This document shows positions 1-64,000 of a stretch of 64,000 nt of DNA, in pieces. Source of the stretch: Methylacidiphilum caldifontis (GTDB lineage: Bacteria; Verrucomicrobiota; Verrucomicrobiia; Methylacidiphilales; Methylacidiphilaceae); contig NZ_CP065957.1 of assembly GCF_017310505.1 (NCBI RefSeq), positions 806,001-870,000 of the forward strand, given 5' to 3'. The notes below the pieces were generated by a model. The model was not told the DNA's origin. It saw only the letters and a program-made list of their open reading frames with translations, and ran no database searches. The translations under genes and the position numbers were made by a program. Within the stretch, counting starts at the first letter, position 1. Each line of letters starts with the position of its first letter.

Positions 1-2020
1 AATCAAAGACTATCGTCCAGGGTTTTTCTTCTCTACGCTTAGGGAGAGTAAAAGAAAGAGGACTTTCAGAGCTATTGAAAAGGATCAACATGGAGTTTCC
101 TTGGATTGGATTTCCTTGCTCATCGATGTCTCCGATCATATCCCCAGCGAGGTAAACGCCAAATGATTTGATGTAGCCTGCATTCCAACTTTCATCGGTC
201 AACAGTTCTCCGTTTACATCTAACCAACGAATGTCTCTGACTTCACTACCCCGAATAGCCCGACCATGGAAAAATTTTCTTCTCTGGAAAACAGGCTCTG
301 TTTTTCTTATTTTGATCAGTTCACAAACAAACTGAAGCAACTCTTCGTCTTGTTCTGAAAGTTGCCAGTTAACCCAACTCAGTTCGTTATCCTGGCAATA
401 ACAGTTATTGTTTCCCTTCTGGCTATGTCCCATCTCATCTCCGCAATATAACATGGGAACACCAATGGAAAGAAAAAGGGTAGATAGGAGATTTTTGCGT
501 TGTTTAAGCCGCAGCTGCAGAACATGAGGATCATCCGTAGGACCTTCTACTCCACAATTCCAACTGTAATTTTCATTCTGCCCATCCCGATTGTCTTCAA
601 GATTAGCTTCGTTATGTTTCTGGTTATAACTCACTAGATCAAGAAGAGTAAAACCGTCATGACAGCAAATAAAATTGATACTCGCATAGGGCTTGCGGCC
701 GCTCTGCTCGTAGAGATCACTTGAACCAGAAATGCGACTTGCAAACTCGGCTAACATCCCCAAGTCAGCCCTCCAGAATTTTCTGACCGCATCCCTGTAT
801 TTTCCATTCCATTCTGCCCAACCTACAGGGAAATTTCCAACTTGATAACCTCCTGCTCCAATATCCCATGGTTCGGCAATCAACTTTACTTGAGAAAGCA
901 CTGGATCCTGACGAATCACTTCAAAAAAAGTAGACAGTTTATCGACGTCAAAAAGCTCTCTGGCCAAAGCCGAAGCCAAATCGAACCGGAAACCATCCAC
1001 ATGCATCTCACAGACCCAATAGCGTAAGCTATCCATAATAAGCTGGATTACGCGTGGATTACGCATGTTTAAACTATTACCGCAACCGCTAAAATCCATG
1101 TAGTAACGTGGGTTATCTGAAACAAGCCTGTAGTAAGAACAGTTGTCGATTCCCCGAAAAGAGAGAGTAGGACCCAAATGATTGCCTTCAGCCGTGTGAT
1201 TATAGACAACATCAAGGATTACTTCAATGCCTACACTATGAAGAGTTCTTACCATCGTTTTAAATTGAGCCAGCGGATCAAGCTTGGAATCTTTGACTAC
1301 ATACCGAAGCTCAGGAGCAAAAAAACAGAGGCTGTTATATCCCCAGTAATTGGTTAATCCCTTTTCAACCAGATGGGACTCATCAACATGTTGATGAACA
1401 GGCAAGAGTTCTATAGTGGTAATTCCAAGCTTAAGCAGGTGGTTAATAACAGGTTCAGAGGCTAAACCCAAGTAAGTTCCCCTAAGTTCTTCGGCTATAC
1501 CAGGCATCCTTTTGGTAAGGCTTTTGAGATGAGCTTCATAAATAATAGTTTTATGCCAAGGAATAGCTGGCCGACTATCCTCCCCCCAAGAAAAAGATGT
1601 GTCAATCACCACCCCTAATGGTACAAACGGGGCGCTATCTTGGTCATTAAAAGACAGGTCCTCTTGAGGATCGCCTATTTTGTAGCCAAATAATGCATTA
1701 TTCCACTCAAGAGGTTTTGAAACAAGCTTAGCATAAGGATCGATAAGTAATTTTTGAGGATTGAATCTATGGCCTTGTTGAGGCTCATAGGGACCATGAA
1801 CCCGGTAGCCATAGAGCTGGCCAGGAAGAACCCCTTCTAAATAGACATGCCAAACGAAATCCGTTTCTTCGGTTAAGACTATCCTTTGTTCATTTTGTCC
1901 TGAGCTATCAAAAAGACAAAGCTCAACTTTAGTTGCATTTTCAGAAAAAAGAGAAAAATTAACTCCTTTCCCATCCCATGTTGCTCCCAGTGGATAAGGT
2001 TTACCAGGTTTAATAGTCAT
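1..2020 (-). CDS. glgX: Glycogen debranching enzyme GlgX (3' end beyond window)
   Basis: Alpha-1,6-glucosidase (GH13) that trims branch points of glycogen or limit dextrin in the cytoplasm. The frame opens with ATG at 2018-2020 and stays open to base 1, about 673 codons, close to the usual length of about 700, so only the C-terminus is missing. The N-terminus has the CBM48-like stretch GATWDGKGVNFSLFSENA. The catalytic nucleophile motif DGFRFDLASALARE lies near 940-985 and the acid/base motif IAEPWDIGAGGYQVGNFP near 835-890. The last visible residues (EKPWTIVFD) match the typical C-terminal end. No strong Shine-Dalgarno is visible. It is separated by 224 bases from the next gene, which lies on the same strand. 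Identification is firm. Confidence 0.93.
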   Translation of the reverse strand, partial: MTIKPGKPYPLGATWDGKGVNFSLFSENATKVELCLFDSSGQNEQRIVLTEETDFVWHVYLEGVLPGQLYGYRVHGPYEPQQGHRFNPQKLLIDPYAKLVSKPLEWNNALFGYKIGDPQEDLSFNDQDSAPFVPLGVVIDTSFSWGEDSRPAIPWHKTIIYEAHLKSLTKRMPGIAEELRGTYLGLASEPVINHLLKLGITTIELLPVHQHVDESHLVEKGLTNYWGYNSLCFFAPELRYVVKDSKLDPLAQFKTMVRTLHSVGIEVILDVVYNHTAEGNHLGPTLSFRGIDNCSYYRLVSDNPRYYMDFSGCGNSLNMRNPRVIQLIMDSLRYWVCEMHVDGFRFDLASALARELFDVDKLSTFFEVIRQDPVLSQVKLIAEPWDIGAGGYQVGNFPVGWAEWNGKYRDAVRKFWRADLGMLAEFASRISGSSDLYEQSGRKPYASINFICCHDGFTLLDLVSYNQKHNEANLEDNRDGQNENYSWNCGVEGPTDDPHVLQLRLKQRKNLLSTLFLSIGVPMLYCGDEMGHSQKGNNNCYCQDNELSWVNWQLSEQDEELLQFVCELIKIRKTEPVFQRRKFFHGRAIRGSEVRDIRWLDVNGELLTDESWNAGYIKSFGVYLAGDMIGDIDEQGNPIQGNSMLILFNSSESPLSFTLPKRREEKPWTIVFD

Positions 2021-2244
2021 GGTGAAAGCGTTTTATTTAATTTTCAACAAAATGGGATAAAAAAGATTCTTTCGATTTTCCTGAACACAGAACCGTTTCT
2101 ATCAGTAAACCCATTAATCTTGCAATGGCAAAAGCCATAAGTTTTTTTTACTTTGTAACATTCTTGCTTAAGACAGATCATTTCAAAAACAAAATAACTT
2201 TTCTTACACCCAGCCTTTTTGTTTTTTAAAAAAGATGAAAGGGA

Positions 2245-3102
2245 TCAGACCCTAGCTACTTGAACCAAGACATTTAACTTTTGACCATGGTACCCTTTAA
2301 AAACTCCTCGTATTGGGGCCACATCGTCATAATCTCTTCCCACTGCAATCTGGACATGGCGGTCGGTTTCTAGGGTATTATTTGTAGGATCAAAACCTAC
2401 CCATTTCCCATTAGGCAGGTAGACCTCAATCCAGGCATGGGTTGCGGCCTCAACTTCCAGGGATGAAGAGGACTCCTTAGGAACAGGTTCAATGTAACCA
2501 CTGACGTAGCGGGCTGGGATGCCTGCGGAGCGTAGCATAGCGATCATGAGATGACTGTAGTCCTGGCAAACCCCTTTTTTCTTTTCCAGGATTTCAGCAA
2601 GGGGAGTTGAAACATCAGTTGCCCCAGGAACGTAGACAAGAAAACCGTGTACGAACTGATTAAGTTCAACAAGAGCTTCTGTAAGGATCTTGTCCTTATG
2701 AAATATCCCTGAAGCCAATCCTCGGATTTCATCAAGTAAGGGAATAAATGAAGAAGGAAGAAGAAAATCCAAAAGTTCAAATTTTTTAAAACCATATACG
2801 ACTAAAGCCTCACTGACAGTTAGAGGCATCTCACTTAAAGGATCGGGAATGGGATGAGTCAAGACTAAGCTGCGGGTTTCCACACTTAAGCTATTGTGTC
2901 TAAAAGGAATACTGAAAAAAGAAGTCACATTCCCAAAGTAATCGGTATAAAAGTATAGGGGTACTGAAGGATGAATTATCGTTTCATGGCTTAAAACAGT
3001 TTGCCGGATACTATTTTGGGGATGACAACGAAGTTCAGAAAATGATTCCAAGGCAGCTGCTGGATAAATATATTCGGTTTTATGGACAATGAAAAATTTC
3101 AT
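2245..3102 (-). CDS. Transglutaminase-like cysteine protease family protein
   Basis: A transglutaminase-core protein of about 285 residues with the bacterial transglutaminase N-terminal beta domain (MKFFIVHKTEYIYP...). The catalytic triad is visible: Cys in KKGVCQDYSHLMIAMLRSAG, His in THAWIEVYLPNGKWVGFDPT and Asp in the same stretch. The start is ATG 3100-3102, where homology begins; a longer reading frame to 3213 has no family support. It is the last gene of the ATP-grasp/alpha-E operon and starts 2 bases after the preceding stop. This set recurs in bacteria and has been predicted to make or trim peptide tags; the transglutaminase would act as peptidase or cross-linker. No signal peptide is seen, so a cytoplasmic role is likely. 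The substrate is unknown. Confidence 0.85.
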   Translation of the reverse strand: MKFFIVHKTEYIYPAAALESFSELRCHPQNSIRQTVLSHETIIHPSVPLYFYTDYFGNVTSFFSIPFRHNSLSVETRSLVLTHPIPDPLSEMPLTVSEALVVYGFKKFELLDFLLPSSFIPLLDEIRGLASGIFHKDKILTEALVELNQFVHGFLVYVPGATDVSTPLAEILEKKKGVCQDYSHLMIAMLRSAGIPARYVSGYIEPVPKESSSSLEVEAATHAWIEVYLPNGKWVGFDPTNNTLETDRHVQIAVGRDYDDVAPIRGVFKGYHGQKLNVLVQVARV

Positions 3103-3104
3103 CT

Positions 3105-5480
3105 TTAAGGACTTGATACCTTTGAAGTTTGGATCGCCGATTGATGAGTAAAATAATAATCGGTTAAAAGAAGATGAAATTCGAAAAGTTCCTTTTCGAT
3201 CTGCTCGATCCAAGGCTTATAAACAAAAACCGGATCCGTGTTTGTCACTCCAGAAGGGCTTGTTGCTTTCAGCTCTTCAGACCACCGTTTCAGTTTCGCA
3301 TTCAGATAACGGATAATAGATAGAGGCTTTGCCGACATGCTGGGGAACCTTTCAATGAACTTGAGCATGGTTTCAACTTGGTCTAAACAAAAGGAAACCG
3401 ACCGAGAGAATTGCTCGTCAAAGAGAAAAAGAGCTATCGCTTTATGGGCAGAAAAAGGATAATGATAAAGACTTCTGTAAGCATATAAAGCTGAAGAGAG
3501 TTTTAATATTTTCTCCAGCAAAGCCAAGAAGTTATATCCTTGGGAATCCTTCTTTTCGATGAGTTTTAAGCAAAACCGACTCAAAAGAATACTAAATCTG
3601 GCCTTTTCATAGAACCGGCCTACCTGAAAAAATTTCCACTGCTCGTTGCGCAAAAGATGCTCATCGATAGCTGACAGGAGTTTGGCTGAATCCAAGGAAA
3701 AGTCAGAAATCAGTTGAGTAGAATCAAGGTTCTTATTTTCAAAAGATTGTTTTTGAAGCTTATAATAAAGGGAACTTAGGGAGATCCAAACTTCAGGGGG
3801 AATGGAATCTCTGATTTTAGCACCGTTTTCAAAGCAACGAGAAATGCAATTGATAACCGAATCTTCCCCTTTCGATCCCATGAAAAACTGAAAAAAAAGG
3901 CTGAGATGGTCTTTGGGATATGAGCTTTTAAAAGCACGAGCTGAAAAATAATCCGCTAGTTCTTTTAAAAAAAAGGAAAGAACTTCGGAATTTTCTAATA
4001 AAGCCTTATCCTCATAACTCCAGAAAGAAAGAATAATGTGATGGAGTTGAAGGGCTCGAGTCAGATATCTTCCAAGCCAGTACATCGACTCGGCAACTCG
4101 ACTTAGGATACTGATCCGATTTTCAGAATAGGGAAGAGAATAAAGGGTTAACTCGGAAGCTCTGGAAAGCTTTTCTTGGTAAAGCCATACATCTTTTAAA
4201 AGAAGCCTCTTTTCATTTTCCTGGCACCCTTTGCCCAGTACAATAGGGAGAAGTTCGGATCGATTTTCTTTGACCACACCATAAAAAACAAAAGAAAAAG
4301 GTTTATAGCTTAGAGAAGAGCCATAAAAAGATGGAAATTTCTTGAAAGAAAGCCTTTTTTGAACAACCAGCGAAGAAAGAACCCTTTGTGGAATTTTCTT
4401 TGCTTTCGCCCAGTCAACCCATTGGTCTATTCCTTGAGGCTCAACCTTTGCCTCTCTATCCTTGAGGATATAATCTGCGGGAGAGTCTAGGAAAAGGGAA
4501 AAGGCATCAGGATCAGATGCAGGATAGGTTGGCAGAGAATTTAACAAAGGTCTTTCTTTCAAGTAAAAAGAGATTATTTTTGAGCCGTAGGATTGGAGAA
4601 GAGGATCGGACACTATCCCACAACCCGCAGCATTAACAAGTTTTAAATTTCCCTTTCTTAAACACCAAAAAAGTCCAGCAATTCCTTGATCTATAGAGCA
4701 TCGATTAGCAATAGGATCAAGTCGGCTATCAGCTATTCTTCTCAAAAGAATAGCGATAGGTTCTAGCCCACCTAAAGTTTTTGCATAAAGCTTGCCTTCA
4801 AGAACGACAAGATCGGTGGATAAAAACAGAGGAATGCCCATCCTCCGAGCAAGGAGTGCCGCTTCCCAGTCTTCGGCTTTTTCTGTCACCAAAGCGACCA
4901 GTCCCTCGTTATCTTCAGGTAGAACTTGACTTAAAGCTTCAAGGATCTTTTCTGGATAGTCCAAACAGCCGAGGGGTTCTACTCCGTTAAACAGCTCGGG
5001 CAGCGTTTCTCTCAGTCCCCTCCTTATCTCTTCAGCAAGCATGATATTCTGGGGTATCTCCAACTCGTCATGGAGTACAATCCAGTTACCGTTTTCTTCT
5101 TTTGCTAGTTCACAAGAAAAAAAATAGCAATACTCTTCTCCTGCGGGGTTCAAATTGACACATTCCCTCCGGTACCTCGGAGAAGAAAAAAAAGGCTCAA
5201 AAGGAATGACTTTGTTCTTAAAAATCGTTTTTTCAAAATAAAGATCTTTTAAAAACTTTCTCCATCCTTTTACTCTCTGTTCTATGCCTGCTCGAATTAC
5301 GACCCAGTCTTCCTCACACAGGATAATAGGCCACGGGTCTATGGAATATTGTTCACCCTTATCCAAGGGATAAGGATATATTCCCATAAGTTCAAAATTA
5401 AGCCCCATGGCTTTCTGGGCCATGTTCAAGTTTTCTTCAACAAGGGAAGAGGCCTGTTTCTCAAGGATCATCTTGGACAT
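3105..5480 (-). CDS. Circularly permuted ATP-grasp (degenerate) fused to alpha-E domain
   Basis: A protein of about 791 residues: N-terminal circularly permuted ATP-grasp (DUF404/DUF407, about 1-460) joined to a C-terminal alpha-E helical domain (about 470-790, opening SRVAESMYWLGRYLTRALQL). The ATP-grasp half looks degenerate. Where the paralogue at 6473-7978 has GCGIGDDKAIYSFVP, this copy has GCGIVSDPLLQSYG, and no clear counterpart of the paralogue's GGYGMLIGP loop can be seen. It may therefore be a scaffold or regulatory subunit. I chose ATG 5478-5480 because GAAGG lies about 9 bases upstream; a TTG at 5511-5513 would add 11 residues. It sits between the alpha-E gene and the transglutaminase, all on the minus strand. 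Confidence 0.82.
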   Translation of the reverse strand: MSKMILEKQASSLVEENLNMAQKAMGLNFELMGIYPYPLDKGEQYSIDPWPIILCEEDWVVIRAGIEQRVKGWRKFLKDLYFEKTIFKNKVIPFEPFFSSPRYRRECVNLNPAGEEYCYFFSCELAKEENGNWIVLHDELEIPQNIMLAEEIRRGLRETLPELFNGVEPLGCLDYPEKILEALSQVLPEDNEGLVALVTEKAEDWEAALLARRMGIPLFLSTDLVVLEGKLYAKTLGGLEPIAILLRRIADSRLDPIANRCSIDQGIAGLFWCLRKGNLKLVNAAGCGIVSDPLLQSYGSKIISFYLKERPLLNSLPTYPASDPDAFSLFLDSPADYILKDREAKVEPQGIDQWVDWAKAKKIPQRVLSSLVVQKRLSFKKFPSFYGSSLSYKPFSFVFYGVVKENRSELLPIVLGKGCQENEKRLLLKDVWLYQEKLSRASELTLYSLPYSENRISILSRVAESMYWLGRYLTRALQLHHIILSFWSYEDKALLENSEVLSFFLKELADYFSARAFKSSYPKDHLSLFFQFFMGSKGEDSVINCISRCFENGAKIRDSIPPEVWISLSSLYYKLQKQSFENKNLDSTQLISDFSLDSAKLLSAIDEHLLRNEQWKFFQVGRFYEKARFSILLSRFCLKLIEKKDSQGYNFLALLEKILKLSSALYAYRSLYHYPFSAHKAIALFLFDEQFSRSVSFCLDQVETMLKFIERFPSMSAKPLSIIRYLNAKLKRWSEELKATSPSGVTNTDPVFVYKPWIEQIEKELFEFHLLLTDYYFTHQSAIQTSKVSSP

Positions 5481-5558
5481 TTTTCTTAGCCTTCGTAAAA
5501 TGCAAGAAATCAATCAGATAAAAACAATTGCCAAAAATAGGTTTAAGCATGAAAAACT

Positions 5559-6467
5559 TTAACCTAGGGATGATAAAAGAGATTGATGGATTGTGTTGCA
5601 TTCGATTTGAATATCTAAAAATATCTTTTTATTCCGTTCAGCCGTAATCCCATTTTTAACTTGTTCAAGGACTTTGGAAAAAAGCTCTTTTGTTTGGGTC
5701 TGGAGCAATTCAATATCCCATTGTTGCGAAAGGACTCCCAGGTAATGAAGCATTTTATCAAGTAAAGAAAGAATGGAATAGGGATAAAGTGAAGAGCCTA
5801 GGATATATAATGCTGTTTTTTCATAGCTAAGCTCATTCATCCCTATTTTCTTCTTTAAAAGATCCCGGATAAAAAGGGAATTAAGGAAAGCTTCCCATTC
5901 TTCATAAGGAGGATCGTCCTTGTTTTCCTCCGGATGATAAGCAAAAAAAAAGGCAGCACAATTACCCACTTTTTCAATGTATTCCCCGATTTTCAACCAG
6001 AGCAAGAAAGGTTCCTCTTCAAAAAGATAATCTTGAAGCTGTCGCATGACGAGAATCTTTTCAATAACCTCTTTAATGAGAGGATAACAAGAGAGTTGGA
6101 AAGGAGAGCTAGCCGTCGTCGATGAAAGCAGAAAATAGGCACTATTAAGATATTCCCAAAGAGGTAAAGGAAGCCAATCCCTAAGTATTTTTGCATTTTC
6201 CCTGGCTGAGAAAAGAGAGCAAAGAGAAGAAAGGGGATTGTCGTGATCGAACAAAACAAAGAAAAGAGTAGATGACAGCTCTCCCTGGATAGGCCCACGG
6301 TTAAAAATTCTCAATCCTTTTTTGATCCTTTCCCAGCAACACGACCATTTTTCTGCCGAAGCTTCTAGTCCATAACCTAGATAACTTTGGCAAACATTCA
6401 AACTCACCAAGGCCCTTTCTATATACCTTGCTGTCCAGTAAATGTTTTCGATTCGCTGTCCGCTCAT
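5559..6467 (-). CDS. Alpha-E domain protein (DUF403)
   Basis: A stand-alone alpha-E protein of 302 residues, almost all helical, with the diagnostic N-terminus SGQRIENIYWTARYIERAL, the same element that opens the fused domain in the next gene. The family always travels with circularly permuted ATP-grasp and transglutaminase genes and is presumed to bind or present the substrate of the ligase; no enzymatic activity is established. The start ATG is at 6465-6467, only 5 bases from the stop of the upstream ATP-grasp gene, so translation is probably coupled. Sequence conservation appears modest over the rest of the protein, but the family call is secure from the N-terminus and context. Confidence 0.83.
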   Translation of the reverse strand: MSGQRIENIYWTARYIERALVSLNVCQSYLGYGLEASAEKWSCCWERIKKGLRIFNRGPIQGELSSTLFFVLFDHDNPLSSLCSLFSARENAKILRDWLPLPLWEYLNSAYFLLSSTTASSPFQLSCYPLIKEVIEKILVMRQLQDYLFEEEPFLLWLKIGEYIEKVGNCAAFFFAYHPEENKDDPPYEEWEAFLNSLFIRDLLKKKIGMNELSYEKTALYILGSSLYPYSILSLLDKMLHYLGVLSQQWDIELLQTQTKELFSKVLEQVKNGITAERNKKIFLDIQIECNTIHQSLLSSLG

Positions 6468-6472
6468 GGATT

Positions 6473-7978
6473 TTATCTTTTTTCATCCTCAACAATCCAG
6501 CTATCTTTGCTCCCTCCTCCTTGGGATGAGTTGACCACAAACGACTGGGAGTCGATAGCGACCCGGGTCAGCCCTCCAGGGATTACCCGAGGCTCTTTGC
6601 CTAAAAGGACAAAAGGACGCAAATCCACTCTTCTTGGCTCTATGGTCCCATCAACAAGACAGGGAAGTTTTGAGAACCAAACTAAGGGTTGAGCAATGTA
6701 ATTTTGGGGATTGGCTAAAATTTTTTGTTTAAATTCTTGTCGTTGTCGAGAAGAACTGACAGGTCCAATAAGCATACCATAGCCCCCCGACTGGCTAACC
6801 TCTTTAACCACCAACTGCTCAATTTTCTCTAAAACATAGCTTCTTTCCTTGGGATTAAAACAACAATAGGTCTCTACGTTGTGCAGTATTGGCTCTTCGC
6901 CTAAGTAATAGCGAATTATCTGAGGAACAAAACTATAGATCGCTTTGTCATCCCCTATTCCACAACCCGGTGCATTGATGATGTTCAGTTTTCCCTCTCG
7001 ATATAGCCTAAATAGTCCTTTAAGCCCAATTAAGGAATCAGGGCGAAAAACCTCGGGATCCAAAAACCCTTCCTCGATACGCCGATAGAGTACAGTGATA
7101 TTTTTTTTAGTTTTTCCAGCCTTGAGGTAAAGCTTTCCATTTTCAATTATCAGCTCTTTAGATTCAACAAGAGCTGTCCCCATCTGGTTGGCTAGAAAAG
7201 AATGTTCAAAGTAGGCTGAGTTATACGGACCCGGAGTCAAAACAGCAACTTGAGCTTGGGGGCAATCAGGGGGATGAAGATCCAAAAACGTTTCTAAAAG
7301 AGCTTTTGGATAAGACTGGATAGGTAAGGGTCTCTGGGAAGAAAAGAAAAAAGGGCAACATTCTTTTAATACCATTCGTGCTGAAAGCATATAGGAAACC
7401 CCACTGGGAATCCTTAGATTATCTTCAAGAACAATAAAGTTACCCTTCTGGTCTTTTAGCAGATCACAGCCACAAACCGCAGCGTAGATCCCTCTAGGAA
7501 CATCAAGCCCAACCATTTGCTCAACAAAGCCTGAAGAATTCAAGACAAGCTCTCCAGGGATCACTTTATCCTTCAGTATTCTCTGTTTATGATAAACATC
7601 CTCAACAAAAAGATTGAGAGCTGTTAGTCTTTGAATCAGTCCTTTTTTTATTTTCTCCCATTCTCTTTTCACGATGAGCCTGGGAATAACATCAAAAGGA
7701 AAAATCCTGTCTTCAGTTTTTTCTTTCCCATTTTTCAATGAAAAAGTAACCCCCAATTGCTTGTACCTGTAGAAAGCTTTTTTCTGAGCCATCATCAACT
7801 TTTCTATGCCTACTCGAGACAGAATCATTTCCCATAGGGATTGATATTCTATTTTGGGATTTCCCAGGATGTTCAAGGATTCATCCTGACCATCAGCTAG
7901 ACTCTTATACTGATCAAAAAAAGAGAACTGGGAAAAATGTGGATTGGCTTTACTGGCAGTGGAAGAAAAAGAAGCCAT
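6473..7978 (-). CDS. Circularly permuted ATP-grasp ligase (DUF404/DUF407)
   Basis: A full-length (501 aa) circularly permuted ATP-grasp protein, first gene of the four-gene operon. It carries the family signatures: FPFDVIPRLIVKREWEKI, the QR-T-AL-LFVEDVY stretch, VLEDNLRIPSGVSYML, NAPGCGIGDDKAIYSFVP, RYYLGEEPILHNVETY and GGYGMLIGPV. ATP-grasp enzymes make amide bonds through acyl phosphates; this group is predicted to form peptide or peptide-like conjugates together with alpha-E and transglutaminase partners. All expected ATP and metal residues look intact, unlike the fused paralogue at 3105-5480. The start is ATG 7976-7978. The 261 bases upstream presumably hold the operon promoter, or it may be read through from the export genes further up on the same strand. 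Confidence 0.87.
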   Translation of the reverse strand: MASFSSTASKANPHFSQFSFFDQYKSLADGQDESLNILGNPKIEYQSLWEMILSRVGIEKLMMAQKKAFYRYKQLGVTFSLKNGKEKTEDRIFPFDVIPRLIVKREWEKIKKGLIQRLTALNLFVEDVYHKQRILKDKVIPGELVLNSSGFVEQMVGLDVPRGIYAAVCGCDLLKDQKGNFIVLEDNLRIPSGVSYMLSARMVLKECCPFFFSSQRPLPIQSYPKALLETFLDLHPPDCPQAQVAVLTPGPYNSAYFEHSFLANQMGTALVESKELIIENGKLYLKAGKTKKNITVLYRRIEEGFLDPEVFRPDSLIGLKGLFRLYREGKLNIINAPGCGIGDDKAIYSFVPQIIRYYLGEEPILHNVETYCCFNPKERSYVLEKIEQLVVKEVSQSGGYGMLIGPVSSSRQRQEFKQKILANPQNYIAQPLVWFSKLPCLVDGTIEPRRVDLRPFVLLGKEPRVIPGGLTRVAIDSQSFVVNSSQGGGSKDSWIVEDEKR

Positions 7979-8239
7979 TTGCTTCTTTTAAGCACGAAAT
8001 ATGCCAGGCTTTAAAAACCTATTTTTAAATCATCGTTGCTTCCAGAGCATTCGACTTACTCATTAGAAAATCCCATTGAAACTAAATTATTGGGTAAAAT
8101 TCTAAAACTGTATTAACAAAATTTCGATTGAGGAAAAAATTCTGTAGCGGATTAATTACCGATGAACAATTCTATCTTTCTTAAATAACCATTAAGATGC
8201 TATTGAGACTACCATCAGCTTATTTTCCATATCTTTTAT

Positions 8240-10435
8240 TCAATCTTCTTGCCTAGAAATTAAAAGGGTAGTAAAAAATCGGTAGAGTTTTTCTGCTAGA
8301 ACTGTTCTTTTCCCCTTGATGATCAATTTTGCTCTCATATCTTCTAAGATCAGGGATTGATCCTCTTTAGACAGGGGAATAAAAGCAAAAACGTAAGGAT
8401 TTTTTTCTTGCTGTTCCTTCAAGGTCACGGGAATGACAGGGATTTTCCCTCCGTAAGGAATAAGAAGACCGGGAGGGATTTCTGACCGTTCGACCATCTT
8501 TTGGCCTATTTTTTGGACAACGGTATGAAAAATTTTTCCTGAGCTTATCCAAATGCCCTTGACTTCCGCGCCAGGGAAAACGATACGAGTTTCAGCCTGT
8601 GTTAAGGGGACAATAAAATAGTATCGCTCTAGGTTCCTAATTTTTAAAATCGTTTCTCCCGGCCGAAAATATTTTCCTCTTATCGATTCTATGTCTGGAT
8701 TGATCAGGACACCATCGATGGTCGATTTGAGCATAAGTTCTTCTTTTCTTTTGAGAGCTAGATCAAATTTCTTTCTTGTGGCTTGGAGATCTTGGGATCG
8801 CATCGGAGCACTCTCCTTCTCTTTTCCTTCTCTTCTCCGAGAACTATACTCAAAGGATGAAAAATCAATTCTTTTCATAGCAAGATCCATCCGGGCCAGT
8901 TGTAAGTCCATTTCAACCCGGTCGTTATCCAATCTTAGCAAAGCTTGGCCAGCTTTCACGTGCTGACCACTCCTAACCCATATTTCCTTTACAACACCTC
9001 CATCAGCACTTGCTACATTCTGGCCTAACTGGGACCGGACGACGGCTACGGTTTTTACTTTTTCCCTACAGGGGAAAACCAACAAGATACACAGAACAAT
9101 CAGTCCGAGGCCAAACCCTTTTAATCTTTTTTTTAAAGTTTGACTAAATCCAGGAAAAAAATGGGGGGAAAGAAAAGGAGCCAAGAAGACTTTCATAACA
9201 ACAGCTCCTACAAAAGCCATTTCTACGAAAAAACTTAAAGCTGCCCCGATATTTTCAAGACCTACCTGTTTAAATCCATTGAACAAAACTTTCCCCAAGG
9301 AATGAATGAGGTAAAACATGTAGCAGAGCGCTAAAGTGGAATAAACAAAAAAGATCCAACCTTTAGCTTTATTAACTTTCATCTTTAGTAGTTGCGGATT
9401 TTTATAACCCAAAAGCCAATCTTGAATCTTAGCTGTACAATAGGCAAAGGCTTTTTCCCTTAAATTAGGGATTTCAAGAAGATCCACTAAGACATAATAA
9501 CCATCGAATTTCATTAAAGGATTTAAATTAAAAAAAAGAGTTGTTACACTGGCCGTCACCATTAGATTAAAGGCAAGGTTCTTTGCCATTCCTAAGGGAA
9601 ATAAAATCCAAAGGTGTGCAGCTACCGAAGCGATGATCAGCTCGGTATAAACCCCCGCAGCAGCAATAAAAATCCTGGCTTTTTTATCGGTAATAATCCA
9701 ACTATCAGAAGCATCCACGTAACCCACTGGAATGAAAAAGAAAAAACCTACCCCCATTTCATGAATCTCACCTCCAAAACGACGAGTGGTTGTAGCATGG
9801 CCAAATTCATGAAGGGTTTTGTCAATGGCTGTAGCGATGTAAAGGAAGAAAATATTTTGCGCTGAGAAAAACTGGATCTGATTGGTATCAAAAGCTGAAC
9901 GATGTAAAAAAAGGAAAAAAAGAGTCCAGATCCAAAAGCAGATAGTGATTACCACGCCTTGGGGAGACCAAAGCCACCAGGCCGATCGAACAATCCGATC
10001 CAGCCAGCGAGAAGGATGTATTAAGGGAAGTTTAATAAAGAAAATCTTTAAAAAAAAACCCACTAAAAGCTGGAGAAAAGAATCCCTTCTTCTAGGTATC
10101 TTTGACAAGAGAACATCGGTAGGAAGGATAACTAAATTTCTAGAAACAAGAAGATCTAAAAATTGCAAAACATCCTGGGCACTAATCATTTTATGCGGAA
10201 AATACTTATTATAGTTTTGGGCAATCTCTTCAGCCGATCTTTTCCCATCAAATAAACCAGCAAGAATAGCTTCTGCGTGAGGCAGCCGACAGTAGGTAAG
10301 CCCTAAAGGATCTTTAACTACATAATAAGTTTTGTTATTAAAAATTTGCTTTTGAAATAAAAGATCGGTGCGCAGTTTATATGGAACAATATTTTCGGCT
10401 TTTTTTATCTGGTTTACTACTTCCTGTTTTATCAT
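8240..10435 (-). CDS. PqqD domain - M50 metalloprotease - HlyD adaptor fusion
   Basis: A 731-residue membrane protein with three parts. Residues about 30-105 form a PqqD-like winged-helix peptide-binding domain (KDPLGLTYCRLPHAEAILAG...). Residues about 120-455 are a polytopic site-2-protease-like M50 domain with HEFGH at 209-213 and NLNPLMKFDGYY at 303-314 supplying the zinc ligands. Residues about 460-731 form a HlyD-type biotinyl-lipoyl adaptor (GGVVKEIWVRSGQHVKAGQALLRL). Such a protein could bind a peptide, cut it in the membrane and hand it to a TolC channel. It is the last gene of the export block, 6 bases after tolC, and a second PqqD-like protein is encoded at 15078-15389. The role in peptide maturation is inference; the domain calls are strong. 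Confidence 0.86.
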   Translation of the reverse strand: MIKQEVVNQIKKAENIVPYKLRTDLLFQKQIFNNKTYYVVKDPLGLTYCRLPHAEAILAGLFDGKRSAEEIAQNYNKYFPHKMISAQDVLQFLDLLVSRNLVILPTDVLLSKIPRRRDSFLQLLVGFFLKIFFIKLPLIHPSRWLDRIVRSAWWLWSPQGVVITICFWIWTLFFLFLHRSAFDTNQIQFFSAQNIFFLYIATAIDKTLHEFGHATTTRRFGGEIHEMGVGFFFFIPVGYVDASDSWIITDKKARIFIAAAGVYTELIIASVAAHLWILFPLGMAKNLAFNLMVTASVTTLFFNLNPLMKFDGYYVLVDLLEIPNLREKAFAYCTAKIQDWLLGYKNPQLLKMKVNKAKGWIFFVYSTLALCYMFYLIHSLGKVLFNGFKQVGLENIGAALSFFVEMAFVGAVVMKVFLAPFLSPHFFPGFSQTLKKRLKGFGLGLIVLCILLVFPCREKVKTVAVVRSQLGQNVASADGGVVKEIWVRSGQHVKAGQALLRLDNDRVEMDLQLARMDLAMKRIDFSSFEYSSRRREGKEKESAPMRSQDLQATRKKFDLALKRKEELMLKSTIDGVLINPDIESIRGKYFRPGETILKIRNLERYYFIVPLTQAETRIVFPGAEVKGIWISSGKIFHTVVQKIGQKMVERSEIPPGLLIPYGGKIPVIPVTLKEQQEKNPYVFAFIPLSKEDQSLILEDMRAKLIIKGKRTVLAEKLYRFFTTLLISRQED

Positions 10436-10441
10436 AGCCCT

Positions 10442-11854
10442 TTATTGAGCTGGGAGTTGACCTCCAACGGCATATTCTAAGCGCGCTAGTGCAGCATTAT
10501 AATTAAATCGGGCCTCAGCATTGGCTAATTTAGCTTTAAGCAAAGCTTGTCGAGCCGTTACAGCTTGAACCCAGTTAGTTTCTCCACTTTCAAACAGTTT
10601 CCTTGCTTGATCAAAAGCTTTTTCCGCATCATTCACAGCCGTTTGTTGAAACGCAACAGCCTCCTTAGATCTTTTTATCTGCTGGTAAAGTTCTCTAAGC
10701 TGGGCAGGAATATCAACCTTAAGTTGACTGACTTTAACTTGGGCTATATTTTCCAATGCTTTTTGGGTCTTTATCCTTCCATTATTTTCCATAATATCAA
10801 AAAAATTCCACTGGCCTTGCACGCCCGCCGTCCAGCCCCATTTAGGGTAAAGGATGTAAACATTGCTAATGTTCTCATACTGAAGAAGGGCATCGAGGGT
10901 TGGATAATAGCTGGATTGAGCAGCAGCCACCGCAGCATGAGCAGCCGAAAGTGAATGCAAAGCCTCATTTAAATCAGTACGTTTTTGTAAAGCAATTTTT
11001 AGAGCTTCATCGTAAGGTACTTCGAAGGAAGGTAGATCGTTTTGACCAGCCAGGTAAAGAGGATCATTTTCTTGGCTACTTGGCATATTGAGGATCATTC
11101 TGAGCTGTTCTCTTGCTTTTACATAAGCGGATCTTGCCTGGGCTAGATCTCCAAGAGAAGTTGAGTATTCAGCTTGAGCACTTAAAGCTTGAAATTCAGG
11201 AATCTCTCCTTCTTTAAACATTTTTTGGGTATATTCAGCAATAGCACGACTTGCTTCGGTTAACTCTTCTCTAATTTCCACAACTTCTTGTCTAAAAAGG
11301 GTATAATAAAAAGCTTCCTTGGCTTGAGCCACCGTCCTCAAGGCCACATCCATCGATTGCCATATTACTTTTTCCAAAATCTCTTTTTGTTGCCTGGCTT
11401 CTTTAACCGCTCCCACATTGAGAATCGTTTGTTTTATCTGTACAGCCCCTAGCCAGCTCGTCCGAGTCAGGGGATAAGCTTCTATTGTTGGCAGAAACAT
11501 CAAAAGGGAGCTTTGTTCCCGTTGAGCACGGTAAACTAATCCTCCATGAGGGTAAAGCCTAGCTTTAAACTGCATTTTAATCCCTTCTTGTTGTTCAATA
11601 GCTTTTCGTGCAGAAACAACTTCAGGGTTCGCATCCAGAGCACGTTGGATAACCTCTTCTAATGACCATTTCTTAGTTGTACTCACCTGCAACTGCTTAG
11701 GATAAATCAGTTCAATCGGCTTTTTTATGCTATAAAAAATAGAAATCGAAGGATCAGCGTTTTGTGGGTCGGTAGAAGCCCCCTGAATATCAAGGAGTGT
11801 CAAAAAAGAAAAAAGACTGACCAACAAAAAGAAAAGGGAAAAATCTTTTCTCAT
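10442..11854 (-). CDS. TolC family outer-membrane channel protein
   Basis: A 470-residue outer membrane efflux protein with a signal peptide (MRKDFSLFFLLVSLFSFLTL) and two OEP repeats rich in long helices with alternating Ala/Gln/Glu, for example WSLEEVIQRALDANPEVVSARKA near residue 64 and AAHAAVAAAQSSYYPTLDAL near 305, which is the classic Y-P-x-L of TolC proteins. It would form the trimeric tunnel through the outer membrane for the HlyD-type adaptors encoded on both sides. No ABC or RND pump gene is present in the block, so the energising partner is unknown or replaced by the M50-HlyD protein. It starts with ATG, 6 bases after the stop of the preceding adaptor gene. Confidence 0.88.
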   Translation of the reverse strand: MRKDFSLFFLLVSLFSFLTLLDIQGASTDPQNADPSISIFYSIKKPIELIYPKQLQVSTTKKWSLEEVIQRALDANPEVVSARKAIEQQEGIKMQFKARLYPHGGLVYRAQREQSSLLMFLPTIEAYPLTRTSWLGAVQIKQTILNVGAVKEARQQKEILEKVIWQSMDVALRTVAQAKEAFYYTLFRQEVVEIREELTEASRAIAEYTQKMFKEGEIPEFQALSAQAEYSTSLGDLAQARSAYVKAREQLRMILNMPSSQENDPLYLAGQNDLPSFEVPYDEALKIALQKRTDLNEALHSLSAAHAAVAAAQSSYYPTLDALLQYENISNVYILYPKWGWTAGVQGQWNFFDIMENNGRIKTQKALENIAQVKVSQLKVDIPAQLRELYQQIKRSKEAVAFQQTAVNDAEKAFDQARKLFESGETNWVQAVTARQALLKAKLANAEARFNYNAALARLEYAVGGQLPAQ

Positions 11855-11860
11855 TCGTTT

Positions 11861-12769
11861 TTAAGGGTTTTTCTTAGCTGCATTTAAACCAATGACCGTC
11901 GGGGAATTGGATAAAACCTTTCTTTCCAGCTCAGGAATAACCAGTTCAGCACTTAAGCCAGCAACAACCTTGCTTGAAGAATTAATAACTAGTTTGACTC
12001 GGAATGTTCCACTTGCCGGATCCAAGATAGGATCGACATGTATAACCGTAGCTTCGACTTTTTCACCCGCATAGGGACCATCTACCAGTTCAACAAAATA
12101 TTTATCCTTTGGATGGATCTGGCCAAAGTGCTTTGAATCACAATAAATAACCATCTGAAGCTCAGAGGCATTGACTACCCTGCCCACTGGCTCAAGCCTC
12201 TCTACCGATTCACCCACGTTACGCAATTTTTTAAAAAAAATTCCTTCTATGGGCGAACGGATCATTTTTGATTCAAGCCTGTTTTTTGCTCCTTCCAAGA
12301 GGGCTGTCGCCTCCTTAAATTTGCCCTGGGCCATCTGCAATTGATACTTGATCTCCTCATATTGTTTTGGGCTAATGACTTCTTCCTTATAAAGATTTTC
12401 TATTCTTTTATATTCCATTTGAGCTTTTTCTAATTCCGCTTGGCAAACTGTAACTTCAGCTTCAGCTCTTACCATTTCAGCTCTCTCATCCTCAGTATTT
12501 AACTGGGCAATGATATCTCCTTTTTTGACATAAGCCCCTTCTTCAAAAAAAAATTTCTCTAATATTCCTGCAGCTTTAGCACTGATCCTAACATCCTCCA
12601 CGGGAAGAAGAATTGCTCTATAAGAAGATCTCTCCTCTGAAAAGTTTTCAGTTACTGGGTCAGCCATATTTATACCCAGTAAATTTCCCCCCAGATCGTC
12701 CTGAGCCCAAAGGCGACCGATAGAAAAAATAAAAAAAAACACAATTATTCCCTTTTTAAAACTCGTCAT
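11861..12769 (-). CDS. HlyD/RND-type periplasmic adaptor protein
   Basis: A 302-residue membrane-fusion protein. A signal peptide (MTSFKKGIIVFFFIFSIGRLWAQ) is followed by a split biotinyl-lipoyl barrel (DVRISAKAAGILEKFFFEEG...GDIIAQLN), an alpha-helical hairpin at about 100-170 with charged coiled-coil repeats, the second half of the barrel (MIRSPIEGIFFKKLRNVGESV) and a C-terminal beta barrel (DPILDPASGTFRVKLVI). It bridges an inner-membrane partner to the TolC channel encoded immediately downstream. There is no cognate RND pump nearby, which is unusual for this family. The start ATG is at 12767-12769; 144 bases separate it from the gene upstream, enough for a separate promoter. Confidence 0.87.
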   Translation of the reverse strand: MTSFKKGIIVFFFIFSIGRLWAQDDLGGNLLGINMADPVTENFSEERSSYRAILLPVEDVRISAKAAGILEKFFFEEGAYVKKGDIIAQLNTEDERAEMVRAEAEVTVCQAELEKAQMEYKRIENLYKEEVISPKQYEEIKYQLQMAQGKFKEATALLEGAKNRLESKMIRSPIEGIFFKKLRNVGESVERLEPVGRVVNASELQMVIYCDSKHFGQIHPKDKYFVELVDGPYAGEKVEATVIHVDPILDPASGTFRVKLVINSSSKVVAGLSAELVIPELERKVLSNSPTVIGLNAAKKNP

Positions 12770-12913
12770 GAGCTAGGCTACTTTATAAATATTTTATTAA
12801 ATTAAAAGACAAGTTGATAAAGTAAACATTCTTTAGCAATCATAATATAGATAAGCCTAAATCTATTTATTTTTTCTTCTATTTGTCTTTATTTTCTTTA
12901 AAGTTTTAAGCAA

Positions 12914-15046
12914 TTACCAGAAAAAAACATGGATTTTTAGAAACCGGACTATGTCCCTGAAGGCTATTTCACCTAGAGGTCTAATGCCTACGTAAATTTT
13001 GGCTATTCCTCTGAAACCCTTTTTTAATAGTACTGGGTTGATATTCTTTTCTTCCCATGGGATTAGAAAGGAAAATTCATATTTGGCTTTTTCTACTTCC
13101 GCTCCATGAACAAATTGGTCAGTAGAATTTAAAAAAAGCCTATAACTTTTTGTCGGATCAGCGAACAATTTAAAGGATATGGGAAGAGGTTTTCTCTTTT
13201 TTTCCAAAAGATTAGCCAAATAAATGAGATCCTGTTCTTTCAAAAAACCCTTCACTTTCCAATACCTGGGATCAGCAAGTTGAACAAGGACTTCTCCGAT
13301 CTGGGTAACTTCTCCTCTACGAGTAGCAAGGTTGTAAGGTCCCATTACCAGTCCATCTATTGGAGCTCGAATAAAAGTATGCTGGTAATCCTTGTACAAA
13401 CTTTTGAGCATGGCTTGAGATTTCAACGCATTAAGTCGGGCAAGTTGCATCGCGGTTTCCTGTTTTAAGTTTTGTGCTAAGTCCGCTTCAGCCATATTTT
13501 TCTTGTAATCTTGTTCGATCTCCTTGATTTTCAGCCGAATATTTGTCGAATCGAGGGTCATTAAAAGTGCTCCTCTTTTTACATAGTCACCGACTTGAAC
13601 ATGGATGGAATCGATCCGAGCGGATACCATGGCGGGCACAGAAATCTCAAAAGAAGGCAGAAGGACAGCATCGGCCTTGATCTTCATCGGCAAGGGAATC
13701 AATGCTATAGTTCCAAGAAATAAAATTAAAAGGGCAATGAAAACCAGGGGTTTTCTTAGCTGGAATGGATAAAGCCAGGCTTTCTTTTTAAAATAGACTC
13801 GAGCAAAACTTCTGCCTCCAACCAAGCAGATTCTCTGCAAAAGGTTGAAAAGTTCAAGATTTGCTACAATCGGTTCTTGACCTTCCCATGAAAGAAATCC
13901 AAATATTCTTTTTTCATCGTCCATCAAAGGGAAGGCAGCAATCCAATTCATGGGAACTGTATTGAAATAATCGATGATCTCCTTGGGCCTTTCTTTTGAT
14001 CCCCCTTCTCTCATAGCAAAACCAATGCGTAGAGGGCTACGAGAAGTTTCATCTTGAAGTTCTTCCTTTTTGCTGGAGATAATCTTTTCATCCCCAAAAA
14101 GAAAGGAAAAAAAAAGAGTTTTGAGTTTCTTATCCCGTTTCGGTTTTCCTACAAAATATTGAGGATTAGCCACTTTAACTAGCGAAACAACCGCTTCTTT
14201 AAGTATAAGGGCTTGATTAGCATGCTTTTGAATTTCTACAAGGGAGCTTGCTGCTTTTAATTCAAACTGCTGGAGCTGACTAAAATCCTGGGAGAATAGA
14301 AAACTATAGCCTTTGGAATTCAAAGGAACGGCAAAAAGACAACTCCGGTCACATCCAGCCGCCTCTCTAGCGTAGTTGACAAGCAGATGAGCCATTTTAT
14401 CCCTGTCATGCTCATTCATCGCTAACTCCTCGATGTATTTCACGTAAAGGGCAGAAAGGGTTGAAGAAGAGCTCGAATGAACCGTTATATCTTTTATCCA
14501 TTGTCCAAGACAACTGGCTACCGCAAAACTGATAGGAGCTAAGCACTGGTACTGGTGTTCAAGAAAATTTTGGTGATTTTCCCCCTTAAACCAGTAATGA
14601 ATAACTCCCTGAAAATGATCGGCATGGATCAGTGGAAAAAGGAAATGATGTAAAAAATTATGATCCTTGTTATCAAATGGATAAGACCAGACAGCATCAT
14701 AATCAGGAGAAAGTGGCCATGAAAAATAACAAAATCTTTTCTCAAGAAAAGCCTGCTTAAGCTGTTGGTCTAAAAAATTTCTCTTTTCATGGTTCATTTC
14801 CCACGGTAAGGGACCATCACAAGAAGACCAGATTGACCGCCACCCTGATCCTTCTAGCCGGGTTATCTGCATTCCCTGAATGGCTATCTTCAGAGAAAGG
14901 TAGTGAAAAACAATAGGAAACAGCTTCTCAAGGCTTCGGATAGAATTCAACAAAAGGGGTAAATTTTCTGCAAACTTATCTGGTGAAAGAGAAAAAAGAT
15001 TAAAATCAGTTGATTTATTTTCTTTCACTGATTTGAACAAAAGCAA
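12914..15046 (-). CDS. GAF-like domain fused to HlyD-type adaptor
   Basis: A 710-residue protein. The long cytoplasmic N-terminal part (about 1-430) contains a GAF-like segment, for example LVNYAREAAGCDRSCLFAVP and NWIAAFPLMDDEKRIFGFLSWEG, then a single membrane helix at about 437-455 (LVFIALLILFLGTIALIPLP) and a HlyD-type barrel-hairpin-barrel (VPAMVSARIDSIHVQVGDYV...MTLDSTNIRLKIKEIEQDY). The fusion suggests export gated by a cytoplasmic signal. I recall similar GAF-HlyD, HlyD and M50-HlyD triplets in Planctomycetes but cannot check. The start is uncertain: TTG 15044-15046 has AGG just upstream, with another TTG two codons in. It follows the PqqD-like gene by 31 bases. Confidence 0.8.
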   Translation of the reverse strand: MLLFKSVKENKSTDFNLFSLSPDKFAENLPLLLNSIRSLEKLFPIVFHYLSLKIAIQGMQITRLEGSGWRSIWSSCDGPLPWEMNHEKRNFLDQQLKQAFLEKRFCYFSWPLSPDYDAVWSYPFDNKDHNFLHHFLFPLIHADHFQGVIHYWFKGENHQNFLEHQYQCLAPISFAVASCLGQWIKDITVHSSSSSTLSALYVKYIEELAMNEHDRDKMAHLLVNYAREAAGCDRSCLFAVPLNSKGYSFLFSQDFSQLQQFELKAASSLVEIQKHANQALILKEAVVSLVKVANPQYFVGKPKRDKKLKTLFFSFLFGDEKIISSKKEELQDETSRSPLRIGFAMREGGSKERPKEIIDYFNTVPMNWIAAFPLMDDEKRIFGFLSWEGQEPIVANLELFNLLQRICLVGGRSFARVYFKKKAWLYPFQLRKPLVFIALLILFLGTIALIPLPMKIKADAVLLPSFEISVPAMVSARIDSIHVQVGDYVKRGALLMTLDSTNIRLKIKEIEQDYKKNMAEADLAQNLKQETAMQLARLNALKSQAMLKSLYKDYQHTFIRAPIDGLVMGPYNLATRRGEVTQIGEVLVQLADPRYWKVKGFLKEQDLIYLANLLEKKRKPLPISFKLFADPTKSYRLFLNSTDQFVHGAEVEKAKYEFSFLIPWEEKNINPVLLKKGFRGIAKIYVGIRPLGEIAFRDIVRFLKIHVFFW

Positions 15047-15077
15047 GAAACCTACAATTATCTCTCAAGGAATAGTT

Positions 15078-15389
15078 CTATCCTTGAAAAGAAGGATTTT
15101 TTTCTACTTCGGGTTTTACCAGAATGCCATTCTCGACCAATCGTTGGATAAAAAGATCGATATCTTTCCCCATTTGTTGAGGATCCCCTTCAAAATGCTC
15201 AAAAACCCAATTCCTTAGTGCCTTAATATCTCCTTTTAAGGCAACGAGTTTTTCCCACAACACTGCTCCATAGTTATCTAACTTATAATATTGCCAAGTT
15301 GTAGGATCAACCATGATGATTTCGTTGTCTATCCGTTCATAACAAATCCAATCAGGAATTTCTACCCTATTTATTTCATTTTCTTCCAT
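15078..15389 (-). CDS. PqqD-like peptide chaperone
   Basis: A 103-residue stand-alone PqqD-like protein. The family pattern is clear: WICYERIDNEIIMVDPTTWQ, YYKLDNYGAVLWEKL, then a helical region and FIQRLVENGILVKPE at the end. PqqD proteins (RiPP recognition elements) bind the leader of a precursor peptide and present it to a radical SAM enzyme. Its start ATG at 15387-15389 lies inside the end of the radical SAM gene (overlap of 14 bases), so the two are translationally coupled and almost certainly work together. The likely clients are the small peptides at 17336-18417. The same fold occurs at the N-terminus of the M50-HlyD fusion. Confidence 0.85.
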   Translation of the reverse strand: MEENEINRVEIPDWICYERIDNEIIMVDPTTWQYYKLDNYGAVLWEKLVALKGDIKALRNWVFEHFEGDPQQMGKDIDLFIQRLVENGILVKPEVEKNPSFQG

Positions 15390-16437
15390 AAACTACCTCT
15401 TCAGTTTCCCTTTGCCTCGAATAAATACATTTTCTGTCACTATTATCTTTATGCTTATTTTTATCCTGATATTTTCTCATCATCCTTAGGGCTAAAAGCA
15501 AGCTTTTACCTTCAGAACGAGAAAAATAAGTTCTTAATTTTTCAACTAACCTTTGATCTCTTAAGATATCGATACAGCTGTCACATATGCTTGAATAGCG
15601 CTCTCTTTCTGGGAACAAAACGCCAGGAAAATGATCTTTTAAGATTTTATAGAGTCCAAAAGAACCCGCAAGAGCAATCATTTCTAGAATGGGATCTTCC
15701 TTTCCTTCCTTTAAAATTTCATTTAAAGGCCTCTTTTTTGCATCACCTAAAAACAAAGGAGAATGCTCAGGAGCATAATGGGAAGGACCACAACATGCAA
15801 ATACCCTTCCGTCATATTTGACTACAGGAGCTAAGACAACGCCACATATCCCTTGAGGTGGAGTTTGTTCCCAAAAAAAATCTTCCTCTGGAATAATCTC
15901 TGCTCTGCCTAGCTTAATAAGGGGAATTTTTTCGAGCTGGTATTGGATTTCCCCTAAATCCGGTAAAGCTAACTTGTCGAGAGAAAGGGGTGTGACAACA
16001 CTCCTAATCGTTAAAGGAATTTTTAAGTTCCAAGCGGATTGAGCAACCGCCTTCAATTTCCATTCATTTTTAAAAGCCAAATGATACTGATCCCAGCTTA
16101 TGCATAATCTATCCAACCCTGCAGCATGAACTTGTTGAATAACCTCAAAGGCATGTCTATCAGACCTGACCCATCCACAACCTGTAACAGCCGTAACACC
16201 AAATCCAAGACTCTTGGCTTTAGATATACAGCGAATCAACTTTTCGCTATCCAAAAAGGCTTCGCCTCCCGTAAAACTGATCACAGGGCTAATCCCAACA
16301 GCCTGTTCCAAAAGAGCATAAACAAACTGCTCATCTAATTCTCCTTTAGCATCAGGAGAGGACTCCGTAATGCAATGCGCACAACGAAGTGGGCATTTTT
16401 TCCTCAGCATTATACCTAAGACCTCATAGTTTATCAT
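15376..16437 (-). CDS. Radical SAM/SPASM-type protein
   Basis: A 353-residue radical SAM enzyme. The [4Fe-4S]-SAM motif C-x3-C-x2-C is at residues 15, 19 and 22 (KKCPLRCAHCITESS), with the SAM-binding stretch SFTGGEAFLD after it. The C-terminal half has further cysteines (GICGVV, FACCGPSH, YSSICDSCIDIL) typical of a SPASM or twitch auxiliary cluster. Such enzymes install carbon-carbon or carbon-sulfur links or epimerise residues in ribosomal peptides. Overlap with the PqqD-like gene and nearby small peptides make a peptide-tailoring role the best guess. The chemistry cannot be read from sequence; neither small LESR peptide contains cysteine, which argues against thioether formation. The start ATG is at 16435-16437. 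Confidence 0.86.
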   Translation of the reverse strand: MINYEVLGIMLRKKCPLRCAHCITESSPDAKGELDEQFVYALLEQAVGISPVISFTGGEAFLDSEKLIRCISKAKSLGFGVTAVTGCGWVRSDRHAFEVIQQVHAAGLDRLCISWDQYHLAFKNEWKLKAVAQSAWNLKIPLTIRSVVTPLSLDKLALPDLGEIQYQLEKIPLIKLGRAEIIPEEDFFWEQTPPQGICGVVLAPVVKYDGRVFACCGPSHYAPEHSPLFLGDAKKRPLNEILKEGKEDPILEMIALAGSFGLYKILKDHFPGVLFPERERYSSICDSCIDILRDQRLVEKLRTYFSRSEGKSLLLALRMMRKYQDKNKHKDNSDRKCIYSRQRETEEVVYGRK

Positions 16438-16443
16438 AGATTT

Positions 16444-17296
16444 TTACCGATTGAATGACTGTGAGAGAATCATCTCACAAATTTGAGGTATTTTTTCGAT
16501 TTTTCCCCTTGGAAGAAATAACCGGTAGGTACGTATTTGGGCTAACCATTGTAAGATTTTTTGAACATGAACCCTTTCATCCAGAACAAAAGCACTATTG
16601 AAATAAAGATTACGAAATGCTTTCCCTGGCTCAACCTTTTCAATGAAAGGCTCTTGGTTATCTGTCCAACGCAGAAAAAAAAATAGTCTTAAGAGGTAAT
16701 ATGTGCTTAGAAAAAAGAGTAACAGGCCTACCTATATCCTCCGACTTTCTATAATTACGAAGAAAAGGATGAGCAGGGACAACTAATGGTTCATTCGTTT
16801 CTAAAACAAATCCTGTTCTATCATCGGCAACTAAGTTGTATCCTAGCTCTTGAAAAGCAGCAAGTAAAGTTGACTTTCCTCCTCCAGAGGAAGCCATCAG
16901 ACCTACAGCTTGGGAGTTGACTTCAAATGCCCCTCCGTGAAGAAAAAGGAGTTTTCCGATACACTGTCCAAAAAGGGGTAAAACAAATTGGTAAAAATAG
17001 TATTTAAGCTTTTCTTGATCAAAAGATTTGTAGGCAAAAAAAAGTCGATCCGCATCGATAGTAAACAAAAATTTATCTTCGACAACAATTCTTCTCGGGT
17101 TAAGAAGATAACTTAATGGTCCACAAGACAATAAAGGCTTTTGTTCCATTTCAGGGATAAATTCAACATAAGAAGAATAAAAAGGGTATCTTCCCCAAAT
17201 TACTGGTCCAGAAAACGCCAACTCCTCTATTGAACCTTCCAAGCCAATCCCATAGCCTACCGCATTGCTCTTTATTTTTAAAGCCCAATCTCCCAT
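16444..17296 (-). CDS. HPr kinase-like (HprK) protein, frameshifted at a homopolymer
   Basis: An HPr-kinase/phosphorylase-like protein of the kind found in peptide clusters. Walker A ASSGGGKST is at residues 135-143 and LVADDRTGF follows. As written, the frame stops at 16658-16660 after KTIFFSALDR. Removing one T from the run of nine (A9 at 16675-16683 on the given strand) restores KTIFFLRWTDNQEPFIEKV and about 70 more coding-looking residues, ending at TAA 16444-16446, 6 bases before the radical SAM gene. The full product would be about 283 residues. Relatives in lasso-peptide clusters phosphorylate precursor peptides. The break could be a sequencing or assembly error, polymerase slippage or phase variation; the intact tail argues that any loss is recent. 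The start is ATG 17294-17296. Confidence 0.75.
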
Positions 17297-17335
17297 GAAA
17301 AACGATCTCTTTTACCAATGATTATCTAAAACTCA

Positions 17336-17527
17336 TTATAGTCCGACGGTAGCTAATGCTGTTGCGGCTAATAATTGAGCTCTGGGATCTGGTATCTGAT
17401 TTGAAAAAGAACTTAAATTTCCTAAATGGAAAAAACCCGGACTTTTCCACATAAATTTTACTTTTTCTTTAATCTTTTCTTCAAAGATCTCCAAACTTAT
17501 AATCGGCAGCTGGCTGATGTCTTCCAT
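17336..17527 (-). CDS. Small peptide, candidate precursor
   Basis: A 63-residue product not recognised from any family. It is a credible gene because a strong AAAGGAGG sequence precedes ATG 17525-17527 by about 8 bases, and it is the gene directly upstream of the HPr-kinase-like gene. The N-terminal half is charged and helical (LEIFEEKIKEKVKFMW) and could be a leader; the C-terminus is IPDPRAQLLAATALATVGL. The PDPRAQLLAATA stretch loosely recalls the LESR-x-LFAAAA motif of the two neighbouring peptides, but with one extra residue and at the opposite end, so homology is not proven. There are no cysteines. It is either a precursor peptide or a small accessory protein of the modification enzymes. 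Confidence 0.6.
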   Translation of the reverse strand: MEDISQLPIISLEIFEEKIKEKVKFMWKSPGFFHLGNLSSFSNQIPDPRAQLLAATALATVGL

Positions 17528-17557
17528 ATCTAATTCCTCCTTTCATGTTTTTTGTTC

Positions 17558-17992
17558 CTAAATAATCGAAAGAACAGATGTTAAGAGCGGACTGAGCAAA
17601 TCATTAGTCAATCCTGTCACGACATTCAAAACACTATTGACTCCGCTAAGCAAAGGTTGAAGATCCTTAGCCAAATTCAACTCTCCAATTTGAAGAGTAG
17701 CCTGAGGTCCACCAACACCTAGATGTAAAAATATTGGGAACTGATTAGTATTAATGACAGGATCATTTATTTGGGCATGAAACTGAGTAGTTGTCGATGG
17801 TTGACCTTGATTAATATTTAAAAGAGAAAAACCATTCCCGGAACTCGCTGCAGATCCAGAAAATTCTTGAACTCCATTCAAATGAAACAAATGATGGGGG
17901 ATTGCAGCAGCTGCAAAAAGGTGGCGAGATTCAAGTGCTTCGATCTCAAAAAGATATTTTTCTTCATTTAAAAAACCTTTTATCGTATTCAT
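17558..17992 (-). CDS. LESR-LFAA motif peptide 2, candidate exported precursor
   Basis: A 144-residue protein. Residues 16-35 read EIEALESRHLFAAAAIPHHL, nearly identical to residues 11-30 of the upstream neighbour. The middle is polar and rich in Gly, Ser, Asn and Gln. The C-terminus is amphipathic/hydrophobic with VVTGLTNDLLSPLLTSVL, also matching its neighbour. The motif resembles the LEPR-x-LL element known near the N-terminus of large surface proteins in Planctomycetes and relatives, so it may be a targeting or processing signal, with AAAA as a possible cleavage site. The start is ATG 17990-17992, where AGAGGAAAGGA lies just upstream; the frame continues to 18088 without family support. 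The function is not established. Confidence 0.72.
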   Translation of the reverse strand: MNTIKGFLNEEKYLFEIEALESRHLFAAAAIPHHLFHLNGVQEFSGSAASSGNGFSLLNINQGQPSTTTQFHAQINDPVINTNQFPIFLHLGVGGPQATLQIGELNLAKDLQPLLSGVNSVLNVVTGLTNDLLSPLLTSVLSII

Positions 17993-18084
17993 TTTTTTCT
18001 TTCCTTTCCTCTGATATAGACACAGGGGGAGGCTTGTAAAGCAAAACATTAGCCTCCCCCCTACTTTAGTTTTTTTATCAATTA

Positions 18085-18417
18085 TCAAACAATCGCTAAG
18101 ACCGAGCCCAAAAGGCCTGTAACGGTCCCTAGAAGAGGACTTACGATTCCTCCCACCAATCCCGTCACTGGTGTGGTTATTGAGGATAGAGTCGACCCTA
18201 GCCCCGATAAACTGGGTTGATTAACATGAAGGGAAAGATCTGCGGGAAGATTCACGTTGATCATATGTTGGCCATTTACTGGATTGTTTAGTTGCAACGA
18301 AAGATCCAAAGGCAAGTTTAGATTAACAAGATGATGGGGAACAGCTGCAGCAGCAAAGAGCTGGCGTGATTCTAATTCTTCAATTTCAAATTTAGCAAAA
18401 TTAATTTCTGTTTGCAT
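18085..18417 (-). CDS. LESR-LFAA motif peptide 1, candidate exported precursor
   Basis: A 110-residue protein, paralogue of the next gene. Residues 11-30 are EIEELESRQLFAAAAVPHHL. Two imperfect copies of a short beta-like repeat follow: VNLNLPLDLSLQLNNPVNG and INVNLPADLSLHVNQPSLSG. The C-terminus is small-residue-rich and hydrophobic (VTGLVGGIVSPLLGTVTGLL), as in bacteriocin-like or self-assembling peptides. The start is ATG 18415-18417, with AAGGAGGT 7 bases upstream; an upstream in-frame ATG lacks such a site. It is the first gene of the minus-strand block, divergent from the nucleotidyltransferase gene, so the promoter should lie at 18430-18590. It has no cysteine. Precursor status is inference from size, paralogy and context. 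Confidence 0.74.
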   Translation of the reverse strand: MQTEINFAKFEIEELESRQLFAAAAVPHHLVNLNLPLDLSLQLNNPVNGQHMINVNLPADLSLHVNQPSLSGLGSTLSSITTPVTGLVGGIVSPLLGTVTGLLGSVLAIV

Positions 18418-18579
18418 GACTTTTACCTCCTTGATTAAGTTTATTTTCATGTCCTTGTATAATCCTCTAAAGATACACAAGGATATTCGAATAGGGTTTA
18501 TATTAAGATATGATTTCAGTTAATTAAGAAATAAAATTCCTGAAATAAATTATAAAGAATTGCTGATAAAGGATAAGCT

Positions 18580-18594
18580 TTAAGATCATCTTAA
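18580..18594. promoter_or_regulatory. 15-base palindrome TTAAGAT-C-ATCTTAA in divergent promoter region
   Basis: A perfect inverted repeat (7-base arms, 1-base centre) that ends one base before the ATG of the nucleotidyltransferase gene at 18596 and lies in the gap shared with the divergent peptide genes. A further half-site TTAAGAT occurs at 18503-18509. This arrangement suits an operator or a translation-level control element, but no regulator gene is present in the window and short AT-rich palindromes arise by chance. Low confidence. Confidence 0.3.
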
Positions 18595-18595
18595 T

Positions 18596-19822
18596 ATGTT
18601 ACAAAATTTAGAAGAAAATGCGGTTTTATTACTGGGAAGAAACAGTGTAGAAGCAAAGCATTGGGGAAAAATAGAAAAGATTTTTTCTTCTAAGTCTTTT
18701 AATTGGGAGCTTTTTTATCAACTCTGTTTTGCTCATGGACTTTGGGGTTTTGTATTCAATAACATTAAGGAACGCTTCATTTTACCGAAAGATATTTATA
18801 TAAGGCTATCTTTACTTTGCCAAAATACTTTAAAAAGAAATCTCTTGCTTCTTGAAGAACAAAAAGAAATTTTAACTCTTTTCAATCAAGAAGGATTGCC
18901 GGTTATTCCCCTTAAAGGAACAGATTTTAATACAAGGACCTATGGAAAAAATTTTGAGTTGAAAACCACTACCGATATCGACCTATTGTTACCTCAAAAG
19001 GATGTCCACAAGGCGATAGATCTACTTCAAAGAAAACTAAACTATTATACCAAAGCCTCAACACGAAAGATAAAGCAGAAGTCAATTCTTTTCTGGGAGA
19101 AGGATATTTCTTTTTACAAGAAAAAAGATCATTTTGATTGCGCGCCTTCAATCTTAGAACTTCATTGGGCATTAGTTTTTAACCCACGGCTTGACTACCG
19201 GGCATTAGAGGCCATCTGGAAAGAAAAGATTCTTGAAAAGTGGGAAAACATCCCCGTGTTGAGAATGAGCCCCCAAAACGAGCTGATTTTCCTTTTAGTT
19301 CACGGCAGTAAACACCGCTGGGAATGTCTTCGTTATGTTGTCGATGTTCACGAATTCATTTTAAAGTGTTCTTTTAATGACAAGCAATGGGATGAAATCG
19401 TCCGCAAAGCTTTTTATTTCCGATGGGAAAGATTTTGCTTCCTTGGGCTTTCGGTTGTCCAAAAACTTTATGAAAGCCCAGTTCCTGAAGAAGTTTTAAA
19501 AAAACTCGGGGAAAACTGGGTTAAAAAGGAAGATATTTTTTCTTCCACACTCCCCTTCCCCTACATTCGCCATTTTAGTCTTTTCGAACTGTTTTCTTCT
19601 CCCATGCATAAGCTTTTGTTTAGCCTTAAATCGTTAAGGTTTCCTTCCGAAGACCTGGTTCAAAAATTTCCCCTCCCCTCTTTTCTCTCCTTTCTGTACA
19701 TCCCTCTATCGGCTTTTTTCAGCTCATGGGCTTGGCTTCGCCGAAATTTCTTTTCCCTTTTCCCCTACAAGCTAAAACTCCAATTAAAAAGCATTGAAAA
19801 ACATCTATCGAATTCACTATAA
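18596..19822 (+). CDS. Nucleotidyltransferase family protein (NTP_transf_5-like)
   Basis: A 408-residue protein of the uncharacterised nucleotidyltransferase group often found in peptide, capsule and lasso-peptide clusters. Visible motifs: PVIPLKGTDFNTRTYG, then the metal-binding TTTDIDLLLP (Asp-x-Asp) and the conserved ILELHWALVFNP. It is transcribed away from the peptide/HprK/radical SAM genes from a shared 180-base gap. In paeninodin-type lasso clusters such proteins accompany an HPr-kinase-like tailoring kinase, so it may transfer a nucleotide or sugar phosphate to a phosphorylated peptide. The exact reaction is unknown. No Shine-Dalgarno precedes ATG 18596. The C-terminal part is rich in Phe, Ser and Leu and may associate with the membrane. 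Confidence 0.82.
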   Translation: MLQNLEENAVLLLGRNSVEAKHWGKIEKIFSSKSFNWELFYQLCFAHGLWGFVFNNIKERFILPKDIYIRLSLLCQNTLKRNLLLLEEQKEILTLFNQEGLPVIPLKGTDFNTRTYGKNFELKTTTDIDLLLPQKDVHKAIDLLQRKLNYYTKASTRKIKQKSILFWEKDISFYKKKDHFDCAPSILELHWALVFNPRLDYRALEAIWKEKILEKWENIPVLRMSPQNELIFLLVHGSKHRWECLRYVVDVHEFILKCSFNDKQWDEIVRKAFYFRWERFCFLGLSVVQKLYESPVPEEVLKKLGENWVKKEDIFSSTLPFPYIRHFSLFELFSSPMHKLLFSLKSLRFPSEDLVQKFPLPSFLSFLYIPLSAFFSSWAWLRRNFFSLFPYKLKLQLKSIEKHLSNSL

Positions 19823-20353
19823 AGCTTGAGGCCAATGGCAAAATATTCAGAAACAATACAGTTGGCTAAATGTGAGCTTAAATTTTACGTTAAAGATTGG
19901 GGATATACCCAGGATGGGTGATGAAGGATAGTTAGCTATTCGTTGGGAAAGCTGAGATTTTATCTCCAGAAAAAGACTAGAAAACAAAGTATAGATTACC
20001 TTTTCATTGGGCAAATCTAAGGGTTAAAAAGAACATTCTGTAAACGAGCTTGAGGCAAGCAGCCTATCTTTTTATTAATCTAGGCTCAGCACAAATGACC
20101 CTATCTAGGTTTAGCTACCTTCTTTAAGAACCTTCGAGAGTAGCCCTTAACTAACCCGATAAAAAATGAGGGGCTTTAGTAGCGATCACTTTGGGTTATA
20201 TCCTCCTAAAGGAAGTATTATTTCGTTTCTATTGCAGCTCCGAAGGTAGATGCTTGAGTTGGGCGTTTCCTGGCTAGATCATCTGAAAAAAGAGAAAATC
20301 AATGGTGGAGCGGACCAAGCTTTATGGGAAAGAAACCCCAATATTCTGGTTCG
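19823..20353. other. Gene-free stretch between convergent genes
   Basis: About 530 bases with stop codons in all frames at normal spacing. I see no RNA gene, repeat or insertion-sequence end. Short open pieces (for example near 20250-20330 on the plus strand) have mildly coding-like composition and may be remains of a decayed gene, but no family can be named. Confidence 0.4.
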
Positions 20354-21301
20354 TTATTTTTCGAGAACACAAAGATATTGACCGCATTCTGAAGGACCAT
20401 TGTAGAGAGCCTTCATATCAACAGCATGCCCATATTCTAAAGCAAGTTCGGGAGTAATGTAGATGTCCAGCAACAGAGGAGCAACTTTGTTCTCCATGTG
20501 GGTAACTCTTTGGAAAAAAAGCTGTTTATGATCCTTGGAAAAAAAATTTAAGTAGGTAAATAAAATTTTTCCCTTCGCTTTCAAAACGCGCCTGGCTTCC
20601 TTAAGCATAATTACCGCTTCTTCCTGGAGAAGATGGGTGAGAACGGAAAAGAAACAAACCAGATCGACCTGCTCATTATCCAGTGGAATTTTAAACTTAT
20701 CATTATACAAAAAAACAAAGTTTGGCCTTTGACATTTTTGTCTTGCGTAATCCAAGAGCTCAGGCACTATATCGATTCCAATGTATTGTACTTGATCACT
20801 TAGCTCAGAACAACACAAAGCATAAGCTAACCTTCCCGACCCACAACCCACATCTAAAAGGCTCATTCCCACCCCAAGCTTTCCACGCGAAATAACTAAC
20901 CGCAGCAGAATATTACCCATGGTTTGATACTGATCGCTGCCTCCCACGGCTAATGAAGCTGCTTTTTCTTTACCGTAAAGAGAAAACAGCTCTTTGATGT
21001 AGCTGGGGTAATCAAGCCTTTTATTCCAACAAAAAGAAGGTGCAGGAATTCTTCCTTCAAAAATTCCAAATTCAATATAATGAATTAGGGGGTTAACCCC
21101 ACTTTGTGCCACATCTGGATTATTTTCTAAATACCAGGAGGTGTTAAAAGTTCGACAAGGATTTTTCCCCTCTTTCCAACCCACCTCCAAATAATGATCC
21201 AAAGGACAAACCCCAAGTCTGAGCACCTCGGGATAGGCATGAATATAAAATTTTACATCGAAGAACCCAAGGCGTAGTATTTTTTCCTTTATCTTCTCCA
21301 T
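20354..21301 (-). CDS. SAM-dependent methyltransferase with N-terminal glycosyltransferase-associated repeats
   Basis: A 315-residue protein. Residues about 10-95 hold two copies of the Asp-x-x-(Y/W)Y/L...NPDV..G.nPl.HY-E-G-x-EGR pattern (FYIHAYPEVLRLGVCPLDHY and SWYLENNPDVAQSGVNPLIH), which is common at the ends of surface-polysaccharide glycosyltransferases. Residues about 145-300 are a class I methyltransferase with the SAM loop SLLDVGCGSGRLAYAL and the acidic post-motif GIDIVPELLDYARQK. It probably methylates a glycan or lipid-linked sugar. The next gene, 26 bases upstream on the same strand, is a glycosyltransferase, which fits. The acceptor is not predictable. It starts with ATG 21299-21301. 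Confidence 0.8.
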   Translation of the reverse strand: MEKIKEKILRLGFFDVKFYIHAYPEVLRLGVCPLDHYLEVGWKEGKNPCRTFNTSWYLENNPDVAQSGVNPLIHYIEFGIFEGRIPAPSFCWNKRLDYPSYIKELFSLYGKEKAASLAVGGSDQYQTMGNILLRLVISRGKLGVGMSLLDVGCGSGRLAYALCCSELSDQVQYIGIDIVPELLDYARQKCQRPNFVFLYNDKFKIPLDNEQVDLVCFFSVLTHLLQEEAVIMLKEARRVLKAKGKILFTYLNFFSKDHKQLFFQRVTHMENKVAPLLLDIYITPELALEYGHAVDMKALYNGPSECGQYLCVLEK

Positions 21302-21327
21302 TTTTAATGAATAGCCTTATAATCCTT

Positions 21328-23397
21328 TCATTTTAAAAAAGTTTTTCTTCCCCTCAGGCTTCCTTTGGCCAACGGGTTTGGTGTCCAATTCGGCATATAG
21401 TCTAAAAGATTGGGATTCCAATAAGGATCACCATTTTCAAAGGCTCCTGCCCATCTTTTCACAAGCAATTTATAATCGTTTTCTTCTGGAATCCCCGCCC
21501 GGCTCATGCCTTCGTAATGAATTAGCTTTGCCCGAGCACAAAAGATATTTCTAAGTCCAAGCCGGCGAGCACGCAAACAAAAGTCTACATCATTAAAGGC
21601 AACAGGAAGGGATTCATCAAATCCCCCCAAATTTTCAAAAATTGACCTTCTAACCATTAAACAGGCCCCAGTTACCGCGGTACATTCTCTATCCAGCTCT
21701 CCTAGCCATTTCTCGGAGATTTCTTGATCCTTATAATATCGTAATATATGTTCGCCCCCAATTAAAGATTGGCTAAAATAAATACCTCCATGCTGAATGG
21801 ACATGTCTGGATAATAAAGTTTAGCCCCTACCGCTCCCACATCTTCTTTTATAACGTAACTGAGCATGGTCTCAAGCCAACGAGGACTGAGCACCTCGAT
21901 ATCATCATTAAGAAAAAGTAAAATCTCCCCCTGACTTTCTTCCTTTCCCAAGTTGTTTAACCGAGACCAATTATATGGAAAATCCACAGAGATCTTCCGG
22001 ATGGGGAATCTTTCTAATAGTTGTCTTTTAGGATCATTTTCAGCCAAATAATGGCGATTAACAATTACAAGAAGTTCAAAATGGCTATAGGTTGTCTTTT
22101 CAAAAATTGACCTAAAACAGCGTTCTACAACATCTTCTCTTTTGATGATCGTGGGCATGATAATCGAAATTTTAGGACAAAGCTCTTTAGGTAAAAAAAG
22201 AAAGTTTTCTTCTTTTTTTATCTCTATTCCCACTCTTTTCCCTGAGCAAAGCACAAAAGGGATATGGGTGACATGACTAGGATCGATACCCATTTCACTA
22301 ATTAGGGATTGATCGGAAAGTAAACGAGTTAGTTCGAAATCCTTTTTAAGAACTTCTAAAAAGCGATCTTTTCTGACAATCCAAAGCTTTCCAATGTAAG
22401 GATACTGTGAAAGTAGAGTTGGAGACCAAGAGGGCTTAAAAAAAATTCTTTTTTGGTTTTTTTCATCAATCTCTAACTCATCACAGTAAATAAGCTCTTC
22501 TTCGGGATGTTCATAGACAACCTGAGCAAAAGTATGCAAAGCCCTTGGATCAAGAATATCTCCAGCTGAAAGAATTCCCAACCACCTTCCCTTACAATGC
22601 TGGAGGAGAGCAGTTTGAATCGATTCCTTTTGGTCTTCCGAAAAGAAAAGCAATTTGACACGACAAGAGAACTCTTTACCCAAAGCTTGAATAAAACTTT
22701 CCTCTGGCTTGCTTTGGCTACAGACAAGAAAAACTTCCCATTCACTATAAACCTGGTTTTTTAAGGATAAAAGGGTCTGGGAAAACAGATCCTCCTTTTC
22801 CTCTTGATGACAAGGGATATCCCATAAAAAAAGAAAGGAGAACAAAGGCTTTGGCCACCAGTTTTTTTCTATCTTTAGGAAACGATATCGTTCATGTTCT
22901 AACCATTTGTTATTCTCAAGCCAATTTTGAGAAATATGATCGAGGTTGTAGATCTGTATTTTTTTTGCAATGCAACTATTTTCTTCTTCGGTCTCAATAT
23001 AAAATCGAAGATCATGCTCGCCGTTTTCAAAAACTTGAGCATTGATTTTAAGACAAAATCCACTTTTATCCGCATCTCTGTATTCAGGATAGGCTGCCGC
23101 AACATCTGGCCTAGAAAAACCAAAAAGGAGATAATCAACGTTCTGATCATCGATTGTGCAGTTGAGCTTTTTTATCCCCTTTTTAGCAATTACCCAACCC
23201 TTTATTAACCCCAAGCCACTAAAACAAGGAATCTTACCATTATCTGTAGGAGGACTGTCGACATGCAGTTTAATGCTGTCTCCGGTGGAGGTGAGGAAAG
23301 AATCTCCGACTCCAATACTGCTATTATGATGGAATTGAACTTGATGAAAAATTCTTTTTTTGAAGCGCCGCAGTTCCCTTTCGATTTTCCTTAGCAC
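21328..23397 (-). CDS. Tandem family 2 glycosyltransferase
   Basis: A 689-residue protein with an N-terminal beta domain (about 45-150; GLGLIKGWVIAKKGIKKLNC...) and two GT2 units. The first (about 180-320) contains SLKNQVYSEWEVFLV and LGILSAGDILDP; the second (about 400-640) contains KISIIMPTIIKREDVVERCF, the acceptor Asp motif LFLNDDIEVLSPRWLE and AFNDVDFCLRARRLG. The second site looks complete; in the first, the usual DD is replaced by SAGD, so it may bind rather than transfer. It is a cytoplasmic enzyme of surface polysaccharide or glycoprotein synthesis, probably co-transcribed with the methyltransferase downstream. It shares its N-terminal domain type with the GT at 41117-43564. Confidence 0.85.
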   Translation of the reverse strand: MLRKIERELRRFKKRIFHQVQFHHNSSIGVGDSFLTSTGDSIKLHVDSPPTDNGKIPCFSGLGLIKGWVIAKKGIKKLNCTIDDQNVDYLLFGFSRPDVAAAYPEYRDADKSGFCLKINAQVFENGEHDLRFYIETEEENSCIAKKIQIYNLDHISQNWLENNKWLEHERYRFLKIEKNWWPKPLFSFLFLWDIPCHQEEKEDLFSQTLLSLKNQVYSEWEVFLVCSQSKPEESFIQALGKEFSCRVKLLFFSEDQKESIQTALLQHCKGRWLGILSAGDILDPRALHTFAQVVYEHPEEELIYCDELEIDEKNQKRIFFKPSWSPTLLSQYPYIGKLWIVRKDRFLEVLKKDFELTRLLSDQSLISEMGIDPSHVTHIPFVLCSGKRVGIEIKKEENFLFLPKELCPKISIIMPTIIKREDVVERCFRSIFEKTTYSHFELLVIVNRHYLAENDPKRQLLERFPIRKISVDFPYNWSRLNNLGKEESQGEILLFLNDDIEVLSPRWLETMLSYVIKEDVGAVGAKLYYPDMSIQHGGIYFSQSLIGGEHILRYYKDQEISEKWLGELDRECTAVTGACLMVRRSIFENLGGFDESLPVAFNDVDFCLRARRLGLRNIFCARAKLIHYEGMSRAGIPEENDYKLLVKRWAGAFENGDPYWNPNLLDYMPNWTPNPLAKGSLRGRKTFLK

Positions 23398-23802
23398 TTT
23401 AAAAAAAAAAGTTCTTTGTTTGATTTTCCATATTTAACTTGCTTTAAAAGGAGAATACCCCACGCTGTTTTTTTCCCCATTCTTGATCGGCTAGATTATT
23501 AATAGCTTTTTTAAAAAAGTAAAATAAAATAACTAAAAAAGTTTAGTGGAACATCAAAGGGCACAGATCAAAGAGGAGGCAAACAATCATAAAATTGCTT
23601 CAGTTCGCAACGGCCTATCACCTCACTTTATAACAAACAGGTTCATTCTTCATTAAATCAAAATAAATAGAATTTAACATTCTTTTTTTATTTTATGTTT
23701 TGGGCTGCAAACATTAAAGCAGAAAACAGAAAAAAACTAATCAGCTATGACTATTAAAAAACCAACAAAATATAAAGATCAAAACTAAAGAAGGGTTTAA
23801 TT
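23398..23802. other. AT-rich intergenic stretch
   Basis: About 400 bases between the Ehr small-subunit gene and the glycosyltransferase gene, both on the minus strand. It is AT-rich with several A and T runs. No open frame with a ribosome site, no RNA gene and no convincing terminator hairpin was found. It presumably holds the promoter of the glycosyltransferase gene's neighbour and the end of the Ehr transcript. Confidence 0.4.
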
Positions 23803-24315
23803 TTACTTTCCTAGGAGGGTTATAAGTCCCTGAAGCAGTTCCAAGGGTGTTGGAGGACAACCGTAAATCCAGACATCTACAGGAATAAGAGCAGAGATTC
23901 CACCTCTTACCACTGCGTAACTTTGGCCGAAAACACCACATCCTGCAGCACAATCGCCTACTGCAACCACCCATCTAGGATAGGGCATGCAGTCGTATGT
24001 CCTTTTAAGGGCTTCGGCCATATTTTTTGTCAGTGGCCCTGTTACCAGAAGCAGGTCGGCATGCCTTGGAGAAGCAACAAATCGAATACCAAACCTCTCA
24101 AGGTCATAAATGGGATTGTTCAGGGCATGAATCTCTAATTCACATCCATTACATGATCCCGCATCAACTTCTCTTATGGCTAGGCTTCTACCCAGTTTTC
24201 TTTTGCAAATTCCTTGTAGTTCTTTTCCAAGCTTAATCTTTTCAGCAAAACCGCTATCTACAAAATTTTCAGTCGCTACTTTTGGGAACAAATTTTTAAA
24301 AAAACACCTTTTCAT
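23803..24315 (-). CDS. Ehr complex small subunit (NuoB/HyfI-like iron-sulfur protein)
   Basis: A 170-residue protein homologous to NuoB/HyfI, the subunit that carries the terminal [4Fe-4S] cluster next to the large subunit. Four cysteines are in place: SCNGCELEIHALNNP, VVAVGDCAAGCGVFG and IYGCPPTPLELLQGL. It is the last gene of the six-gene block and begins 8 bases after the large-subunit stop. No ferredoxin-like HyfA/HyfH gene accompanies it, so the soluble electron donor is not encoded here. The N-terminal 35 residues are basic and variable. Assignment to the energy-converting hydrogenase-related (Ehr) rather than a true hydrogenase follows from the large subunit. Confidence 0.88.
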   Translation of the reverse strand: MKRCFFKNLFPKVATENFVDSGFAEKIKLGKELQGICKRKLGRSLAIREVDAGSCNGCELEIHALNNPIYDLERFGIRFVASPRHADLLLVTGPLTKNMAEALKRTYDCMPYPRWVVAVGDCAAGCGVFGQSYAVVRGGISALIPVDVWIYGCPPTPLELLQGLITLLGK

Positions 24316-24323
24316 CGTTTCTC

Positions 24324-25847
24324 CTAGAGGTCATGTCCAGAATAAGAACAGTTAAAAGACTTGTTACAAAGAGGGAAATCAGCCACTATGGCCCCACTGA
24401 TTACCTCTTCAAGAAGAGGCCATTGGAACCAGGATGGATCCCTTGGATGACAGCGGCTGATTTTTTTCTTATCGATTTCAACCCAAATGAGTAGATCTCC
24501 CCTAAAACTTTCCACAACCGCTAGTCCTTTGCCGCTTTCCCTATCACTCCCATCTTGATAGAGGGATCCCAGTGGCAAACCTTCTAAAATCTGCTCCAAA
24601 AGCTTAATACTCTGTTCTATTTCAAGGATCCGGATCCATACCCTCGCATTGACATCGCCATCTTCAAGAACCGGAACATCAAAAGAAAGTTGGTCATAGG
24701 GGCAATAAGGGAAAAATTTGCGTACATCGAAATGTCTTCCCGAAGCCCTCCCTATAAAGCCGCCCGCTGCAAAAAGTTTTGCCGCTTCCTTGCTAAGAAT
24801 TCCTGTTCCTACCATTCTATCTTGCAACGAATTTTTTGAATCGTAAAAATCCTTTAAACAGCTGATCTCCTCTCTTATCTCTTTGATGAGTTCTTGAATT
24901 GCTTTAGCTCCTTCAGCTTGTAAATCCTCTTTTACTCCTCCCGGAACAATCCTATCCATCATGAGCCTATGTCCAAAACAACACTGAGCAGACCGCAGGA
25001 TCTTTTCCCTCAATATAGCACAGCGACTCAAAATCCTTGGGAAAGCCGCATCATTGCAGATTGCACCTATATCACCAAAATGGTTAGCCATCCTTTCCAG
25101 CTCAGCCATAAGCGCTCTTAACCATGAAGCCCTTGGGGGTGGGACTATTCCCAAGGCTTCTTCGGCAGCCAGCGCGTAACCGTAAGCATAAGCTACCGTT
25201 GAGTCTCCCGAAATTCTTCCTGCAATCTCGGCTCCCCTCTCAATAGGTTGGTCCAAAAAAAGACTCTCAATCCCCTTGTGGGTGTAACCTAGCCTTTCTT
25301 CCATGCGGACAACGATTTCTCCGGCCATAGTAAACCGAAAATGCCCCGGTTCAATGATCCCAGCATGAACAGGTCCAACAGGGATCTGGTGAAGACTTTC
25401 TCCTTTTGTAGGGAAAAATATATAAGGTTTTTCTTCTGCGGAAGGATGCACATCTCCTAGGGGAAAACGCACCGACCATTTTCCATGATCTAACCAAGGT
25501 CGGTTATCAAATGAGCCTTCCGCTTTCAACCCAAAAAGATCATAGGCTGCACGTTCAAGCCTTATCGCGGCTGGATAGGCTTTTGCAATCGAAGGGAATT
25601 TAGCTTCTGGACACTTTAATTCAAAAACATGAATTTTTGGTTCCATTTCATCGAGTAGGGCCACATCTATTTTTTGAGGAGATCCCCAAAGTCCAAAAAG
25701 AGAGTATTTTGTTTTCATGGGCTCCCCGCATAGAGCTACCCACTGCTCTTCGTTAATCTCGTTAAAGGACCAAAATTTTTCCTTCTCTATAGGTTCAATT
25801 AATGTCCTCTCTAAAGAAGAAGGATCAAAAATTAGCCGTTTTTTCAT
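24324..25847 (-). CDS. Ehr complex large subunit (NuoCD/HyfG-like, lacking Ni ligands)
   Basis: A 507-residue NuoC-NuoD-type fusion. The NuoC-like part ends near 155 and the NuoD-like part carries ERLGYTHKGIESLF, ELERMANHFGDIGAI and FFPYCPYDQLSFDVP. In [NiFe] hydrogenases the N-terminal nickel motif is R-x-C-G-x-C; here it is RISGDS (residues 211-216), both cysteines replaced by serine. The C-terminal end is ADFPLCNKSFNCSYSGHDL instead of DPCxxC. It therefore should not bind the Ni-Fe centre and belongs with the Ehr group between hydrogenases and complex I. Start ATG 25845-25847 was chosen because upstream codons overlap the preceding gene by 140 bases and show no homology. Confidence 0.88.
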   Translation of the reverse strand: MKKRLIFDPSSLERTLIEPIEKEKFWSFNEINEEQWVALCGEPMKTKYSLFGLWGSPQKIDVALLDEMEPKIHVFELKCPEAKFPSIAKAYPAAIRLERAAYDLFGLKAEGSFDNRPWLDHGKWSVRFPLGDVHPSAEEKPYIFFPTKGESLHQIPVGPVHAGIIEPGHFRFTMAGEIVVRMEERLGYTHKGIESLFLDQPIERGAEIAGRISGDSTVAYAYGYALAAEEALGIVPPPRASWLRALMAELERMANHFGDIGAICNDAAFPRILSRCAILREKILRSAQCCFGHRLMMDRIVPGGVKEDLQAEGAKAIQELIKEIREEISCLKDFYDSKNSLQDRMVGTGILSKEAAKLFAAGGFIGRASGRHFDVRKFFPYCPYDQLSFDVPVLEDGDVNARVWIRILEIEQSIKLLEQILEGLPLGSLYQDGSDRESGKGLAVVESFRGDLLIWVEIDKKKISRCHPRDPSWFQWPLLEEVISGAIVADFPLCNKSFNCSYSGHDL

Positions 25848-25851
25848 AAAA

Positions 25852-27282
25852 TCATTTAAGAAGAAATGCACAATGCTTAAACCATTCCACAACTGCAGGG
25901 GGCACATATACACCCGCAATAAAAACAAGAAGAAAATGGCTAAACATTGGCAAATACAAAGAATGAAGAGGGGTGAGATCTCCTTTGGGCTCACCGAAAC
26001 TCACTTTAACCACTTTAAGGATTAGCGCTCCTAAAGCGCTAATCAAGCCAATAGCAAGCAGGGCAGCAAGCAAGGGAGCCTTTGCAAAAGCTGAACTTAA
26101 AACCAAAAATTCACTCATAAAGACCCCCATAGGAGGGAGGCCTGCTATTGCGATCACACCAATGAGCAGTCCCCATCCAAGAACAGGATGGCTTGAAGTC
26201 AGCCCAGCTAAATCAGCTACTTTCTGAGTTCTTTTAATCTGAGCAATATAACCAATAGCAAAAAAGATCGCTGACTTGGTCAAACTATGCATGCTCATGT
26301 GGAGCAAGCCCGCAAAATTAGCCAGAGTCCCACCAATACCAAAAGCAAAAGCAATAATTCCCATATGCTCGATCGACGAATAGGCAAAAAGCCGTTTAAT
26401 GTCTCTTCTTTGGTAGAGCATCAGTGCAGCAAACAGTACAGAAGCAAGCCCCATGGCAACGAGAAGCGGACCAGTTTCAATAGCATGGGGATTGGCTGAA
26501 AGCAGAATTTTAAACCTAAGTACCGCATAAAGGGCAACATTAAGAAGTAAGCCCGAAAGGACAGCAGATATGGGAGTAGGTCCCTCGGCATGGGCATCCG
26601 GTAACCAGGCATGAAGGGGAAAGAGCCCTACTTTGGTCCCGTAGCCTAAGAGAATAAATATAAAACCGATATTAACCAAGGCCGAGTCAAGGTTTGCTGC
26701 ATGAGAAAGTAGGTTTGTCCATGCCATTGCTGAAAGTCCTTCACCAATCGCGGCCCGTGCAGAAATGTAAAAAAGAAAAGTCCCAAACAGGGCTAACGCA
26801 ATACCCACACCCCCAAGGATAAAATATTTCCACGAAGCCTCTAAGGATTCTGTTGTTCGGTAAATACCCACCATCAGCACTGTAGAAAGGGTGGCCATTT
26901 CAATCGATACCCACATTAGTCCAATATTGTTGGAACAAAGGGCAAGGTTCATACCAAAAAGCAATGTCTGGTACATACTATGGTAGAATCTCAAGGAGGC
27001 TGCAGATATATGGCCAATCTCTATTTCATGGCCGATATATCTCTGGCTAAAAAGAGCAGTCGTAAAGCCGATAAAATTGGTCAAAAGAATAAAGACAATG
27101 TTGAGTTCATCGATCAAGAAAAATGATCCCGGTTCAGGTTTTTTAAGAAGCAACAAAATTGAACTTGCAAAAGAAAGAAAAGAAAACAAGGAGTTGAGCA
27201 GGCTAGAAAGCCTATAACTAGAAATTAAGGAAAGAAGAAATATTCCCAAGAAAGGAAACAAAAGAATACCCATATTGCTCAT
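25852..27282 (-). CDS. Ehr complex antiporter-like membrane subunit (HyfF-like)
   Basis: A 476-residue polytopic protein of the Mrp/NuoL-M-N antiporter family, HyfF type. Visible family stretches: LMWVSIEMATLSTVLMVGIY with the key Glu, GTKVGLFPLHAWLPDAHAEGPTPISAVLSG and FAYSSIEHMGIIAFAFGIGG. The Lys and Glu/His residues used in proton translocation are present. It should form a proton or sodium channel in the cytoplasmic membrane. The start overlaps the stop of the HyfE-like gene by 4 bases (ATGA type), so the block is one transcript. Its own end lies 4 bases before the large-subunit start. Confidence 0.88.
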   Translation of the reverse strand: MSNMGILLFPFLGIFLLSLISSYRLSSLLNSLFSFLSFASSILLLLKKPEPGSFFLIDELNIVFILLTNFIGFTTALFSQRYIGHEIEIGHISAASLRFYHSMYQTLLFGMNLALCSNNIGLMWVSIEMATLSTVLMVGIYRTTESLEASWKYFILGGVGIALALFGTFLFYISARAAIGEGLSAMAWTNLLSHAANLDSALVNIGFIFILLGYGTKVGLFPLHAWLPDAHAEGPTPISAVLSGLLLNVALYAVLRFKILLSANPHAIETGPLLVAMGLASVLFAALMLYQRRDIKRLFAYSSIEHMGIIAFAFGIGGTLANFAGLLHMSMHSLTKSAIFFAIGYIAQIKRTQKVADLAGLTSSHPVLGWGLLIGVIAIAGLPPMGVFMSEFLVLSSAFAKAPLLAALLAIGLISALGALILKVVKVSFGEPKGDLTPLHSLYLPMFSHFLLVFIAGVYVPPAVVEWFKHCAFLLK

Positions 27283-27944
27283 TGCCGTTCTCCCCCCGAT
27301 TTTTCAAGACCTCGAATATCCACGACATCAAACCGTTCTCTTATCCTAAAAAGGAATATGCCTACGACGATAAGAGCGATCAGGACCGAAAAAGCCACAC
27401 TGATTTCGACGACCAATGGCATTCCTTTGGCCCCTACCGCCGCAAGAATTAAGCCATTTTCCATTGACATGAACCCCACTACCTGGCTAATCGCATTACG
27501 CCTGCTCACCATCATGAGAAGCCCAATTAAGATCACCGCTAAGGCAAACGATAGATCTTCCCGTGTCATGGGATCGGTTGATCCACTGGCCTTCATCATG
27601 ACCGTGACCGAAAGGGCTGTAAGCATCATGGCTATAATTACAGAAGATCCCGTGCCCACCACCGTTTCGATCTTCCTGTGAATGCCCAGCTTAATAATGA
27701 GCCATCTTAAAGAAAGGGGAATGGTGATAGCTTTGAAAAAAAGAGCTATCAATGCCGTAGCATAGAGATGGGGAGCATGTTGAATAAAACCTTGCCAAGC
27801 CGCTGCCGCCGCAAGAACAAGAGCATGAAGTATGTAGACATTCAACAGGCTAAACATCCTGTCCTGGTAAAGAAGGATAAAACTCACCAGAAGCATTGAT
27901 CCTGCCAGCATATGAGCGATATCGAAATTAAGATTAGGGTTCAT
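27279..27944 (-). CDS. Ehr complex membrane subunit (HyfE-like)
   Basis: A 221-residue membrane protein with about six helices, matching HyfE, the hydrogenase-4 component related to the N-terminal part of MrpC/NuoK. It shows the conserved membrane stretch GFMSMENGLILAAVGAKGMP with the buried Glu of NuoK-like proteins, preceded by the LLMMVSRRNAISQVVG loop. It overlaps both neighbours by 4 bases. It would complete the proton path together with the two antiporter-like subunits. HyfE assignment rests on size, helix pattern, the conserved Glu and position between HyfC-like and HyfF-like genes. Confidence 0.86.
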   Translation of the reverse strand: MNPNLNFDIAHMLAGSMLLVSFILLYQDRMFSLLNVYILHALVLAAAAAWQGFIQHAPHLYATALIALFFKAITIPLSLRWLIIKLGIHRKIETVVGTGSSVIIAMMLTALSVTVMMKASGSTDPMTREDLSFALAVILIGLLMMVSRRNAISQVVGFMSMENGLILAAVGAKGMPLVVEISVAFSVLIALIVVGIFLFRIRERFDVVDIRGLEKSGGERQ

Positions 27945-28888
27945 AAGCTTCGTGAAACAAAAAGCAATATGGTAGCCAAAAGAGCGATCATAAAGGCGGC
28001 TCCCAGAAAGCTAGGAATTTTAAACAGGCGCATCTTTGCCACAAGGGTTTCAAAAAAAGCAAGGATTAGGGCAGCTGCTCCTATTTTTGCCAAGTAAATA
28101 CAGAGTGCCATCAAAAGACTAGCTATTCCTTTATCCGGAGAGGTCATCCCAAAGGGGAAGAAGACCGTTATGATTAGAGATAAATAAAGGAGAAGCTTCA
28201 GATGGCTTGCAGCTTCTAAAAGGGCAAGATATTTAGCTGAATATTCAAGAATCATGGCCTCGTGAACCATGGTTAATTCCAAGTGCGTTGAGGGATTATC
28301 AATAGGAATTCTTCCATTTTCAGCTATAGCAACAAGGATCAAGGAAGCGAGGGCTAACCATAAAGAAACCCTAAGTCCAACCTGCCCGGACATCATGAAA
28401 TGAGATATGGCGGACAGATCAGTCGATCTGGCTAAAAGCGAAAGGGTAAAAATAATCATGATCATCGCCGGTTCGGCAAGAGAACTTATAAAAGACTCCC
28501 GACTCGAGCCAAGACCTCCAAAACTTGTCCCCGGATCCATAGCCGCAAGAGAAAGCAAAAACCGAGCCGTACCAAGTAGAGCGATAATAGTGATCAAATC
28601 CGCTGCTCTTCCAAACAAAAGGTCAGAAGAAAATGTGGGGACAAGGCTAATGGCAACCAAGCTCAACGAAAAAACGCCATAAGGCACTGCTTTAAAAAGC
28701 CAGGAAGCGTTTTCTGGCAAAGTAGACTCTTTACGGAAAAGTTTCAAAAGATCCCGGTAAGGTTGAAAGAGCGGAGGCCCTTTTTTCATCAGCAACCTAG
28801 ATCTTGTCTTTGAGGCGATGCCCACGATAAGAGGGGCGATGAGGATTACAAGAGCTATGTGTAAAATCTGGTAAAAGAAATTTTTCAT
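27941..28888 (-). CDS. Ehr complex membrane anchor subunit (NuoH/HyfC-like)
   Basis: A 315-residue polytopic protein homologous to NuoH/HycD/HyfC, the subunit that docks the peripheral arm and forms the so-called E-channel. Family marks: GIASKTRSRLLMKKGPPLFQPYRDLLKLFRKE near the N-terminus (cited in parts: KTRSRLLMKKGPPLFQPYRD), LAENGRIPIDNPSTHLELTM-like ENGRIPIDNPSTHLELTMVH and EAMILEYSAKYLALLE, with several conserved Glu residues. Coding overlap of 4 bases with both neighbours. No oddity seen. Confidence 0.89.
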   Translation of the reverse strand: MKNFFYQILHIALVILIAPLIVGIASKTRSRLLMKKGPPLFQPYRDLLKLFRKESTLPENASWLFKAVPYGVFSLSLVAISLVPTFSSDLLFGRAADLITIIALLGTARFLLSLAAMDPGTSFGGLGSSRESFISSLAEPAMIMIIFTLSLLARSTDLSAISHFMMSGQVGLRVSLWLALASLILVAIAENGRIPIDNPSTHLELTMVHEAMILEYSAKYLALLEAASHLKLLLYLSLIITVFFPFGMTSPDKGIASLLMALCIYLAKIGAAALILAFFETLVAKMRLFKIPSFLGAAFMIALLATILLFVSRSL

Positions 28889-30885
28889 AGCATGACTGTC
28901 AGTAAAGCTAGAAGAATGACCAGGGTCAAAAATACAAGGACCAGATATCTTCTTACGGTAAGAAATTGCAAAACATTGATCTTTATACTGAACCTATTAA
29001 CAGCTATCGCCACAGGCAAAAAGAGATACTCCCAAACCAAGTCATGAAGCCTGACATACATGCGTGCTGCCCGAGGAAGCCAGGGAGAGTAAGAAACCAC
29101 TTTTTCTCTTAGTGCAAAAAACGAAGGCCCAAACACTTTACGGATCGGTTGTGCATAACTACCCGCCGTATATTGACAGGAAGGGCTATTCTCTGGATAC
29201 CCACAATCCCAAATTGGAGTTTTTCGTATATAAGGGGAAGCCTTCCCCAAAATCATAACGAGGACGAAAAGAAAAAAACCCCCAAGCAGTAGAATCAAAA
29301 AGGTCCCATTATAAGCATTACGATCAATGTTCAACGACAAAGGTTCATAAAAAGGTTTCCCAGAAAGGCTAAAATAAACTCCTCCCGCCAGTGCCTCGAC
29401 AGCCGACCCTAACAGGTGCAGAACAGGAGCGGGGAATATACCGAACAAAAGACAAAGAAAGGCAACAAAATACATTGCGCCCACAGAACACCAGTCCGAC
29501 TCACAAGCGGCCATCGCACTCATCGAACGAGGTCGGCCTAAAAAAGTAATTCCATATACTTTTATGAAACAACTGGCAGCCAAGGCCGCTGATAAAGCAA
29601 GAAAAGCCCCAACGGCAGGGACAAGGAATTTCAACCCCCATGAGGGAAGTTGAGGACTTAAAAGGATGGATTGCAGAAGCAACCATTCAGAAACAAACCC
29701 ATTTAAAGGCGGAAGAGCCGAGATGGCAATGCTACCAATTAAAAAAGCTAAAGCGGTATGAGGCATTTTCGCAATAAGTCCCCCTAGTTTTTCCATATCC
29801 CTCCAACCTGTTGAAGACTGGATTGCTCCGGAACCAAGAAAGAGAAGGTTTTTAAAAAGAGAATGGTTAAGGACATGGAAAAGGGCAGCAGTCAAAGAAA
29901 GAGCGGAGGCAACAACCATTCCATGAGTCTTAAAAGCCATAGCCAAACCAATGCCAACAAAAATAATGCCTATGTTTTCAATAGTATGATAGGCTAGGAG
30001 CTTTTTTAAGTCATGTTGCATGAGGGCATAAAGAACACCCGATACCGTGGAAATTCCAGAGATAATAAGAATAAGATAACTCCACCATTTCTGCTGGGTT
30101 CTCAGTAGATCAAAAACGATTCTTAAAAATCCGTAAACGGCCACTTTAGTCATCACTCCACTCATCAGTGCCGATACGTGGCTTGGAGCTGCAGGATGTG
30201 CCCTAGGAAGCCAGACATGCAAAGGAACTAGCCCCGCTTTTGATCCTGCACCAAAGAGGGCTAAGGCAAAAACAAGTGAAGAAGTCTTTTCGGATAGAAC
30301 AGCCTTTGTCATCTGCTCAAAACTATAAGATCCCGATTGGGCTGCGATCAGACTCATGGAAAAGAGAAGGGCAAATGTTCCTAAAACAGCCATGAGCAGA
30401 TAAATAAAACCCGCCTCAGGGGTCTCTTTTTCTTTGTGTGAAGACATAACCAAAGCCCAAGAAGATAAAGACATCAGTTCCCAGAAGAAAAGAAAACCAA
30501 ACATATCCGATGCCAAAAGCACCATGTTCATCGATCCTAAGAAAAGGATGTAAAAAGGAAGTATTCTTTGTTGCTCTGGAAAATGTGAACCATATCCAAG
30601 ACCATAAATGGAGGAAACAAAACTCGCTAGGTTTACGACCAACATAAAAAAAGCGCTCAAAGAATCGATTCTAAAATGAGCTCCTGTTCCAGGAAGTCCC
30701 AGTGGAAAAGCAGCGGATTGACTTGGTTGACCGGAGAGAAGAAAAAATAGAGAAAAAAGCAAAGAAAGCCCAGCATAAAGACTGCTAAGAAGATAAATGG
30801 CCTTATAGTTTTTTTTCGCAAAAAAGATGAATAAAATATAAAATAGAAAAAATAATAGCAATCCTTTGAGGAGATACTCTTTCAT
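28885..30885 (-). CDS. Ehr complex antiporter-like membrane subunit (HyfB-like)
   Basis: A 666-residue protein, first gene of the Ehr block, of the HyfB/NuoL antiporter type with about 16 membrane helices. Key stretches: FFWELMSLSSWALVMSSHKE (conserved Glu), GSKAGLVPLHVWLPRAHPAA, LLAYHTIENIGIIFVGIGL and, near the C-terminus, KTPIWDCGYPENSPSCQYTA, which is typical of HyfB C-terminal segments. I chose ATG 30883-30885; a TTG at 30916-30918 would add 11 hydrophobic residues. Neither has a clear ribosome site. The promoter should lie in the very AT-rich 380 bases upstream. Confidence 0.88.
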   Translation of the reverse strand: MKEYLLKGLLLFFLFYILFIFFAKKNYKAIYLLSSLYAGLSLLFSLFFLLSGQPSQSAAFPLGLPGTGAHFRIDSLSAFFMLVVNLASFVSSIYGLGYGSHFPEQQRILPFYILFLGSMNMVLLASDMFGFLFFWELMSLSSWALVMSSHKEKETPEAGFIYLLMAVLGTFALLFSMSLIAAQSGSYSFEQMTKAVLSEKTSSLVFALALFGAGSKAGLVPLHVWLPRAHPAAPSHVSALMSGVMTKVAVYGFLRIVFDLLRTQQKWWSYLILIISGISTVSGVLYALMQHDLKKLLAYHTIENIGIIFVGIGLAMAFKTHGMVVASALSLTAALFHVLNHSLFKNLLFLGSGAIQSSTGWRDMEKLGGLIAKMPHTALAFLIGSIAISALPPLNGFVSEWLLLQSILLSPQLPSWGLKFLVPAVGAFLALSAALAASCFIKVYGITFLGRPRSMSAMAACESDWCSVGAMYFVAFLCLLFGIFPAPVLHLLGSAVEALAGGVYFSLSGKPFYEPLSLNIDRNAYNGTFLILLLGGFFLFVLVMILGKASPYIRKTPIWDCGYPENSPSCQYTAGSYAQPIRKVFGPSFFALREKVVSYSPWLPRAARMYVRLHDLVWEYLFLPVAIAVNRFSIKINVLQFLTVRRYLVLVFLTLVILLALLTVML

Positions 30886-30918
30886 TTTTAAGAAGAGAAA
30901 AGAAAAAAAGATCAACAA

Positions 30919-31296
30919 CTGCTATAGGATAGCTGTTTAGCAAAAACAAAATGCACAAACATTCCAGAGAAGATATCTAATAAAAGAGCTAAGTTTCTCA
31001 TTTAATGAAATTTTTTATAGATTAAATCAATTATATAAGATTTGCAATATAAAAAATAAAAATAATGAGATAGTTATTTCGAATATATAAAAGCTAATAA
31101 TAAAATTATAGTATTAACTATATAAAATCCCCGATTCCTTTTATAATTAGACTCTATCTCGAAATATAAATGTGATAAAGGTAAAAATAGATTAAATTAT
31201 TTTTATTGTATAATCATTATTTTTTTGTTTTTAAATTATTCTAATGTCATATAAAAAAATTTTGCTGGCCAATTAAGTTCAAGTTTTATTATTTCA
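30919..31296. other. Very AT-rich divergent intergenic region
   Basis: About 380 bases between the divergent Ehr operon and the amidotransferase gene, visibly far richer in A and T than the surroundings, with many short A and T tracts. No open frame, RNA gene or clear palindrome was found. It should contain two divergent promoters; several TATAAT-like words make it impossible to choose by eye. Confidence 0.5.
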
Positions 31297-31962
31297 ATGT
31301 ATAAAAAAGTTTATTGCTGGGTTAGGGACAAAGATCAGCAACTTTTCCATCAACTAGGACAATGGGCAGAAAAAACATTTTCGACTATTCTGGTCGATAT
31401 CCGAAAACTGGGCTCTAAAGGTTCCTTTCCTGTTCCCCGCCCCCTTGAATACGATGGCCTTCTGCTAACCGGAGGGGAAGACATTTCAAAAGAATACTTA
31501 GAAAAATATGGTAAAAGTCGGGTAGAAAATGCAGACTTAATCCAATCACCCTGTATCGACCGAGACCAGTGGGAATTTAATATACTCGAACAAACTCTTA
31601 AAAACGGCAAACCCGTGCTGGGGATCTGTAGGGGAATACAGCTCCTCAATACCTTTCTTGGAGGAACTCTTCATTTAGATATCCCTGGCCACAACGAACC
31701 TGAACAGCATGACCATAACATTCAGCAGCTCGAATTCGAAGATGTTCCTTCGGTGCGTTTTCCCTTGGTCAACAGTTCCCATCATCAAGCCATAGATAGA
31801 GTGGCTGAAGGGCTTCGCGTAGAAGCTCGAGCAAAAAAAGATGGGATCATCGAACAGGTAAGACTAAAGGCCTATCCTTTTTGTATTGGTGTCCAGTACC
31901 ATCCGGAAAGAGATTTAACTCATTATGAATCCCTTTTTCATGCTTTCTTTTCCTCACTTTAA
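31297..31962 (+). CDS. Class I glutamine amidotransferase-like gamma-glutamyl hydrolase (PuuD-like)
   Basis: A 221-residue protein of the peptidase C26 family that hydrolyses gamma-glutamyl bonds, such as gamma-Glu-GABA in polyamine breakdown. The nucleophile elbow is VLGICRGIQLLNTFLGG (Cys), and the His-Glu pair lies in GVQYHPERD. Other family marks are YDGLLLTGGEDISKEY and FPLVNSSHHQAIDRVAEGL. No polyamine pathway genes are nearby, so the substrate is uncertain. It stands alone on the plus strand, divergent from the Ehr operon. The ATG at 31297 has no clear ribosome site. The family call is secure; the physiological substrate is not. Confidence 0.86.
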   Translation: MYKKVYCWVRDKDQQLFHQLGQWAEKTFSTILVDIRKLGSKGSFPVPRPLEYDGLLLTGGEDISKEYLEKYGKSRVENADLIQSPCIDRDQWEFNILEQTLKNGKPVLGICRGIQLLNTFLGGTLHLDIPGHNEPEQHDHNIQQLEFEDVPSVRFPLVNSSHHQAIDRVAEGLRVEARAKKDGIIEQVRLKAYPFCIGVQYHPERDLTHYESLFHAFFSSL

Positions 31963-32215
31963 TTTCTTAAATTGAAAGCAACTGTTGATTATGAGGGAAT
32001 AGAAAGAAAAACTGATTTTCTCTTTTGCCCCCCCTCTTTTTGGCTAAGGGAGGATACTGCTTTCTTAGTTTCTCAACACAGAATATCTTGGCAATAACTT
32101 TGGAGAGGCTAGCGGCAAGCGACTCCATAAATAGGGCAAATCGCACCTCTATCTTTTCCTATCCTTTTTACTTCATCAGGCTATACTTCTTAGATAAAAA
32201 AACCAACGATTAGCA

Positions 32216-33319
32216 TTATTCCATAAAAGGATAATCGGTATAGCCTTTTTCTCCACCTCCATAAAAGGTTGAAGGATCGGGTTCATTAAGGGAAGCTCCT
32301 CTACGGAACCTTTCTGGCAGATCAGGATTAGCGATAAAAAGCCGACCAAAGGCGATCGCATCAGCAATTCCCGAAGCAATTGCCCTCTCTGCCATCTGGG
32401 CGGTGTATCCACTGCAAAAGGTAAGAACATAAGGAAAAGTTTTACGAAATGCCTTTTTCTCTTCATCCGTTAGGGACTGTCCACCTGCCCAATTGGGTTC
32501 GACAATGTGAAGATAAGCTATGTCCCTTTTTCCTAGTTCTGAAGCCACATAGAGACAACTTTCTAAACTTCCCTCCACAGTCATGTCCGCAAAAACTCCT
32601 TTAGGAGATAGCCGTACCCCAACTTTATTCCTACCCACCGCTGCACAAACTGCATCAACCACTTCTAAAACAAATCTGGCTCTGTTCTCGATACTTCCTC
32701 CATAGAGATCTTTCCTCTGATTTGCACGAATATCAAGAAACTGATTAGGGAGATAACCATTAGCACTATGGATTTCGACTAAGTCAAAACCGGCTCTTAT
32801 TGCCCTTTTTGCAGCAGCCGCATATTCATTTACAATCCGTTTGATCTCTTCTATTGACAGTTCCCTAGGAGTATCAGGATCTACCTGAGCAGCGGTACCA
32901 TTTGGCAAGACAACAAAACATTTTGTATTTTGAGCTCGTACCGCAGAGGGCCCAACGGGAGGCTTACCTCCCTCTTGAAGAAGATGATGGGAAACCCTAC
33001 CCACGTGCCAGAGTTGAAGAACCATCTTTCCTCCCGCTTCATGAACGGCTCTGACTACTCGACGCCAACCTTCCTCTTGAGCTTCAGTATAAATCCCTGG
33101 AGTCCATGCATATCCCTGGCCTTCTTTGCTAATCTGTGTAGCTTCACTGATGATAAGTCCAGCGGATGCTCGCTGTGCATAATATTTAGCCATCAGTTCT
33201 GTGGGTACATCACCGGGTTGGCCCGCACGACAGCGTGTCATCGGAGCCATCCATATCCGATTAGCCGTTTTTATTTCACCGACAACCAGAGGAGTAAAGA
33301 GATGTTTTAACATAGACAT
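32216..33319 (-). CDS. Old yellow enzyme family ene-reductase (NemA-like)
   Basis: A 367-residue FMN-dependent alkene reductase. It has the N-terminal FTPLVVGEIKTANRIWMAPM, the substrate-binding VEIHSANGYLPNQFLD, LYGGSIENRARFVLEVVDAV and KVGVRLSPKG, with FGRLFIANPDLPERF at the phosphate-binding end. It reduces activated C=C bonds of enals, enones, maleimides or nitro compounds using NAD(P)H, usually as a detoxification enzyme. It has no operon partner and faces the antiporter gene divergently. The start is ATG 33317-33319 with AAGTGG about 7 bases upstream; a GTG three codons earlier is possible. Confidence 0.9.
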   Translation of the reverse strand: MSMLKHLFTPLVVGEIKTANRIWMAPMTRCRAGQPGDVPTELMAKYYAQRASAGLIISEATQISKEGQGYAWTPGIYTEAQEEGWRRVVRAVHEAGGKMVLQLWHVGRVSHHLLQEGGKPPVGPSAVRAQNTKCFVVLPNGTAAQVDPDTPRELSIEEIKRIVNEYAAAAKRAIRAGFDLVEIHSANGYLPNQFLDIRANQRKDLYGGSIENRARFVLEVVDAVCAAVGRNKVGVRLSPKGVFADMTVEGSLESCLYVASELGKRDIAYLHIVEPNWAGGQSLTDEEKKAFRKTFPYVLTFCSGYTAQMAERAIASGIADAIAFGRLFIANPDLPERFRRGASLNEPDPSTFYGGGEKGYTDYPFME

Positions 33320-33534
33320 GTAATCCACTTTTTTAGTTGTTATTTGTTTAAGCTAGAAGAGAAGAAGGAGATTCAGTAAAGAATATAATCTGACTCCCAA
33401 TTTTTCATAAAATATTATATCCAGTAAGAACAATCTAATCAATTTTCAATCTCTTTGATCGAGGGATTCTAACGCATAAAATATCGGCAATAGAAACTTC
33501 TTTCTCCTTCCAGTCGTTTTATTCATTACATTTC

Positions 33535-34731
33535 ATGAATATTCTAGAGAATCCTTGGTTTTTTATTTCTTTATGGATGGGAGGAGCTTTTTCGGCAGCG
33601 TTGCTCGCCCTGAGATTTAAATTCCCTGTAGCTATTGCCGAAATTCTCGTAGGAGCGGGCCTAAGTCATTTTCTAGATCTTTCTAATCCCACCGAATGGA
33701 TGAATTTTTTGTCTAAGCTCGGAGCCACGATGTTATGCTTTATTGCCGGAACGGAGATTGAACCCGAGTTTTTCAAACAAACATGGAAAAAAAGTCTTCT
33801 TTCAGGGATCTTTTCTTTTTTTCTCCCTTTCTTTGCCATTTCGTTATTCACCCATGTTTTCTTTCACTGGCCCCTAGCTCGGTCTATCATTGCCGGTATA
33901 GCCTTAGGTACTACCTCAATCGCTATCGTCTATACCTCGCTTCTAGAAAGAGGAATAGAAAATTCTTCTTTGGGCAAAACCCTTTTGTCGAGCTGTTTTA
34001 TTACTGATTTTGGATCAGTCCTTACTTTAGGACTTTTTTTCACGCACTGGAGTTTTTTTTCTCTGCTCTTTGGTCTTTTAGCGCTCATCATATTATGGTT
34101 TTTCCCCAAATCTCTTCGTTCTCTGCTTTCTTTTCTAAAGAAAAGCCCAGTTAGCGAACCTGAAATAAAATTTATTTTCTTCATGCTCACTTTCCTTGGA
34201 TTTTTAGCATCCATGGCTAAGACCGAACCTGTCCTTCCCGCTTTTATTTTAGGGATTCTTGCTGCCAACGCTTTTTCTCAAGAACAACTTCTTCGCCGAA
34301 GACTAAGAGCTGTAGCTTACAGTATTCTTACCCCTTTTTTCTTCATGAAAAGTGGTTTTCATATCTCTTTTCACATGCTCCTTATTGGTTTTATACCTAT
34401 ATTGCTCCTTACCCTAGTCAAAACGAGTTTCAAAATTTTTGGAGTTTTCCCCTACTTGCTCCTTGAAAAACACCCCATTAAAGAAAGTCTTTACGGTTCA
34501 CTTTTAACCAGTGGGGGTTTAACATTTGGGTTGATTGCTGCCCATTACGGGATTCAAACCAAAATCCTGGATAGAGAAACCTATTCTTTAATTACCTTGG
34601 CTACCCTTTTCAGCACACTTATTCCGGTTTATCTTGCAGGGATTATACTTCCCAGGCACGAAATTTTAAAAGAGAAAGAAAAAGAAGTTGTTCTTAAAAA
34701 AGAACTCGGAGAATACGAAGAAGAAGGCTAA
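33535..34731 (+). CDS. Cation:proton antiporter (CPA2/KefB-like membrane domain)
   Basis: A 398-residue membrane protein with about 12 helices, of the monovalent cation:proton antiporter-2 family. Conserved parts: KFPVAIAEILVGAGLSHFLD, the first core Asp/Glu region GATMLCFIAGTEIEPEFFK, ALGTTSIAIVYTSLLERG, SSCFITDFGSVLTLGLFF and VAYSILTPFFFMKSGFHISF. It lacks the cytoplasmic RCK/TrkA domain of full KefB and ends in a short charged tail (KEKEKEVVLKKELGEYEEE). It probably exchanges Na+ or K+ for H+, useful in an acid-adapted cell. The tnpB element lies just after its stop. Confidence 0.87.
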   Translation: MNILENPWFFISLWMGGAFSAALLALRFKFPVAIAEILVGAGLSHFLDLSNPTEWMNFLSKLGATMLCFIAGTEIEPEFFKQTWKKSLLSGIFSFFLPFFAISLFTHVFFHWPLARSIIAGIALGTTSIAIVYTSLLERGIENSSLGKTLLSSCFITDFGSVLTLGLFFTHWSFFSLLFGLLALIILWFFPKSLRSLLSFLKKSPVSEPEIKFIFFMLTFLGFLASMAKTEPVLPAFILGILAANAFSQEQLLRRRLRAVAYSILTPFFFMKSGFHISFHMLLIGFIPILLLTLVKTSFKIFGVFPYLLLEKHPIKESLYGSLLTSGGLTFGLIAAHYGIQTKILDRETYSLITLATLFSTLIPVYLAGIILPRHEILKEKEKEVVLKKELGEYEEEG

Positions 34732-34754
34732 AGAAGGGGATTCTTTTGACATCC

Positions 34755-34786
34755 TCCCCGGCCTGAAGGCTGGAGATTCCTACGGC
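34755..34786 (-). repeat. Right-end hairpin / likely guide-RNA end of the tnpB element
   Basis: The inverted repeat CGGCCTGAAGGCTGG lies 20-30 bases downstream of the tnpB stop. In IS200/IS605 elements the right end folds into hairpins recognised by TnpA, and the transcript over the tnpB 3' end yields the reRNA (omegaRNA) that guides TnpB. The role here is by family analogy. Confidence 0.5.
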
Positions 34787-34787
34787 G

Positions 34788-35957
34788 CTACGCACGGATT
34801 GCTCCTTGCGTAGTCGCTTCGGTGGGTTCCTGCTTCCGACCGCCACTGCGGTTCGATCCACAGGCCATCCAGGCGTGTCCCGCCCTTAAAACATTGATCG
34901 CGCCGACTAGATCGGCGTGTTCCTCACATCCGCATTCCACACACGCAAACTGAGCTTGCGTCTGGCGATTGTCCGCCGACACATGGCCGCAAGCCGGACA
35001 GGTGCGGCTTGTGTTCTGCGGCGGCACTACGACCAGCCAACCACCTCGCCATGCCAGCTTGTAATCCAGTTGGCGGCGGAACTCGAACCAGCCTTGATCA
35101 AGGATGGACTTGTTCAGGCCAGACTTGGCCCGATCGTTTCTGCCCGGTGCCTCGGTTGTGCCTGCCGCCGACTTGGACATGTTCCGTACCTGCAAGTCCT
35201 CGACGAAGACTACAGCGTGGTTTTTGCTGATCGCGGTCGAGGTCTTGTGCAGAAAATCACGGCGGGCGTTGCCGATGCGTGCGTGGATGCGCCCAACTCT
35301 TGCCTTTGCTTTCCTCCAGTTGTTGCTGAACCTAACCTTGCGGCTCAATGACTGCTGCGCTTTGCGCAAGGCCGTTTCATGCCGCTTGAAACAACGGAGC
35401 GGCGCGTAGAACGTGCCATCCGAAAGCGTGGCAAACCGCGCCACGCCCATGTCGATACCTACTGCGCCACCTTGCGGAATGGGTTGCTCAACCTCGCGCT
35501 CGGTTTGGATGCTAATGAACCACTTGCCACCAGACTGACTCACAGTGACGTTTTTGAGCGCACCAAGTACTTCGCGGCTGTTGTGCTGCTCCAGCTTGAT
35601 CTGCTTCGGGTCAGGATAGCGGAAGCTGTCGGACCGGCCTTTCTTCTTGAAGCGCGGGAAGTCGGCCCGCTTGGCGAAGAAGTTGGCGTAAGCCCGCTCC
35701 AAATCCTTGAAAGTCTGTTGCAGCGGATGCACAGGCGCTTCGGCTAGCCACTGCGTTTCAACGCTGTGACGCCACTCTGTGAGAAGCTTGCACAGCCCGG
35801 CGTAGCCGAGCTTCTTTTCTCCGCGCTCGTGGCGCTCTTTCTGCAACGCCAGCGCCTTGTTGTAGACGAACCGGCACGAGCCAGCGAAGCGGCGCATCTG
35901 CCGCTGCTGCCGGCCGCCGGGCATCAGTTCGTATTTGAAGACTTGGAGGCGCTGCAC
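34788..35957 (-). CDS. tnpB: IS200/IS605-family TnpB RNA-guided nuclease
   Basis: A 389-residue TnpB. The N-terminal helix-turn-helix (RRFAGSCRFVYNKALALQKE), the RuvC-like nuclease residues and the zinc finger are all present: Asp in AVGIDMGVARFATLSDG, Glu in AVVFVEDLQVRNMS, the four cysteines in RTCPACGHVSADNR and FACVECGCEEHA, and the last Asp in HADLVGAINVL. It is therefore expected to be an active guide-RNA nuclease that helps keep the element. GTG 35955-35957 is the start; the ATG slightly upstream is out of frame. Codon use and GC differ strongly from all neighbours, indicating recent arrival from a GC-rich genome. Confidence 0.92.
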   Translation of the reverse strand: MQRLQVFKYELMPGGRQQRQMRRFAGSCRFVYNKALALQKERHERGEKKLGYAGLCKLLTEWRHSVETQWLAEAPVHPLQQTFKDLERAYANFFAKRADFPRFKKKGRSDSFRYPDPKQIKLEQHNSREVLGALKNVTVSQSGGKWFISIQTEREVEQPIPQGGAVGIDMGVARFATLSDGTFYAPLRCFKRHETALRKAQQSLSRKVRFSNNWRKAKARVGRIHARIGNARRDFLHKTSTAISKNHAVVFVEDLQVRNMSKSAAGTTEAPGRNDRAKSGLNKSILDQGWFEFRRQLDYKLAWRGGWLVVVPPQNTSRTCPACGHVSADNRQTQAQFACVECGCEEHADLVGAINVLRAGHAWMACGSNRSGGRKQEPTEATTQGAIRA

Positions 35958-36065
35958 GCCATGAATTATACTCTTGGTCTATGAGCGATGACAACAATAT
36001 TCGTACATCGAGCAGCAGCAGACGCCACACTAAAACCCAAGCCGTCTCACGCCGCCGCGCTATCC

Positions 36066-36092
36066 TTCCCCGCCCTGAAGGGTGGGGCTTGT
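36066..36092 (-). repeat. Left-end hairpin of the tnpB element
   Basis: CCCCGCCCTGAAGGGTGGGG forms a stem (CCCC-CCCT / AGGG-GGGG with a GAA-type loop) close to where GC-rich sequence gives way to AT-rich chromosome. Left ends of this IS group have such a hairpin. The loop shares CCTGAAGG with the right-end hairpin. Confidence 0.55.
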
Positions 36093-36110
36093 CGCGCACC
36101 GGGTCATTTT

Positions 36111-36470
36111 CGTTCTTCTTCTTTTTTTCTCCCTTTAAAAAAATATTGTAATAGAAAAGTAAATGTTTTTATTTTCACAAAGTTGAAATAAAGAACACCA
36201 CCATCACTTTAAAAAGACAGTTTAACTGATCTTGGTAACTTTAGAATCGAATTGACTAAAATTTCGACTACTGAAATCTAACCAGTACCAAAAATTGCTT
36301 TTAGGCATTATCAAAAGCTTCATAACCTGATCCTTTGAGATTTCCAAAGCATTCTTTCTTCATAAATCTTCTTAGGCTTTAGCAAGGGTTAGAGAAGGAA
36401 AAATGAAGCAACATGGTTGAAAAATTAACAAAGAATCAAAGGACCGGTTTTCCCGAAGTTCTCTCTTTAG
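36111..36470. other. AT-rich intergenic stretch after the tnpB element
   Basis: About 360 bases between the element and the oxidase gene. No open frame with a ribosome site, no RNA gene and no repeat was recognised. It opens with a pyrimidine-rich run (TTCTTCTTCTTTTTTTCTCC) directly at the element edge, which may mark the insertion target. Confidence 0.4.
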
Positions 36471-37664
36471 TTAGAGCTCAAGTGTTTTTATAATTTCATC
36501 TGCAATCGCAAGGGATGCTGTTGCCCCTGGACTTGGGGCATTAAGAAGATGAAGAATACCTTCTTCTTTAACAAAGAGAAAGTCACTTACGAGTCTTCCA
36601 TCTGGGAAAAGGGCTTGTGCGCGTATACCGACGGCTCCTTTAACCAGGTCATTTTCTTTTATTTCGGGAACAAGCCTTTGGACTGCTTGGCAAAAAAGGG
36701 TTTTGTTGGCTGATCTTTTCCATTCTTCCCAAGCCGCAATAGGGTATCTCTTTAAAAAGTTCCACAATCCGGGATAAAAGAGTGAATCAACTGTATCCCT
36801 CCAATTAAAACTCCCTTGCTCATAACCTTCTCTAGCAAAAGAAAGAACCGCATTGGGACCCGCTTCCACTTTACCATTAATCATTCGAGTCAAGTGGACT
36901 CCTAAAAAAGGGAATCGGGGATCGGGAACAGGATAGATCAAATTCCTGACCAGGTAATTTCTTTGCTGCTTGAGTTCAAAGTATTCTCCTCTGAAAGGAA
37001 CAATGCGAACAGGACAACTCCCCATGGCCATTTTGCATATCCTGTCAGACTGCAGACCCGCGCAATTAATTAAGTTTGGAGTTAAAAAGTTTTGGCCTAT
37101 AGTTTTTATCTCCCAAAATTTTCCTTTTCTTTCAATGGCTGTTACAGGCATTGCCTTAAGTATTCTTCCCTTCATGGTTTTTATTTTTGCCGCAAGTTGC
37201 CGACATACCTGCAAATAGTCCACTATACCCTCTTCGGGAACCCAAATTGCCGCTAAACCCCGTGCATAGGGTTCAATTTTTTTTATTTCTTGGGGCTCCA
37301 GGATACGCAATCCCGATAGTCCATTATCTTCTCCCTGCTTTTTGAGCCGATAGAGTTCAGAAAGTTCCCGTTCTTCTGTAGCCACAACTAATTTTCCACA
37401 AATCTCGTAGGTTATGCCATTTTCTTTACAAAAAGAAACCATTTGTCTAATTCCCTCGACAGCCAGTTTAGCCTTTAAACTTCCTGGAGAATAATAGAGT
37501 CCGGCATGAAGCACACCGCTGTTATGGCTACTTTGATGGCTACCTACTTCTTTTTCCTTTTCTAAAACAAGAAGTGAACTACACTTTCTGGAACAGAGCA
37601 ACTTATAGGCTAAAGCCAGCCCAATAATCCCGCCACCAATAATAATAAGCTCGCTTTCTTCCAT
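36471..37664 (-). CDS. lhgO: L-2-hydroxyglutarate oxidase-like FAD enzyme (LhgO)
   Basis: A 397-residue FAD-dependent DAO-fold oxidase. Features: dinucleotide-binding IIGGGIIGLALAYKLL at the N-terminus, HQSSHNSGVLHAGLYYSPGS (the LhgO/L2HGDH signature), FRGEYFELK and FPFLGVHLTRMINGKVEAGPNAVLSFAREGY (in parts). The family oxidises L-2-hydroxyglutarate to 2-oxoglutarate and passes electrons to quinone. It lies 56 bases after the sugar-epimerase gene on the same strand, but a link to polysaccharide synthesis is not obvious. The start is ATG 37662-37664. Confidence 0.86.
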   Translation of the reverse strand: MEESELIIIGGGIIGLALAYKLLCSRKCSSLLVLEKEKEVGSHQSSHNSGVLHAGLYYSPGSLKAKLAVEGIRQMVSFCKENGITYEICGKLVVATEERELSELYRLKKQGEDNGLSGLRILEPQEIKKIEPYARGLAAIWVPEEGIVDYLQVCRQLAAKIKTMKGRILKAMPVTAIERKGKFWEIKTIGQNFLTPNLINCAGLQSDRICKMAMGSCPVRIVPFRGEYFELKQQRNYLVRNLIYPVPDPRFPFLGVHLTRMINGKVEAGPNAVLSFAREGYEQGSFNWRDTVDSLFYPGLWNFLKRYPIAAWEEWKRSANKTLFCQAVQRLVPEIKENDLVKGAVGIRAQALFPDGRLVSDFLFVKEEGILHLLNAPSPGATASLAIADEIIKTLEL

Positions 37665-37720
37665 TTAACTTTTTGTTTAGAGCAAAATTACATATCAAGG
37701 TTTTAGGTTTTAAGAACGGC

Positions 37721-38653
37721 TCAATAATTTTCAAGAGCATAGGCCACGTAATCATCCCAAAACCGTTCTTCTGACCAATTGGGAACTTCAAAAATTGCAG
37801 GCTCGGTATTGACCCGCACTATTGGCTCAGTATAGGACTTTTGTTCTTTGAGTTCTACAGGACAACTTAATCCTGTTCTTTTGCTTACTTCTTTGGAGAG
37901 TCTTAAAGCAAAAGTTCCTTGTGGTTCGATAAAACAGCTTGGATTTGACCTATAAAAGGCTTTTCTTTGTACAAAAACAGTTTCTACAAACCGACAGTAA
38001 CAGCTTGCCAGAAGATCGCAAGGAATGTTATCCCTAATATAGTTTGGAGTTTGAACCACGGGGATATTTTCTCTTTTCCAATTGGAAATTAAATAAAAAG
38101 TAAACCTTTTTTCCTCAAACATCCCAAAAGGGTTAGGAATAACAAACTTACCCAAAGGAATACCATAACGCTCTGCATAGTAACGAAAAACTTCAGAAGT
38201 CAATCCCTTAGAAAGTCCATAAGGAGAAAACGCCTTCAAAGGCATGTTGCCTATCCCCTCATTTTGCTCAAAGACTGAACCCGTTAAAATAATCGCTCCA
38301 AGTCCTTGCTCTTTAGAAAGATGAAACACTTCCTTGATATTCTTTGTGTTCGTTTCCAAAGCATAAAGCCAATCAAACTGCTCGCTCTTATAGTCCTTTA
38401 CATGAGCTCCATGGTGACAGAGGACATCAAATGAGTTGTTTTTGAAAAGGTTAAGCATCCTTTCCGAACCAAAAGGAGCCTCTTCGATAAATTCCATAAA
38501 GGAAGAAAGTTTTTCTATTCTTTCTTTTTTTATCCCCTCATAGCTTGTCCTTTTTTGAGTTAACAACCCAACCACCTTGTGCCCTTTTTCAAGAAGGCTA
38601 TGACAAAACCAATAACCCGTAAAAGAACTTCCCCCGGTAAAGAGAATTTTCAT
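37721..38653 (-). CDS. NAD-dependent sugar epimerase/dehydratase (SDR family)
   Basis: A 310-residue extended short-chain dehydrogenase. The nucleotide-binding loop is FTGGSSFTGYWFCHSLLEKG (a GGxxFxG variant), and the catalytic YGLSK follows ILTGSVFEQNEG. It resembles late-acting reductases or epimerases of NDP-6-deoxysugar pathways, such as CDP-abequose or paratose synthases, and sits at the 3' end of the rfbF-SDR-rfbC-SDR run, so it likely makes the final NDP-sugar. The exact product cannot be told. It begins 7 bases after the 3,5-epimerase stop. Confidence 0.78.
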   Translation of the reverse strand: MKILFTGGSSFTGYWFCHSLLEKGHKVVGLLTQKRTSYEGIKKERIEKLSSFMEFIEEAPFGSERMLNLFKNNSFDVLCHHGAHVKDYKSEQFDWLYALETNTKNIKEVFHLSKEQGLGAIILTGSVFEQNEGIGNMPLKAFSPYGLSKGLTSEVFRYYAERYGIPLGKFVIPNPFGMFEEKRFTFYLISNWKRENIPVVQTPNYIRDNIPCDLLASCYCRFVETVFVQRKAFYRSNPSCFIEPQGTFALRLSKEVSKRTGLSCPVELKEQKSYTEPIVRVNTEPAIFEVPNWSEERFWDDYVAYALENY

Positions 38654-38660
38654 TAAACCC

Positions 38661-39194
38661 TTATCCCTTCTTCAAATCGGGATAATTTCTATCTTTTTCA
38701 GAAATAACTAGAGGTTCAAAAGGCCATGGAATATTCAAAGCCGGATCGTTATAACGTATTCCCCTCTCATGTTCCGGAGAATAATATTCTCCAACCAAGT
38801 AATAGGCTTCCGTGTTGTCTTCTAAGGTCAAAAATCCATGGGCAAAGCCCTTGGGCACATAAAGCATCCGCCGATTTTCTTCGTTAAGTTCACAGCTGTA
38901 ATGACAGAGATAGGTTTTAGAGTCTGGACGTAAATCGACAATTACATCCCAAAGAGCTCCTCGAAGACAACGGATCACTTTGGTTTCAGCCTTTGGAAAA
39001 ACTTGGTAATGAAGCCCACGTAATGTTCCTCTTTTCAAACTTAAAGAAGTATTGATCTGTGCAATATCTGGATCTAACCCATGAGCTTTGTACTCCCTTC
39101 TACAAAAGACTCGAGCAAAAAAACCCCTCGAGTCCTCTTTTTTTTCAAGATCTATTAAGTAAGCTCCATCAAGAGGAAGCGGCGTAAATTTCAT
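38661..39194 (-). CDS. dTDP-4-dehydrorhamnose 3,5-epimerase family protein (RfbC-like)
   Basis: A 177-residue cupin-fold epimerase. Family marks: EDSRGFFARVFCRREY, NTSLSLKRGTLRGLHYQ with the catalytic His, KVIRCLRGALWDVIVDLRPD, LYVPKGFAHGFLTLEDN and YNDPALNIPWP. It inverts carbon 3 and/or 5 of a 4-keto-6-deoxy NDP-sugar. Since no rmlA, rmlB or rmlD gene is present and a cytidylyltransferase is, the substrate here is probably CDP- rather than dTDP-linked. It lies 10 bases after the upstream SDR gene. Confidence 0.87.
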   Translation of the reverse strand: MKFTPLPLDGAYLIDLEKKEDSRGFFARVFCRREYKAHGLDPDIAQINTSLSLKRGTLRGLHYQVFPKAETKVIRCLRGALWDVIVDLRPDSKTYLCHYSCELNEENRRMLYVPKGFAHGFLTLEDNTEAYYLVGEYYSPEHERGIRYNDPALNIPWPFEPLVISEKDRNYPDLKKG

Positions 39195-39204
39195 ATTCTA
39201 AAAG

Positions 39205-40200
39205 CTATTTCTGTAACTTTTGTTTTAATCTTCTGAGTCGAACAAACTTATCGGACTGAAAATCTTCTTTTGAGAATTTTTTTTCTCTCATGATCCTATA
39301 AAGCTCCTCCAGTCCGCTTTCTAGCGAATATTCAAGTTTAAAGTCCGGAAGTAGCTTCGAAAGCTTATTAAAAGAAACTCGGTAATTTCTTGGATCGGCA
39401 CCCACTTCCCCTGTATAAACCACTTCGGCTTCAGGAACCAAGCTTTTTACCTTGTCTACAATCTGTCTTACCTGATAATTATCTTCATTGCTCCCGATAT
39501 TGATTGGCTGGTTATGAACGATTTGCCGGGGAGCTTGAATGAGGGCAATAAAGGCTCTGGCTATATCTTTGCAATGGACAAGGGGCCTCCAAGGAGTCCC
39601 ATCACTCATTACCCGTATCTGCTTTGTAGCAAGAGCACACGAAAGCAGGTTGTTGGCTACAAGATCTATTCTAAGCATAGGTGAATACCCAAAGGCGGTG
39701 GCGTTTCTTAAAAAAACAGGGGAAAAGGAAGAAGAGGAAAGCTTGGAAATTTCTCTTTCCGCTTCAACCTTGGAACGGGCATAGGCTGAAACGGGATTAA
39801 AAGAGGCAGTCTCATCCAAATCCAGTGAACCGGCTTTCCCATAAACTGAACAACTCCCTGCAAAAAGAAAAAGAGGTACTCCAGCTCTTTTAGCTTTTTG
39901 GGCAAGACTTATCGCTCCTTCCCTATTAACCAAGTAGGTCAAGTTCTCATCCAGTTCTCCCATGGGATCATTAGATATAGCGGCAAGATGACAAATAGCA
40001 TCAAAACCTTCAAGCTCATTTTCAGTTATCGATAAAAAATCCTTTTCCCATTCGACATCGGCAGGGACATACGGATCCCATTCACAGCCTTCAAAATAAC
40101 CGATATCACATCCCGTAACATGAAACCCGTGGGCTTTGCATAAGGCAACCAGATGTACTCCAATGTAACCTTTACTGCCTGTAACCAAAATTTTTTTCAT
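39205..40200 (-). CDS. NAD-dependent epimerase/dehydratase (SDR family)
   Basis: A 331-residue extended SDR with the Rossmann loop VTGSKGYIGVHLVALCKA, the FDAICHLAAISNDPMGELD stretch, SCSVYGK and the catalytic YARSK. It is translated right after rfbF (4-base gap). In the usual CDP-sugar route the enzyme after rfbF is CDP-glucose 4,6-dehydratase (RfbG), but this protein lacks the GHTGFKGSWL-like start of RfbG and looks more like a general NDP-hexose epimerase/dehydratase. It may replace RfbG or act later. Product unknown. Confidence 0.8.
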   Translation of the reverse strand: MKKILVTGSKGYIGVHLVALCKAHGFHVTGCDIGYFEGCEWDPYVPADVEWEKDFLSITENELEGFDAICHLAAISNDPMGELDENLTYLVNREGAISLAQKAKRAGVPLFLFAGSCSVYGKAGSLDLDETASFNPVSAYARSKVEAEREISKLSSSSFSPVFLRNATAFGYSPMLRIDLVANNLLSCALATKQIRVMSDGTPWRPLVHCKDIARAFIALIQAPRQIVHNQPINIGSNEDNYQVRQIVDKVKSLVPEAEVVYTGEVGADPRNYRVSFNKLSKLLPDFKLEYSLESGLEELYRIMREKKFSKEDFQSDKFVRLRRLKQKLQK

Positions 40201-40204
40201 CTCT

Positions 40205-41002
40205 TTACTTTTTAGTTAACCATGGGGTGTTTCCATCTTCTACCATTTTTACGAGGGTATCTCTATCCCTCTGAGTGTCCATACAAGCCCAAAATCCCTT
40301 GTGTTTGTAAACCATCAATTGACCATCCTTTGCCAAATTAAAAAGAGGGGCTCTTTCTAGTACACAATTTTCATCTTCTGAAAGGTAAGTAAGAAAGTGC
40401 TTTCTAAAGAAAAAATATCCTCCATTGATCCACTCATCTTCAAAATCGGGTTTTTCCCTGAAAGACATGACCTGATCACCCGTAACCTCAAGCTCACCAA
40501 ACCGCGATGGAGGATTAACCCCTAAAATAGTGCCGATTTTCTGATGTTTAAGGTGGAATTGAAATTCATCAGCAAGATTTACATCAGTCAGCCCATCCCC
40601 ATAAGTTACTCCAAAGTGTTCCGACTCTCCGAGATACTTTTTTGCCGCCTGGGCAATGCGACTGCCTGTCATCGATTTTTCTCCCGTGTAGGCCATCGTT
40701 ATCTCCCAGTCGATAGGCTCTATGCTTTCGTGAATGATCGTCCTGTTATTCAAGAGGTTAATCGTGCAGTCACTGTTCAAGGAAAAAAAATTATGAAAAT
40801 AGCTTTTGATCATTTCGGATTTATAACCCAAACAAAGAATAAATCTTTTAAAACCGTACCGAGAATAGCTCCGTAAGATATGCCAAAGAATAGGATGTTT
40901 CCCTATTGTTACCATGGGCTTAGGTCTAAACTCAGTTTCTTCTCTTAGTCTAGTGCCCATTCCACCACACAATACAAAAATGGGAATATGACTTAAGTCC
41001 AT
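40205..41002 (-). CDS. rfbF: Glucose-1-phosphate cytidylyltransferase
   Basis: A 265-residue nucleotidyltransferase that couples CTP and glucose-1-phosphate to CDP-glucose. Signatures: IPIFVLCGGMGTRLREETEF, the RPKPMVTIGKHPILWHIL substrate loop, TYGDGLTDVNLADEF and FREKPDFEDEWINGGYFFF. It is the first gene of the CDP-sugar run (rfbF, SDR, RfbC-like, SDR). Start ATG 41000-41002 matches family length; a TTG 10 codons upstream is possible. No strong ribosome site for either. Confidence 0.9.
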   Translation of the reverse strand: MDLSHIPIFVLCGGMGTRLREETEFRPKPMVTIGKHPILWHILRSYSRYGFKRFILCLGYKSEMIKSYFHNFFSLNSDCTINLLNNRTIIHESIEPIDWEITMAYTGEKSMTGSRIAQAAKKYLGESEHFGVTYGDGLTDVNLADEFQFHLKHQKIGTILGVNPPSRFGELEVTGDQVMSFREKPDFEDEWINGGYFFFRKHFLTYLSEDENCVLERAPLFNLAKDGQLMVYKHKGFWACMDTQRDRDTLVKMVEDGNTPWLTKK

Positions 41003-41116
41003 AAGAATTAAGTTAAGTGGTTTATTTACCAAAAGGGTTGTGGAGCTGTCAATTTTTTACTCTTTCTTTTTCAACCACTCTTAAATTTTTTCATAAAGAG
41101 CGGGTTAACATGTTGT

Positions 41117-43564
41117 TTAAGAAAAATCTAAAGCCGAAAGAAGATTTTCTTCGAAACGCTTCGGATCACAATCTTTTTTTACTCTATTGAAAGCTTGTTC
41201 CCTTATGCTTTCCCATAAGGTTTCATCGCTATGGAGCTTAAGACAACACTCGGCAAAATCTTCTGGACTATCCGCTACGAGCAACTCTTCTCCATGATTC
41301 CAAGAAAGCTGTTCAGCAATCAGGGATGTGGTGACAACAGGAACACCGTATGAAGCGGCTTCATGAACTTTCATGGGAATGCCGGCAGCATACCGGGTAG
41401 GGGCTATAAACACCCTACACTGTTCATAAAAAGGCCGAATATCCTCTAGATGTCCCAAAAATTTTATCTCTGAAAGACCAATTTGCTCCACAAAATCTTC
41501 AGCAGTTTCTCCAACAGCAAAAACTTCAAGCTTTTCTTGCATTTTCTGCTTCAAAACTGGAAGAACATAGCCTTTAAACCAAGCTAACCCATCGGTATTT
41601 GGTCCTTTTTCTCCCATATAACCCACAAAAAGAAATCCTGTTCTCTCTTTAAACCCTTTTTCAGATAAATGACACTCCAGAGTATGACCAAGAAGGTGAA
41701 CCTTATAGCCTTTCTCTTCAAAATATTGGGCTTCTTTCGAAGATACAGCCAATATTCGGTGAGCAAATCTGCCAAAAGAAACTTCCTCTTGAAGAAGTTT
41801 TGATTTCTCCTCCTCAGTTTGATTAATCCCATAAAGAGCGTTTTTCAAAATTTCTCGCTTGGCAAAAATCGCTTCAGCATCATAAATAATACGGCTTTGA
41901 ACAAAGAGCTCTGGTCTTTTTTGGATAATGGTTGTTAAGGTTTTGAAATTATAAATCCGGCTCACAAATAGAAAATCGTAATAACCTTGTCTTTCTTGTA
42001 AAAAAATTTCGAGCTTTTCTGGACCCCATCCCACCATCAGTTCAATCTTTTCCATAAAAGAGAGCTGCTCATTTTTTATTGGATAATCCTCTTGAGAAAT
42101 CAGGGGATAAAAAGTAAGGAAGTATCCCGATCGTTCAAGAATCTGTAAAATAGAAAATGACCTACCATATCCTCTACCCAAACGAGGATGGGGAATACGG
42201 TCATCTAAAAACAAAATCCGACCTTTAAAACCTTCTAATCTTTCCTTATCCTTTACTGGAACTAACGGCTGGTCGCGTCTATCTCTTGCTTTTAAAACAT
42301 CAAAATCGGCTCTATGGTGAGTTTTTAACCAATCTTTCCATTTTTCAAAGAATTTTTCTTTGTTTTTCGCCATCATTGCCATGGCCGTTTCAACAGGTCG
42401 ACTCCCAAATTCATAGTGAAAAACTACTGAAGCCGGTTGGTAGACAACTTTGTATCCTAAAGACCATAGGCCAAGACATAAATCACTATCCTCGTAATAT
42501 GCCGGCACATACCTGGGATCATAACCCCCAAGCCTTTCCCATAAATCTCTACGTATCAGGAGGCATGCTGCCGAACAATAATCGACTTCTCTTATAAAGG
42601 AATATTCAGGGCGCATCGGTTGAGGATCGTTTCTGCCGTAGGCTAGAGCACTGCCATCAGCCCATATGATGGATCCAGCTTCCTGTAAAGTCCCATCTGG
42701 CCTAACCAATTTGCATCCCACCGCTCCACACCGTGGATAAGCTTCCATCGTCTTGAGCAAGTGGTCTATACTCTGCGGACTAAGAATGATATCGTTGTTT
42801 AAAAGAAGCAGATATTTTGCCCTAGCTAATGAAGCCGCTTTATTAACACTCTGTAAATATTCGAGATCTTTTTCGTTTCTAAAGGTTTTTATCCCCTGAA
42901 TCTTTTTTAAGAGCAAAGGAGTAGAATCTGTCGAAGAGTTATCCGCGATAATCAACTCATAGGGTATCGAGACGTGAGCTAGGATGGATTGTAGGCACTG
43001 ATAAAGCAACTCGGCTCTGTTTCTAGTCGATATTACAATGCTAAGAGTTGGATCGGCAAAAGTAGGGAATAGAAGGCTAGTTCTATTGTTTTCTATAAAA
43101 AGTTCAAGAGCAGCCCTTAACCATTCCACATTCTTATCTGCGGGTTGAGAATAAGCTTTGGGCTTATGGACAACATTCACACTCTGATCGGTGGAGGATT
43201 TTTTCTTATGAACAATGATGACAAAGTCAGCTAGTTTAACCCATTGCCCAGAAAGAACAAGGGCATAGATCTTCACCCATTTGATTCCCCGGCTGAGATC
43301 ACAGAAACAATCAAATCCACACTTGGAGTCAATGTAAAATCCAATTTCCTCATATTTTTTTTTAATATCCATTCTCTCCCGAGGCTGGCATAAAAACACA
43401 TCTTTTTTTGTTTGTATTTTAATCTGTTTTGCCGCTTTGCCTTCGGCATCAAAAAACCAGCCGCATACATAAAGCTTTGAATTTTTCAAAAAGAAAACTG
43501 GTCTACTCGGATTTTCCACCACGTAAGTATAGGAATACTCAGAGCCCATAAATTTTTTTCCCAC
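41117..43564 (-). CDS. GT2-GT4 fusion glycosyltransferase
   Basis: An 815-residue protein: a beta domain at about 10-115 (FLKNSKLYVCGWFFDAEGKA), a GT2 domain at about 165-400 (LSIVISTRNRAELLYQCLQS, LLLLNNDIILSPQSIDHLL with the metal-binding Asp, YYEDSDLCLGLWSLGY) and a GT4 domain at about 430-815 (FLDDRIPHPRLGRGYGRS, RTGFLFVGYMGEKGPNTDGL, FIAPTRYAAGIPMKVHEAAS). One polypeptide would add two sugars to a surface glycan. It belongs to the polysaccharide block with the CDP-sugar genes. The start is uncertain: GTG 43562-43564 as given, or the ATG five codons later. Confidence 0.85.
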   Translation of the reverse strand: MGKKFMGSEYSYTYVVENPSRPVFFLKNSKLYVCGWFFDAEGKAAKQIKIQTKKDVFLCQPRERMDIKKKYEEIGFYIDSKCGFDCFCDLSRGIKWVKIYALVLSGQWVKLADFVIIVHKKKSSTDQSVNVVHKPKAYSQPADKNVEWLRAALELFIENNRTSLLFPTFADPTLSIVISTRNRAELLYQCLQSILAHVSIPYELIIADNSSTDSTPLLLKKIQGIKTFRNEKDLEYLQSVNKAASLARAKYLLLLNNDIILSPQSIDHLLKTMEAYPRCGAVGCKLVRPDGTLQEAGSIIWADGSALAYGRNDPQPMRPEYSFIREVDYCSAACLLIRRDLWERLGGYDPRYVPAYYEDSDLCLGLWSLGYKVVYQPASVVFHYEFGSRPVETAMAMMAKNKEKFFEKWKDWLKTHHRADFDVLKARDRRDQPLVPVKDKERLEGFKGRILFLDDRIPHPRLGRGYGRSFSILQILERSGYFLTFYPLISQEDYPIKNEQLSFMEKIELMVGWGPEKLEIFLQERQGYYDFLFVSRIYNFKTLTTIIQKRPELFVQSRIIYDAEAIFAKREILKNALYGINQTEEEKSKLLQEEVSFGRFAHRILAVSSKEAQYFEEKGYKVHLLGHTLECHLSEKGFKERTGFLFVGYMGEKGPNTDGLAWFKGYVLPVLKQKMQEKLEVFAVGETAEDFVEQIGLSEIKFLGHLEDIRPFYEQCRVFIAPTRYAAGIPMKVHEAASYGVPVVTTSLIAEQLSWNHGEELLVADSPEDFAECCLKLHSDETLWESIREQAFNRVKKDCDPKRFEENLLSALDFS

Positions 43565-43630
43565 ATTTCATGTGAGCCCTTTCCTCCTATATTCAATCCA
43601 TAGAAAAGAGGCTACAATCGATTTTTTCAG

Positions 43631-44881
43631 TTAAAGCGGGGGAAGAAAATTCAGAAGAGATGTAAAATAGAATCGAGCAAGAGCTGAAAACAGTTCTTCA
43701 GGTTTAATCTCAATCCCCATTTCCGCAACCAATTGAGCCACAGACCGACTCCCGTCTGATCTCCTCAAAAACTCGATCAAATAAGAGGAAAGTTTCAATG
43801 GAAGTTGCCTATAAAGACCAGGAATATCAAAAGTTACATCCAATACCTGAGTGTAGGGAGGTTGCACGGCAGGAACCTTAGATCTATCCCATAAATCCAC
43901 CAAGGGGCGCCAGCGTAACAATTCATTTTTATCCGCAGGAGCAAAGGGTGGAATAACTCTAGGCTTGGCGGCAATAATCATATGGAAAAAAGAAGGATTA
44001 CAATGATCGATCAACGAATGGAGGGTGGGCAGATCAAGCTCAGTCAGAATATCAAAAAAGCGGTTGTCCTGCAGCTGCAAAAAACTCATCGAGGTGTAGA
44101 GCGAATTGATATATTGCAGGCCAGCATTGTGGATTATTTCTATCCAAGTATGCAGGGGGAAAGAATCATGATGAACACCAAAAACATGAGTCTTTAAATA
44201 GCTCTCAGGTTGAGCTCCAATACCTTTATCAATGGGGATTCCCATGAGGTTATCACAAACGCAAAGCACTTCTCGTGTTCTTTTCACCTGTTCTGGACTA
44301 TCCATTTTCAGAGAAAATAGAGATATTGCGGGTGTTAATCTTACAGTGGGGTGAAAAGTTCCCTTGACCCCAATGTATAAACATCCCTCAGGGGAAAGAC
44401 AGTTAGCTAGGTTAATGATAGCGGCCTGAGGGTCATAAACATAGGCAAGAACTTCATGACAACTAATCCAATCAAAATTATACCCAACACTTTGAGACAA
44501 GTTTGGGTTTAATAGGTCTTCTTGCAAAAAATGAATATTGTTGATACCAGAGGCTTTCTGCCATTTATGGGCTATTTCAATTGCTTTTTTGCTAGCATCG
44601 AAGGCTACAACTTCTAAATTGGGAAAAGCTCTCGCTATATTAAAAGCCTCATTACCTGTTCCACAACCCGCAACCAAAAATTTTCCACGATCATAAAAGG
44701 GTTTCCCTGGTCTTCCTATAGCATTAAACCAGTTCGGTGGAATGATCTTCCAAGTTTGGTCGGAGAGCACTTTTTCATCTTCAAAAGGGAAAGGAGAGGC
44801 CTCAAACTGAGTCTGAACCGCATTTGAAAATGATACAAAATCAAAATGACCTTCTGAATCGGAATTATTTGGAGTGTTCAT
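43631..44881 (-). CDS. Class I SAM-dependent methyltransferase with C-terminal winged-helix-like domain
   Basis: A 416-residue protein. Residues about 60-200 form the methyltransferase core: KFLVAGCGTGNEAFNIARAF, VVAFDASKKAIEIAHKW and YNFDWISCHEVLAYVYDP. The C-terminal part (about 340-416) with DGSRSVAQLVAEMGIEIKPE resembles a winged-helix or PqqD-like domain. Similar proteins are annotated in many aquatic bacteria without known substrate. It lies next to the glycosyltransferase gene on the same strand, so a glycan target is possible. It starts with ATG 44879-44881. Confidence 0.8.
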   Translation of the reverse strand: MNTPNNSDSEGHFDFVSFSNAVQTQFEASPFPFEDEKVLSDQTWKIIPPNWFNAIGRPGKPFYDRGKFLVAGCGTGNEAFNIARAFPNLEVVAFDASKKAIEIAHKWQKASGINNIHFLQEDLLNPNLSQSVGYNFDWISCHEVLAYVYDPQAAIINLANCLSPEGCLYIGVKGTFHPTVRLTPAISLFSLKMDSPEQVKRTREVLCVCDNLMGIPIDKGIGAQPESYLKTHVFGVHHDSFPLHTWIEIIHNAGLQYINSLYTSMSFLQLQDNRFFDILTELDLPTLHSLIDHCNPSFFHMIIAAKPRVIPPFAPADKNELLRWRPLVDLWDRSKVPAVQPPYTQVLDVTFDIPGLYRQLPLKLSSYLIEFLRRSDGSRSVAQLVAEMGIEIKPEELFSALARFYFTSLLNFLPPL

Positions 44882-45017
44882 AAAAAAGAGTAACTATCAT
44901 TTCTTATTTTTTGGGACAAAAAAAAGAAAAAAAATCAAAATCTTAACCTCCCCTTTTTTTCTTTTATGCAATATACAGGTTTTTTGTTTATGGACCTGCA
45001 GAGAAAGAAAAATTTTC

Positions 45018-45091
45018 TGCCCCGGGAGGGATTCGAACCCCCGACCCAGTGATTAAGAGTCACCTGCTCTGACCAACTGAGCTACCGAGGC
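45018..45091 (-). tRNA. tRNA-Lys (anticodon CTT)
   Basis: A complete 74-base cloverleaf. The acceptor arms GCCTCGG and CCGGGGC pair with one wobble, the D arm is GCTC/GAGC, the anticodon arm GGTGA/TCACT holds loop CTCTTAA with anticodon CTT at 45055-45057, and the T arm contains the GGTTCGAATCC signature. The discriminator base is A and CCA is not encoded. Confidence 0.96.
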
Positions 45092-45158
45092 TTATCCATT
45101 TGATAAACTATGAAAATATCGAGCAAAAATATAAATTCCAGAATTTTAATTTCAATAC

Positions 45159-45743
45159 CTAATATACTGGCTCTCCAAGGTCCACCAAGGAAAGAGCTCT
45201 ATATTCAGGATTGAGAAGCTTCCCCCAATAAGAATCACAAGGATGAACCATAGTCACCTTTTTTTCTCCCTTATATAAAGCCCTACCCTCATTAGCCCAC
45301 TTGAAAATAGAGCCTTCGAGATAACATACCTGCCAGTAGCCCGCTTGTTGAAGCCGGCGAGCAAAGGAAGCAGCCCTAAAACCGACAGAGTCATAAACCA
45401 CTATAGGTTGCTCCCTTTTCAATCCACGGTAGCCCAATCGTATCTTGTCGTTGGGTGAAACTCTCCAAGCATGGTAAAGGTGACTGACTTCAAACTCATC
45501 AACCGTACGTACGTCCAGCAGCACAGGAGCATATTCTTCTCCTACAGAAATCCACCTTTCCAATTTATCCGTAGAAATCGAAGCCACATCAGGAAACTTT
45601 TCCCGAATAGCATACAGAACCTTATCCCAGGTTAGCTCTGGTGGTAGAGAACTTGCACAACCCGAAACAAATAGCCCCAAGATCAGGACAAAAAGTGAGC
45701 CTTTAAACGGATAACTCCTATCGCTCATAAAAAAATCATTCAC
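45159..45743 (-). CDS. Rhodanese-like lipoprotein without catalytic cysteine
   Basis: A 194-residue lipoprotein: signal sequence with lipobox LFVSGC, then a rhodanese domain (about 55-160) with [20 protein letters not shown] and [10 protein letters not shown]. The active-site loop, usually VVYC-x-x-G-x-R-S, reads [12 protein letters not shown], so the catalytic Cys is Asp and no sulfur transfer is expected. It probably binds something at the outer or inner membrane face. Its 5' end overlaps the stop of the YjbQ gene by 8 bases. An ATG five codons in would still give a lipoprotein. Confidence 0.83.
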
Positions 45744-46152
45744 CGATAATTTTGACCAGAACCCGTTTTCTTCTCATCCCATCAAATTCACCATAAAATA
45801 CCTGTTCCCATGGGCCCAGATCAAGTTTTCCAGCCGTTATGGCTACAACTACCTCTCTTCCCATTATCGTTCTTTTTAAATGAGCATCAGCGTTATCTTC
45901 GCCTACATTGTGTTTATACTGGGAATAAGGCTTTTCTGGTGCCAGTTTCTCAAGCCATTTTTCAAAATCTTCATGCAACCCCGCTTCATTATCATTGATG
46001 AACACACTGGCCGTAATATGCATGGCATTACAGAGAAGGAGTCCTTCCTTAATTCCACTTTTTCGAACGCATTCTTCAAGTTTTGGAGTGAGCAGTACAA
46101 ATGCTCGTCGAGAAGGAATATTAAACCAGATTTCTTCTCTGAAGCTTTTCAT
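45736..46152 (-). CDS. YjbQ family protein (secondary thiamine-phosphate synthase-like)
   Basis: A 138-residue protein of the UPF0047/YjbQ family. Signatures: [39 protein letters not shown] and [16 protein letters not shown]. Some members complement thiamine-phosphate synthase loss weakly; the true role is unknown. Start ATG 46150-46152 ([16 protein letters not shown]) is where the family begins; a longer frame to 46209 is not supported. It is followed by the rhodanese-like gene with overlapping ends and preceded by ruvB at 88 bases. Confidence 0.87.
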
Positions 46153-46239
46153 GACAAAAGAAAATAATGGATGAGATAAGGGCTTAATAAGATGAGAATA
46201 ATTGAACACAACCTATCATAATAAGTCAAAAAGAAAAGA

Positions 46240-47262
46240 TCAAAATAACTCTTCTTGGCTAGGGGGAAGGCTGACTTTTAACTTTTCATAAGCCCGGGCT
46301 GTCACCACCCTGCCTTGAGGGGTTCTTTTCAAATAGCCTTCTAAAATGAGATAAGGCTCGTGGACCTCTTCGAGTGTAGCTGGATCTTCACCTATAGCCA
46401 CCGAAAGGGATTGCAGTCCCACAGGGCCACCTTCAAACTTATAAACGATGGTTTCCAATATTTTTTTGTCCATTTCGTCTAATCCATCCTCGTCAATTTC
46501 GATCATCGCTAAAGCCTTGTTAACTACATCCAAAGAGACCCTTTGATAGCCCTTTGCATAAGCATAGTCTCTTATCCACCGCAAAAGATGGTTGACCGTC
46601 CTGGGCGTGCCCCGAGAACGTTTGGCCACCTCTCTGGCCGCCTGCTCATTCACATCGATCTCTAAAATGCGAGCTGAACGCTCGACAATACGTATAAGAT
46701 CTTCTAGTTTGTAATATTCTAGCCGATTAATGAGTCCAAATCGGCTTCTTAAGGGTTCAGTAAGTAATCCTACCCTCGTTGTCGCACCCACTAGAGTAAA
46801 CTTTGGAAGGTTAAGCCTAATGCTTCGGGCATTGGGGCCTTGATCGATTAAAATATCCATCCGGTAATCTTCCATCGCCGGATAAAGATATTCTTCTACA
46901 GGTCTACTGAGCCGATGGATCTCATCAATGAAAAGAATGTCAAATGACTCCAATGAAGTTAAGATCCCGGCTAAATTAGCCGCCTTGTCAAGCGCTGGAC
47001 CAGAAGTAATCTTAAGTGAAGCATTCATTTCCTTGGAGAGGATATGGGCTAAAGTCGTTTTCCCAAGACCTGGAGGTCCACTGAAAAGGAGATGAGGAAG
47101 TGGTTCATTCTTAATCCTTGCTGCCTGAACAAGGATATAGAGTCGATCCTTAATTTTTTCCTGCCCTAAAAATTCATCGAGTTTTTGAGGTCTTAAACTT
47201 TCTTCAAAGAGTTTATCTGTCGGTTCAGCGAGTACATCTTTAATCTTAGGATTCATTTTCAA
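46240..47262 (-). CDS. ruvB: Holliday junction branch migration helicase RuvB
   Basis: A 340-residue AAA+ motor of the RuvAB complex. Walker [15 protein letters not shown], Walker [12 protein letters not shown], sensor-1 [20 protein letters not shown] and the C-terminal winged helix [20 protein letters not shown] are present. It forms hexamers that pump DNA through Holliday junctions held by RuvA. Last gene of ruvC-ruvA-ruvB, 8 bases after the ruvA stop. Nothing unusual. Confidence 0.97.
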
Positions 47263-47270
47263 CTCTCAGA

Positions 47271-47855
47271 TCAGCTCTGCTTTAAGCATTCCTTAATGAT
47301 GCCTTCGAGATCCATTTGAGGATATTTTTCTCTTACTCTACGCAACCGTTTCAATGCCTCAGCTTCCTTATATCCTAATGCAACAAGGGCCCTCAAGGCG
47401 TCTTCAAAAACTCGATCCACTCCGACAGAAGAAGTAGAGGAAGGGCCGGCAGTTGTTAATTTATCTTTTAGCTCTACAATTAGTCTCTGTGCGGTCTTTT
47501 CACCAACCCCTTTAATTTTAGATAGATACGGAACATCAGACTTAGCCACTGCATCTTTTAGTTCTTTTGGAGAAAGTACATTGAGAATGGAAAGAGCGGT
47601 CCGCGGCCCCACTCCATGTACTTTGTCGATGAGCAATCGGAAAGTTAGCTGTTCTTCCAGATCATTAAATCCAAAAAGTTCGATGCGGTTTTCTGAAACA
47701 ACTAAATGGGTGTACAAAGCAATCTCTGAATGAAGAGAAGGCAGGTTACGATAAAGAGAAAGGGAAGAAAACAGCTCAAAGCCAATACCCTGAACTGCTA
47801 CGATAATATTAGGGAAAGAACAATAAATTAATGTCCCCTTAAGATATGAAATCAT
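47271..47855 (-). CDS. ruvA: Holliday junction branch migration protein RuvA
   Basis: A 194-residue DNA-binding subunit with an OB fold (MISYLKGTLIYCSFPNIIVA), two helix-hairpin-helix units (VHGVGPRTALSIL and IKGVGEKTAQRLIVEL) and a C-terminal three-helix domain for RuvB (EDALRALVALGYKEAEALK). Start ATG 47853-47855 agrees with the family (MISYLKG); it lies inside the end of ruvC by 17 bases, so translation is coupled. Confidence 0.95.
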   Translation of the reverse strand: MISYLKGTLIYCSFPNIIVAVQGIGFELFSSLSLYRNLPSLHSEIALYTHLVVSENRIELFGFNDLEEQLTFRLLIDKVHGVGPRTALSILNVLSPKELKDAVAKSDVPYLSKIKGVGEKTAQRLIVELKDKLTTAGPSSTSSVGVDRVFEDALRALVALGYKEAEALKRLRRVREKYPQMDLEGIIKECLKQS

Positions 47856-48348
47856 ACACTTTGCGGATATGCCAAAAATGATGAACATGGGTTAAAGCCA
47901 CCGCTAAGGCATCTGCAGCATCATTAGGGGGGATACTATCCATAGCTAAAAGGGCTTTGATCATAAAAGATACCTGTTCTTTACGTGCCGAACCTATACC
48001 CGTGGCTGCAATTTTGATTTTTTTAGGATTATATTCAAAAACAGGAAGATCTTTTAATGAAAACAAAAGCAGGGCGACTCCACGTGCTGCCCCCATGTCA
48101 ATAGCGGTTTTCCTGTTTTGAACAAAAATGATCGATTCCATGGCTACATGTTGAGGCGAAAACTTGTGGATGATCTCAAGCAATCCTTCATAAATCGATC
48201 GCAGTTTTCGAGCTTGATCCGTATATTTATTCTGGATTACCCCACAATCGACCAAACGAGTCAATGTCCCATTCGATTCGATGATACCGTAGCCCGTCTT
48301 GCGAAGAGCAGGATCAATCCCCAGAATTCTCAGCGGTTTGTTCATCAA
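47839..48348 (-). CDS. ruvC: Crossover junction endodeoxyribonuclease RuvC
   Basis: A 169-residue Holliday junction resolvase. The catalytic acidic residues are seen in LGIDPALRKTGYG, VAMESIIFVQNRKTAIDMG and NDAADALAVALTHVHH. It acts with RuvAB in recombinational repair. First gene of the ruv operon on the minus strand. Two adjacent ATGs at 48343-48348 give alternative starts one residue apart. Confidence 0.96.
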   Translation of the reverse strand: MMNKPLRILGIDPALRKTGYGIIESNGTLTRLVDCGVIQNKYTDQARKLRSIYEGLLEIIHKFSPQHVAMESIIFVQNRKTAIDMGAARGVALLLFSLKDLPVFEYNPKKIKIAATGIGSARKEQVSFMIKALLAMDSIPPNDAADALAVALTHVHHFWHIRKVYDFIS

Positions 48349-48445
48349 AGCTTTTCAAAATTATCGCAGCACAAGGATAGAAAAAACAGGTTTTTTTTAT
48401 TTAAAAATGGTATTTAGCTATTGACAAGATTAAAATGTCAGAGCG

Positions 48446-48473
48446 TTGAATTTTGATAAAAACTATTTATAAT
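48446..48473 (+). promoter_or_regulatory. Sigma-70-type promoter TTGAAT-N16-TATAAT
   Basis: TTGAAT at 48446-48451 and a perfect TATAAT at 48468-48473, 16 bases apart. Transcription would start about 7 bases on, at or next to the ATG at 48481, implying a leaderless transcript. No Shine-Dalgarno precedes that ATG, which agrees. Confidence 0.45.
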
Positions 48474-48480
48474 TGAGTTT

Positions 48481-49116
48481 ATGAAAATTCTTTGTCCTGT
48501 TGATCAAATTTCATGTTTAAAACAGGGTATCGATTGTAAAGAGGATTGCATTGTATTGGATATTGATCCTCAAGCACTCTCTACTGAAGAAAGAGAATGG
48601 CTTTCTACTACTCTTCAGAAAAAAGAAAGGGATGGACACACTATACTCTATTTTCCCTATCCTTTAACTCGGCCTTCCATAGAGGGATTTAGAGAAAAGT
48701 TAAGTCAAGGCATGGCAACTCAAGAGGTTAGCAATGCTGAAGAAATGCTACACTGGGAACCCCCACCTTCTCCAACCCAGAGAGAGCAGCCTAAAGCTTC
48801 ATCTGCTCCTCCTCAAAAGAATGCGGATTTAAAAGATGCAGCAAAAGCAGCGGGCTTCATGGGATTAGGAGCACTTGGTCTTGCCGCCCTTGAAAGCCTG
48901 TTTGGATTTGGTCGGCCCCAAGAAAACATAAATATAATCGTTCCCCCTGAATCCACATCACAAACTGATCCCTCAACAAAAGACCAAACTAACTCTGACC
49001 AGATGCTAACCGATTATTCCTCCGACAGCGACCAAGAGGATCTTGACGATACATCGGTTCTTGATGATAACTTTGATGACAATTCAGATTTTTCTGATGA
49101 CAGCTGGACAATCTAG
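48481..49116 (+). CDS. Hypothetical protein with acidic C-terminal tail
   Basis: A 211-residue protein I cannot assign. The N-terminal third (MKILCPVDQISCLKQGIDCK) has cysteines at 5, 12, 19 and 23 and folds plausibly as a small alpha/beta unit. A Pro/Gln-rich linker at about 95-115 precedes a hydrophobic segment AAGFMGLGALGLAALESLFG at about 123-142, which may be a membrane helix. The last 30 residues are nearly all Asp, Ser and Asn (QEDLDDTSVLDDNFDD). It stands alone, facing away from ruvC, with a clear promoter and probable leaderless start. Coding status is good from the uninterrupted frame and promoter. Confidence 0.7.
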   Translation: MKILCPVDQISCLKQGIDCKEDCIVLDIDPQALSTEEREWLSTTLQKKERDGHTILYFPYPLTRPSIEGFREKLSQGMATQEVSNAEEMLHWEPPPSPTQREQPKASSAPPQKNADLKDAAKAAGFMGLGALGLAALESLFGFGRPQENINIIVPPESTSQTDPSTKDQTNSDQMLTDYSSDSDQEDLDDTSVLDDNFDDNSDFSDDSWTI

Positions 49117-49148
49117 GGGCTTATTCATTGCTCCAATCATTTATCCTC

Positions 49149-49185
49149 GTGCGGGAAAAAATTCCAATTGAGCGTGCCTATGCTT
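49149..49185 (+). terminator. Possible terminator after the 48481-49116 gene
   Basis: GAGC-GTGCCTA-TGCTT-TAGGC-TC forms a 5-7 base stem at about 49172-49194 region edge and is followed by a T-rich run. It lies between convergent genes and could serve either strand. The stem is short, so this is tentative. Confidence 0.25.
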
Positions 49186-50435
49186 TAGGCTCTTTGTTCC
49201 TTTATTTTTTTCTGGCAATTTTCTAGGAGAGGAATCGAAATAATCTGGAGAAAAAAGGAACAAACTGCAACATAAAGGCCAGAATGGTCATAAAGATAAC
49301 CTAAAATAAAACTGCCTAAAAACCAAAAAAGACCAAAAATAAAGTAATAAATACCAAAAGCCTTACCCCTCATCTCGAAAGGTACAATTGTTGCAAGGGC
49401 AGCCCTAACCACAGATTCTTGCACACCGAGTCCTATTCCCCAAAAAATCATGCCAATAAGAGTGAGTGTTTGAATCGGAAAGATAAAAATCAAGGGGGAA
49501 GATAAAGATCCCAGAATGATTGGCCAGATCATCGAACCGATCCCACTCTTATCAAAAAGCCTACCCGCTACCAGTGCTACCACTGCATCTATCCCCATGG
49601 CAAGGGTGTAAAGCAAAGGAATTTCATGTTCATTAAAAAGGTTAAGCTTGCCCAAATGATAGGCGATGAGAGGAAAATCCACATACCCCATCGCAATAAA
49701 CCCTAGAGCCGTTACATAGACCCAGAATCCTTTACCCAATCCTTCCTTTTTGTTAGAGAGACTCTCAGCTTGCTGCCCCGGTTCCTCTTTGGGATCGCCT
49801 AAAGAAGAGATAGCTTTTTTGTATCTCTTATGGGTAATAAATAGAAATAACAGGGCAATAAAAGCAGGAATAACCAATAGGACTAAGGCTCTCCGATAAC
49901 TTTTCCAATAAATCATGGCCAAGGAAATAAGCAAAGGACCAATCATCGCTCCGAGTTGATCGAGGGCTTCATGGATGCCAAAACCGATCCCTTTACCCAT
50001 TCCCTCCGTGGCGTGAGAAAGTAGTACATCACGAGAGGGAGAGCGAATTCCCTTACCCAACCTTTCAAGGACAATAAGAAAAGCAACCTGTGGCCAATTT
50101 CGTGCAAAAGCAAGTATGGGTACTGCGATTTGATTGATCAAATAACCTACAAAAACAAATCCCCAATGACCCTTTGTTTTATCCCCCACGCTTCCGGCAA
50201 AAACGCGGACAACATAGCCTGTTAACTCTCCAAGACCAGCAATAAAACCGATAGCACTTCCTGTAGCTCCAAGAGTGCTTAAAAATGGACCTAAGATGGA
50301 GCGTGCTCCTTCATAGGTCATATCTGCTGCTAGACTGACTAAACCAAAAAGGATTACCAGCTGCAAGGAGGTTGAATAAGAAGAAGAAGTCTTAGATTTT
50401 GATAAAAAAGGCTTACTTGAATGTCCAGGATCCAG
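49185..50435 (-). CDS. Major facilitator superfamily transporter
   Basis: A 12-helix MFS permease of about 416 residues. The first helix region LVSLAADMTYEGARSILGPF and the loop-2/3 GSVGDKTKGHWGFVFVGYLI and ERLGKGIRSPSRDVLLSHA place it with a family often annotated as multidrug-type MFS proteins; the substrate is unknown. The TTG at 50364-50366 has no ribosome site. In the same frame, CTG 50433-50435 follows AAGGAGG at 5 bases and would add 23 polar residues before the first helix; I use it as the start. If CTG is not used, the gene begins at 50366. Confidence 0.82.
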   Translation of the reverse strand: MDPGHSSKPFLSKSKTSSSYSTSLQLVILFGLVSLAADMTYEGARSILGPFLSTLGATGSAIGFIAGLGELTGYVVRVFAGSVGDKTKGHWGFVFVGYLINQIAVPILAFARNWPQVAFLIVLERLGKGIRSPSRDVLLSHATEGMGKGIGFGIHEALDQLGAMIGPLLISLAMIYWKSYRRALVLLVIPAFIALLFLFITHKRYKKAISSLGDPKEEPGQQAESLSNKKEGLGKGFWVYVTALGFIAMGYVDFPLIAYHLGKLNLFNEHEIPLLYTLAMGIDAVVALVAGRLFDKSGIGSMIWPIILGSLSSPLIFIFPIQTLTLIGMIFWGIGLGVQESVVRAALATIVPFEMRGKAFGIYYFIFGLFWFLGSFILGYLYDHSGLYVAVCSFFLQIISIPLLENCQKKIKEQRA

Positions 50436-50467
50436 ATATCCTCCTTATATCCAATTAATAGGCTAGT

Positions 50468-50830
50468 TTATATAGAAAAACTTTTCCCACATGAGCAATG
50501 AGAAAGCGCATTAGGGTTTCTTACAACAAAACCCTGATTTTGTAAGTCTTCAGAATAATCGAGGATAGAACCACTTATAAATAAAGCACTTTTAGGATCT
50601 ATGACGAGTTTGACCCCTCTAGCTTCAATAAGAATATCTTTTTCTTCTGGACCATCGACCAAGTCCATTTCATACTGAAGACCTGCACAGCCCCCACCTA
50701 CAACAGAGATTCTCAAAGCCCCTCCTTCTTTTCCACTTTGTTCAATGAACTCCTTTAATTTCGAAGCTGCTTTATCAGAAATAGCACAAAGCTTTTCGGA
50801 ACCCTTTGTAAATGACATACCCGTTTTCAT
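50468..50830 (-). CDS. Iron-sulfur cluster assembly A-type protein (IscA/ErpA/HesB-like)
   Basis: A 120-residue A-type carrier that binds and delivers [Fe-S] clusters. The three cysteines are in place: SVVGGGCAGLQYEMDLV and the C-terminal LSHCSCGKSFS. It fits a cell with many iron-sulfur enzymes such as the Ehr, radical SAM, FixC and nitrogenase proteins. It stands alone between the MFS gene and the exonuclease gene on the minus strand. The start may be ATG 50828-50830 or the ATG four codons in. Confidence 0.92.
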   Translation of the reverse strand: MKTGMSFTKGSEKLCAISDKAASKLKEFIEQSGKEGGALRISVVGGGCAGLQYEMDLVDGPEEKDILIEARGVKLVIDPKSALFISGSILDYSEDLQNQGFVVRNPNALSHCSCGKSFSI

Positions 50831-50910
50831 ACAAATATTTATAGATTAAATTAAAGCGGGAAAAAGAAAATACCAGTCATTTAAGCTGTTTTGTGCCTGT
50901 TTATTATTTT

Positions 50911-51798
50911 TTATTCGAAAAGACTTCCTGTATTATCAATTTTTTTTTCTGAACGCTCTTTGATCTCTTCAGCTAACTTTTTAAACTCGAATTTTTCGAA
51001 GAGTTTTTTTTGGGCTTCATAATCAGGGACTATCTTAAGCTGCTCAACAGGTAAGGGTAATTCGAGGTTATCTTTCAATTCCAACAGCTTCCAACTGATC
51101 ATAATCTGCTCTTTATTTTCGGCAAGGAGCTTAGCTAAACGTTTGTCAGAAATGTCTTGCGCATTAAGGAGTGCAAACAAAGAACCATACCGGGCAATCC
51201 ATTTGGCAGCAGTTTTCTTTCCGATGCCGGGAACCCCAGGAATGTTATCAACACTGTCTCCAGTCAAGGCAAGAACATCGGGAATCTGTCGAGGCTTGAC
51301 TAACCATTTTTCTTCAATTTCTCGCTGACCAATAAGCTTAAATTTGTTCTTTTCTACAGCGTATACACACACATGATCTCCAACTAGACTCATTAAATCC
51401 TTGTCATTAGTCGCAAGTATAACATCGATTCCTTTTTCAACCGCTTTTTTCGCGTAACTTGCGATCACATCATCAGCTTCTTGTCCTTCAACCTCTATGG
51501 GGCGGACTCCCAAAGCTTTGATCAACTCCTTGATCAACGGAAGCTGACTTTTTAAATCAGCAGGCATCTCGGGTCTATTGGCCTTGTAATCAGTTCTAAG
51601 AGCAAGCCGCGCAGCAGGCAACCCCCCATCAAATACCACCGCTCCCAGCTCAGGTTTTAGATCGGAAAGCATTCTGCGTATAACAATGGTTAAGCCATAG
51701 AGGGCATTGGTAGGCTCTCCAGAATGAGTAGAAAGAGAAGGTAGGGCATAAAAAGAACGAAAAGCATAGTAGTTACCGTCAACGAGGACAAGGCGCAT
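50911..51798 (-). CDS. Stand-alone 5'-3' exonuclease (Pol I N-terminal domain-like)
   Basis: A 295-residue flap endonuclease/5'-3' exonuclease. Metal-binding acids are visible in LVDGNYYAFRSFYALP, EGQEADDVIASYAKK and ATNDKDLMSLVGD, and the H3TH DNA-binding element in ALTGDSVDNIPGVPGIGKKT. In most bacteria this is the N-terminal third of DNA polymerase I; here it is separate, as in some lineages, and would remove RNA primers or repair flaps. It diverges from the ActC-ActD fusion gene. The start is ATG 51796-51798. Confidence 0.9.
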   Translation of the reverse strand: MRLVLVDGNYYAFRSFYALPSLSTHSGEPTNALYGLTIVIRRMLSDLKPELGAVVFDGGLPAARLALRTDYKANRPEMPADLKSQLPLIKELIKALGVRPIEVEGQEADDVIASYAKKAVEKGIDVILATNDKDLMSLVGDHVCVYAVEKNKFKLIGQREIEEKWLVKPRQIPDVLALTGDSVDNIPGVPGIGKKTAAKWIARYGSLFALLNAQDISDKRLAKLLAENKEQIMISWKLLELKDNLELPLPVEQLKIVPDYEAQKKLFEKFEFKKLAEEIKERSEKKIDNTGSLFE

Positions 51799-51966
51799 TT
51801 CTTAAAAAATCGATAAAAAAATCCCTTTGTCCAGATCATTTTAAAAAAGAAAAGGAAAAACTATAAAGATAATGCTGGATTTTATATCAACATTTTCATA
51901 ACCAAAAAGATAAGAATTTAATCTTGTTTTCATTCCATATTTTTCTTTAATTATTAATCAGAATAA

Positions 51967-51982
51967 TTGATTATATAATCAA
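51967..51982. promoter_or_regulatory. Perfect 16-base palindrome before the ActCD start
   Basis: TTGATTATATAATCAA is its own reverse complement and touches the first base of ATG 51982. It lies in the 180-base gap between divergent genes and includes a TATAAT word, so a bound repressor would block both transcription and the start codon. AT-rich palindromes can arise by chance. Confidence 0.35.
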
Positions 51983-54087
51983 TGAATGGAAATCCTTCCC
52001 GTGAAATTTCATTGGTAGGATTACCTGAACGGACAAAAGGGGAAGTGGAAATTGCAAGGCCTCCACTCCTTCCTTCTCACATTACCTTATCCTCTATTAG
52101 CAGAATCGTATTTAGTATTCTTTCGACCCCAATGGGAAAGTGGTGGAAATGGACCATCTCCATCACAAGTAGTCTTGCAGTGGTCTCCTTTTTGACCATG
52201 GTCTATGTGATTTCAACCGGAATTGGGGTATGGGGGAACCAATCTCCAGTGGTTTGGGGTTGGCCTATCGTAGACTTCGTGTTCTGGATTGGAATTGGAC
52301 ATGCAGGAACCCTCATATCGGCTATTTTACTTTTATCCCGACAAAAATGGAGAAATGCTGTTAATAGAGCTGCAGAAGCTTCAGCAATCTTCGCTGTAGC
52401 CAGTGGAGCCATATTCCCCGCAATTCACATTGGAAGACAATGGATGGGCTGGTATCTGTTTCCTGTCCCCTGGTCAGCGGGAATTTGGCAAAACCTAAGA
52501 GCAGCTCTCATGTGGGATGTCTTTGCTGTGCTGACTTACCTTACCGTCTCATTGCTTTATTGGTATTTAGGGATGATCCCTGACTTTGCAACTTTAAGAG
52601 AAAAAGAAAAAAATCCTTTTAAAAAAAGGCTTTGGGCTATTCTTTCATTGGGTTGGCTTGGTTCGGCTAGCCAGTGGATTCACTATGAAATGGGCTATCT
52701 CTGCCTTGCGGGGATTCTTACCCCTTTGGTTCTTTCCGTGCATTCTTTTGTTTCCTGCGATTTTGCTTCGACGATTCTTCCTGGCTGGCATGCAACGATT
52801 TTTCCACCCTATTTTGGTGTGGGTGCGATTTTCGGTGGATTTGCGATGATCCTTGTGTTGCTCATCCCTAGCCGAGCCCTTATTCCAAAGCTCAAAGAGT
52901 TAATTTTAGATGAGCATATCAACCAGATGGGTAAATGGCTTCTAGCTACTGGATCAATGGTCGGTTATGTTTATTTGATAGAGCTTTTCACAGCATGGTA
53001 CAGTGCTAATCCCTATGAGCGCTATGCTTTTTTGAATCGGATCAAAGGTCCCTATTTTTGGGCTTTTTGGTCTATGCTTTTTTGTAACAGTATCGCCCCT
53101 CAATTTCTTTGGATAAAATCTATTCGTGGTAATCCTCTTTCCCTCTTTTTTGTTGCTCTTTTGGCCAACGTGGGCATGTGGCTTGAACGCTTTGTCATCA
53201 TTATTATTTCCCTTCATAGGGATTTCTTGCCTTCATCCTGGAGAATCTATGTTCCTACAATCATTGATGTGTTGCTTTATGTGGGGTCCATAGGCCTTTT
53301 CTTGACTCTTTTTCTTCTCTTTTTACGTTTTCTACCCTCTGTAGCGATGTTTGAAGTTAAAACACTTGTTCATCCTCCTTTAAAGCATAAGAATATCCCT
53401 TTGTTTTCCTCCGGAGAGGAACATAAAATGCAGGAAGAATTAGCGTTGGCAAGTAATTTTTCGACTTTGTCTGGCCAAAAGGATGACTCAATGACACCGG
53501 AGAAAGGAAAGGATCTCTATGGGATTGGTGCAGAATTTTCTTCTCCTGAGCTTCTCTGCAGGGCAGCAGAAAAGCTAAAGCTTTTAGGCTTTAGGCAATT
53601 TGAACTTTATAGTCCTTATCCTTTTCACGAACTTTCCGAAGTAGGCACACTTAAAAAATCTTGGGTATCTCGTATCGTTTTGCTGGGAGGCATAGTGGGC
53701 TTTTTTTTGGCCTTGATTCTTGTAAGCACCATCTCACTACCTCGTCCAAGCCTATTGAAGCCTATGCTCAGTAGTTCTCTTCTTAGCCTTTTTTACCCCC
53801 TCGTCGTACAAGGCAAACCCTACTTTAGCTTGCCTACGTTTATCCCTATTTTTTTTGAATTGACCGCTCTGTTCGCTTCATTCGGTGCTTTTTTTGGGAT
53901 ATTGTTCTGTGGAGGCTTATTTAAGTTTTACCACCCTCTGTTTTCATGGAAAAGATATAACGATCGAGGGATGGATGACGGCTTTTTCCTCGTGGTCAAA
54001 AAAACAGATCCTCTTTTTTCTTCTAATCTTTATTCAATGCTTTTTCGACTTGGAGCGAGCGGAGTGGATCCTATTGCCGAATATTGA
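51982..54087 (+). CDS. Alternative complex III ActC-ActD fusion (NrfD-DUF3341)
   Basis: A 701-residue membrane protein. Residues about 50-455 are a NrfD/PsrC-type ActC with about ten helices (WIGIGHAGTLISAILLLSRQ, SGAIFPAIHIGRQWMGWYLF, PGWHATIFPPYFGVGAIFGG). Residues about 510-701 are ActD (DUF3341): LYGIGAEFSSPELLCRAAE, RQFELYSPYPFHEL, two helices and FYHPLFSWKRYNDRGMDDGF. In alternative complex III these subunits are separate and sit with ActA, B, E and F for quinol oxidation; here no other act gene is near. It may be a paralogue or a stray subunit. No ribosome site is visible. Domain calls are strong. Confidence 0.85.
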   Translation: MNGNPSREISLVGLPERTKGEVEIARPPLLPSHITLSSISRIVFSILSTPMGKWWKWTISITSSLAVVSFLTMVYVISTGIGVWGNQSPVVWGWPIVDFVFWIGIGHAGTLISAILLLSRQKWRNAVNRAAEASAIFAVASGAIFPAIHIGRQWMGWYLFPVPWSAGIWQNLRAALMWDVFAVLTYLTVSLLYWYLGMIPDFATLREKEKNPFKKRLWAILSLGWLGSASQWIHYEMGYLCLAGILTPLVLSVHSFVSCDFASTILPGWHATIFPPYFGVGAIFGGFAMILVLLIPSRALIPKLKELILDEHINQMGKWLLATGSMVGYVYLIELFTAWYSANPYERYAFLNRIKGPYFWAFWSMLFCNSIAPQFLWIKSIRGNPLSLFFVALLANVGMWLERFVIIIISLHRDFLPSSWRIYVPTIIDVLLYVGSIGLFLTLFLLFLRFLPSVAMFEVKTLVHPPLKHKNIPLFSSGEEHKMQEELALASNFSTLSGQKDDSMTPEKGKDLYGIGAEFSSPELLCRAAEKLKLLGFRQFELYSPYPFHELSEVGTLKKSWVSRIVLLGGIVGFFLALILVSTISLPRPSLLKPMLSSSLLSLFYPLVVQGKPYFSLPTFIPIFFELTALFASFGAFFGILFCGGLFKFYHPLFSWKRYNDRGMDDGFFLVVKKTDPLFSSNLYSMLFRLGASGVDPIAEY

Positions 54088-54120
54088 CTTTTGCTGTGGA
54101 GATTGAATATCAAGCTTCAC

Positions 54121-54594
54121 TCATGAGGGAGGAGGGGGAAAAAGAGGTTTGAAAGGATGAGGCATTGTCAATCCTGGGGGAAAAGGCAGAACGGGCAATA
54201 TCCTCTCGCCTATTTTTTCGTTATTGACAAGGACGACTACACTGTAGTTGCCCTTTTGGCTAACCATAAAGGGGGGAAGAGGAATAACAAGATCAAGGGT
54301 TGTCGTTTCTTCAAAAGGGGGACTGTCTGGGGAAAAGTCGATCTTTGCTGAAGAACTCGTCAGTACATGACCAGAGTTTGGATCTTCAACCCTCGCTGTC
54401 ACATCGAAAGATGAAATTTTACCACGCAAGTGAGTAAGCAACAAAGAAAGGAAGAAAGGGGGAGTAAAAAAAGGAAACTGGGGAAAATAAAGCTTGTTGA
54501 AAGAGTTAATGATAGAAAGCTTATCGGTTCCTTTTTCTCTTAAGACAAATTCAGAAAACAAAATAGCCTGACAAAGAGCCGGTTCTTGTTCCAC
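54121..54594 (-). CDS. DUF6941-like hypothetical protein
   Basis: A 157-residue protein with the look of DUF6941: an N-terminal CQAILFSEFVLREKGTDKLS (domain opening of a short cytoplasmic beta-rich protein), VTARVEDPNSGHVLTSSSAK in the middle and GNYSVVVLVNNEKIGERILP near the end. Members are of unknown function and resemble a C2-like or immunoglobulin-like beta sandwich. No signal peptide. It stands alone, convergent with the ActC-ActD gene. Family call moderately sure. Confidence 0.65.
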   Translation of the reverse strand: MEQEPALCQAILFSEFVLREKGTDKLSIINSFNKLYFPQFPFFTPPFFLSLLLTHLRGKISSFDVTARVEDPNSGHVLTSSSAKIDFSPDSPPFEETTTLDLVIPLPPFMVSQKGNYSVVVLVNNEKIGERILPVLPFPPGLTMPHPFKPLFPPPPS

Positions 54595-54667
54595 AAAACA
54601 TTTTTAGATGTTCTTTTTTTTTAACGCAATAGAAGAATAAAAAATATTTTTTAGAAATGAGTTATAC

Positions 54668-55171
54668 TTATTTATTTTTAACCTCAAGCGGTTTTGAAGA
54701 ATCAGTAGGATGTAAAGAAAACTCTTTTCGAAGATCTTCTTCCAACTCTTTAGCCAGTTCCCTTCTTCGCGCTTCGGTTTCCTGGATAAATTTTTTCTCT
54801 AATTCTAACCTTTTACTCCAGAATTTTTTTTCAAAAACATTCAGTTGGTCTTCATTTAGAGTTAACCCCATCTGCCTGGCTTTTGCCCGAGCCAGCTCTT
54901 TTTGTTTATTACGCATGATTGCAATTCGCTGCAGAAACCACCCTTTTTCCTCCAGGTTCATTTGAGTGAATTTAGGCCACTTGAAAAGTTCCTTGATTAA
55001 ATCTTCATCTGGAAGATAGAGGACTTCAAATATTTTTTCCCTCACATCGACATCTTGAGACCATAAAGGCATAAATGTTGAACCCTGCCCTCTTGACTGA
55101 GAGTAGCCATAACCGTTTAAAAAGCCTGTTACCAACAAAACAATCAAAAAGAAAGAGTTTCTTCTGACCAT
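54668..55171 (-). CDS. Secreted helical hypothetical protein
   Basis: A 167-residue protein with a signal peptide (RRNSFFLIVLLVTGFLNGYG) and a long, highly charged helical body, for example WFLQRIAIMRNKQKELARAK and KKFIQETEARRRELAKELEE. This architecture resembles Spy/CpxP-like or DUF3106-type periplasmic proteins, often paired with a small membrane protein and a sigma factor. The start overlaps the end of the next upstream gene by 28 bases, so the two are a pair. Function unknown. Confidence 0.68.
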   Translation of the reverse strand: MVRRNSFFLIVLLVTGFLNGYGYSQSRGQGSTFMPLWSQDVDVREKIFEVLYLPDEDLIKELFKWPKFTQMNLEEKGWFLQRIAIMRNKQKELARAKARQMGLTLNEDQLNVFEKKFWSKRLELEKKFIQETEARRRELAKELEEDLRKEFSLHPTDSSKPLEVKNK

Positions 55172-55509
55172 ATTTCTTCAGTGACTTCGCTTACAGCCGA
55201 AACCGGTTTATCAAGTGAAACGAGTGCGGTTCCCTCATCCATAACATTCTCAATGATCACTTCCAAGGAGTTAAAAATCTGGTCCCTCATCCAGGATTGC
55301 ATGCATCTTTGACCAATACTCAAAAGGCTCGTCGAAAGAAGAAAAACAAAGCAGAACCCTGCAAGGAGCCTGAGAGCCTTTTCCCTTTTCTTACATTGAA
55401 TCTTTTCGTAATGAAGCCTAGCCTTAAACCTATCCATAAAATGTGGATCTGGTTTTGGGTAGGGACTTGCCTTTTTGATTTGTTCCCAAATCTCTTCAAA
55501 GTCATCCAT
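55144..55509 (-). CDS. Small single-pass membrane protein, anti-sigma-like
   Basis: A 121-residue protein with a short cytoplasmic N-terminus (MDDFEEIWEQIKKASPYPKP, then FMDRFKARLHYEK) and one membrane helix (LLAGFCFVFLLSTSLLSIGQ), then about 50 acidic periplasmic residues. It resembles the membrane partner in sigma/anti-sigma pairs, but no sigma factor gene precedes it. Start ATG 55507-55509 has GGGAAG just upstream. It overlaps the downstream helical protein gene, so the two are co-translated. Confidence 0.65.
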   Translation of the reverse strand: MDDFEEIWEQIKKASPYPKPDPHFMDRFKARLHYEKIQCKKREKALRLLAGFCFVFLLSTSLLSIGQRCMQSWMRDQIFNSLEVIIENVMDEGTALVSLDKPVSAVSEVTEEIWSEETLSF

Positions 55510-55749
55510 ACTCTTCCCTATAAGCTCTAATGATATAAAAGGGCTCACTACAATTATGTAGCGAACAAATTTATTATAATAAATAATCTCTTAGCCTTTT
55601 TTACCACAAATAACATATATTGCAAATAACTATGCTTTAGAAAAATTTATAATTTTGATTTTGCACTTGCAATCGCTAGATATTGGACTGGGGATTGAAG
55701 ACCTATAAAGCAATCAGGTTTATTGAAAGTTTTTCATTTTCAGCCAATT

Positions 55750-56766
55750 TTAAAACCGGTAACCTTCGGTACAAAACCACTGGACAAAACGCCGTATTCC
55801 TTCTTCAAGGGAAGTCTTGGGGCTATAACCAATCTCCTTTTCAAGTGTTGTCGTATCGGCATAAGTACACTCCACGTCTCCTGGAGGCATAGGCAAGAAT
55901 TTTATATGAGCTTTCTTTCCCAAATAGTTCTCGATTAATTTGACCAGCGTGATAATGTCTTCAGGCTGTCTATTACCCACATTATGGATCCGAAAGGGAG
56001 CCGTACTTATTGAAGGATCTGTGAAGTCTCCTAATTGCTCTTTTCCTTTTTTCGGGGGAGAATCAATCAGTCGAATTACTGCCTCAACAACATCATCCAC
56101 GTAGGTATAATCCCTTTTGAGTTTACCCTCAGCGTACACTTCGATAGGCTGCTCAGAATAAATCGATTGGGTAAATTTATAGTATGCCATGTCGGGTCGC
56201 CCCCATGGTCCATAGACCGTAAAAAAACGCAAGCAGCTTATGGGGATTTCAAAGAGATGGCTATATGCATGAGCTATAAGTTCGGCTGCCTTTTTTGTAG
56301 CCGCATAAATACTTACAGGATGATCCGCTGGATGATTGACTTTAAAAGGAATGATTCGGTTCATCCCGTAAACAGAACTTGAACTAGCCAAAATAAAGTG
56401 CTCTATTCCTCCTTTACGACAAGACTCCAAAATAGGGATGCTTCCAGAGACATTAGATTGTGCATAGCTATAAGGATCGATCAAGCTATACCTTACACCA
56501 GCCTGTGCTGCGTAATGAATTACGCATTGGGGCTTAAAGTCTAAAAAAAGTGCCTCTATCCTCATTTTATCTATCAAGTCAACCTTCTCGAACAAAAATT
56601 CAGTATAGCTGCTCAGTATTTTTAGCCGAGCTTCTTTGAGTCTAACCGAATAATAGGGATTGAGATTATCAATACCCAGTACTTTGAATCCCTCTTCAAG
56701 AAGGCGCTTTGAAGTAGAAAATCCGAGGAAACCCGCCGCACCACTGATCAATATCTTCTTTGTCAT
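55750..56766 (-). CDS. NAD-dependent epimerase, UDP-glucuronate 4-epimerase-like
   Basis: A 338-residue extended SDR. The N-terminus ILISGAAGFLGFSTSKRLLE is followed by GIDNLNPYYSVRLKEARLKI, the hallmark of UDP-glucuronate 4-epimerases (capI/gae type). The catalytic residues are in SSSSVYG and VSIYAATKKA, and RFFTVYGPWGRPDMAYYKF is also family-specific. It makes UDP-galacturonate for surface polysaccharide. Start ATG 56764-56766 lies inside the end of the UbiD-like gene by 4 bases, so they share a transcript although no functional link is evident. Confidence 0.87.
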   Translation of the reverse strand: MTKKILISGAAGFLGFSTSKRLLEEGFKVLGIDNLNPYYSVRLKEARLKILSSYTEFLFEKVDLIDKMRIEALFLDFKPQCVIHYAAQAGVRYSLIDPYSYAQSNVSGSIPILESCRKGGIEHFILASSSSVYGMNRIIPFKVNHPADHPVSIYAATKKAAELIAHAYSHLFEIPISCLRFFTVYGPWGRPDMAYYKFTQSIYSEQPIEVYAEGKLKRDYTYVDDVVEAVIRLIDSPPKKGKEQLGDFTDPSISTAPFRIHNVGNRQPEDIITLVKLIENYLGKKAHIKFLPMPPGDVECTYADTTTLEKEIGYSPKTSLEEGIRRFVQWFCTEGYRF

Positions 56767-58247
56767 TTTTTTCCCCACAGTGTTCTTGGAAATTTTTCTT
56801 CCATTTTTTGAATGATCTCTTTAGGCATAACAATCTTTTCTGGCCATTCCCTTTTATAACCTTCCGAGGGGAGCTTTTTTGTGGCATCTATGCCCACATG
56901 AGAACCGATATTTGGCAACGATTGGGCATGATCAAGGCTATCACAGGGAGCCCGAGTGAATAAAAAATCCCTTTGGGGATCAACGTTGGCACAAAGATGA
57001 AAAAGAACTTGAGAGGTATTATGCACATCAACATCCTCGTCGACAACAACAATAATTTTCGTAAACATCATCTGGCCCATACCCCATAATCCATGCATTA
57101 CCTTGTAAGCCTGGAAAGGATATTGCTTTTTAATCGAAACAAAAAGAAGGTTATGGAAAACCCCTTCTGGAGGCAGAGCGATATCCACAACTTCGGGAAA
57201 ATTCATTTTCAACAGGGGCATGAACATTTTCAGGCTTGTCGTCCCCAAGTAATAATCTTCCATTGGAGGAATACCCACAATGGTAGCCGGAAAAACCGCT
57301 TTTCGCCGAAAAGTAATGGCTTTGGCATGAAAAGTAGGATAAAGATCTACAGGAGTATAGAAACCGGTGTGATCACCAAAAGGTCCTTCAGCTCTAAGAT
57401 CAAGAGGATCTACTATTCCTTCGATGACGATATCGGCTTCTGCGGGTACCTCAAGATCTATGGTTTTGCATCGAACCATGGGAATGCCTTCTTTCCTTAA
57501 GAAGCCTGCAAATACCACCTCATCCACCCCATCAGGGAGTGGAGCGGTTGCCGCAAAGGTGAGCAGGGGATCACCTCCTAAACAGATAGCTACAGGCATC
57601 AGTTTTTTTTCTATAGCGTATTGCTGGCTATGGCGCGCTCCCACCTTATGAATCTGCCAATGCATAGCAGCCGTCTTTTGATCGAAAACTTGTATCCTGT
57701 ACATTCCCACATTTCTTTTCTCTGTAAGAGGATCCACTGAAAAAACTTGAGGCAAGGTAATATATCCTCCCCCATCCTTAGGCCAACATTTTAAAACAGG
57801 CAGATCGAGCAGGCCCAGGGGAGGATTTTCCTGGTCGAGAAGTACAACTTCTTCTTGACAATGAGCTGAACTGACCATTCTCGGCCTAGATTTGAAAAAG
57901 TCAATCCCTTTACGTATCAGCTTCAAGCCTTCAAAAAAGCCCTGAGGAGTTTCAGCTTTTAATAAAGCCTGAATTTCTTCGACAATTTCATCAATTTTCT
58001 TGCCCAACACGATCTCCATTCTTTTCCAGGATCCAAAAGCATTAATAAGAAGGGGAAAATGGGAAATTTTTCCTTTCAATAAAATAGGCTTTTCAAAAAA
58101 AAGGGCATATCCTCCTCCCTGACTCTTCATTTCCCGGTCGGCAAGAGCAGTAATTTCAAGTTCAGTGTGTACAGGCCCTTTGATCCGTATAAGCTCTCCT
58201 TCTTCTTCCAGTCTCTGGGCAAATTGTTCAAAACAATGAATAGCCAT
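56763..58247 (-). CDS. UbiD family decarboxylase
   Basis: A 494-residue prenylated-FMN-dependent decarboxylase. Features: YALFFEKPILLKGKISHFPL, SAHCQEEVVLLDQENPPLGL, GVDEVVFAGFLRKEGIPMV, LDLRAEGPFGDHTGFYTP (active-site Glu region) and KIIVVVDEDVDVHNTSQVLF. Members act in ubiquinone or menaquinone synthesis or on aromatic acids; which one applies here is not visible, though menaquinone (futalosine) synthesis is common in this phylum. Start ATG 58245-58247 fits the family; a longer frame to 58295 is unsupported. Confidence 0.9.
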   Translation of the reverse strand: MAIHCFEQFAQRLEEEGELIRIKGPVHTELEITALADREMKSQGGGYALFFEKPILLKGKISHFPLLINAFGSWKRMEIVLGKKIDEIVEEIQALLKAETPQGFFEGLKLIRKGIDFFKSRPRMVSSAHCQEEVVLLDQENPPLGLLDLPVLKCWPKDGGGYITLPQVFSVDPLTEKRNVGMYRIQVFDQKTAAMHWQIHKVGARHSQQYAIEKKLMPVAICLGGDPLLTFAATAPLPDGVDEVVFAGFLRKEGIPMVRCKTIDLEVPAEADIVIEGIVDPLDLRAEGPFGDHTGFYTPVDLYPTFHAKAITFRRKAVFPATIVGIPPMEDYYLGTTSLKMFMPLLKMNFPEVVDIALPPEGVFHNLLFVSIKKQYPFQAYKVMHGLWGMGQMMFTKIIVVVDEDVDVHNTSQVLFHLCANVDPQRDFLFTRAPCDSLDHAQSLPNIGSHVGIDATKKLPSEGYKREWPEKIVMPKEIIQKMEEKFPRTLWGKK

Positions 58248-58423
58248 AAAGAAATAAATAAAAGGGTTGAAAATTCTATTATCGGTTCTCTTCAAAAACA
58301 GAAAATCATTTTTTTCTAAATTAGCTTTTATGCTGAATGTTTTTCCTTGAACACAAGGATATTAATCTTTAAAAAAGTTCTCATCTATTTTATAACTCAA
58401 AAATTATAGAGGAGGAAAATATT

Positions 58424-59122
58424 ATGAAACTTTCTCAAGGATCTCGTAGCAAAAGCAAGATGTACGGAAGCTTACTTTTGTTGCTTAGCTTTTTCTTTTT
58501 GAGCACCCCACTTCGGGCTTCATGGGACTTTCAGAAGACAATAGATCATTCCACAGATGTGGTCAAAGAATTTAAAAAGGATCCCAAAAAAGGTATTCCC
58601 GAGTCTGTGTTTAACAAGGCCAAAGGGGTTGCTGTTTTAAGGGTTTCCGAAGCAGGATTTATTTTTAGTGGGGAAAGCGGTCATGGATTGGTCATTGCTA
58701 GACAAGGCAATAGTTGGTCAGCCCCATCAGCCATTTCAGCTTCAGGGATGGGATTTGGACTTCAGGTAGGGGGAGAAACAACTCATTATATCTTCATCTT
58801 AAATACGAAAAAAGCGGTTGATACTTTTGCGCGGGGTGGAAAATTTAAACTAAAAGGTGAAATGGAAGGGGTTGCAGGGCCTACAACGGAAACTGCACAT
58901 AGGCCTAAATCCCATATCTACGTTTACAAAAGAAGTAAAGGTTTTTTTGGAGGACTTGCCTTATCAGGATTAGACATAGCGGAAGCCAAGGACACCAACA
59001 AAAGGTATTACCATAGAGAGGTCAGTTCATCTGAGATCCTGAGTGGTAAAGTAGCGGTACCCAAAGGAGCCCATAAACTCATCCATGCTTTGAACGCTCC
59101 TTATGGATCCAAAAAGAGCTAA
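58424..59122 (+). CDS. SYLF (Ysc84-type) lipid-binding domain protein
   Basis: A 232-residue secreted protein. The signal peptide (YGSLLLLLSFFFLSTPLRA) is followed by a SYLF domain with FNKAKGVAVLRVSEAGFIFS, GLVIARQGNSWSAPSAISAS, HYIFILNTKKAVDTFARGG and KSHIYVYKRSKGFFGGLALS. The domain binds phosphoinositides in eukaryotes; the bacterial role is unknown, probably at the envelope. AGAGGAGG precedes the ATG. After the TAA at 59120 the same frame stays open to 59227. Confidence 0.88.
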   Translation: MKLSQGSRSKSKMYGSLLLLLSFFFLSTPLRASWDFQKTIDHSTDVVKEFKKDPKKGIPESVFNKAKGVAVLRVSEAGFIFSGESGHGLVIARQGNSWSAPSAISASGMGFGLQVGGETTHYIFILNTKKAVDTFARGGKFKLKGEMEGVAGPTTETAHRPKSHIYVYKRSKGFFGGLALSGLDIAEAKDTNKRYYHREVSSSEILSGKVAVPKGAHKLIHALNAPYGSKKS

Positions 59123-59342
59123 ACATATCCCCTAAAGGCTAAATCCCTGGATCAAGCCCGTATTGATCTTGACCTAGAGGAAGTTGACTCACTTAAATAC
59201 GTCGGCTCGGAAAGTCTTGCCAAATAAGCCGAAAATGTTCATAGGGTGGGGTTATAAACTTAATCCTTTTTGGCGTCATCTTTTTTCGAGCCGGCCTTAA
59301 GGGGCTGTGAATAATTAAAAAGAAAACCATTTAATTTCTTTC

Positions 59343-59627
59343 TTAACCAAACTTATAGAGAATCCCATATCCTCCCCTGGGATACTCCCAGAGTATGTTT
59401 TTATGCTCAAGGCAAATGACCTGACATGTTCCACATTCCAGACAACCATCGGTAATCAAGGAAACCGCGCTATCTGTGCCTTTCCGATAACACCCAGCAG
59501 GGCAAAGAACGGTACAGATCTTGTGGGAGCATAATGAACAGATTTCCCGATCCTTGATCTTAATATGCGGTCTTCCTTCGTCGACACGATAGCGGTTCTG
59601 GTAGAGTTTTTCTTCAACCTGTATCAT
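59343..59627 (-). CDS. fixX: Ferredoxin-like protein FixX
   Basis: A 94-residue ferredoxin of the electron-bifurcating FixABCX complex. Cysteines are in ICSLCSHKICTVLCPAGCY and GCLECGTCQVICLEHKN, the arrangement of FixX/ETF-QO ferredoxins. It carries electrons from FixC to the quinone pool side of the complex. Start ATG 59625-59627 has GGAGGG 7 bases upstream and an ATGA overlap with the fixC stop, which decides against the ATG five codons earlier. Confidence 0.92.
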   Translation of the reverse strand: MIQVEEKLYQNRYRVDEGRPHIKIKDREICSLCSHKICTVLCPAGCYRKGTDSAVSLITDGCLECGTCQVICLEHKNILWEYPRGGYGILYKFG

Positions 59628-60922
59628 CTTGTCGCCCTCCATAGCTGAATTGCATCTTGAAAAATGCCCGTAAGAGATCTTTTTTTCAGTATGTTTTTAA
59701 AGGTCTCCCTTTCCTTGGTTTTTTTGTCTGTGCCATCTACCTTGAGCAAAGAAAAGAAAGAAGAGTTTACAATCTGGGGATAAGTCGTTAGGAAATGGGT
59801 ATTTGTCCTAAAAACGGAATGAAATTTCCTATACTTCCTAAGATCTTTAAGAACAAAACTGTTCTCCAATTTATCCCTATAAAGAGAGAGTTGCTCTTTG
59901 TTGAATGCTCCTCCCCTCTTTTTGATTTCAATCACGGTTTGAGCAGCAAGCATCCCCGTTTCCATGGCCAAGTTTGATCCTTCTCTATGAATGGAGTTGA
60001 CAAACATGGCCGCATCCCCAACAACCATCCATCCCTCACCATAAATCTGAGGAATGCCATGATATCCACCTTCTGGGATCAAATGGGCAGCATATTCTTT
60101 CGTTTCCCCTCCTGAAATAAGAGGCTTTATCGCCGGATGATTTTTCAAGGACTCAAGGAACTCAAAAGGAGGTATATTCTTTTTTTTCAAATCGGCTAAA
60201 AGACAACCCATCCCAATAGAAACGGATTCTTTGTTGGTATAAAGAAAAGCTGTTCCAAGCATGCCCTGAGTAATCGTACCCACGATTTCAATGGCTACTC
60301 CCTGGTTATCAACAACTCCGAAACGGTTTTCCAATGTTTCCTGTGCAATAAAGACTGTTTCTTTTACTCCTAAAGCCACTTCATGAGGAAGAATATCTCT
60401 TCTGAATCCCGCTTTTCGTGCCAAAAGCGAATTGACCCCATCAGCCAGAATGACTACGTCGGCGTAAAGATCCCCTTCTTCCCTGTCGGTTCTAACCCCA
60501 ATAACTCTATTATTTTCTTTGATCAAATCGGTTACTGTCGTTTCACAAATCAACAAAACACCCGCTTCTTGTGCTTTTTTAGAAAACCACCTATCGAACT
60601 GGGCACGCAATATGGTATACCGATCGGCCGTCTGCCAGTTTAACGAGTTGGCTCTATGAGTAGTTCCTACATAAGAGTCGCCATCCACAATCCAAATTCG
60701 CTGCTCAGCTACAAACCGCTCAAGAGGAGCATCTTTACGAAAATCAGGAATCATTTTTTCTAGCGAATGAGCATATAAAACAGCACCCTGGACATTCTTG
60801 GAACCCGGATATTCTCCACGCTCCAACTGTATGACATTAAGTCCAGCTTTTGCCAGGGTGTAAGCCGCTGCCGTCCCTCCAGGCCCGGCACCGACAACAA
60901 TGCAATCAAATTTTTCTTTCAT
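59624..60922 (-). CDS. fixC: FixC, ETF-quinone oxidoreductase-like flavoprotein
   Basis: A 432-residue FAD protein homologous to ETF:quinone oxidoreductase. The FAD loop is CIVVGAGPGGTAAAYTLAKAG with LERGEYPGSKNVQG after it, and WMVVGDAAMFVNSIHREGSN binds the flavin further on. It receives electrons from FixAB in the complex that drives low-potential reductant to nitrogenase. It overlaps fixB by 4 bases and fixX by 3. Confidence 0.94.
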   Translation of the reverse strand: MKEKFDCIVVGAGPGGTAAAYTLAKAGLNVIQLERGEYPGSKNVQGAVLYAHSLEKMIPDFRKDAPLERFVAEQRIWIVDGDSYVGTTHRANSLNWQTADRYTILRAQFDRWFSKKAQEAGVLLICETTVTDLIKENNRVIGVRTDREEGDLYADVVILADGVNSLLARKAGFRRDILPHEVALGVKETVFIAQETLENRFGVVDNQGVAIEIVGTITQGMLGTAFLYTNKESVSIGMGCLLADLKKKNIPPFEFLESLKNHPAIKPLISGGETKEYAAHLIPEGGYHGIPQIYGEGWMVVGDAAMFVNSIHREGSNLAMETGMLAAQTVIEIKKRGGAFNKEQLSLYRDKLENSFVLKDLRKYRKFHSVFRTNTHFLTTYPQIVNSSFFSLLKVDGTDKKTKERETFKNILKKRSLTGIFQDAIQLWRATR

Positions 60923-62043
60923 TTGAGCTCAATTTCAAACGGTTTATCTTTAGCGTGTAGCTCGGTTTTTGTAGATTGCCTTTTCTTGAGTACTCGGATC
61001 AAAGCGGGAATAATTTCAAGAAAATCTCCAACAATACCGATGTCCGCATAATCAAAAATCGGGGCGTTGGGATCACTATTAATGGCCACAATCATACCCG
61101 CTTTCTCGATTCCTACCCTATGCTGGATCGCCCCCGATATCCCCACAGCAATATAGATTTTAGGCCTTATTGTTTTGCCCGTCTGTCCTATTTGTCTTTC
61201 CGCTTCTAGCCAGCCAGCCTGGACCACAGGTCGGGTTCCTCCTACTTCCCCACCTAAAAGATCGGCAAGCTCTCTTAAAAGAGCAAAATGACCCGGTTGT
61301 TTTAGCCCTCTTCCTCCCCCCACTACGACTTCTGCTGTAGAGAGTTTTTCGGCCGTCTTATAAGGCTCAGGGATAAAGCTCAATACCTTGGTAAGTATCT
61401 TCTCTTCATCAATCTGCATCTGTTCACGGATAACTATCCCTTTTCTACCCGGCTCGGCAGTGGGGATGGGCAATACCCCGGGCCTTGCCGTTGCCATCTG
61501 GGGTCTATAATTTAAGGTCAATATCGTACAAAGAAGGCTTCCTCCAAAAGTGGGCCGCGTTGCTTCTAAACTACGGCTTTCCACATCGATGGACAGTTCA
61601 GTGCAGTCAGCGGTTAGTCCTGTTTCGAGAAGGGTTGCTACACTACTGGCAAGATCCCGACTCAAGGCGGTCGCTCCGAGCAAAAGAATTTCAGGTTTAT
61701 ATTTCCTTACCAAGTTGACCAAGCAATCGGTATAGGGATCACTCCTGTAATCGCAAAGAGCGGGATCTACTACCTGGTAGACTTTGTCAGCCCCATAACT
61801 CAAAGCTTCTGCCGTTATCTTTTCAACCTTTTCTTGGCTCTCCCCAAAAACGACCGCCGCAACTTCAACTTCCAAGGTTGTTGCCAAATATCGAGCTCTT
61901 CCCAACAACTCCCAACTTACAGGATGAGCTATCCCCTCTTCTTGCTCTATAAATACCCATATCCCCCTGTACTCAGCGAGTTTTGGGTCTAACGCAATCT
62001 TTTTTCTTTTTGACGATTTTGTTTTCTCTGCTCCTTCAGCCAT
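60919..62043 (-). CDS. fixB: FixB, electron-transfer flavoprotein alpha-type subunit
   Basis: A 374-residue ETF alpha homologue. The N-terminal domain has IWVFIEQEEGIAHPVSWELL and LLGATALSRDLASSVATLLE; the FAD-binding C-terminal part has VVVGGGRGLKQPGHF, VQAGWLEAERQIGQTGKTIR and AVGISGAIQHRVGIEKAGMI. It forms the bifurcating flavoprotein with FixA. Start ATG 62041-62043 follows AGGAG at 10 bases; an upstream GTG is less likely. Confidence 0.94.
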   Translation of the reverse strand: MAEGAEKTKSSKRKKIALDPKLAEYRGIWVFIEQEEGIAHPVSWELLGRARYLATTLEVEVAAVVFGESQEKVEKITAEALSYGADKVYQVVDPALCDYRSDPYTDCLVNLVRKYKPEILLLGATALSRDLASSVATLLETGLTADCTELSIDVESRSLEATRPTFGGSLLCTILTLNYRPQMATARPGVLPIPTAEPGRKGIVIREQMQIDEEKILTKVLSFIPEPYKTAEKLSTAEVVVGGGRGLKQPGHFALLRELADLLGGEVGGTRPVVQAGWLEAERQIGQTGKTIRPKIYIAVGISGAIQHRVGIEKAGMIVAINSDPNAPIFDYADIGIVGDFLEIIPALIRVLKKRQSTKTELHAKDKPFEIELK

Positions 62044-62081
62044 AGTGAATCTTTCTCCTTTTTGCTCAGCAAACAGAATGC

Positions 62082-62909
62082 TCAAACCCACTTTTTTTCC
62101 ATTTCTGGATATTTTTCTAAAATTTTTTCTACTAAAAGAGTGCAGGTTTCTTCTGGATTTCTACCCTCTAATTTTTCTGCTGGGCCTCTAGAATTTTGTG
62201 GGGCAAACACTTTGCCCACAACCGTTGGAGATCCTTTAAGACCAATTTTTGAAAGCTCTTCTATACCAGCTTCCAAACGGTTCCATATTTTTACAGGTGC
62301 CCTCGCAGCCCTAATCATATGAGGTAGGGAAGCATAACGAATGGTTTTTTTGCCTTCGAGCACGGTAATCAGGCAGGGAAGCTTTGAAGCCACAACCTGG
62401 ATGCCTCTCTCACTTTTTCGATGAACCATAACCGTCTTTTTGTTAAAATCGACATGGCTGATTTCTTGGACGTAGGTAAGTAGCTGGAAACCAAGACGTC
62501 GCGCAACACCGGGTCCCACTTGTCCCGTATCCCCATCAATAGTTTGTTTCCCTGTAAAAACGATGTCTATCTTCCTATAAGAGTCGATCTTTCTAAGTGC
62601 TGCGGCCAGTGCGTAGGATGTAGCAAGGGTATCAGAGCCAGCGAATGCCCTATCCGATAAAAGAATAGCCTCATCCACTCCATAAGAAAGGGCTTTTCTC
62701 AAGGCATTTTCTGCTTGCAGAGGACCCATGGAAAGAACAGTTAAGAATGCTCCATATTTATCCTTAAGCTGCAAAGCCTCTTCTAGAGCATATAAATCAT
62801 AGGGGTTTAAAATAGCGGGAACTCCTTGACGCATGATAGTCCCTGTTTGGGGATGCACCCGGATCTGGCTTGAATCGGGCACTTGTTTTACCAAAATAAC
62901 AGCATGCAT
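62082..62909 (-). CDS. fixA: FixA, electron-transfer flavoprotein beta-type subunit
   Basis: A 275-residue ETF beta homologue: MHAVILVKQVPDSSQIRVHP, NPYDLYALEEALQLKDKYG, VDEAILLSDRAFAGSDTLAT and FTGKQTIDGDTGQVGPGVARR (cited in part: GKQTIDGDTGQVGPGVARR). It pairs with FixB, takes electrons from NADH and splits them between quinone and ferredoxin/flavodoxin. Ten bases downstream of nifW, which makes it part of the same nitrogen-fixation transcript. Confidence 0.94.
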   Translation of the reverse strand: MHAVILVKQVPDSSQIRVHPQTGTIMRQGVPAILNPYDLYALEEALQLKDKYGAFLTVLSMGPLQAENALRKALSYGVDEAILLSDRAFAGSDTLATSYALAAALRKIDSYRKIDIVFTGKQTIDGDTGQVGPGVARRLGFQLLTYVQEISHVDFNKKTVMVHRKSERGIQVVASKLPCLITVLEGKKTIRYASLPHMIRAARAPVKIWNRLEAGIEELSKIGLKGSPTVVGKVFAPQNSRGPAEKLEGRNPEETCTLLVEKILEKYPEMEKKWV

Positions 62910-62918
62910 AATTTAATT

Positions 62919-63287
62919 TTAAACTTTTTTTCTTTTCAGTTTTGAGCTGCCAATCAAGGAATCCAAAGAGACGAACTGCACCCCTTTGCTTGGGGCAGCA
63001 GGTTGCTCTTGCTCTTTAAAAACTTTAAAAACCTTTTCCTCCTGGGCTGTAGAATGGATAAAGTCTTCGTAGGCTTTTGCAAGCAAGGAGCCGTAATATT
63101 GCTTGAGTTGTTCTTCGGTTTTGCTTTTTAGATCCATGGTTCCTGCCGCAATATAATCGTGGAATCTCTGGAGGATATGAAGCCTATACACCCTCAGGAC
63201 TTTCATATCGAAGGGAATCTCCAGCAACCTGAAGAAATCTTCAGCAGCCTCGAGCTTTTCCATCCGTTTTAAAAAAGAATCAGCCAT
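62919..63287 (-). CDS. nifW: Nitrogenase-stabilising protein NifW
   Basis: A 122-residue NifW. The diagnostic block is KRMEKLEAAEDFFRLLEIPF followed by VLRVYRLHILQRFHDYIA, as in NifW of other diazotrophs, where it protects the MoFe protein from oxygen. The C-terminal tail is longer and more basic than usual (SLDSLIGSSKLKRKKV). It is the first gene of nifW-fixA-B-C-X and carries a sigma-54 and NifA-type promoter upstream. The start is ATG 63285-63287. Confidence 0.93.
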   Translation of the reverse strand: MADSFLKRMEKLEAAEDFFRLLEIPFDMKVLRVYRLHILQRFHDYIAAGTMDLKSKTEEQLKQYYGSLLAKAYEDFIHSTAQEEKVFKVFKEQEQPAAPSKGVQFVSLDSLIGSSKLKRKKV

Positions 63288-63301
63288 AGCTCTTTTATTT
63301 T

Positions 63302-63317
63302 AGCAGATTGCATGCCA
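63302..63317 (-). promoter_or_regulatory. Sigma-54 (-24/-12) promoter of nifW-fixABCX
   Basis: On the minus strand the sequence TTGGCATGCAATCTGCTA contains GG and GC exactly 10 bases apart, as required for the -24 and -12 elements (consensus TGGCAC-N5-TTGC; here TGGCATGCAATCTGCT). It lies 14 bases before the nifW ATG, so the leader would be very short; this leaves some doubt. Confidence 0.55.
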
Positions 63318-63396
63318 AGCCTTTTATTTTTTAACGTCTAAGCTGGACAAACTCTGAAATAGCTGTAAGCAAGAAATCCAGTTATTTTGAACTTTC

Positions 63397-63412
63397 TGTT
63401 ATTTTTCCTACA
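63397..63412. promoter_or_regulatory. NifA-type upstream activator site TGT-N10-ACA
   Basis: TGTTATTTTTCCTACA fits the NifA upstream activator pattern exactly and lies about 85-95 bases before the sigma-54 element, within the normal range. Such a site alone is expected by chance about once in 4 kb; its place beside a sigma-54 promoter and nif genes makes it credible. Confidence 0.5.
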
Positions 63413-63445
63413 TTGTCGGGTTTTCCTCAATAGCCAGCTGTCATT

Positions 63446-64000
63446 TTATAAAGAGGAAGCAGGGCTAAAACTAAGAAACTTTTGGACAAAGTCTTCCAGG
63501 GATATGTCCAGCTGCTTAATATTCAGCTCAGAAAGGAAACGGGCTTCATTTTTTGTAAGGGGACTTGAAATAACAGCCCAATGGGAAGAGGATGATCGCT
63601 TGGTGATCTGTCTTGCCCAAGTCCTTTCAATTTGACTCTGGAAACGGCAACCGAGGAAAAGAAACTGTTTTGCTTTCCTTAATTCCTTTATAAGATCAGG
63701 TATAGGAGTCTGGATATCGATTTCGGTCAACACCTCAACATAATCCGAATCGGATATGATAAAATTTTTTTGGGGTTTGACTGAACCCAATGGTTTATAG
63801 AGGACCGTATTCCAGCTATACGCCTCGCTAATTTCTACCTCTTTATCCTCGGCATTGTAAGCTTTTACCCAACTACCAGGATATTCCGCCTGACTTACAC
63901 CTTGAATCTGTCCCCAAGACGGCCTTTCTTTCAAAGCTAAACTCAGTGAGCCATCATACCAAACATCCACAACAAGAGGGAGCCGTGGAATTCGAGCTAT
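63446..64000 (-). CDS. SIR2-like domain protein (5' end beyond window)
   Basis: The C-terminal 184 residues of a longer protein: the frame is open through base 64000, and the GTG at 63968-63970 is probably internal (preceded by ARIPRLPLVVDVWYD-like sequence). The block LIKELRKAKQFLFLGCRFQS and SPLTKNEARFLSELNIKQLD is typical of the SIR2-like fold found in many bacterial proteins. It sits just upstream of nifW with the same orientation and 158 bases of gap, so it could be a nif-linked gene. The function is unknown. Confidence 0.72.
   Translation of the reverse strand: MARIPRLPLVVDVWYDGSLSLALKERPSWGQIQGVSQAEYPGSWVKAYNAEDKEVEISEAYSWNTVLYKPLGSVKPQKNFIISDSDYVEVLTEIDIQTPIPDLIKELRKAKQFLFLGCRFQSQIERTWARQITKRSSSSHWAVISSPLTKNEARFLSELNIKQLDISLEDFVQKFLSFSPASSL

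Follow-up and report, generated by a model that had tools for sequence, protein, structure and literature searches.

The 731-residue protein P0001 (positions 8240..10435, minus strand), encoded within the 64,000-nucleotide stretch of DNA that was analysed here and is referred to as the window, probably acts in the inner membrane as receptor, protease and adaptor at once, within a route that exports proteins tagged at their N-termini with an LExR motif, a function for which we infer the steps of binding, cleavage and transport. Computational support is provided by three recognizable folds, by catalytic residues that are both intact and conserved, by a conserved gene neighbourhood, and by the near-exclusive co-occurrence of the fusion with LExR proteins in the Verrucomicrobiota. 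A broader proposal, toward which we lean with some reserve, is that of an unrecognised secretion pathway in which an RRE-guided intramembrane protease-TolC adaptor exports LExR-tagged proteins of ~110 to ~20,000 aa. One branch would be powered by a shortened SecA paralogue, and for the other, which includes the window and the E. coli plasmids, no dedicated ATPase was found.

The plus strand of 8240-10435 is crowded with stops, and the frame of the fusion lies on the minus strand. An earlier note on this DNA had placed a PqqD domain, an intramembrane protease and an HlyD adaptor in this one chain. That observation is confirmed because sequence models and PDB matches, an AlphaFold model and structural alignments assign all three parts. 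The AlphaFold model, built with 55 aligned sequences, has a pLDDT of 88.8 and a pTM of 0.72. The N-terminal domain, delineated by residues 17-108 (10112..10387, minus strand), displays the PqqD winged-helix, or RRE, fold as judged by profiles, VIA-align and Foldseek, and is the candidate receptor for the LESR tag. It superimposes on the leader-bound lasso RREs TbiB1 and TfuB1 with VIA-align Z values of 10.1-10.3. When the domain was folded alone, the first nine Foldseek rows were TbiB1, PqqD, TfuB1 and a sactipeptide-synthase structure (best E 0.006). A profile of the domain run against the PDB sequences matches PqqD (3g2b), TfuB1, TbiB1 and PqqCD. The PqqD model TIGR03859 matches the fusion weakly (21.6 bits, E=1.5e-4). 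The Pfam PqqD family PF05402 gives no match to the isolated N-terminal domain of the window fusion, and it matches 37 of the 48 aligned N-terminal-domain rows at E<=0.1.

The second domain, residues 188-384 (9284..9874, minus strand), is a site-2 protease (M50) core. PF02163 scores 37.8 bits on the fusion, above its cut-off of 27.2, and the region superimposes on RseP with VIA-align Z values of 9.8-10.2. The zinc-binding and catalytic motif HEFGH is formed by residues 209-213 (9797..9811, minus strand), and an NPxxxxDG-type motif, NPLMKFDGYY (9494..9523, minus strand), supplies Asp 311 as the third zinc ligand. HExxH is present in all 47 aligned M50 rows, one of the original 48 (the 457-aa adaptor L080_6227, which is non-M50) having been dropped, and in all 77 proteins of a second set. 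Asp 311 is invariant in alignments A1 (20 rows) and A4 (55 rows). The third-ligand motif deviates slightly in two of the 47 rows, with SP for NP in L080 and DS for DG in L081.

Residues 443-714 (8294..9109, minus strand) form an HlyD/MacA-type periplasmic adaptor with a barrel-sandwich and an alpha-hairpin. This part of the model superimposes on MacA, MexA and AcrA with VIA-align Z values of ~14-17, and its Foldseek E is 1.5e-13. The adaptor sequence models score lower than their cut-offs: 28.7 bits for HlyD_D23 (PF16576), slightly below 30, and 46.2 bits for TIGR01730, below 94.9. The three-domain architecture is conserved among relatives. The three folds are best read, as the earlier note proposed, as a single chain that recognises a leader, cleaves within the membrane and docks to TolC.

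The genes that surround the fusion lie, unless stated otherwise, on the minus strand. A TolC-family outer-membrane channel (10442..11854; PF02321, 140 bits) is followed by an HlyD/RND-type periplasmic adaptor (11861..12769; TIGR01730, 153 bits, above cut-off) and by a large adaptor with a C-terminal HlyD domain (12914..15046; PF13437, 33.6 bits), so that genes for an M50-HlyD protein, a large adaptor and an HlyD protein occur together in the locus. The large adaptor is homologous to the GAF-HlyD adaptors of relatives; no GAF domain was detected in it, and one is present in the relative L048. Next come a stand-alone PqqD/RRE protein (15078..15389; PF05402, 42.6 bits), a radical SAM protein closest to the YydG-type peptide epimerases (15376..16437; TIGR04078, 110.4 bits, below the cut-off of 300) and an HprK-like kinase (16658..17296; TIGR04352, E 7e-7). 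The HprK-like gene as a whole spans 16443-17296, and its reading frame breaks down towards the 3' part; of the sister loci, L036 and L038 have an intact gene, and that of L037 is split. A 63-aa ORF (17336..17527), whose end reads DPRAQLLAATALATVGL, is kept in the three sister loci and thus occurs in all four members of the genus examined; it is a possible extra peptide substrate and may be acted upon by the radical SAM protein. An NTP_transf_5 protein (18596..19822, plus strand; PF14907, 138.6 bits) is a divergent neighbour conserved in the genus.

The three same-genus loci display the gene order of the window: LESR1, LESR2, the 63-aa ORF, HprK-like, radical SAM, PqqD, large adaptor, HlyD and fusion. 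The TolC gene is present in the window and absent from the three sister loci. In one of these (L038, 9357-11526, genome G149) the fusion gene runs over several frames and represents a pseudogene, a split gene or a sequencing error. Downstream of the window fusion, at 2245-7978, lie circularly permuted ATP-grasp, alpha-E and transglutaminase genes, and ORFs of similar lengths come after the fusion in the three sister loci.

The putative cargo of the window is encoded at the far end of the cluster. LESR2 (17558..18088, minus strand) carries the tag FEIEALESRHLFAAAAIPHH; its likely ATG, with a ribosome-binding site, is near 17992, and the signal profile covers 17888-17965. LESR1 (18085..18480, minus strand) carries the tag FEIEELESRQLFAAAAVPHH, with a likely ATG and ribosome-binding site near 18417 and a signal-profile match at 18328-18411. 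Across the genus the hydrophobic tails of these proteins, SPLLGTVTGLLGSVLAIV and SPLLTSVLSII, are near-invariant. An ExLExRxL(L/F) core can be seen near the N-terminus of both. PF07595 scores 11.7 bits on LESR1, below its cut-off of 25.5, and the LEPR-XLL model NF012209 has zero matches on the LESR proteins of the window. Proteins near fusion loci elsewhere, often thousands of residues long, begin with LExR-x-L-L-S/A or LE(D/E/K)R(I/V)LF(D/E). The common form beside the fusion is an N-terminal LExRx(L/V)(L/F), which corresponds to the orphan "planctomycete export signal", and the two LESR proteins are small members of this LExR-tagged class. The longest open frame with the tag is 20,466 aa (G015:C142), and LExR tags on open frames of 13,000-20,000 aa were observed in G018, G088, G157 and G186 as well.

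Of 40 fusion loci, 19 contain the motif LExRx[LIVM][LF] at no more than 80 residues from the beginning of an ORF. For 114 scrambled motifs the mean was 1.0 and the maximum 5 of 40, a figure that omits five scrambles keeping xExR (up to 18 loci); with those, the mean of 119 is 1.4. Two profiles were then run on 194 Verrucomicrobiota genomes, namely A2 (LLS/LFAA tags, 12 rows, E<=0.01) and A3 (LFD/LFE tags, 5 rows, with the threshold of E<=1e-5 chosen after the list was seen). All 18 genomes matched by A2 carry the fusion, as do 16 of the 17 matched by A3; at a looser E<=0.1, A3 matches 42 genomes, the additional ones weakly. Combined, tagged proteins occur in 34 of the 40 genomes with the fusion versus 1 of the 154 without (Fisher p=1.4e-30, the genomes not being phylogenetically independent). 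Counted by genus, the tag is found in 24 of 27 genera with the fusion versus 0 of 79 without. The profiles were derived from tags adjoining the fusion, and therefore the fair test is the untrained subset, from which 15 training or same-genus genomes were removed: 19 of 25 with the fusion versus 1 of 154 without (p=1.8e-19, kinship among the genomes remaining).

Six of the 40 fusion genomes gave no tag match (G004, G070, G086, G094, G184 and G187). Since the 194-genome scan scored no more than five candidates in each genome, a missing fusion is to be taken as a soft absence. G064 is the sole genome with an LFD-type tag (G064:C87:82880) in which the fusion was not found, owing to loss or to an incomplete assembly; a check of this genome for the fusion returned HlyD-type matches only. 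Among 11 further fusion-holding genomes or plasmids, A2 matches 9, mostly weakly. In the Planctomycetota, PF07595, a 20-position model that is weak in six frames, matches 10 of 149 genomes at E<=0.01, 5 of which hold the fusion, and so did not separate genomes with the fusion from those without it. The link of the fusion to LESR-type leaders that the earlier note had drawn is strongly backed by the co-occurrence in the 194 genomes; it is a strong correlation between sequence matches.

The fusion is a widespread family rather than one peculiar to the window cluster. The 40 Verrucomicrobiota genomes were recognized at E<=1e-20, mostly through open frames of ~690-830 aa. In Planctomycetota the fusion is present in 32 of 149 genomes (E<=1e-60, at most seven candidates per genome scored), and a scan with one genome per species gave at least 559 relatives, of which the best 80, mostly from Planctomycetota, were kept. 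The neighbours of fusion relatives are HlyD adaptors and often TolC. Among the best 80 of the at least 559 loci, many of them short, an HlyD adaptor was seen in 69, a large adaptor in 63, a SecA paralogue in 17, TolC in 11 and the tag, by regular expression, in 9.

Proteobacterial plasmids, including those of E. coli, carry the family too. One fusion relative matches 75 of 72,556 plasmid records, with 80% or more of the query covered in 15 of them. On Pontibrevibacter and Thalassospira plasmids, giants named LEPR-XLL by NCBI stand beside an adaptor and the fusion, and on two Rhodobacterales plasmids the gene next to the fusion is annotated as a translocase or SecA. On an E. coli plasmid, TolC, two adaptors and the fusion are preceded by an Ig-like protein of 4,459 aa with RFALESRQLFDGAA close to its beginning, and 24 of 5,426 complete E. 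coli genomes hold the fusion. The RSP-type Ig-like plasmid proteins are reported, in the portion of PMC6764697 available, to exit by a type IV system and were therefore set aside as support.

A different account of the window, to which we give a minor though real share of belief, is that of a RiPP cluster of the epipeptide kind, whose precursors would be LESR1, LESR2 or the 63-aa ORF. The radical SAM protein would epimerise them, and the fusion would remove the leader and export a small bioactive peptide. The YydG-type radical SAM epimerase is the partner of the epipeptide protease EpeP/YydH/LiaK, and the names of the models suggest likewise. In keeping with such a cluster, the window radical SAM protein is nearest to the YydG-type epimerases, the M50 domain is related to the daptide and YydH/LiaK proteases, PqqD, HprK-like and NTP_transf_5 genes are present, and the short peptides are conserved. 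Against it, every RiPP-model score is below its cut-off, and the radical SAM gene was found in only 4 of the 194 genomes, all of the window's genus. Moreover, the closest fusion relatives outside the genus (L039, L082 and L083) comprise the fusion, both adaptors, TolC and LExR proteins of 461-1,097 aa, and neither radical SAM nor PqqD was found at these loci. The radical SAM and PqqD genes are a genus-specific addition, and the RiPP account is compatible with the export route for this genus only.

These data bear likewise on the idea, put forward in the earlier note, that one kind of leader is read twice, once for modification and once for cleavage and export. This part of the note was not supported. 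The stand-alone PqqD protein shows no more than remote similarity to the fused RRE (hhalign probability 8.5%), and outside the genus the fusion and LExR proteins occur together without radical SAM. Since the radical SAM gene is confined to the genus among the 194 genomes, double reading is a local possibility and no family trait.

That the fusion merely cuts or senses, as a signal peptidase or an RseP-like regulator would, with the tagged proteins leaving otherwise, for example through SecYEG, is unlikely. The protease core does have the RseP fold, and the window genome (G000) contains a single SecA of the ordinary type with the PF07516 scaffold/wing, but the polypeptide itself also contains a MacA-like adaptor, and genes for TolC and for adaptors lie next to its own gene.

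No second SecA is present in G000. Many other fusion loci add a SecA paralogue of ~600-700 aa. All 13 paralogues scanned (L048:6740-8758 and 12 more) match SecA_DEAD, the preprotein cross-linking domain and the P-loop domain, and PF07516 is found in none; therefore they would be without parts used by ordinary SecA. One further open frame, L055:6397-8943, had been guessed to be SecA, and the scan showed otherwise. More than one SecA match was found in 13 of 18 genomes with A2 tags versus 0 of 17 with A3 tags and, overall, in 15 of 40 genomes with the fusion versus 9 of 154 without. The version with LLS tags usually comes with a shortened SecA paralogue, the probable ATPase.

An ordinary type I or efflux pump with its ABC or RND partner encoded elsewhere is highly improbable, for although an adaptor and TolC, families common to such pumps, are present in the locus and the genome holds two PF00664 ABC exporters, these lie more than 1.3 Mb away with no adaptor in their 1.5-kb flanks, and neither ABC nor RND was found among the cluster genes scanned with Pfam. 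A classical type I system served by an adjacent ABC gene was likewise rejected for the scanned part of the cluster. At the loci of relatives, where a minority of the neighbouring ORFs was scanned for ABC and RND proteins, one Wzt-type ATPase was seen near L039. 

The suggestion in the earlier note that the fusion could replace the ABC transporter is plausible, and in the available text of PMC4452313 the same idea had appeared in 2015 for the SecA-associated version. With one SecA in the genome and no ABC gene in the locus, no motor was found for the window version.

For the export route that we favor, the following sequence of events can be envisaged. In the cytoplasm, the RRE domain would take up the LESR tag as an added strand, in the way that leaders are bound by lasso RREs. 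The LFAAAA(V/I)P stretch that follows the tag would enter the site-2 protease and be cut there, and the HlyD domain, the two other adaptors and TolC would carry the product outward. In this genus the cargo is likely the two small LESR proteins, which the PqqD/radical SAM pair may modify beforehand; outside the genus, the module is accompanied by giant surface proteins.

The link between tag and fusion suggests that protein secretion makes use of a leader receptor of the RiPP type. The open-access papers found assign no machine to the LExR signal and no substrate to the SecA/M50/HlyD locus. Brought together, the two outline a route, amenable to testing, for some of the largest proteins in bacteria, and the copies on E. 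coli plasmids make laboratory tests feasible.

Several known systems share features with the window locus. Closest is the secondary SecA_DEAD/type I-like locus of Kamneva, Poudel and Ward 2015 (PMC4452313), which, in the text available, likewise comprises an M50-HlyD protein, a GAF-HlyD adaptor, an HlyD adaptor and sometimes an OEP; SecA was suggested as the ATPase and M50 as the membrane pore, the role being left unknown. The window differs in having no second SecA and in adding radical SAM, PqqD and the small LESR proteins. In the main text of that paper PqqD, LEPR and M50 do not appear as separate words (the last is written Peptidase_M50), and sections 16-17 name no substrate. The planctomycete cell-surface signal RRLxxExLExRxLLA (Studholme 2004, as cited in the available part of PMC8567305; PF07595) and LEPR-XLL (NF012209) share with the window proteins an LExRxLL/LF core near the N-terminus of presumed exported proteins, whereas the LESR proteins score below both models. 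The portion of PMC8567305 at hand names no export machine for the signal. Within the open-access literature searched, the scope of which excluded subscription papers and preprints, no paper joins the LExR tag to SecA/M50/HlyD machinery.

Among RiPP proteases, the daptide enzyme MpaP, described in the accessible part of PMC10036551 as an RRE-site-2-protease that removes daptide leaders with the motif ELExMEAP, resembles the fusion in carrying an RRE at the N-terminus of the protease. The daptide model NF041824 scores 152.3 bits on the fusion against a cut-off of 300, and the match stops at residue 395, before the HlyD part. The epipeptide M50 protease EpeP (YydH/LiaK) is thought, according to the part of PMC10885120 available, to cleave and export epipeptides, the dual role proposed here for the M50-containing fusion. 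The YydH/LiaK model NF058609 (246 positions) scores 48.5 bits against a cut-off of 225, and the adaptor domain is absent from it. The SecA-associated locus was thus already known in 2015 and the export tag in 2004; new here is that the fusion travels with LExR-tagged proteins.

Follow-up and report, generated by a model that had tools for sequence, protein, structure and literature searches.

Small paralogous proteins with a LEPR-XLL-type putative leader encoded beside an RRE-M50-HlyD exporter in Methylacidiphilum caldifontis

Two small paralogous proteins of Methylacidiphilum caldifontis, P1 and P2, carry near their N-termini an LESR-x-LF element that can be classed with the LEPR-XLL type as a sub-threshold relative of PF07595/NF012209, and their genes open an operon that combines RiPP-type functions with an M50-HlyD exporter. 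Elsewhere, LEPR-XLL proteins are associated with this same exporter through both co-occurrence and proximity. It is fairly probable, in our judgment, that the element serves both as a RiPP-type leader and as an export tag, that the RRE of M50-HlyD reads it, that the leader is cut, and that P1 and P2 are exported through M50-HlyD. The window analyzed here is a 64,000-nucleotide stretch of the genome (NZ_CP065957.1, positions 806,001 to 870,000), the relevant features of which are collected in Table 1.

P2 is preceded immediately by a strong ribosome-binding site, AAGGAGGT, and contains two NLPxDLSLxxNxP repeats and a C-terminal hydrophobic helix. A longer P1 reading frame, from a TTG start and extending to 18088, is unsupported. 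Each protein contains FEIE[AE]LESR[HQ]LFAAAA[IV]PHHL in its N-terminal part and has SPLL with a hydrophobic tail at the C-terminus, and BLASTP aligns them with E=2e-13 (53% across 47 aa). The 20-residue identity EIE[A/E]LESR[H/Q]LFAAAA[I/V]PHHL reported in the preliminary description is exact, and one more shared residue (F) extends it upstream. When P2 was searched against all six frames of the entire genome, a single contig of 2.25 Mb, only P2 itself (E 4.5e-81) and P1 (E 5.9e-9) were significant matches. Each of the other four genus genomes that were examined also has an orthologous P2-P1 tandem pair (5/5 with this one), and a search of other genera of the family for the tandem pair or the operon produced no match. 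In the alignment of the ten P1/P2 proteins, residues F10, E11, E13, L15, E16, R18, L20, F21, A22, A23, A25, P27, H28 and H29 are invariant, as is the C-terminal SPLL, and the middle differs in length and sequence, which bears out the earlier claim of fixed ends and a differing middle. Judged from this alignment, both ends are under purifying conservation, and chance is ruled out. The AlphaFold model of P2 was uninformative (pLDDT 48). A marginal match of P1/P2 to the BPI fold in a PDB sequence search (E 0.01), which runs over the hydrophobic repeats, was judged to be compositional.

The LEPR-XLL/Planctomycete-extracellular motif has been regarded as a putative export signal for two decades. 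As represented by PF07595, the Planctomycete extracellular motif reads RRLxxExLExRxLLA (Studholme et al. 2004). Two matches, P2 and P1, resulted from a PF07595 search of the genome (E<=10). The same family matches six of the ten P1/P2 orthologues and is the sole family to match more than one of them, with sub-threshold scores; P1/P2 score 11.7-13.9 bits against a curated cut-off of 25.5 bits. No match to the NF012209 profile was found in this genome at E<=0.05. An independent LEPR profile, whose only input was LEPR motifs in proteins from other bacteria, placed P1 (E 0.066) and P2 (E 0.30) at the top of the genome. Around residues 12-25, all ten P1/P2 proteins carry [IMFV]-E-x-L-E-[SA]-R-x-L. 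The assignment to the LEPR-XLL type is made because P1 and P2 are the two best genome matches of both PF07595 and the independent profile; the resemblance to LEPR-x-LL that the first reading of the peptides had pointed out is thereby supported, at scores below the curated cut-offs.

Read in the direction of transcription (right to left), the operon comprises P2, P1, o63, the HprK-like gene, radical SAM, PqqD, GAF-HlyD-type, HlyD, TolC and M50-HlyD. This order is common to five species, TolC excepted: a search between HlyD and M50-HlyD turned up no intact TolC gene in three of the five genomes (L029, L031, L032). By homology, a putative precursor with a conserved leader, an RRE, a putative modifying enzyme and a putative leader protease share one operon, which is the general mark of a RiPP system. 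M50-HlyD, GAF-HlyD-type and HlyD/biotin-lipoyl proteins likewise occur together in the window locus. The small protein o63 is a candidate alternative or additional precursor peptide; it matched none of the family profiles, and a PDB search also gave nothing useful. An intact HprK-like relative of 288 aa matches the window gene in two frames, over residues 6-212 and then 207-288, and the disruption is either decay or a sequencing error. In G003, an in-frame stop interrupts the HprK-like copy (L031). The radical SAM enzyme has YydG/EpeE as its nearest relative and retains CxxxCxxC and the CC pair; the position mutated in 8ai6 is an Ala in the window's enzyme. With 110 bits against the YydG equivalog cut-off of 300 bits (TIGR04078), it is a homologue of 8ai6, not an equivalog. 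In the window's copy of the GAF-HlyD-type protein Pfam does not call a GAF domain; it does so in a relative. Among the genes of the operon, none was recognised as an immunity or ABC gene of the YydIJ kind. In the sister species G004, M50-HlyD (L032 10856-13025) is broken into three open pieces, and P1 and P2 are intact there. Downstream of the exporter, the minus strand of the window (2245-7978) carries a circularly permuted ATP-grasp/alpha-E/transglutaminase cassette. The divergent NTP_transf_5 gene is a doubtful member of the P1/P2 system.

Table 1 Features of the P1/P2 locus, with coordinates in the window.
Feature	Position	Strand	Remarks
NTP_transf_5 nucleotidyltransferase-like protein, divergent	18596-19822	+	PF14907 138.6 bits; genus-wide synteny
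P2	18085-18417	-	110 aa; leader-like FEIEELESRQLFAAAAVPHHL at N-terminus
Strong stem-loop between P2 and P1	18020-18064	-	z -4.3 here
P1	17558-17992	-	144 aa from ATG; paralogue of P2 with FEIEALESRHLFAAAAIPHHL and hydrophobic C-terminus
o63, conserved 63-aa small protein	17336-17527	-	LEIFE near N-terminus; hydrophobic C-terminus
HprK-like kinase gene	16447-17296	-	Frameshifted near 16680; open frame 16658-17296
Radical SAM enzyme, relative of the YydG/EpeE peptide epimerase	15376-16437	-	TIGR04078 110 bits; PDB 8ai6 E=6e-20
Stand-alone PqqD-type (RRE) protein	15078-15389	-	PF05402 42.6 bits, above cut-off
HlyD-type adaptor, relative of exporter-locus GAF-HlyD	12914-15046	-	Homologues in 60/80 M50-HlyD loci
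HlyD-type periplasmic adaptor	11861-12769	-	TIGR01730 above cut-off
TolC-type outer-membrane channel	10442-11854	-	PF02321 140 bits
RRE-M50-HlyD fusion	8240-10435	-	PqqD-like N-terminus; intramembrane metalloprotease with HEFGH and NPLxxFDGYY; HlyD C-terminus

Across five species, the stem-loop that separates P2 from P1 persists as a structure (z -3.8 to -6.0) with diverged stem sequences. A classical terminator was looked for at this position and was not found, and there is no T-run; the stem-loop has the look of a differential-expression element more than of a simple terminator.

M50-HlyD begins with a PqqD-like domain of ~110 residues, which PF05402 detects in 15/20 members (best value 1.4e-7). 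The N-terminal domain of the window's protein was modelled by AlphaFold with a pLDDT of 85, and the seven best matches of a fold search with this model were PqqD (5sxy) and lasso B1 RRE-leader complexes (5v1v, 5v1u, 6jx3), at E 0.004-0.03 and probability 0.99-1.00. Profile-profile comparison with the PqqD of the operon gave a weak match (16% probability). On account of the PF05402 matches and the fold match, the N-terminus of M50-HlyD is predicted to be a PqqD/RRE-like domain. The RRE and M50 stretch scores 152-177 bits against the daptide RRE-protease NF041824 (152 for the window), below the equivalog cut-off of 300, and the window's M50 scores 48.5 bits against the YydH/LiaK epipeptide protease. 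Since HExxH and NPLxxFDGYY are invariant, the M50 protease looks intact.

Among 241 Verrucomicrobiota genomes, NF012209 was detected in 22, M50-HlyD in 54 and both in 17, so that 37 of the 54 M50-HlyD genomes lack an NF012209 match. Co-occurrence, 17/22 vs 37/219, gives p=1.1e-8 in a Fisher test, which counts genomes as independent despite their kinship, and rises to 13/13 at E<=1e-4. Six of 32 NF012209 matches in this phylum lie <=10 kb from M50-HlyD vs 0.16 expected (p=1e-8). PF07595 and M50-HlyD are associated in the same direction in 195 Planctomycetota genomes (15/22 vs 42/173, p=7e-5), and 9/47 PF07595 matches fall within 35 kb of the exporter vs 1.4 expected, with a p of 8e-6 that is optimistic because several proximal matches are syntenic copies in related genomes. 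Of the M50-HlyD genomes from other phyla, 23/30 scored above the NF012209 cut-off; the controls gave 1/14. At 80 M50-HlyD loci collected from several phyla, LExRxL[LMFY] occurs near the N-terminus in 12/890 ORFs, compared with 0/890 for the reversed motif and 3/2377 for internal windows.

The present genome (G000) has a single M50-HlyD gene, and this gene adjoins its only two motif proteins. The sister genome G002 has two exporters, the second of which is directly preceded by a 1208-aa protein (L033 1967-5593) that starts MKKKLRIESLEKRYLMHAA / MKKKLRIESLEKRYLMHAAP. This protein has IESLEKRYLMHAA in its N-terminal part, is repetitive through its middle and carries a phosphoesterase domain at the C-terminus. 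A Fic-domain gene adjoins this second exporter set and the 1208-aa protein. The motif had been expected near export genes, and this is where it was found, P1 and P2 lying within an exporter/RiPP-type operon and LEPR-XLL co-occurring with the same exporter elsewhere. A BLAST scan of the other 80 M50-HlyD loci found no genes resembling P1, P2, o63, the radical SAM or the HprK-like gene; thus, in the sampled data, the RiPP-like extension seems confined to the genus. A SecA-like gene is within reach in 71/80 M50-HlyD loci, and ten other M50-HlyD genomes of the phylum have 2-3 SecA each. A secondary SecA was sought in the five genus genomes and is absent, each having one canonical SecA; presumably, either the small cargo needs none or another motor serves.

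Building on the motif, the operon, the homologies of its products, the motif-exporter link across phyla and the predicted RRE fold, we infer a scheme for leader binding, cleavage, the direction of transport and the identity of the modified peptide. The element [FY]x[LIV]ExLExRxL[LF] would be of the LEPR-XLL/Planc_extracel kind, acting both as a RiPP-type leader and as a tag for export. P1 and P2 would be synthesised in the cytoplasm, where the leader would be bound by a PqqD-type RRE, most likely the N-terminal one of M50-HlyD. The stand-alone PqqD may hand the peptide or peptides to the YydG-like radical SAM enzyme, by which P1, P2 and/or o63 would be epimerised. The peptides would cross the envelope via the M50-HlyD/HlyD/TolC channel, and the intramembrane M50 protease would probably cut off the leader. 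Together with the secondary SecA ATPase, this exporter would in most bacteria act on very large LEPR-XLL surface proteins. The product in this genus is likely to be a small secreted hydrophobic peptide, probably with D-amino acids, because the secondary SecA is missing, the adjacent cargo is tiny and epimerase-type modification genes have been acquired. The suggestion in the preliminary description that the peptides are precursors with a fixed recognition element is supported by the conserved ends and the RiPP/exporter operon; its overall interpretation is supported in part.

The scheme leaves room for a different division of labor, in which o63 is the true precursor of the YydG-like epimerase and P1 and P2, as LEPR-type proteins that are secreted or displayed on the surface without modification, only share the exporter. 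We consider this possible, if doubtful. o63 is conserved in the genus, lies directly before the modification genes, has the size of an epipeptide precursor, and combines a small-aliphatic stretch at its end with LEIFE in the leader position; moreover, LEPR-XLL proteins elsewhere have no such radical SAM nearby. However, the LEIFE match taken by itself has a shuffle probability of 0.0185, the R-x-LF part is missing, o63 matches no family, and P1, P2 and o63 may all be substrates. A reading that is compatible with leader-guided export makes P1 and P2 a two-component RiPP pair, with the C-terminal part epimerised, cut by M50 and released as a membrane-active, bacteriocin-like pair. Their length of 110-144 aa is great for epipeptides and no YydIJ-kind immunity or ABC gene accompanies them, so that we hold this to be unlikely, in spite of the tandem paralogues, the fixed leader, the variable middle, the hydrophobic V/I/L/G/S C-terminus and the presence of a YydG-like radical SAM enzyme, an M50 protease and PqqD within the same operon.

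The motif is short and its scores fall under the curated cut-offs, as would be expected if the LESR element were a genus-specific coincidence and P1 and P2 were functionally unrelated to LEPR-XLL. This is very improbable in our estimation, since P1 and P2 are the genome's two best matches to two LEPR models and adjoin the one exporter with which LEPR proteins associate in several phyla. The leader/export tag read by the M50-HlyD RRE is the explanation that we prefer.

A wider hypothesis, drawn from association and homology, takes LEPR-XLL in general as the leader of a distinct secretion system. LEPR-XLL would be a RiPP-type leader and the RRE of RRE-M50-HlyD its receptor; with GAF-HlyD, TolC and the secondary SecA, RRE-M50-HlyD would form a system that secretes surface proteins as long as ~20,000 residues. 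A single RRE-protease module would then serve both daptide/epipeptide maturation and giant-protein secretion, two uses that meet in the P1/P2 operon of this genus. We regard this hypothesis as evenly balanced between right and wrong. It joins two planctomycete/verrucomicrobial questions, namely the identity of the reader of the LExRxLL surface signal and that of the cargo exported by the SecA2/M50-HlyD locus. If it is true, one recognition module serves both leader-guided peptide maturation and the secretion of proteins that rank among the largest known in bacteria; the P1/P2 operon is small enough for convenient biochemical testing.

Several known systems resemble the window locus in part. 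The secondary SecA_DEAD, M50-HlyD, GAF-HlyD and HlyD form a conserved locus whose broader role was "completely unknown" to its authors, who left its substrates open as well, and the available portion of their paper names neither an RRE nor a substrate motif for it (Kamneva, Poudel and Ward 2015, PMC4452313). It shares with the window the M50-HlyD fusion, the GAF-HlyD-type adaptor, HlyD and OEP/TolC in one locus; the window, in contrast, has no secondary SecA and adds the radical SAM, PqqD, HprK-like and small-peptide genes. The available portion of PMC3482391, a work on polymorphic toxins consulted for M50/SecA exporters, does not describe the window's exporter.

In the daptides, the RRE-protease family is found with short ORFs that carry an N-terminal ELExMEAP; leader-dependent processing through the MpaB RRE cannot do without Leu(-7) and Met(-4), which are three positions apart, and MpaP takes off the leader (PMC10036551). 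MpaP (NF041824) resembles the window's protein in its N-terminal RRE and M50, being homologous along the whole stretch, and in a substrate leader of the [LI]Exx[LM]E type. The spacing of the daptide ELExMEAP is common to LEPR ([LI]ExLEPR), P1/P2 (IE[AE]LESR) and o63 (LEIFE), and the likeness between daptide and LEPR leaders covers about five positions. By analogy to the daptides (PMC10036551), the cut would fall nearer the LESR/LEPR element than after AAAA. Unlike the daptide system, the window has its M50 fused to HlyD and is without decarboxylase/aminotransferase genes, and P1, P2 and o63 are without a daptide-type C-terminal Thr. The epipeptide locus of Bacillus subtilis, YydFGHIJ/epeXEPAB, likewise encodes both a YydG-type radical SAM enzyme and an M50 protease, YydH/EpeP. 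The window differs from it in its Gram-negative channel (HlyD, TolC), RRE domains, longer precursors and lack of identified YydIJ-type genes, and the precursors are unrelated in sequence to the epipeptide precursor as far as tested.

LEPR-XLL/PF07595 proteins share with P1 and P2 the N-terminal F-x-[LI]-E-x-L-E-x-R-x-L-[LF] and the genomic linkage to the M50-HlyD exporter. P1 and P2 differ in having LF-AAAA-[IV]-PHHL after the arginine, in scoring under both cut-offs and in their length of 110-144 aa, whereas many LEPR frames are thousands of residues long, the longest reaching 20,466 aa. In the Verrucomicrobiota genomes G073, G076, G143, G211 and G240, LEPR-XLL matches lie in open frames of 17,000-20,466 residues. 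No literature joining LEPR-XLL to the M50-HlyD exporter was found in a search that left most subscription journals outside. The motif, the exporter locus and the RRE-M50 proteases are already known; what is new here is that RiPP enzymes and an exporter without the secondary SecA occur together with LEPR-type cargo of very small size.
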